Source: Actinomycetes bacterium
GTDB taxonomy: Bacteria > Actinomycetota > Actinomycetes > Mycobacteriales > Mycobacteriaceae
Length of the DNA stretch: 23,869 nt
Direction: 5' to 3'
Assembly (NCBI GenBank): GCA_023388385.1
Contig: JAEWGK010000143.1
Coordinates: 1 to 23,869 of the forward strand
Shown here one piece after another: positions 1 through 23,869 of this stretch (within the stretch, counting starts at the first letter, position 1; every line of letters starts with the position of its first letter). Both the position numbers and the translations under genes were made by a program. Under the pieces are notes generated by a model. It was not told where the DNA came from and did not search any database. It was given only the letters and a program-made list of their open reading frames with translations.

Positions 1-158
1 GACATCACGGGGATGCCGAAGTCGTAGGCGTCGATGCGCCAGGAGGTGTCCACGTCCTTCGAGGACCGGGTCCGGCGGGACGGGACGATGTCCACGTCGG
101 AGAGCTCGTAGGTGCGGCGGGCCTCGCGGCCGATGCCGATTTCGACGACGTCACGCAT
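1..158 (-). CDS. guaB3: GuaB3-family IMP dehydrogenase-related protein (5' part only)
   Basis: This is the N-terminal 52 residues of a minus-strand gene cut by the left edge of the window; the start is the ATG at 158-156. The visible protein begins MRDVVEIGIGREARRTYELS and continues with a PSRRTRSSKDV stretch and a DAYDFGIPVM stretch. These closely resemble the start of the actinobacterial GuaB3 family (M. tuberculosis Rv3410c). GuaB3 proteins are TIM-barrel relatives of IMP dehydrogenase that lack the CBS domains. In M. tuberculosis the gene also lies directly downstream of guaB2. It starts 49 nt after the guaB stop codon and is probably co-transcribed with it. The catalytic part is outside the window, so activity cannot be judged. 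Confidence 0.9.
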   Translation of the reverse strand, partial: MRDVVEIGIGREARRTYELSDVDIVPSRRTRSSKDVDTSWRIDAYDFGIPVM

Positions 159-207
159 GGTGTGCTTCGCGTTTCCTTTGCGGTGGGAGGGCTGGCCGGG
201 ACCGGGC

Positions 208-1806
<1,599 letters not shown>

Positions 1807-1809
1807 TCA

Positions 1810-1815
1810 ACCTTA
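1810..1815 (-). promoter_or_regulatory. Candidate -10 element for guaB
   Basis: On the minus strand the hexamer TAAGGT fits the actinobacterial TANNNT -10 pattern and lies about 70 nt upstream of the guaB ATG. No good -35 is visible at 17 bp. The intervening leader contains a GC-rich self-complementary stretch around 1770-1800 that could fold. This is a weak, pattern-only call. Confidence 0.3.
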
Positions 1816-1931
1816 TCGCCCCGCCCGACATGGCCTAAACCCCAGTCGGCGCGGGGGCGGGCCGGGGCGCCGCCGCGGGACGTGCGCGGGCGCCGCCGCG
1901 GCCCGATCGCCGCCGGTGACGGGCGGGGCAC

Positions 1932-1937
1932 TATCGT
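1932..1937 (+). promoter_or_regulatory. -10 element for leaderless DUF5319 gene
   Basis: TATCGT fits TANNNT and ends exactly 7 nt before the GTG at 1945. This is the spacing expected when transcription starts at the first base of the start codon. No Shine-Dalgarno sequence precedes that GTG, which agrees with a leaderless message. Confidence 0.5.
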
Positions 1938-1944
1938 GACGTCC

Positions 1945-2343
1945 GTGAGCCGAGATTTCTGGTCCTCGATGCCCATCGATCCGTTCGACGGTGACCCGGA
2001 CGACCCGTCGCACCTCCTCGAGCCCGACGATCCGGTCGAGGAGCTGGACGACGAGGAGCGCGCGGAGGTCGCCGAGGATCTCGACGCCGTCCGCCTGTTC
2101 CGCCGCGTCATGGCGCCGGAGGGCTTCCTGGGCGTGGCCATGCCGTGCGACGAGTGCGACGAGATGCACTTCTACCCCTGGTCCGTCCTCGAGGACCACT
2201 ACACCTCGCTGCTGGCGGGCGTCCCCTCCCCCGTCCACGAGCCGGCCCTCGACCCCGAGGTCGAGCGCTACGCGCCGTGGGACTACTGCGCGGGCTTCGT
2301 CGACGGCCGGCGCACCGCCCGCCGCGGCCGCCGCCCCTGGTAG
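1945..2343 (+). CDS. DUF5319-family protein of unknown function
   Basis: The protein is 132 aa, acidic and cytoplasmic. It is the counterpart of M. tuberculosis Rv3412, which also sits divergently next to guaB2 and beside the anti-sigma-D gene. Features seen: the opening PIDPFDGDPDDPS, a CDECDEMHFYPW block with two cysteines near the middle, and a C-terminal WDYCAGFVDGR block. The paired cysteines and histidine could bind a metal, but nothing in the sequence proves this and the function is unknown. I chose the GTG at 1945 because a -10 hexamer (1932-1937) sits 7 nt before it. The alternatives are a GTG at 1936 and an ATG at 1969. The gene converges on rsdA with only 9 nt between the stops. 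Confidence 0.85.
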   Translation: MSRDFWSSMPIDPFDGDPDDPSHLLEPDDPVEELDDEERAEVAEDLDAVRLFRRVMAPEGFLGVAMPCDECDEMHFYPWSVLEDHYTSLLAGVPSPVHEPALDPEVERYAPWDYCAGFVDGRRTARRGRRPW

Positions 2344-2352
2344 CGGTCTGGC

Positions 2353-3369
2353 CTAATCCCCGGCCGGGGCTGCCGAGGCCGCGGAGGGGATGGCCTCCGC
2401 GATGGTGGCCGGGAGCTCCGCCGCGGACGTGGCCGGGAGCTCCGCCGCGGACGCGGCCGGGGCCGGGACGACGCGCGGCGGCGAGTTCATCGGCTGCTCG
2501 GCCGCCGGCGGCTGCGCCGCGTCCCCGCCGCCGGCACCGGCCCCCGCGTCGCCGCCCTGGGCGGGCGGGGCCTGCTGGACCGGACGCTCGGTGACGGTGA
2601 CGGTCGCCTGCTCGGTGACGGTCTCGCGGACAGTGCGCGTCTCGGTGCCAGGCGTGGCCGTGCGCTCGCTGGTCGTCGTCACCGTCGTCGTCCCCCCGGG
2701 CACGACGACGTAGCGGATGCGCTCACTCGTCTCCCGGAACTGGGCGTTCATGCGCTCGCGATCGCGCTCGTCGACTTCGGCGAGCAGCTGCTCCGCATAG
2801 GCGAGCAGCCTGCGGGCCTCCTCCGCGTCGCCGTCGCCGGCGGCAGCGTCGGCGCGCTCGAGCGTCGCCGCGAGCTCCACCGTCACGGACTCCTGGCCCA
2901 GCAGCTGCTGACGCAGCGGCCACAGGGCCCCGCCCGGCTGCGCGGACGTCACCGCGGACAGCCCGCCGATGATGACCACCGACGCGGCGGCCGCGCCGAG
3001 CAGCGCCGTCGTCATCCGGCCCGGAAGCGGGATACCCCGGCGCGGGGCGCCGCCGCCCGCGGAACGGTCCCCGCGGGAGGCGCGCAGGGGCGTGACGACG
3101 CTCTCCGCGTCATCACGCCCATCTCCCCGAGCAGGCTCCGCGCCCCAGCCTTCCGGAAGCGCGGGCGGGGCCGCGACCGGCTCCGCGCCACGGACGGAGG
3201 CGGCGAGCAGGGAGGCCAGCGCGGCGTCGGTGCCGCACGCGCCGGCGCCGACGGCCCCCGCGTCGCCGCGGGACAGCGCATCCAGGAAGGCGTCGTCGAG
3301 TTCAAGCTCCTCATGCCCCGGGATGCGATCGACGACCGCGCCGTCCCCGGTGCCGTTGGTCACGTCCAT
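2353..3369 (-). CDS. rsdA: Anti-sigma-D factor RsdA (membrane-anchored)
   Basis: The 338-aa protein is probably the RsdA-type anti-sigma factor that holds SigD at the membrane. The N-terminal cytoplasmic part (about 1-115) contains an acidic ELDDAFLDALSRGD segment resembling the SigD-binding region of RsdA. One membrane helix follows at about residues 119-141 (TTALLGAAAASVVIIGGLSAV). The rest would be extracytoplasmic: a charged helical region (about 150-215), a Thr/Val-rich stretch (TTTVTTTSERT), and a low-complexity Ala/Pro tail with an 8-residue tandem repeat. The ATG at 3369 overlaps the sigD stop by 10 nt, so translation is probably coupled. Context and topology carry the assignment, as this family is poorly conserved in sequence. 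Signal-dependent proteolysis is known for M. tuberculosis RsdA and is only assumed here. Confidence 0.82.
   Translation of the reverse strand: MDVTNGTGDGAVVDRIPGHEELELDDAFLDALSRGDAGAVGAGACGTDAALASLLAASVRGAEPVAAPPALPEGWGAEPARGDGRDDAESVVTPLRASRGDRSAGGGAPRRGIPLPGRMTTALLGAAAASVVIIGGLSAVTSAQPGGALWPLRQQLLGQESVTVELAATLERADAAAGDGDAEEARRLLAYAEQLLAEVDERDRERMNAQFRETSERIRYVVVPGGTTTVTTTSERTATPGTETRTVRETVTEQATVTVTERPVQQAPPAQGGDAGAGAGGGDAAQPPAAEQPMNSPPRVVPAPAASAAELPATSAAELPATIAEAIPSAASAAPAGD
2405..2452. repeat. Two perfect tandem 24-bp copies within rsdA
   Basis: The unit beginning GTGGCCGGGAGCTCCGCC occupies 2405-2428 and is repeated exactly at 2429-2452. In the rsdA frame it encodes tandem SAAELPAT octapeptides in the extracytoplasmic tail. 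Exact 24-bp copies suggest recent slippage, so copy number may vary between strains. Confidence 0.9.
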
Positions 3370-4046
3370 CCCTCCTGTGCCTCCTTCTCCAGGATCTCGC
3401 GGAGCTTCGCCAGCGCCCGGTGCTGCGCGACGCGGACGGCGCCGGGCGTCGCGCCGACGATGCGGCCGGTCTCCTCCGCGCTGAGGCCCTCGAACACCCG
3501 CAGGATGATGATGTCGCGGGACCTTTCATTGAGGGAATCGAGCAGCCGCCGCACTTCGTTACCGGATGCTGAGGACATCACCGCATCCTCCGGCAGGCCG
3601 TCGGTCGCCACTGCCTCCGGCAGCTCCTCGTAGGGCTGGGAGCGGTCGCGGCCGACCGCGCGGTGGGCGTCGGCGACCTTGTGCGCCGCGATGCCGTAGA
3701 CGAACGCCAGGAACGGCCGGCCCGTGTCCCGGTAGCGCGGCAGGGCGCGCAGGACGGCCAGATCGACCTCCTGGGCGACGTCGTCGGCCGACACCGGCCC
3801 GTCGCCGCCGAGGCGCGCCCGGCAGTAGCGGACGACGTGCGGGTGGACGACGGCGAGGAGGCCCTCCGCCGCCGACCGGTCCCCCGCCGCGGCCGCGGGC
3901 CACAGCTCCGCGAGCTCCCGCTCGTCGTCGTCGAGGCGCGTGCGGCGCAGGCGGCGGGCGGCGTCGTCGCCGCGCCCGGCGTCGGCCGAATGGGCGGCGT
4001 GGGCCGCGTGGCGGTGCAGCCCGCGTTGCGCCTCTGCTGCGACCAA
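3360..4046 (-). CDS. sigD: RNA polymerase sigma factor SigD (ECF type)
   Basis: The 228-aa protein directs RNA polymerase to the SigD regulon, which in corynebacteria and mycobacteria is linked to cell-envelope functions. Sigma region 2 is at about 60-125 (SADDVAQEVDLAVLRALPRY; GRPFLAFVYGIAAHKVADAH). Region 4 with its helix-turn-helix is at about 165-220 (LSAEETGRIVGATPGAVRVA), near-identical in pattern to M. tuberculosis SigD. The proposed start is a TTG at 4046 with a GGAGGAGG site 10 nt upstream. No internal ATG precedes the conserved region, so the first 35 or so residues, which are Ala/Arg/His-rich, are uncertain. The downstream rsdA overlaps its end by 10 nt, the expected sigma/anti-sigma pairing. 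Confidence 0.93.
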   Translation of the reverse strand: MVAAEAQRGLHRHAAHAAHSADAGRGDDAARRLRRTRLDDDERELAELWPAAAAGDRSAAEGLLAVVHPHVVRYCRARLGGDGPVSADDVAQEVDLAVLRALPRYRDTGRPFLAFVYGIAAHKVADAHRAVGRDRSQPYEELPEAVATDGLPEDAVMSSASGNEVRRLLDSLNERSRDIIILRVFEGLSAEETGRIVGATPGAVRVAQHRALAKLREILEKEAQEGWT

Positions 4047-4432
4047 CGGATCCGCACCTCCTCCCGACGTCCGCTGCGGCGCCGGGCGGCGGCGCCTTCC
4101 CCGGGAATCCTAGTATGCGGGCGCGGGCGCGGGCTCCGGGCCCCGGGCAGGAGGACCGCGGACGATGGTGAAACGACCCGTGAATTACGGCGCCAGTCCC
4201 GGAAAGTGACGGACGTCACCCGGGAGAACGGGAAATTCAACGCGATTTAGACGCCCGGGCCGCATTCCCGTCGCCGCTGCGTAACCGCTGGTTCATCATC
4301 GGCGCCCACACTGGTGCGCATCGCCGAAGGGCACGGCCCCGCGCGGCCCCGCGCCCGGACGGCACGAGCAGCACCACCATCCGCGTCCCGCGCGGCATGG
4401 CCGCCGGCACGGCGGCCGGAAGGAGTTCCACA
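4047..4432. other. Divergent sigD/whiB3 intergenic region
   Basis: This 386-bp region separates sigD (minus) from whiB3 (plus). Nothing in it reads as a gene. It holds the sigD ribosome site near 4057-4064, a weak minus-strand TAGGAT hexamer at 4107-4112, a GlxR/CRP-like dyad at 4205-4220, a small AACC-N3-GGTT dyad at 4283-4293, and the AAGGAG site of whiB3 around 4420. I could not pick a convincing -35/-10 pair for whiB3. Confidence 0.6.
4205..4220. promoter_or_regulatory. GlxR/CRP-like operator candidate upstream of whiB3
   Basis: AGTGACGGACGTCACC contains GTGA-N6-TCAC, the core of the GlxR consensus TGTGANNTANNTCACA of corynebacteria. The outermost T/A pair is missing. It lies about 215 nt upstream of whiB3 and 160 nt upstream of sigD, so either gene could be the target. 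Confidence 0.4.
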
Positions 4433-4735
4433 ATGACGCACATCGACCGCCTCCCCGGCCCCAACTCGGATCTCTGGGACTGGCAGCTGCACGGCTCCTG
4501 CCGTGGGGAGGACTCGTCGGTGTTCTTCCACCCCGAGGGCGAGCGCGGCCGCGCCCGCGCCATTCGCGAGATGCGCGCCAAGACCATCTGCCAGGGATGC
4601 CCGGTTCTGGTCCAGTGCCGCAACCACGCCCTCGCCGTCGCCGAGCCCTACGGCATCTGGGGCGGCATGAGCGAGTCCGAGCGCAACGAGATTCTGCGCT
4701 CCCGCCCCCACCGCCGCGAGCGCCTCTCCGCGTAA
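4433..4735 (+). CDS. whiB3: WhiB-family iron-sulfur regulator (WhiB3 type)
   Basis: The 100-aa protein has the four cluster-binding cysteines C23, C53, C56 and C62 in the C-x29-C-x2-C-x5-C pattern. The GIWGG turn follows at about 74-78, then a basic tail (RSRPHRRER) that would contact DNA. WhiB proteins carry a redox-sensitive 4Fe-4S cluster and act with the primary sigma factor. Position next to sigD and groEL1 identifies this as the WhiB3 orthologue (M. tuberculosis Rv3416). The ATG at 4433 has AAGGAG about 8 nt upstream. An in-frame ATG at 4397 would add 12 residues without a ribosome site. It converges on groEL1 across a strong hairpin terminator. Confidence 0.92.
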   Translation: MTHIDRLPGPNSDLWDWQLHGSCRGEDSSVFFHPEGERGRARAIREMRAKTICQGCPVLVQCRNHALAVAEPYGIWGGMSESERNEILRSRPHRRERLSA

Positions 4736-4748
4736 CCCCGGAGACGCC

Positions 4749-4795
4749 GGACGGCCCCGTCGCCGCAGGTCCTCCCTGCGGCGACGGGGCCGTCC
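4749..4795. terminator. Bidirectional hairpin terminator between whiB3 and groEL1
   Basis: The arms 4749-4769 and 4775-4795 are a perfect 21-bp inverted repeat (left arm begins GGACGGCCCCGTCGCCGC) with a 5-nt loop, TCCTC. It lies between the convergent ends of whiB3 (4735) and groEL1 (4813) and could stop transcription from both sides. There is no T-tract on either side, which is common for hairpin terminators in high-GC actinobacteria. Confidence 0.85.
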
Positions 4796-4812
4796 CCGAT
4801 CCGGGCCGCGCC

Positions 4813-6736
<1,924 letters not shown>

Positions 6737-6839
6737 GGTGAATTCCTCCATGTGCGTTATGCGAAGTTGATCCATGTGCCGGTTGGAGCCGTGCACAGCC
6801 GTCGTCGCGGGTGAACAACTGTGGGTCACACAACCTGTT

Positions 6840-6866
6840 CTGGCACTCTACCCTCGCGAGTGCCAA
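6840..6866. promoter_or_regulatory. CIRCE operator (HrcA site) of groES-groEL1
   Basis: Reading the plus strand, CTGGCACTC, nine bases, then GAGTGCCAA form the classical CIRCE layout (TTAGCACTC-N9-GAGTGCTAA) with two changed bases, one per arm. HrcA binding here would repress the chaperonin operon until heat or misfolding stress. Confidence 0.9.
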
Positions 6867-6873
6867 CACTCAA
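6845..6873 (-). promoter_or_regulatory. groES promoter overlapping CIRCE
   Basis: On the minus strand TTGAGT (6873-6868) and TAGAGT (6850-6845) are separated by exactly 17 bp, fitting a vegetative promoter. The -10 and most of the spacer lie inside the CIRCE dyad, so HrcA would block polymerase directly. Confidence 0.65.
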
Positions 6874-6906
6874 CGCAGGCGACTGCCAGCGCGGGGGCGA
6901 CGCATG

Positions 6907-8025
6907 TCAGGCCGTCGCCAGCGGCTCCTCGACCGGCATGCCGGGGTCGATGCCGCAGCCGTAGCCGGACGGCTCGCCGCCGGCGGCGATGAGGTGGGCG
7001 GCCAGCGCCGCGATCATCGTGCCGTTGTCCGTGCACAGCCGCGGCGCGGGGACGTGCAGGGCGATGCCGGCGGCGGCGCAGCGCTCCGCGGCGAGCTCCC
7101 GCAGCCGCGAGTTCGCGGCGACGCCCCCGCCAAGCAGCAACGTGCGGGCGCCGACGTCCGTCGCCGCGCGGACGGCCTTGAACGTCAGGACGTCGCACAC
7201 CGCCTCCTGGAACGACGCGCACAGGTCCGGCAGGTCGACGACGCGCCCCTCGCGCTCCGCGGCCTCGACGTACCGGGCGACGGCGGTCTTCAGCCCGGAG
7301 AAGGAGAAGTCGTGCCGCGCGTCCTTCGGCCGCATCATGCCGCGCGGGAAGGCGATGGCGCTGCGGTCGCCGCCGGCCGCGACGCGATCGATGACGGGAC
7401 CGCCCGGGTAGCCGAGGCCCAGCAGCCGCGCGACCTTGTCGTAGGCCTCCCCCGCGGCGTCGTCCAGCGTCGCGCCCATCTCCTCCATCGGCTCCCCAAC
7501 GCCGCGGACGCGCAGCAGCTGCGTGTGCCCGCCGGAGACGAGCAGCGCGACGGCATCGGACAGGTCCGGGGCATCCTCCGGCGACTCCGCACCGAGCGTG
7601 CCGACGGCCACGTGACCGCCCAGGTGATTGACGCCGTAGAACGGCACGTCCCACGCGGCCGCGTACGCCTTCGCGGCGGCCGCGCCGACCAGCAGCGCGC
7701 CGGCGAGGCCCGGGCCGACCGTGGCCGCGACGCAGTCGGGGACGTCGACCCCGGCGTCGCCGAGCGCCGCGCGGACGACGGGCCGGACGGCCTCCAGGTG
7801 CGCGCGGGAGGCGATCTCCGGGACGACCCCTCCGAAGCGCGCGTGCTCCTCCATCGAGGACGCGACGGACTCGCCGAGGATCTCCACGTCCGGGCGCGCG
7901 GCCGAGCCGGGCGCCTCCGCAGGCAACGCCGGTTTCCACGTGACGCGCGCGACAGACGCGCCCGTCTCGTCGCAGGAGCTCTCGATGGCCAGCAGGACGC
8001 GGGTCTCGGCGGGGTTTCCGGTCAT
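6907..8025 (-). CDS. tsaD: tRNA t6A37 threonylcarbamoyltransferase TsaD
   Basis: The 372-aa protein (Kae1/TsaD family) transfers the threonylcarbamoyl group to A37 of ANN-decoding tRNAs, working with TsaB and TsaE, both encoded further on. Motifs: [14 protein letters not shown] at the N-terminus; the metal-binding VNHLGGH near the first third; [11 protein letters not shown]; and [12 protein letters not shown] plus CTDNGTMIA near the end. The ATG at 8025 matches the family start. A longer open frame to 8172 is spurious, because a TAGACT -10 lies 7 nt before 8025. In M. tuberculosis tsaD directly follows rimI; here a 4.5-kb opposite-strand transporter/regulator module intervenes, so tsaD needs its own promoter. 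Confidence 0.96.
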
Positions 8026-8032
8026 GCCCCGG

Positions 8033-8038
8033 AGTCTA
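8033..8038 (-). promoter_or_regulatory. -10 element for leaderless tsaD
   Basis: TAGACT on the minus strand ends 7 nt before the tsaD ATG, the leaderless spacing. The -35 region (about 8056-8061) is poor. There is no Shine-Dalgarno sequence beyond a weak CGGGG. Confidence 0.5.
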
Positions 8039-8125
8039 CGGCGGCGCTCGGCAGGCCTCGAACGGCGGCCGCCCACCTGGCGACCAGCCCCCCTCCCGAA
8101 CAGATGGGGGCCCGCGCACACTCCG

Positions 8126-8154
8126 TGGACGCCAAGGTGAGGCGGTGCTAACCT
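8126..8154 (+). promoter_or_regulatory. Promoter of the ABC transporter/TetR module
   Basis: TGGACG (-35, 8126-8131), a 17-bp spacer, then an extended -10, TGC-TAACCT (hexamer 8149-8154). The ATG at 8162 follows after exactly 7 nt and has no Shine-Dalgarno sequence, so the message is probably leaderless. It lies back to back with the tsaD promoter. Confidence 0.6.
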
Positions 8155-8161
8155 CCCAATC

Positions 8162-9997
8162 ATGACACCCATTCACGATGACGGCGGCGGCACCACCGTC
8201 GCCGCCGGGCCCGCGGCCGCCACGTCCGGCGACGGCGCGCCCGGCGACGGCGCGCCCGCCGCTCCCGGCACGGAGCAGACGACGGACTGGGCGGCGCTCG
8301 GCGAACTGCTCTCCCCGGTGACGGGAAAGATGATCGCCGCCGGCATCCTGGCGTTCATCGGCTCCGGCATGCGCCTGGTCCCCGCCATCGCGGTCGCCGA
8401 GATCGCCATCCACCACGACGGGCTGACGGGCGGCTTCGTCGCCGGCTGGCTCGTCGCCGCGGCTGCCTGCCTCCTCGTCGGCCAGATGCTGTACCTGGGC
8501 GCCGCCGGCTGGTGCCACGGCGTCGAGGCCGACTATCGCCGCGACCTGCGGCTTCGGGTGTCGCGCCACCTGTCGCGCATCCCGCTGGGCTGGTTCTCCG
8601 ACCGGAACTCCGGCACGGTGAAGAAAATCGTGCGGGAGGACGTGGCGTCCATCCACACCATCGTCGCCCACCTGCCCGCCGACGGCGCCTCCGCGGTGGC
8701 GATGCCGCTGGCCGGCTTCGGCATCCTGTTCTGGTACGACTGGCGCTTCGCGCTGGGCCTCATCGTCTGGATTGCCCTCGTCTTCACGCTCACCGCGGCG
8801 CTGAACCCGGGCGGCATGAAGGAGACGACGGAGAAATATCTGTCCGCCCAGGCCTCCATGTCGCAGGCGCTCGTGGAGCTGGTCGACGGCATCACCGCGG
8901 TGAAGAACTTCGGTGGCTCCGGCCGCGTCTTCGGCCGCTACGAGCGGGCGCTGGATCATTTCGTCACCTGGACCGGCGATTGGATGACGTCCCAGGGCAA
9001 GTCCCAGTCGGTGTCGCTATCCCTGCTGAACCCGGCGGGCATGCTGGTGCCGACGGTCCTGCTCGGCTGGGCCGTCATCGGCTGGGGCGGCGCGGACCCG
9101 GCCCTGATGGTGCCGTTCGTCACCGTCGCACTCGGCCTGCCGATGGGCCTCATCGGCTTCATCCCGCTCATGCGGTTCCTCACCGCCGGCTCCGAGGCGG
9201 CGCGGCGGTTGTCCCTCCTGCTGGCCGTGGAGCCGCTGCCCGTGCCGGCGGAGCCGACCCCCATCCCGGATGGCCCGCTGGACGTGGAGTTCGACCATGT
9301 CACGTTCGGCTACGACGCGCGGCATCCGGTCATCCGGGACCTCACCGTGACGTTCGCCGCGGGCACGGTCACCGCGCTCGTCGGCCCGTCGGGCTCCGGC
9401 AAGACGACGGTGACGCGTCTCGCCGCCCGTTTCCACGACGTCGAGGCAGGCGCCGTGCGCCTCGGCGGCGTCGACGTCCGCGACGCCGACGACGCCGACG
9501 TGCTGGCCCACCTGGCCATCGTGGAGCAGGACATCGCGCTCATCCACGGCAGCGCCGCGGAGAACATCGCCCTCGGCCGCCCCGGCGCGACGCGGGAGGA
9601 GATCGAGGCGGCCGCCCGCGCCGCCCGCATCCACGACCGCATCACGCGCCTGCCGGGCGGCTACGACGCCGTCCTCGGCGACGAGGGCACCCACCTGTCG
9701 GGCGGCGAGAAGCAGCGCGTCGCGCTCGCCCGCGCGTTCCTGCGCGACGCCCCGGTGCTGCTGCTCGACGAGGCGACCGCGTGGGCGGACCCGCACTCCG
9801 AGCGCGAGATCCAGGAGGCCCTGGCGGACCTGGCAGCCGGACGCACCGTCATCGTCGTCGCCCACCGGCTGGCGACGATCGTCGGCGCCGACCGCATCCT
9901 CGTCCTCGACGCCGGCCGCGTCGTCGAGGACGGCACGCACGATGAGCTTGCCGCCGCCGGCGGCCTGTACTCCACGCTCCGGGAGGCCCAGCGATGA
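8162..9997 (+). CDS. ABC transporter of exporter fold, subunit 1 (TMD-NBD half-transporter)
   Basis: The 611-aa protein has a low-complexity Ala/Gly/Pro N-terminus (about 1-45, with a 15-bp tandem DNA repeat), about six membrane helices (50-345), and an ATPase domain (about 375-611). Walker [10 protein letters not shown] starts at residue 408, the signature LSGGEKQR at 512, and Walker B is LLLDEAT with D536 and E537. The H-loop is VVAHRL. The membrane part carries an [13 protein letters not shown] segment, also seen in its partner. It resembles the iron-siderophore IrtAB/YbtPQ branch of type IV ABC proteins more than drug exporters, but this is a by-eye judgement. The stop overlaps the partner's start (ATGA), so they should form a heterodimer. 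The substrate is unknown. The tetR downstream probably regulates it. Confidence 0.85.
8228..8257. repeat. Two tandem 15-bp copies in the N-terminus of the first ABC gene
   Basis: GGCGACGGCGCGCCC occurs at 8228-8242 and again at 8243-8257, encoding [13 protein letters not shown] in the non-conserved cytoplasmic tail. It is likely slippage in a low-complexity segment. Confidence 0.85.
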
Positions 9998-11733
9998 GGG
10001 GATTCATCCGTTCCTACGAGGCGATGCTCGGCCGCCGCTCCGGGCTGCGCGGGCTCATCGCCATCTTCACCACCTCCGCCGTGCTGCAGGGGCTCACCAT
10101 CCTGTTGCTCGTGCCGGTGCTGCGGGAGCTGCTCGCCGACGGCGGCGGCTTCCCCGCCGGCTGGTTCGCCGCGATGACGGTCTGCGGCGTCTCGTCGCTG
10201 CTGCTGTTCGGCTACGGCAGCCAGCGGGCCTACCTGGTCTGCATGAACGATCTGTTCGACGCGACGTCGCGAGTGGGGCGGACCGTCGTGAGGCTCCCGC
10301 TGGGCTGGTTCCACGCCGGCTCCTCCGCGCAGGTCAACCGCGCGGCGCTGGCGGACTGCGACGACCTGTCGCATATCGCGCCGATCGTGCTGCCCAACGT
10401 CGTCACGGCGATCGCCGGCCCCGCGACCGTCGTCGCCGGCATGCTGCTGCTGGAGTGGCGCATGGCGGTGCCCCTCATCGTGGTGATGCCGGCGATGTGG
10501 CTCATCGGCCGGTGGGGCGACCGCGTCTCCGCCGAGGTGGCGCACGCCGAGAAGGAGTCGGACCAGCAGGTCTCGGCGGCCGTGCTGGAGTTCGCGTCGC
10601 TGCAGCCGGTGCTGCGCGCCGCCGGGGGCGACCGCGGCCTCGGCCGCGTCGAGGGCGCCGTCCAGGCCGACCATCGCGCCACCCGCACGGCGCTGGACCG
10701 CAAGAGCGCGCCGATCGGCGCGTTCGTTCTGGTCACGCAGATCTCCGCGGTCGTCGCGCTCGCCGTCGGCGGGCACGTGGCCCTCGGCGGGGAGATGGAC
10801 GTGCCGCTGTACCTGGCGATGGCCGCGTTCTGCATCCGCTTCACCGAGCCGGTGGCCATGCTGCAGAGCTTCATGACGGAGTTCGCCGGCGGCCGCGACT
10901 CCATCGACCGCATCTCCGCGGTCGTCCTGGCCGAGCAGCTGCCCGAGCCCGTCGAGGACGCGGCGGCCGAGCCCGCCGACCACGGCGTCGCCCTGCACGA
11001 CGTCGTCTTCGGCTACGGCGACGGACCCGTCGTGCTCGACGGGGTGTCGGCGGAGTTCCCGCCCGGGACCGTCACCGCCCTGGTCGGCCCGTCGGGCTGC
11101 GGCAAGTCGACGATCCTGCGGCTCGTCGCGCGCTTCCACGACGTGCGCTCCGGCTCGGTCACCGTCGGCGGCCGCGACGTGCGCGACATCGGCACCCGCC
11201 GGCTGATGGACGACACCGCGATGGTGTTCCAGGACGTCTACCTGTTCGAGGGCACCATCGCCGACAACGTCCGCCTGGGCCGGCCGGACGCCACCGACGG
11301 GGAGCTGGAGGAGGCCGCCCGGCGGGCGCGCCTGGACGAGGTCGTCGCCCGCCTGCCCCGCGGCTGGGACACGCAGGTCGGCGAGGGCGGCGGGAGGCTG
11401 TCCGGCGGGGAGCGCCAGCGCGTCGCCATCGCCCGGGCGTTCCTCAAGGACTCGCCGATCCTGCTGCTCGACGAGATCACGTCGTCGCTCGACGGCGCCA
11501 ACGAGGCCGCCGTGACCGCAGCCATCCGCGACCTCGCCGAGGGCCGCACGACCATACTCATCGCCCACCGCCTGTCGACGGTAACCGGTGCCGACAACAT
11601 CATCGTGATGGACGCCGACGGCACCATCGCCGACCAGGGCACGCACGAGGAGCTCGCCGGCCGCTCCGGCATCTACGCGCGGTTCCTCGCCGACCAGCGG
11701 GCGGGCCACGACTGGACGCTCACGGGCGGGTGA
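9994..11733 (+). CDS. ABC transporter of exporter fold, subunit 2 (TMD-NBD half-transporter)
   Basis: The 579-aa protein starts inside the stop of the previous gene (ATGA overlap), so the two are translationally coupled. Membrane helices occupy about 20-300; RLPLGWFHAGSSAQVNR near residue 100 matches the same segment of subunit 1. The ATPase has Walker A GPSGCGKST from residue 365, signature LSGGERQR from 469, and Walker B LLLDEIT with D493 and E494. IAHRLSTV supplies the H-loop. Both ATP sites of the pair look competent. Length and pairing fit IrtB/YbtQ-like siderophore transporters, some of which import despite the exporter fold. Drug or peptide export is the alternative. No substrate-binding protein accompanies it. 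Confidence 0.85.
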   Translation: MRGFIRSYEAMLGRRSGLRGLIAIFTTSAVLQGLTILLLVPVLRELLADGGGFPAGWFAAMTVCGVSSLLLFGYGSQRAYLVCMNDLFDATSRVGRTVVRLPLGWFHAGSSAQVNRAALADCDDLSHIAPIVLPNVVTAIAGPATVVAGMLLLEWRMAVPLIVVMPAMWLIGRWGDRVSAEVAHAEKESDQQVSAAVLEFASLQPVLRAAGGDRGLGRVEGAVQADHRATRTALDRKSAPIGAFVLVTQISAVVALAVGGHVALGGEMDVPLYLAMAAFCIRFTEPVAMLQSFMTEFAGGRDSIDRISAVVLAEQLPEPVEDAAAEPADHGVALHDVVFGYGDGPVVLDGVSAEFPPGTVTALVGPSGCGKSTILRLVARFHDVRSGSVTVGGRDVRDIGTRRLMDDTAMVFQDVYLFEGTIADNVRLGRPDATDGELEEAARRARLDEVVARLPRGWDTQVGEGGGRLSGGERQRVAIARAFLKDSPILLLDEITSSLDGANEAAVTAAIRDLAEGRTTILIAHRLSTVTGADNIIVMDADGTIADQGTHEELAGRSGIYARFLADQRAGHDWTLTGG

Positions 11734-11829
11734 GCGGCGTGCGGGCGACCGTGTGGCGGCCTGCAAAGGATCAGGGACAGGCCAGGCCCATCACATGACG
11801 GACATCCACGAAGGCGACCCTGAGCTTCG

Positions 11830-11859
11830 TTGCCGCATGCGCGTGTGCGCACATACAGT
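11830..11859 (+). promoter_or_regulatory. tetR promoter with operator-like palindrome in the spacer
   Basis: TTGCCG (-35, 11830-11835), 18 bp, then TACAGT (-10, 11854-11859), with the GTG start exactly 7 nt further. The spacer contains the perfect palindrome TGTGCGCACA (11844-11853) inside a wider imperfect dyad, ATG-n-GCG-N4-CGC-n-CAT (11837-11854). A second dyad, ACAGT-N4-ACTGT, spans the -10 and the start codon (11855-11868). A regulator bound here would shut the promoter, so autorepression is likely. Confidence 0.55.
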
Positions 11860-11866
11860 AATGACT

Positions 11867-12589
11867 GTGCCGAACTCCACCACCCCCGTGACGCGCCCCG
11901 ACGCGTCCCACCCCCGGCGCATTGGCAAGCGCCCGGGGCCAAAGCCCACGTTCAGCCTGTCCGACGCCGTGCGCGCCGCGCTGGCCCTGGGCATCGACCG
12001 CTTCACGATGGGCGGCGTCGCGCGAGAACTCGGCGTCGCACCGTCCGCGCTCTACCGCGTGGTCCCCGACCGCGACGCCCTCATCCGCGAGGCCCTGGCC
12101 TCCATCATCACCCACCACACGGCCCCGTCCCACGACCAGCCGTGGCAGGACCAGCTGCGCGAGCTCGCCGAAGGCACATGGGAGCTGCTTGACCAGCACC
12201 CGGGCCTCGCCGCCGTGGCGCTGACCACGCCTCAGGCGGAGGACGCCGCGACGGGCTTCCTCGCCGGCATCGTCGAGGGACTGGTCGGCGCCGGGCTCGA
12301 GCCGTCGGACGCGCTGTTCGCGGTCGACTTCGTCGTCGACACCGTCATGGTCAGCCACCTGGGCTACAGCGCCCGCGTCGACGCGGAGCAGGCCGCCGGG
12401 GAACCGAGGCACACGGACGCCGCCGACGCCGTCACCCCGCAGGACCTCTCCGCCCGCGCCGCCGCGCTGGCCGCGGGCACCGAAGCCTCCGAGGTCTTCG
12501 TCCCCGAGCGCGTCGCCACCACCCGCAGCTGGCTGGCCCGCAAGATCGAGCTCATCATCGGAGGCATCGAGGCCGGCCTGGCCCGCTGA
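11867..12589 (+). CDS. TetR-family transcriptional regulator
   Basis: The 240-aa protein has a basic N-terminus (HPRRIGKRPGPKP), then a TetR DNA-binding domain at about 25-70 whose helix-turn-helix reads FTMGGVARELGVAPSALYRV. A ligand-binding C-terminal domain of about 150 residues follows, with no family-specific motif I recognise. The GTG at 11867 is chosen because a -10 hexamer ends 7 nt before it; in-frame ATGs at 11753 and 11861 are alternatives. The gene follows the ABC pair on the same strand by 133 nt and has its own promoter with an operator-like palindrome. It probably represses itself and perhaps the transporter in response to a transported ligand. It converges on rimI with 31 nt between. 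Confidence 0.86.
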   Translation: MPNSTTPVTRPDASHPRRIGKRPGPKPTFSLSDAVRAALALGIDRFTMGGVARELGVAPSALYRVVPDRDALIREALASIITHHTAPSHDQPWQDQLRELAEGTWELLDQHPGLAAVALTTPQAEDAATGFLAGIVEGLVGAGLEPSDALFAVDFVVDTVMVSHLGYSARVDAEQAAGEPRHTDAADAVTPQDLSARAAALAAGTEASEVFVPERVATTRSWLARKIELIIGGIEAGLAR

Positions 12590-12620
12590 CGCGCCTCCCG
12601 CGCCACCCTGCTCCCCGCCC

Positions 12621-13103
12621 CTAGTCCGCGGCGCCCGGGGCCGGGCGGACCATCGTCCACGCGTCGGCGCCGTCGGCGTAGTAGCGGCGGCGCACGCCCA
12701 TCCGGCCGAAGCCGAGGGACTCGTATAACGCGATCGCCGGGGCGTTGTCCGTGCGGACCTCGAGGAACACTGGGCCCGGGTCCTCGTCGGCGGCGGCGAG
12801 CAGCGCCTCCGTCAGGCGGCGGCCAAGCCCCCGTCCGCGCAGCTCCGGGGCGACGGCGACGGTGAGGATCTCGTACTCCGCATCACCCGCGGGCCCGGCC
12901 TTGCCCAGCCCCGCGTACGCGACGACGCGCTCCCGGTCCGTGCCCGGCTCCTCGACCTCCCCGACGTACAACCGGTGGGGCGACGACAGCTCGGCGCGGA
13001 AGGACTCCTCGCTCCACGGCCCATCGCCGTCGAAGATGACGGCCTCCAGCTCCGCGCACGACGCCGCCGCACCCGGCCACAGCCGGCCGAACGTCACGGC
13101 CAC
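12621..13103 (-). CDS. rimI: Ribosomal-protein-alanine N-acetyltransferase RimI (GNAT)
   Basis: The 160-aa GNAT-fold enzyme has the acetyl-CoA loop ELRGRGLGRRL at about residues 87-97, preceded by the beta-4 strand YEILTVAVAP. The C-terminal block NAPAIALYESLGFGRMGVR(R)YY is typical of RimI, which acetylates the N-terminus of S18 and other proteins. The start is the GTG at 13103, overlapping the tsaB stop by 10 nt, so it belongs to the tsaE-tsaB-rimI operon. In the reference order tsaD would come next; here the transcript runs into the convergent tetR. Confidence 0.93.
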   Translation of the reverse strand: MAVTFGRLWPGAAASCAELEAVIFDGDGPWSEESFRAELSSPHRLYVGEVEEPGTDRERVVAYAGLGKAGPAGDAEYEILTVAVAPELRGRGLGRRLTEALLAAADEDPGPVFLEVRTDNAPAIALYESLGFGRMGVRRRYYADGADAWTMVRPAPGAAD

Positions 13104-13849
13104 ACCCCCGGCACGCCGGCCGGATCGGGCAGCGCCGCCGACCGTGGGCGCGGCTTCGGAGGCATGGCGTCGGGACGGCGCAGGTACCGCGCCACCAGCG
13201 GCTCCGGCGCCGCCCCCAGGTCGGCGCGGGCGGCCAGCAGCGCCGGGTCGGGGCGGCGGGCGACGACGTCCGCGCCCGACTCCCCCGCCACGCGGGCGCC
13301 GAGATCCGCATCGCCGACGATGAGCGAGGGGACGGGGAGGCCGGCGTCGTCAAGCTCGGCGAGCACGGCGCCAGGGGCGAGCACCGCCGGACCCCACACG
13401 CGGGCGCCGGCGCGGTAGGCGGCCGTGTAGACCTCGCGACGGCGGGCGTCGGTGACGGCGAGGACGACGGGGGCGTCGGCGACCGCGGCCGGGTCGCCGG
13501 AGACGGCGGAGGGGTCGGCGGCGGGGGTCTGCACCAGCGAGTCGAGGGAGCAGACTCCGTGGACGGGGATGCCCAGGGCGTCGCCGAACGCCGCAGCCGT
13601 CGCCATGCCGACGCGCAGGCCGGTGAAGGGGCCGGGGCCGTCGCCGGCGACCACGGCGCCCAGGTCGCGGCGGGCGACGCCGGCCTCCTCGAGACATTCG
13701 AGGATGAGGGGCACGAGGGCCTCGTTATGCGCCCGGGCATCGACGTGGCCCCGCATGGCCAGCGTCCGCGGCGCCCCGCCCCCGTCGGGCACGTCCACGA
13801 TTCCGGCGGTGACCTGCGGTGTCGAGGTATCGACGACGAGAACGAGCAT
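13094..13849 (-). CDS. tsaB: t6A-tRNA biosynthesis protein TsaB
   Basis: The 251-aa actin-fold partner of TsaD dimerises with it and scaffolds the complex that makes t6A37 in tRNA. It begins MLVLVVDTSTPQVTAG and has the diagnostic GDGPGPFTGLRVGMATA near residue 75, then VLAVTDARRREVYTA. I chose the ATG at 13849 because TsaB proteins start directly with this strand and AGGATGG lies 5 nt upstream. The ATG at 13858 (three residues longer) would sit one base past the tsaE stop and is also possible. It is the second gene of the operon. Confidence 0.94.
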   Translation of the reverse strand: MLVLVVDTSTPQVTAGIVDVPDGGGAPRTLAMRGHVDARAHNEALVPLILECLEEAGVARRDLGAVVAGDGPGPFTGLRVGMATAAAFGDALGIPVHGVCSLDSLVQTPAADPSAVSGDPAAVADAPVVLAVTDARRREVYTAAYRAGARVWGPAVLAPGAVLAELDDAGLPVPSLIVGDADLGARVAGESGADVVARRPDPALLAARADLGAAPEPLVARYLRRPDAMPPKPRPRSAALPDPAGVPGVWP

Positions 13850-13859
13850 GGCCGCCATC

Positions 13860-14381
13860 CTACGCGGCGGGCCCGCGCGCCCCACCCGGGCCGTCGTCTG
13901 GTCCCCCGCCCGGGCCGGACCAGCGCCACGTCACGACGCGCGACCCGTCGTCCGCCGTCCTGTCGATGGAGACCAGCAGATGCCGGTCCGACAACTGCTC
14001 GGCGACGCCTCCTCCCCATTCCGCGACGACGACGCAGTCCCCGAGGTCCGTGTCCAGGTCCAGCGAGTCGAGGTTCGCCAACAGGTCGCCGCCCATGTCC
14101 AGCAACCGGTACAGGTCAGCGTGAACCAGGCGGGCGCCGCCCGGCCGGTTGGGCCGGTGTTCGCGAGCGATGGTGAACGTCGGCGACGTCACCCGCCCGC
14201 GCACGTCCATGCCGCGGGCGATGCCCTGCGCCAGGGTCGTCTTGCCCGCGCCGAGGGGACCGTCGAGGATCACCAGGTCGCCGGGACCGAGGGTGGCGCC
14301 AAGCTCCTGGCCGAAGGCCCGCATGTCCTCGGCGGCGGGAATGGTGCGCGAGCCGGCTGGGGGCCACGGTGCGGTGCTCAT
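13860..14381 (-). CDS. tsaE: t6A-tRNA biosynthesis ATPase TsaE
   Basis: The 173-aa P-loop ATPase drives turnover of the TsaBD complex. Walker A GPLGAGKTT is at residues 41-49, followed by TSPTFTIAREH and HADLYRLLD, both hallmarks of TsaE, and VVVAEWGGG. A Gly/Pro/Asp-rich tail follows. The start ATG at 14381 lies exactly 7 nt after a TACCCT -10 hexamer and has no ribosome site, so it is probably leaderless. The longer frame to 14471 is not supported. It is the first gene of tsaE-tsaB-rimI. Its upstream side borders the RiPP-like cluster, where base composition changes. Confidence 0.94.
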   Translation of the reverse strand: MSTAPWPPAGSRTIPAAEDMRAFGQELGATLGPGDLVILDGPLGAGKTTLAQGIARGMDVRGRVTSPTFTIAREHRPNRPGGARLVHADLYRLLDMGGDLLANLDSLDLDTDLGDCVVVAEWGGGVAEQLSDRHLLVSIDRTADDGSRVVTWRWSGPGGGPDDGPGGARGPAA

Positions 14382-14388
14382 GGAGTAC

Positions 14389-14394
14389 AGGGTA
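14389..14394 (-). promoter_or_regulatory. -10 element for leaderless tsaE operon
   Basis: On the minus strand TACCCT ends 7 nt before the tsaE ATG. The matching -35 position reads GTCTCC, which is poor. Confidence 0.5.
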
Positions 14395-14652
14395 GTGGCG
14401 CGCACGGCGGTGGAGACGGGGGCCGGACCCATCGCGACGGTGCCGTCACCATGACACCGGCGACGGGGCACCCGGTCACGTCATCGCCGCGCCACCCCCG
14501 GCACGTACCCCATTTTCCGTGATCGCGAACAATCCGCACCGTCCGCCACTTCCACGTCATGGGTTCATGCATGCAGAAATCTTCACACCCAGCGCGTTTC
14601 CATGTCTGCTTGACTGCACATATCAACCCAGGAGAACGTTTCTGCATTTTTC
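14395..14652. other. Divergent spacer between tsaE and the RiPP-like cluster
   Basis: No gene is recognisable here. GC content falls from left to right, with an AT-rich run near 14570-14660. A 9-bp inverted repeat ATGCAGAAA / TTTCTGCAT lies at 14571-14579 and 14639-14647, 59 nt apart, and an 8-bp palindrome TGCATGCA lies just before it. TTGACT at 14610-14615 looks like a -35 but has no -10 at 17 bp. A minus-strand open frame across this stretch (14378-14671) has no family resemblance and is rejected. Confidence 0.5.
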
Positions 14653-14681
14653 TTGCCATTAGGGTAGCCACGCCTTATGCT
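14653..14681 (+). promoter_or_regulatory. Promoter of the RiPP-like/metal-uptake operon
   Basis: TTGCCA (-35, 14653-14658) matches the consensus in five of six bases. It is separated by exactly 17 bp from TATGCT (-10, 14676-14681). Transcription would start near 14688, giving a precursor-gene leader of about 90 nt. The spacer is occupied end to end by the DtxR box. Confidence 0.65.
14659..14677. promoter_or_regulatory. DtxR (iron repressor) box
   Basis: TTAGGGTAGCCACGCCTTA matches the 19-bp DtxR consensus TTAGGTTAGCCTAACCTAA at 14 positions, including the full TTAGG and TAGCC of the left arm and CCT of the right. It fills the spacer between the -35 and -10 elements. Fe-loaded DtxR would therefore exclude polymerase and the operon would come on in iron shortage. 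This is the strongest direct link between the cluster and metal supply. Confidence 0.75.
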
Positions 14682-14687
14682 GAATGA

Positions 14688-14704
14688 GCCGCCGCGTCGG
14701 CGGC
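14688..14704 (+). other. 5'-end hairpin of the operon transcript
   Basis: GCCGCCG-CGT-CGGCGGC is a perfect 7-bp stem at the predicted transcription start. It could protect the 5' end of the peptide message. Position relative to the promoter is the only support. Confidence 0.4.
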
Positions 14705-14778
14705 AGGGCCACCACACGCCGTGGAAGCCTTCACCCCAACGCATGCGACCATCGCGCCACTGCAGCAAGGAGACAACC

Positions 14779-14889
14779 ATGCAGGACATCACCGTCACCG
14801 AAATCATCGACTCGCTCGACGTCGACGAGATCATCGCCCCGCACTGCCACCACCCCGTGGCCACCTCGTCCGGTTTCGCCTGGGCCTGA
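14779..14889 (+). CDS. RiPP precursor peptide candidate (azoline/metallophore type)
   Basis: A 36-aa peptide is encoded directly before a YcaO gene. The first 20 residues are acidic with alternating hydrophobics (DITVTEIIDSLDVDEII), as expected for a leader that a RiPP recognition element grips. The last 16, PHCHHPVATSSGFAWA, hold Cys23, Thr29, Ser30 and Ser31, which a cyclodehydratase could turn into thiazoline/oxazolines, together with His22, His24 and His25. The ATG at 14779 is preceded by AAGGAG six nt upstream. The in-frame ATG at 14677 overlaps the predicted -10 and is upstream of the predicted transcription start, so it is not used. A perfect hairpin follows the stop by 19 nt. The cleavage point and real modifications are unknown, and no family name fits. 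Confidence 0.72.
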   Translation: MQDITVTEIIDSLDVDEIIAPHCHHPVATSSGFAWA

Positions 14890-14908
14890 TCCATCCGAAC
14901 CGCGGCCA

Positions 14909-14944
14909 GGAGCGCCGCCCCGTTCCACATCGGGGCGGCGCTCC
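14909..14944 (+). terminator. Intra-operon attenuator hairpin
   Basis: A perfect 14-bp stem (GGAGCGCCGCCCCG with its complement) and 8-nt loop TTCCACAT lies between the precursor gene and ycaO, with no T-tract. Such hairpins are known after RiPP precursor genes (for example after sagA), where they let most transcripts end early so that peptide outnumbers enzyme. Its right arm ends 19 nt before the ycaO ATG, so it may also affect ycaO translation. Confidence 0.75.
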
Positions 14945-14963
14945 CCCGCGAACGCACGACGAC

Positions 14964-17156
14964 ATGACCACCCTGGCCCGACCATTCGAGCTGCGTTCCT
15001 ATGACGCGGACTCCAGCTTCGCCATCACCGCAGAAGGAAAAGCACTCCGACTCGACACCCCAGTGTCCACGCCAACGTTGACGAAACTTGCAGAACAAAC
15101 ACGCTCAACGTTCCGATACTGCACCTCCGGATCCTTCGGAAGCACCACGGGTACCGATTCCGGTGTCGCACAGCTCCTTCTCCACCGCGCACGGCGCCTG
15201 CACTCCGCTATCGACGCCCCACGACGATCCTTCACCACCGACCGCGCCATCGTCGTCGGCGATTCACGCATCAGGAACCTGACCCTGTCTGCGCTCGCAA
15301 GCCTCCACCCTGAGAACCAGGTACTCGACGCAGGAGCCGATCCCATCATCGGCGCCAATCTCGCCGGGCGGGACGGTGTCCTCATCGTATGCCGCGACCG
15401 TGCCGTCGACGCTCGCGACGTTGCCCTATGCCGACATGCCGAAGACATGCGGGTTCCCTACCTCCTCATCACGAGGCTGGCGAACCGCCTGTGGATCGGC
15501 CCAATGCACGTAGCACCATCGGATGCCCGAACGCGCGACGCACATGAACGCAGAATTGCAGCGTCTCACGACGCCGCCGTCGCCCACGCACTCAGCGCAC
15601 CTGCGGCGATGGGCTCAGCCTGGCCCGAAGACGACCACCTGGAGTCGGCGATCACGGTCGGACTGCGCCTAACCGACGAGACTCCCCCGCACCTGGGAAT
15701 CCACGAGCTTCGACGGGACGGGGGCTACTCCTTCCATCCGGTGTTGCCGCTGACCGAGAGCGATGCCGTCATCCGAACATGCCGGACCGAGGGATTCACT
15801 CCGGCGCCGGACACCCTTGTCGACGACCAGACGGGGATCATCAGGGCGGAACACCCGGTGACGCATACCCCACCGACCCCCCGCGAATTGACGACACACC
15901 AGGCCCGGGTCAGCCAGTTGTCGGCGGTTACCGACGGGACGAACAGCATCTTCTGCCAGGGTTCCACCTTGTCCGACCCCGGTCGGGCGAAAGCGGGCGC
16001 CATCGGCGAGTCCATCGAACGGTACTGCGGCAACCGCATCGACGCCGCCGATCCCATCTACCGCAGCTGGCGGGAACTCAACGTCACCGGGTTGCCCGCC
16101 GTGCATCCGGATGAGTTCGTCCTTTTCGCTGAGGAGCAGTACTCCGCTCCCGGATTCCCCTTTCAGCGCTTCACCGAGGACTCCGTCATCCACTGGGTCT
16201 GGGGCCACGACCTGGTGCGCCGGAGTGCCGTCCTGGTCCCCGCCCCCGCCGTGTACGTCAACTGGCATACGGGACCCTACGCCTGCGACACCCCGATCAT
16301 GCCACAGGCCTTCGCCGGGATTGCCGCGGGAAGCACGGCCGACATGGCCATCTCCGGTGCCATCGAAGAGATCTTCGAGCGCCACGCAACGATGGTGTGG
16401 TGGTTGTCCGGAACGCCGCTGCCACGACTGCGCAGTGCGGATCTGCCCCATGGTGCCGGCCAACGCGTCGCCGCCTTCCCTATACCGAACACCCTCGATG
16501 CGACCGTCATGGCCGTGGCGTTGCACGATGACGACCGGGACCTGGTCAATATCGGATTCAGCTGTCATGCCCACGCAAAGGAGGCACTACGCAAGGCATG
16601 GACGGAGGCCCACACCCTGCAGGAAGGTTCCAGGGATCTTCTCAATCCAGATAATCTCCACTTCAGGAGCATCAACGCGGGATTGCTTCCACCTAGTTCC
16701 CTCAAACCTCATCGAACCGACCGGAAATACCTCGACGACTTCCGGGACGACTTCCACGACGTGGACAGCCTGTTCGCACAACAGCAGATCTACCTCGATC
16801 CGCGGATACGAGAACGGGTGTCCCATCTCCTTGACCCAGAAGAGATCCTCCCGGACGATCCGCTTGAATCAGAGACAGAATCCTCGGTAGAGCCATCGAA
16901 GATCATCGAAAAAGCGCTGTCGACTTTGACAGCGAGAGGACTACGCGCAATCGATATCGACCTGACTACCTCCGACGCGGCGATCGCAGGATACCACGTC
17001 CACCGGGTCGTCGTCCCAGGCCTCATCGGAAACTCAAGTGCCGCGTTTCCACTGCTCGGAAGGTCAGCAGTATCGGACGAGGCAATCCGTCTCGGATGGA
17101 TTCGAGATCCTATGACATTTTCCGAGATCAACTTTGTCCCGATGCCACACGCATAG
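14964..17156 (+). CDS. Fused E1-like/YcaO cyclodehydratase
   Basis: The 730-aa protein is probably a one-chain azoline-forming cyclodehydratase. The N-terminal 80 residues (SSFAITAEGKALRLDTPVST) resemble the leader-binding winged-helix of TOMM C proteins. About 90-230 resembles an E1/ThiF-like domain (VVGDSRIRNLTLSAL; YLLITRLANRLWIGPMHV) but lacks the zinc-binding CxxC pairs. About 300-730 is YcaO: GESIERYCGNR with E349, E352 and R353; AIEEIFERHATMVWW with E469, E472 and R473; and AWTEAHTLQ with E548 and Q553 near the usual ATP/Mg ligands. The end, NFVPMPHA, recalls the Pro-rich C-terminus needed for cyclodehydration. The ATG at 14964 lacks a strong ribosome site. GC is low: 31 of 60 bases at 16681-16740. 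No dehydrogenase gene follows, so azolines are expected, not azoles. Confidence 0.85.
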   Translation: MTTLARPFELRSYDADSSFAITAEGKALRLDTPVSTPTLTKLAEQTRSTFRYCTSGSFGSTTGTDSGVAQLLLHRARRLHSAIDAPRRSFTTDRAIVVGDSRIRNLTLSALASLHPENQVLDAGADPIIGANLAGRDGVLIVCRDRAVDARDVALCRHAEDMRVPYLLITRLANRLWIGPMHVAPSDARTRDAHERRIAASHDAAVAHALSAPAAMGSAWPEDDHLESAITVGLRLTDETPPHLGIHELRRDGGYSFHPVLPLTESDAVIRTCRTEGFTPAPDTLVDDQTGIIRAEHPVTHTPPTPRELTTHQARVSQLSAVTDGTNSIFCQGSTLSDPGRAKAGAIGESIERYCGNRIDAADPIYRSWRELNVTGLPAVHPDEFVLFAEEQYSAPGFPFQRFTEDSVIHWVWGHDLVRRSAVLVPAPAVYVNWHTGPYACDTPIMPQAFAGIAAGSTADMAISGAIEEIFERHATMVWWLSGTPLPRLRSADLPHGAGQRVAAFPIPNTLDATVMAVALHDDDRDLVNIGFSCHAHAKEALRKAWTEAHTLQEGSRDLLNPDNLHFRSINAGLLPPSSLKPHRTDRKYLDDFRDDFHDVDSLFAQQQIYLDPRIRERVSHLLDPEEILPDDPLESETESSVEPSKIIEKALSTLTARGLRAIDIDLTTSDAAIAGYHVHRVVVPGLIGNSSAAFPLLGRSAVSDEAIRLGWIRDPMTFSEINFVPMPHA

Positions 17157-17234
17157 ACGATATTGACGCGGACACCCCATTTCCGTTGGACTTTCCGCCC
17201 ACCCCACTCAACCACCCCAAGGAAGGGAGGAGCC

Positions 17235-19094
17235 GTGCCCACACCGTCCGAGGAGCCGGCCACGCAGCCGCATCCCGAACTCAAGCGATTCCCCCAGATC
17301 GCAGTCCTCAGGCTCGCCGGAATCGGCCCCGCCCGATACGCCCTGACACTCGCGGTCGGATTGCTCCTGTCGGCGAACTTCATCGCCACCGCCATGCTCA
17401 ATTCGACGATCTTCTCCGAGCTGCTAGGCGCCCGCGACCACGGGAAACTCACGGGGCTCATCATCGCCCTCGCCATCGTGCTCGCCATCCGACCGCTTCT
17501 GGCGATGCTCAGGGAATGGGCCAGCGCCCGCCTTGGGCTGACCATGAAGATCACCCTCCGGGATCGGATAGCCCAGTCCATTGCCCGGCGCGGGCCCATG
17601 CGGCTGTCGCGGCACAATTCCGGTGACCTGCAGACGTTGATGACGGACGGCGTCGAGCAGACCCAGACCTATTACGGCGGTTACATCCCGCAAATCGTCA
17701 TTTGCGCGGTCACGAGCGTCTTCGTCGCCGGCTGGCTGGCCCAGTACTCCGTGCTCATAGCGGTGGTTCAGTTCATCCTGGCGATCATCGTCTTCGCGGT
17801 GCCCCGGCTCTGGGACAAGGCACTGGCCGAAAAGGGTCAGACCCACTGGATCGCCTACGCGGATCTGAACTCCGAGTTCATCGACTCGATGATGGGCATG
17901 ACGACGCTAAAGGCGTTCAATGCGGCCGAACGCCGGGGCCGCCAGCTCGCCCGGCGCTCCGCCCACCTGCTCGACTCCACGCTCAACCAGCTGAAGCTGT
18001 CACTGGGCGAGACGGGCGTGTCCGCCGCCATCATGGTCCTCGGCCCCGCCATCGGGCTCGCTCTCGGCCTCCATTCGGCGTCCCGCGGCGAAATCGCGAT
18101 GTCCGACCTGTTCATGATCACGCTGCTGTCCGCGGAAATCTTCCGCCCGCTGCGCGAACTCGCCAACCTGTGGCACGCGGGCTTCATGGGCCTGGCGGCG
18201 TCACGGGAAATCGAATCCTTCCTCAGCCAGGACCCGACGCATCCCGGCGGGCCGGAGAATCGCCCCGGCCGGGACTCCGGGCGCACCGCCGCCACGTCCG
18301 GCGACGTCATCGAGCCCGCCGACGCCACCACCGCAATCGCCCTCGACGGCGTCGGGTACACCTACGACGGGTCCGACGGGGCCGCCCTCACCTCCATCAC
18401 CGCCCGCATCGCGACGGGGGAAACGACCGCCATCGTCGGCGGTTCGGGTTCGGGCAAATCCACGCTGCTGGGGCTCATCCTCGGCATGGACGCGCCCACG
18501 ACCGGAACCATCGCGGTCCTCGGCCGGGATCCCCGCGGCCCCCACGCGCTCGATCCGGTGACCATGGTGCCGCAGGACCCGATGATCTTCCCCGGCACCA
18601 TCGCCTCCGCCCTGCGCGACGGCGCCCCGGACGCGGACGAGGCCACGATGCTCCATGCCCTGGAGCTCGCCGGCCTGTCGAGCATCGGCGACGTCTCCGG
18701 CCGGGCGCTCCTCGACGTCACCGTCGACGAGCGTGGCGGCAACCTCTCCGGAGGCCAGCGCCAGCGGCTGGCGATCGCCCGGGCGATCGTCTCCCGTCCG
18801 GCGATCGTCATCCTCGACGAGTCCACCTCCGCGCTCGATTCCGCGGTGGAACGACGGATCCTCGCCCGGCTCCGGTCCGACATGCCCGGCACCACCCTCA
18901 TCATGGTCACCCACCGCATGGACACGGCGGCCGACTGCGATCACGTCCTCGTCATCGAACGCGGCCGGCTCACGGAGGCCGGCCCACCGGGCGAGCTCCT
19001 GGAACGGCCCGGCGGCACGTTCGCCCGGCTCATGACCGAATCCAGCGCATCACTGGGCGCGTCGACCGCGCCCGGGGAAGGAGGGCGGCGATGA
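17235..19094 (+). CDS. CydD-like ABC transporter half (TMD-NBD)
   Basis: The 619-aa protein has about six membrane helices (30-310) and an ATPase domain (about 365-600). The segment NSGDLQTLMTDGVEQTQTYY ending GGYIPQ matches the GVE...Y.PQ pattern of CydD-type half-transporters, as does ADLNSEFIDSMMGMTTLKAF. Walker A GGSGSGKS is at 402-409, signature LSGGQ at 504-508, and Walker B ILDEST with D528 and E529. The start is the GTG at 17235 with GGGAGGAG just upstream; the ATG at 17163 would put that site inside the gene. It lies 78 nt after ycaO and its stop overlaps the next start (ATGA). It probably exports the modified peptide with its partner. CydDC itself moves thiols or haem, so those are alternatives. 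Confidence 0.85.
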   Translation: MPTPSEEPATQPHPELKRFPQIAVLRLAGIGPARYALTLAVGLLLSANFIATAMLNSTIFSELLGARDHGKLTGLIIALAIVLAIRPLLAMLREWASARLGLTMKITLRDRIAQSIARRGPMRLSRHNSGDLQTLMTDGVEQTQTYYGGYIPQIVICAVTSVFVAGWLAQYSVLIAVVQFILAIIVFAVPRLWDKALAEKGQTHWIAYADLNSEFIDSMMGMTTLKAFNAAERRGRQLARRSAHLLDSTLNQLKLSLGETGVSAAIMVLGPAIGLALGLHSASRGEIAMSDLFMITLLSAEIFRPLRELANLWHAGFMGLAASREIESFLSQDPTHPGGPENRPGRDSGRTAATSGDVIEPADATTAIALDGVGYTYDGSDGAALTSITARIATGETTAIVGGSGSGKSTLLGLILGMDAPTTGTIAVLGRDPRGPHALDPVTMVPQDPMIFPGTIASALRDGAPDADEATMLHALELAGLSSIGDVSGRALLDVTVDERGGNLSGGQRQRLAIARAIVSRPAIVILDESTSALDSAVERRILARLRSDMPGTTLIMVTHRMDTAADCDHVLVIERGRLTEAGPPGELLERPGGTFARLMTESSASLGASTAPGEGGRR

Positions 19095-20860
19095 CCGCAC
19101 CCGAACGGCTCCCCATCCGCCGCGCCATCGCCGACGTCCTCGGCCTGATGTCCGGGCTGAGGGGCTTCCGGAGGCTGTTCCTGTGGTCGCTCGGCGCGAT
19201 GTTCGGGGCCCAGATGCTCCTGGTCCTCCTCACCGCCGTGAGCGTCCACGTCTCCTCGCTCGTCATCAGCGGGACGATGGCCCCGTCCGACACGGTCGTC
19301 CCGGTGGCGATCATCATCGGGATGGCGGTCGCGCAGGGCTTCTTCTACCTCCTCGAATGCTGGTGGTCCCACGAACTCGCCTACCGCGTCCTCGCGTCCC
19401 TCCGCGTCGACATCTTCGCCGCCCTGCGCCGCATCGCGCCGAGGGGGCTGCAGCGCCGCCGCATCGGCGACGTCGCCTCCCGCTCGATGAGCGACGTCGA
19501 ACAGCTCGAGTGGTTCTACGCCCACACCGCGGCGACCGCAGTCAACGCGGTGGTCTGCTCCATCGTCCTGGTGGCCGTGAACTGGTGGTTCATGGGCCCC
19601 CTGGCGCTCATCCTCGTTCCGGGTCTCATGGCCCTCATCGTCTTCCCGATTCTGCTGCTGCCCTGGCAGCGCCGTCAGGGCGACCGGATGCGCATGACCC
19701 TGTCCGAGCTGAAGGTCCTGGCCCTCGACGGGATCCACGGGCTCCGGGAAATCCATGTCATGGGCCTCCACGACCGGCAGCGTAAGCGGATCCGCGAATC
19801 CGGCACCAGGGTCCAGAGGGCATTGGCCGCCTCGAACATGCGGAAGACCCTCGAAACCGGTTTCGCGGAATGGGTCACCGCCGCCATCCACGTCATCGTC
19901 CTCATCGTGCTCACCGCGAAGGTCCGCGACGGCGCATTCGACCCCGCCGTGCTGCCCGTGTCCGTCGTCCTCGCCGCGACGTCGTCCATTCCGGTCATCG
20001 GCCTCGTCACGATGCTCGGCCGGGCCGGGGAGGTCGGATCCTGCGCGGCCCGTGTCCAGGAGCTGCTCTCGGCGCCCGAGACCGTCCCGTCGCAACCGCA
20101 GCCGGGCGCCCCCGAGGGCCCGCGGGACGGATCGCTGCGCGCCGAATCCGTCTCCTTCCGGTACGAGCCCGGCGGCGCGGACGTGCTCCGCTCCATCGAC
20201 CTCACCGTCCCGAAGGGCAAGACGGTGGCCCTGTTCGGCCCGTCCGGGGTCGGCAAGTCGACGTTCGCCTTCCTCGCGCTGCGGTTCCTCGACCCCGTCG
20301 ACGGCGTCATGCGTTTCGACGGCGCCGACATGCGCACCGTCGTCCCGGATGTGCACAGGGAACGCGTCACGCTCCTCCCGCAGACCTCGTACATCTTCTC
20401 CGGCACCATCCGCGACAATCTCACGGTCGCCGCAGAGGACGCCGACGACGAGGCCCAGTGGCGGGCCCTGGACATGGCGGGCCTCGGCACGCTGGTCCGC
20501 GACCTCGGGGGGCTCGACGCCGTCGTCGGCGATCGCGGCACGACGCTGTCCGGCGGAGAACGGCAGCGCCTGGGCCTCGCCCGGGTGTTCCTCCGCGACT
20601 ACGACACGCTCATCCTCGACGAGCCCCTGGCCAACGTCGACCCCGAACTGGAGCACGTCATCATCACCGCCCTGCACGGGCACCGGGCGGGGAAGTCGAC
20701 GGTCATCATCGCCCACCGGCTCGCCTCCATCGCCGACGCCGACGTCATCCACGTCCTCGACGAGGGGCGGGTCATCGACTCCGGCACGCATGCGGAACTG
20801 GCCTCGCGCTGCGCCCCGTACCGGGAGGCGCTGCGGGCGCAGAGGGGGCTCATCCGATGA
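19091..20860 (+). CDS. CydC-like ABC transporter half (TMD-NBD)
   Basis: The 589-aa partner of the preceding CydD-like subunit is translationally coupled through an ATGA overlap. The membrane part (about 25-320) contains RRIGDVASRSMSDVEQLEWF, the R.GD...R...DV pattern of CydC. The ATPase has Walker A GPSGVGKST from residue 383, LSGGERQR from 486, and Walker B LILDEP with D510 and E511; the H-loop is IIAHRLASI. Both sites of the heterodimer look functional. Placed between a RiPP enzyme and an importer, export of the mature peptide is the simplest role. The stop again overlaps the next start. GC is back to the level of the rest of the window. Confidence 0.85.
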   Translation: MTAPERLPIRRAIADVLGLMSGLRGFRRLFLWSLGAMFGAQMLLVLLTAVSVHVSSLVISGTMAPSDTVVPVAIIIGMAVAQGFFYLLECWWSHELAYRVLASLRVDIFAALRRIAPRGLQRRRIGDVASRSMSDVEQLEWFYAHTAATAVNAVVCSIVLVAVNWWFMGPLALILVPGLMALIVFPILLLPWQRRQGDRMRMTLSELKVLALDGIHGLREIHVMGLHDRQRKRIRESGTRVQRALAASNMRKTLETGFAEWVTAAIHVIVLIVLTAKVRDGAFDPAVLPVSVVLAATSSIPVIGLVTMLGRAGEVGSCAARVQELLSAPETVPSQPQPGAPEGPRDGSLRAESVSFRYEPGGADVLRSIDLTVPKGKTVALFGPSGVGKSTFAFLALRFLDPVDGVMRFDGADMRTVVPDVHRERVTLLPQTSYIFSGTIRDNLTVAAEDADDEAQWRALDMAGLGTLVRDLGGLDAVVGDRGTTLSGGERQRLGLARVFLRDYDTLILDEPLANVDPELEHVIITALHGHRAGKSTVIIAHRLASIADADVIHVLDEGRVIDSGTHAELASRCAPYREALRAQRGLIR

Positions 20861-21894
20861 CGCCGCGCACCGCGTCGGCGACGCGGATCACCGCCCTCGC
20901 CGCGATCATTGTCATCGCGTTACTCGTCGGCGTCGGCTTCGGCGGCGTCCACGTCCCAGCCGCGGAGACGTTCGCCGCAATCCTGGCGAAGCTGGGGTTC
21001 GCCGGCGCCGATCCCGATCCCCGGATGTCGAACATCGTTATGGAATTGCGGCTGCCCAGGGTCGTCCTCGCGATGGCCGCCGGCGCTGGACTGTCCGTCT
21101 GCGGGCTCGCCACCCAGGCCATCCTCCGCAATCCCCTTGGCGACCCGTACCTCCTGGGCCTGTCCTCGGGCGCGTCGGCGGGCGCCGCCGCCGTCCTCGT
21201 CAGCGGCATCGGGGTGAGCCTCGTCGGCGCGCTCGGGGTCACCGGAGGCGCCTTCGTCGGGGCGATGGCGGCCATGGGCATGGTCATCGTGCTCTCCGGT
21301 CGGGGAAACGCCATCGAGCCCGGGCGCATCATCTTCGCGGGCATGGCCGCCAACTACTTCTTCTCCGCCATCACGAGCATCAGCATCGTCACGGCGAAGA
21401 ACCCCGCGGCGACGAAATCGGTAACGTTCTGGCTGCTCGGCAGCCTCAATGAGACGTCGTGGCGAGTCATCGGCCTCGTCGGACTCTCCGTCATCGTGGG
21501 GCTGACCCTGCTGTGGATCCTCGGCCGGCACATCGACGCCCTGCAGCTCGGCGATGATCCGGCCCGGTCCCTCGGCACCGACCCGGTCATCTACCGCGTC
21601 CTCATCCTCACCATCGTCGCCCTGCTCGTCGGCATCATCGTCTCGTTCACCGGGTCCATCGGCTTCCTCGGGCTCGTCATCCCCCACCTCGCTAAGAAGC
21701 TGACCGGCGGGATATTCCGGCACGCGATGCTGACGACGGCCCTCATCGGCGCGGCGGTGCTCATGGTCGCAGACCTGCTCTCCCGCGTCATCATCGCCCC
21801 GTCGGAGATCTCCGTCGGCATCCTCACCGCCCTGCTCGGCACGCCGATCCTCATGTTCATCCTCTCACGGCAGAACAGGGAGTCGTCGGAATGA
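20857..21894 (+). CDS. FecCD-family metal-chelate ABC permease
   Basis: The 345-aa, highly hydrophobic protein (about ten membrane helices) is of the BtuC/FhuB/FecCD type, which takes up iron-siderophores, haem or cobalamin. Typical family stretches: MELRLPRVVLAMAAGAGLSV, GLATQAILRNPLGDPYLLGL with SSGASAGAA after it, and near the end GFLGLVIPHLAKKLTGG, the loop that docks on the ATPase, and ISVGILTALLGTPIFM-like LLGTPILMFIL. The ATG at 20857 overlaps the CydC-like stop by 4 nt. With the lipoprotein and ATPase downstream it makes a complete type II importer. A single permease gene implies a homodimer. Confidence 0.93.
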   Translation: MTPRTASATRITALAAIIVIALLVGVGFGGVHVPAAETFAAILAKLGFAGADPDPRMSNIVMELRLPRVVLAMAAGAGLSVCGLATQAILRNPLGDPYLLGLSSGASAGAAAVLVSGIGVSLVGALGVTGGAFVGAMAAMGMVIVLSGRGNAIEPGRIIFAGMAANYFFSAITSISIVTAKNPAATKSVTFWLLGSLNETSWRVIGLVGLSVIVGLTLLWILGRHIDALQLGDDPARSLGTDPVIYRVLILTIVALLVGIIVSFTGSIGFLGLVIPHLAKKLTGGIFRHAMLTTALIGAAVLMVADLLSRVIIAPSEISVGILTALLGTPILMFILSRQNRESSE

Positions 21895-22031
21895 CCCATC
21901 ACCGGTCGGCCCCGTTTCCGTTCCAGCGGCCGCCCCCGCCCGACGCACGCCCCTCCACCGCGCCACCCCTTGACCCCGGCACTCCGAACCACCACACGAT
22001 CCCACTACTCCACGACAAGGAGCACAGCTCG

Positions 22032-23105
22032 ATGCGCACCGTCAGCATCCCGTCCATCACGGCCCCGGGCCGTCACCGCATCTCCGTCCCCGCACGGCTC
22101 GCCGCACTCGGCGCCGTCGTCGCCGTCACAGCACCCCTGGCGGTCGCCTGCGGGAGCTCGGATGACTCCGCCGCCCCCGGCAACCCCCGGGACGTGATCA
22201 TCGGGGATGACGGATCCATCACCTACACGACCTGCGGACACGAGATCCACATGGACAAGCACCCGGAGACGGTCATCTCCGCGGGCCTGGGCGGAATCAA
22301 CACGCTCGTCGCCGCCGGCGGCGCGGGCAAGGTCATCGGGCGCAGCTACGAATACGGGGAGCCGCCCAGCTCGATCACGAAGGGAAAGATCGAGAACATC
22401 GACGTGCTCTCCGACGAGGGACTCACCCCGGAGCAAGTGGTGAGCACGAACCCCGATTGGCTCTACGGCGAGTCCTTCGGCACTCAGGGGCTGTCGCCGG
22501 AGTGGATGATGGACCATGATGTCGCGTTCATGATCCCGGAATACGAGTGCTACAACTACTACCCCGACAAGCCGTACGTCGAGCCGACGATGGACGCGAT
22601 CATCGACGAAATCGGCCGCGTCGCCACGGTCCTCGGCACCGAGGAGGCGGCGCGGAGGGAAATCGACGATCTCACCGCGACCATCGACGAGGCGAAGAGG
22701 ATCGCCTCCACGGTTCCCACGCAGCGGGTCGCGGTCGTCTACTTCTTCGATGAGTCGAACGACTTCTTCAGCTACGGAGCCAAGGGCGTCCCCCAGGAGA
22801 TGCTCACCGCACTCGGCCACGAGAACGCCACCGATCCAAACTATTTCTACCATGACGGTCCGCTGTCGCCCGAGTCGTTCATCCAGTCCGACCCCGACAT
22901 CGTGATCGTGGCCACCGGGTCTTCCGGAGTCGATTTCGCGAGCTCCGTGGAACGCCTGAAGTCGATTCCCGGCATCGCCGACATGCGCGCCTTCAAGGAG
23001 AACCGCATCGCGGAGGCCCCGAACGCCGGGTTCTACGCGTCCGCCGAGTCGATCCCGGCCATGAAGACGGTCGCCGAGGCCATCGCGAAATACGGCGTGA
23101 AGTAG
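22032..23105 (+). CDS. Metal-chelate ABC transporter substrate-binding lipoprotein
   Basis: The 357-aa protein is of the FepB/FecB/BtuF class (periplasmic-binding fold type III). The signal peptide has a basic start (RHRIS, PAR), a hydrophobic core (LAALGAVVAVTAPLAV), and a lipid-attachable Cys40 in AVAC. The mature part begins with the ITYTTCGHEIHMDKHPETVI block typical of the family. Its two lobes contain SDEGLTPEQVVSTNPDWLYG and SPESFIQSDPDIVIVA. It would capture the metal-loaded ligand outside the membrane and hand it to the FecCD permease. The ATG at 22032 has AAGGAG about 6 nt upstream. An in-frame ATG at 21891, overlapping the permease stop, would put 47 Pro/His-rich residues before the signal peptide and is unlikely. 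Ligand unknown. Confidence 0.92.
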   Translation: MRTVSIPSITAPGRHRISVPARLAALGAVVAVTAPLAVACGSSDDSAAPGNPRDVIIGDDGSITYTTCGHEIHMDKHPETVISAGLGGINTLVAAGGAGKVIGRSYEYGEPPSSITKGKIENIDVLSDEGLTPEQVVSTNPDWLYGESFGTQGLSPEWMMDHDVAFMIPEYECYNYYPDKPYVEPTMDAIIDEIGRVATVLGTEEAARREIDDLTATIDEAKRIASTVPTQRVAVVYFFDESNDFFSYGAKGVPQEMLTALGHENATDPNYFYHDGPLSPESFIQSDPDIVIVATGSSGVDFASSVERLKSIPGIADMRAFKENRIAEAPNAGFYASAESIPAMKTVAEAIAKYGVK

Positions 23106-23124
23106 GAGGAAAGCGCAGGAGACC

Positions 23125-23869
23125 ATGGGCATCCTCAGCACCCTGACGGGGAAGATCCGCACCCACGACCCCGCAGATGATCCCGGCACCGCCGCGGAGT
23201 TCATCCGCGTCGAGGATCTCGTGGTCTCCTTCCGGGGGCGCCGCATCCTCGACGGAATCTCGATGTCCCTGCCCCATGGCAGGAGGATCGCCATCACCGG
23301 GCCCAACGGGTGCGGCAAGACGACCCTGCTGCGGTGCATCAGCGGGGCTCACGCACCGGATTCGGGGTCGATCCACGTCAACGGCCGCCCGCTCCGCGAC
23401 TACTCGGTTCCCCGGCTGTCCCGGGAGCTCGCCGTCGTCTCGCAGTTCGAGAACATGATCGACCAGGTCCGCGTCCTCGACATCGTCCTGCTGGGCTGCG
23501 GGGTCCGCCGGAGCAATCTCTCCGCGTTCACCGCCGAGGATCATGAGCGGGCGATGAAATGCCTGCGCACCGTCGGCCTCGGGGGATCCGAGGGGCGGAT
23601 CGCCAGCACGCTCTCGGGGGGTGAACGTCAGCGGGTCCTCGTCGCGCGTGCCCTCGCCCAGCGATCCCGCGGCATGCTCCTCGACGAACCGACGAACCAC
23701 CTCGACATGCGCTATCAGCATGAGGTTCTGCAGTGCATCGCCAGGGAGGTCGGCTCCCAGGTCGTGGTCCTCCACGACCTCAACATGGTGGCCCGCTACA
23801 GCGATATCGTCGTCATCCTCAACGAAGGCCGGATCGCCGCCATCGGGGATCCCGGAGAGGTGATGACTC
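23125..23869 (+). CDS. Metal-chelate ABC transporter ATPase (3' end missing)
   Basis: The FecE/FhuC-type ATPase is open to the right edge of the window (248 codons visible, no stop). Walker A GPNGCGKTT starts at residue 59, the Q-loop glutamine is in AVVSQFENM, the signature LSGGERQR starts at 163, and Walker B MLLDEPT has D187 and E188. THLD and the H-loop VVVLHDLNMV (H217) follow. It ends within GDPGEVM, normally close to the last 20 residues or so of the family. The ATG at 23125 has AGGAG 3 nt upstream and a stronger AGGAGGA further up; it lies 19 nt after the binding-protein stop. An N-terminal extension of about 30 residues precedes the usual domain start. Confidence 0.93.
   Translation, partial: MGILSTLTGKIRTHDPADDPGTAAEFIRVEDLVVSFRGRRILDGISMSLPHGRRIAITGPNGCGKTTLLRCISGAHAPDSGSIHVNGRPLRDYSVPRLSRELAVVSQFENMIDQVRVLDIVLLGCGVRRSNLSAFTAEDHERAMKCLRTVGLGGSEGRIASTLSGGERQRVLVARALAQRSRGMLLDEPTNHLDMRYQHEVLQCIAREVGSQVVVLHDLNMVARYSDIVVILNEGRIAAIGDPGEVMT

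Follow-up and report, generated by a model that had tools for sequence, protein, structure and literature searches.

The operon described here probably encodes a ribosomal (RiPP) metallophore system of a Corynebacterium, in which a peptide would be made, exported and recaptured, with iron as the most likely metal. It occupies positions 14779-23868 on one strand of the analysed stretch of 23,869 nucleotides (hereafter the window). Its genes encode a precursor peptide of 36 aa, a cyclodehydratase in which E1-like and YcaO parts are fused, two CydDC-like ABC halves, and an importer composed of FecCD permease, lipoprotein and ATPase. The open reading frames and their Pfam and TIGR matches bear out the gene set originally predicted for this strand.

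14653..14681, + strand: promoter-like TTGCCA - 17 bp - TATGCT, the only such site in 14390-15000
14659..14677, no strand assigned: DtxR/IdeR-like box TTAGGGTAGCCACGCCTTA, 14/19, filling the -35/-10 spacer
14779..14889, + strand: precursor peptide gene (ATG 14779, TGA 14889), 36 aa, MQDITVTEIIDSLDVDEIIAPHCHHPVATSSGFAWA; found by HMM, homologues at the same place in 24/27 loci
14909-14922/14931-14944, + strand: RNA hairpin between the peptide and YcaO genes, 14-bp perfect stem, MFE -45.2 kcal/mol, z -6.6
14964..17156, + strand: fused E1-like/YcaO cyclodehydratase, 730 aa; PF02624, TIGR03604; LynD/MusD/TruD fold match
17235..19094, + strand: CydD-like ABC half (membrane and ATPase), presumed exporter; PF00664 and PF00005, TIGR02857
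19091..20860, + strand: CydC-like ABC half; PF00664 and PF00005, TIGR02868
20857..21894, + strand: FecCD-family permease; PF01032, E 6e-80
22032..23105, + strand (ORF opens at 21891): metal-chelate binding lipoprotein; PF01497; AAGGAG and VAC lipobox read by eye
23125..23868, + strand: importer ATPase, cut at the contig end; PF00005, E 1e-34

Organization and conservation of the operon

The original prediction had the genes linked by ATGA overlaps or short gaps. Such overlaps are present at three junctions (CydD/CydC, CydC/FecCD and FecCD/binding-protein ORF), but the description needs correcting around the YcaO gene, which is separated by 74 bp from the peptide gene and by 78 bp from the CydD gene. 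The importer, first described as complete, does include a permease, a binding protein and an ATPase. However, the window holds one FecCD permease gene and the contig ends inside the operon, within the ATPase gene, so the importer is not fully visible. Up to the contig end, no leader-removing peptidase was found in the window, and a Pfam scan of the proteins of this truncated operon detected neither an AmiC-type hydrolase nor an AmiE-type dehydrogenase. The scanned operon proteins gave no match to DUF692 (MNIO), and the window gave no Rfam match at gathering scores. The best YcaO match in a plasmid search reached only 32%, and the binding-protein DNA had no near match in a phage search.

Related loci were found through YcaO alone; an alignment-based contig scan recovered them and a single-sequence YcaO scan recovered none. 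Of 27 YcaO-anchored loci, 24 have the complete set of six protein genes together with a homologue of the peptide; two of the others are cut by contig ends and one is divergent. The conserved unit thus comprises peptide, YcaO, the two ABC genes and the FecCD importer (24/27 loci), and no YcaO stands without the importer in the uncut loci, since FecCD and its ATPase occur in 25/25 of them. Among 16 loci with more distant YcaOs, a FecCD match was found in 15 and none in L087. An S9 peptidase accompanies the importer genes in 8/9 DtxR-type Actinomycetaceae-type loci (the exception is L023); it adjoins FecCD in L094-L096 and lies elsewhere in the locus in L097 and L025.

The predicted hairpin also stands (z -6.6). 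Perfect repeats of at least 11 bp are found at its position in 10 of 25 scored loci, window included, and are therefore not universal; 28 loci were examined and three without a peptide anchor were left out. A function as terminator was rejected, as no T-run is present.

Precursor peptide and cyclodehydratase

The precursor ATG is preceded by AAGGAG. With an HMM built from 22 relatives, window peptide excluded, this peptide ranked first of all six-frame stretches of the window (E 1.6e-10; runner-up E 0.19), which, together with the homologues at the same position in sister loci, substantiates the 36-aa gene proposed originally. Behind the conserved Pro, its core-like tail is HCHHPVATSSGFAWA. 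Across 23 aligned precursors P, F and W are invariant and H is nearly so, and the core is kept among loci that share about 40% identity in YcaO.

The window YcaO matches PF02624 at E 3e-50, and its TIGR03604 (SagD-type YcaO) score of 223 bits lies just above the cut-off of 219; the E1-like half has no Pfam match. An AlphaFold model of the enzyme (pLDDT 81.7) aligned over its full length to LynD, MusD and TruD and more weakly to MccB and McbB-type chains, with McbBCD chains among the matches. The sequence search also matched LynD, MusD and TruD, weakly, in the YcaO part. The residues E349/E352/R353 and E469/E472/R473, which we take to be those of the ATP-binding (nucleotide) site, are invariant across 28 YcaO sequences. 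The fused E1-like/YcaO gene of the original prediction is upheld by the PF02624/TIGR03604 matches and by the fold match to the fused LynD, MusD and TruD. With its YcaO motifs, E1-like/RRE partner and adjoining precursor, the enzyme appears to fit a YcaO-dependent azol(in)e/amidine RiPP pathway. Azoline rings are presumed, as in the original prediction; the characterised ring of streptamidine is an amidine.

Promoter and metal-regulator boxes

Shuffling of 14390-15000 yields 0.1 promoter-like sites on average. Scored against the 19-bp DtxR/IdeR consensus, the box in the promoter spacer is the best of the window, and 14/19 or more was reached in 0/100 dinucleotide shuffles. This places a predicted DtxR-regulon operator inside the spacer and bears out the DtxR box that had been claimed for the promoter. 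The best Zur box in the window (10/15) was reached in 50/100 shuffles and is not above chance.

Thresholds (Zur 11/15, DtxR 14/19) and promoter intervals were chosen by hand once the scans had been made. On this basis, each of the 10 scored loci with a window-type core (P-HCHH...FAW) carries an IdeR/DtxR box of at least 14/19 in the 300 bp that precede its peptide gene, against 0/31 other loci within their chosen promoters; 28 of these 31 carry a Zur-type box. These 41 loci leave out L014, L019 and L025 and count the near-copies L008, L010, L011 and L022 each, though they represent one event. Cys is present in the core of all 10 DtxR-type loci. The window box (14/19) is weaker than those of its relatives (15-18/19), and elsewhere in all 41 loci only two DtxR sites of at least 14/19 occur, both in L016 and both before its cluster genes. 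L003, L020 and L092 fall below the Zur threshold, and L087 barely reaches it with a box over the peptide start, while two loci of the DtxR group, L009 and L018, attain 11/15 as well. Controls for both boxes were dinucleotide-shuffled loci, with 20 shuffles each beyond L001-L023 and 100 for the window.

The window proteins score higher against loci with DtxR boxes than against those with Zur boxes (median bits: CydD 389 v 243, CydC 417 v 268, FecCD 219 v 142, binding protein 192 v 93, ATPase 199 v 154). The YcaO is equidistant, with medians of 346 and 347 bits. In the YcaO tree, where L003 and L092 are labelled Zur despite their sub-threshold boxes, the window sits on a long branch that joins the DtxR clade with 74/88 support and a program warning of long-branch joining.

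A Zur pattern obtained by a k-mer scan of the family's own cluster promoters (15 loci) was also found at znuA, cobW-type or ribosomal-paralogue (L28/L33/L32) genes in 8/12 host genomes. For this search 25 sites were taken, the L001 genome was excluded, and 12 adjoining proteins, picked by eye, were scanned in Pfam. Several other sites lie at genes without a nameable zinc link, and in L028 and L040 the ZnuA-linked site overlaps the longest frame that can be read there. The sharing of boxes with these genes ties the family to metal-starvation regulons. Relatives of the gene set are spread through many actinobacteria, and, judged from their promoters, most would be switched by zinc rather than iron. 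The corresponding IdeR-box search in nine Actinomycetaceae-type genomes led to MptD-family ECF components, one ZnuA-family protein (L109), a protein that matches MG2 weakly, and three sites at which no gene could be named. No clear iron genes were among them, so that iron is not confirmed. This search gave 1-4 matches per strand per genome against 0-2 for a reversed-pattern control, which makes the site counts weak.

The iron regulation originally claimed thus keeps its DtxR-type site in the window promoter, but the Zur-type boxes of 28/31 sister loci mean that iron is not the usual signal of the family. The metal of the window could possibly be another one (zinc, manganese or a mixture), although we consider this rather doubtful. 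Beyond the Zur-type boxes of the sister loci, His-rich cores are well suited to Zn(II), and the L109 genome has its DtxR-type site before a ZnuA-family protein. Furthermore, the yersiniabactin-like sidA promoter of C. diphtheriae responds to both DtxR and Zur (PMC6711530). Against this stand the chance-level Zur box of the window, the fit of its own box to the DtxR/IdeR consensus and the Cys in all 10 DtxR-type cores.

Transporters and proposed mechanism

For the binding lipoprotein, 22032 is a likelier start than 21891 and the most likely one: it has its own AAGGAG and gives 357 aa, the length of both listed homologues. Among PDB sequences, the protein weakly matches siderophore/heme binding proteins. 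Both ABC halves score below the curated cut-offs (CydD-like, TIGR02857, 327 bits against 435; CydC-like, TIGR02868, 289 against 329), which leaves the pair outside curated CydDC membership. A PDB sequence search with CydD returned mainly eukaryotic ABC proteins and does not distinguish export from import. The sub-threshold scores, and the use of the ABC-exporter fold for siderophore import in IrtAB and YbtPQ, would accommodate a second importer in place of an exporter. We regard this as unlikely, given that a FecCD importer is also present in 25/25 uncut loci and that deletion of the two ABC genes amiT1-T2 reduces streptamidine production (PMC8442711).

For the preferred metallophore reading, we infer the metal and each step of modification, transport and metal binding as follows. 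Metal starvation, most likely of iron judging from the DtxR-type box, would cause the repressor to leave the promoter. Within the fused enzyme, the E1-like half would hold the precursor by its leader (I-x-V-x-E-I), and the YcaO half would use ATP to form one or more backbone rings in the His/Cys-rich core, possibly an amidine or, at the PHCHH Cys, a thiazoline. The leader would be cleaved close to the conserved Pro. Exported by the CydDC-like pair, the product would chelate metal outside the cell, and the lipoprotein/FecCD/ATPase importer would return the complex.

Comparison with known systems

The system was first thought to be distinct. It does not stand alone, for its gene set matches streptamidine-type clusters, a RiPP group published in 2021 in split-YcaO form and with no role assigned in that paper (PMC8442711). 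Profile search, tblastn and the YcaO tree all join the two. Streptamidine (ami) clusters and the window share a short precursor, a YcaO, an E1/RRE-type partner, a FecBCDE-like importer and two ABC genes, and several loci also share an S9-type hydrolase with the streptamidine type. They differ in that the E1-like domain is fused to YcaO in the window, whereas ami has a standalone YcaO and a separate AmiB; in L088-L098 the A1 match begins only at model positions 282-289. The window core HCHHPVATSSGFAWA lacks ALV (streptamidine motif A or B), its box is of DtxR type whereas the ami-type loci here bear Zur-type boxes, and one permease gene is seen against four importer genes amiF1-F4. PMC8442711 itself includes 22 peptides that have neither motif A nor motif B, and Zur-type boxes at streptamidine-type promoters were found neither in its main text nor among the papers listed in literature searches. 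The window is read as a new fused-YcaO variant beside streptamidine.

In published tests streptamidine bound no metal in CAS or in LC-MS with Fe, Co, Cu, Mg, Mn, Ni or Zn, its YcaO mutant had no phenotype on metal starvation, and antibacterial or antifungal activity was absent (PMC8442711). Streptamidine is the only characterised relative, and its lack of metal binding counts against a simple metallophore. The original reading of a modified, exported, metal-binding and re-imported peptide therefore retains the conserved unit and the DtxR-type site, and is weakened on this point. Given neither metal binding nor inhibition, the authors propose signalling or development (PMC8442711). A signalling peptide of metal-starved cells, imported by FecCD for sensing, would suit the conserved core; we find it improbable here, as both metal-starvation regulons have been recruited and the importer is of metal-chelate type. 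Protein clustering, with clusters outside the core annotated in part, also gave no regulator family common to most loci. An antimicrobial RiPP (bacteriocin or Trojan-horse) of metal-starved cells, with the importer providing immunity or uptake of a rival's siderophore, is very improbable: the YcaO is SagD-type (TIGR03604) and toxins and antibiotics are common among azoline RiPPs, but the core is strongly conserved between genera, whereas bacteriocin cores usually diversify, and streptamidine is inactive against bacteria and fungi.

The metallophore reading may, tentatively, extend to the streptamidine type: the two would belong to a single large family of ribosomal metallophores made by YcaO enzymes in actinobacteria, in which zinc (Zur) and iron (DtxR) control switched on the tree with the core changing (NSNHHGH or NANNHGH v HCHH), and streptamidine would be a spent fragment. 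The loaded molecule would be re-imported by AmiF and then cut by the S9-type hydrolase. This would account for the lack of metal binding and for the loss of streptamidine on deletion of the importer or hydrolase (PMC8442711). If true, a family made by YcaO and controlled by iron and zinc repressors would be a second RiPP-metallophore chemistry with a gene-encoded, easily edited chelator, and, given the Zur-type boxes, the widespread streptamidine-type clusters would gain a directly testable role.

LynD, TruD and MusD, at about 16% identity, share the full-length fold with the window enzyme and match its sequence weakly in the YcaO part. LynD and TruD process cyanobactin precursors and are not known to have a metal importer. 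Methanobactin and the bufferins resemble the window in their ribosomal peptide and in the backbone heterocycle and metal binding proposed here. The RiPP metallophores known to us are MNIO-made and copper-linked; where those systems use MNIO/DUF692 enzymes and copper, the window has a YcaO, and iron- or zinc-type regulator boxes are found. These two regulators also govern other metallophore pathways: Zur controls coelibactin, a nonribosomal peptide of Streptomyces (PMC5472717), and DtxR and Zur control the NRPS/PKS pair sidAB of C. diphtheriae (PMC6711530), neither of which is ribosomal.

Genomic context of the operon and its host

The window's GuaB protein shares 89% identity with its C. sphenisci counterpart. 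Among 120 GuaB matches listed, all named organisms but one are Corynebacterium, and the two closest matches among those listed share 90-91% identity. Judged by protein sequence, the host is assigned to Corynebacterium. The locus is organized as follows:

upstream of the operon: guaB, rsdA-like, sigma-70, groEL, groES, tsaD and tsaE genes
from 14653, +: promoter leading into the peptide gene
14779-14889, +: precursor peptide gene, 36 aa
between the peptide and YcaO genes: 14-bp hairpin
14964-17156, +: YcaO protein, 730 aa
17235-19094 and 19091-20860, +: CydDC-like ABC halves
20857-21894, +: FecCD permease
likely 22032-23105, +: binding lipoprotein
at the contig end, which cuts it, +: importer ATPase

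The usual run of tsa genes is interrupted by a second ABC-exporter pair with a TetR-type regulator (8162-12589, +), whose neighbours are tsaD (6907-8172, -) and a tsaB-like gene (13094-13885, -).

The original prediction described the YcaO protein as an E1-like/YcaO fusion. Pfam is silent there; the predicted structure matches the fused heterocyclases LynD, MusD and TruD over its whole length, which supports this reading.

A family of loci with a conserved precursor

Conservation of the gene set, which the original prediction had proposed to look for in other genomes, was borne out. When a YcaO alignment was scanned against genome contigs of 84,980 species, 27 loci were found, of which 24 carry all six protein genes together with a homologous precursor upstream of YcaO. 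Contig ends cut two loci (L014, L019) just upstream of YcaO. The Gordonibacter locus (L025) has, by tblastn, every gene except a recognisable metal-chelate binding lipoprotein (SBP), and its peptide is deviant; one of its ORFs grouped with SBPs in protein clustering. An alignment of 23 precursors shows P, F and W in every sequence and one nearly invariant His, and an HMM built without the window's peptide recovers that peptide at E 1.6e-10. Of 394 genomes sampled from the class, 35 have a YcaO match with an E-value of 1e-60 or lower. Sixteen wider loci were drawn from these 35, and 15 contain a FecCD match, some partial; the exception, L087, has none.

Thirteen loci (L001-L007, L012-L015, L019 and L020) encode a second YcaO-like protein directly after YcaO. 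In those of its sequences that were inspected by eye, the EExxER motif is lost and the C-terminus is PGW, and it is likely a dead partner subunit. Locus L022 (8116-15335) carries the label Tissierella sp. Marseille-P2918 (Bacillota) and closely resembles Varibaculum loci: its S9 (prolyl-oligopeptidase-type) protein is 93% identical to that of Varibaculum and its YcaO falls within the Varibaculum branch. A mislabelled genome, contamination or recent transfer would each account for this. L014 and L020 both come from Mobilicoccus massiliensis contig NZ_LN651329.1, in opposite orientation. They share a matching run of genes over ~13 kb, with zero distance between their YcaO sequences, either a real duplication or an assembly artefact.

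DtxR-type and Zur-type boxes

Boxes were scanned over 41 loci with the 19-bp DtxR/IdeR consensus, counting sites of 14/19 or better. The published 21-bp actinobacterial Zur consensus (PMC5472717) was scanned likewise, with a threshold of 11/15 or better. All ten loci of the window's type, nine of Actinomycetaceae type plus the window itself, have a DtxR site no more than 300 bp ahead of the peptide gene; the chosen promoters of the remaining 31 have none. Of these 31 loci, 28 have Zur sites in their chosen promoters, as do 2 of the 10. DtxR sites reach 0.57 per kb in promoters vs 0.002 elsewhere, where the two found both lie in L016, ahead of cluster genes; the densities for Zur sites are 1.58 and 0.09 per kb. 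The window's DtxR box (14/19) was reached by 0 of 100 shuffles, and its Zur score (10/15) by 50 of 100. The Brachybacterium tyrofermentans locus (L002) has a second FecCD importer nearby (16182-18053), which carries a strong Zur-type box of its own, scoring 13/15 at 18033.

The YcaO tree (44 rows, 39 labelled) requires one change between DtxR and Zur labels. The window's branch is long, and its joining with the DtxR clade (support 74/88) is uncertain. By score, its YcaO sides with neither group (medians 346 v 347 bits), and its five transport proteins all score better against DtxR-type loci. L015, from Actinomyces gerencseriae (Actinomycetaceae), carries an NSNHHGHV core and a Zur box; in this one case, regulator and core track gene clade and not taxonomy.

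To identify the Zur-type box by the genes that it accompanies, 12 host genomes were searched for the pattern TGATAAYVRTTNTCA with at most one mismatch; a control gave 0-1 hits per strand. Outside the clusters, sites lie at or immediately ahead of ZnuA (5 sites, 4 genomes), CobW-type proteins (3), L28 plus L33, and L32, with at least one such site in 8 of the 12 genomes. CobW-type genes are linked to Zur repression. In S. coelicolor, Zur represses znuABC, rpmG/B and rpmF (PMC5472717), and the ZnuA, L28, L33 and L32 genes at TGATAAYVRTTNTCA sites belong to these classes.

In Actinomycetaceae-type genomes, DtxR-type boxes also precede the gene of an MptD-family (Trep_Strep) ECF S component, the component being identified by family search (L099, L112, L117, L119) or by eye (L103, L113, L114). 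This position suggests a metal-linked substrate for the component.

Link to streptamidine and proposed mechanism

At the sequence level, more distant loci link the window's family to STREPTAMIDINE. Candidate precursors have the form ...APHNHAVTAASFHWS in L084 and L086 (close form in L083), ...APQDPTTHALVQNPFAWDEEK in L088 and L089 (close form in L091), and ...HLSATHSNALVENPFD in L094, L096 and L097, with HLSASH in L095. The streptamidine core is HLSATH (PMC8442711). Among 40 genomes searched from one genus, 13 contain a streptamidine-type peptide. In 11 of the 13, a Zur site of at least 11/15 precedes the core by 131-156 bp; the match in L132, one of the 11, contains a stop. L120 scores 9/15, and L129, missed by the search motif, was left unscored. 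The main text of PMC8442711 makes no mention of Zur, and the papers matched by a full-text search combining YcaO and Zur were unrelated by title. Several precursors contain two tandem leader-core copies (L090, L092, L094, L120-L128), as PMC8442711 likewise reports for its motifs.

Under the metallophore reading, low metal would lift repression, the leader would dock on the E1-like domain, YcaO would make the ring(s), and a protease would cut near the conserved Pro; the CydDC-like pair would then serve export, and FecCD import. Of the nine DtxR-type loci of Actinomycetaceae type, 8 have an S9 gene together with the importer genes; such a gene stands beside FecCD in L094-L096 and lies elsewhere in the locus in L097 and L025. 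Its product is a candidate leader protease, or could equally open the imported complex.

The streptamidine authors first proposed metal import; their later tests of metal binding, starvation phenotype and antibiosis were all negative (PMC8442711). The product was lost when the importer or hydrolase was deleted and reduced when the ABC pair was removed. These negative metal assays are a weak point of the mechanism, as are the metal assignment and the operon end beyond the contig. One way to fit the facts together would be to regard streptamidine as a possible spent fragment of a zincophore.

Comparison with known systems

Among the papers listed, for several searches the best-ranked ones, and in a literature scope mostly excluding subscription papers and preprints, we found neither a YcaO-made metallophore nor Zur or DtxR control of YcaO clusters. 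As far as these searches reach, the metallophore reading is new. The streptamidine clusters described in 2021, in a survey limited to standalone YcaOs, hold FecBCDE-like genes, a hydrolase, a dehydrogenase, two ABC genes and an E1-like AmiB separate from YcaO (PMC8442711), whereas in the window the E1-like part is fused to YcaO. With its fused enzyme, the window's set of genes is a relative of these clusters rather than a wholly new system.
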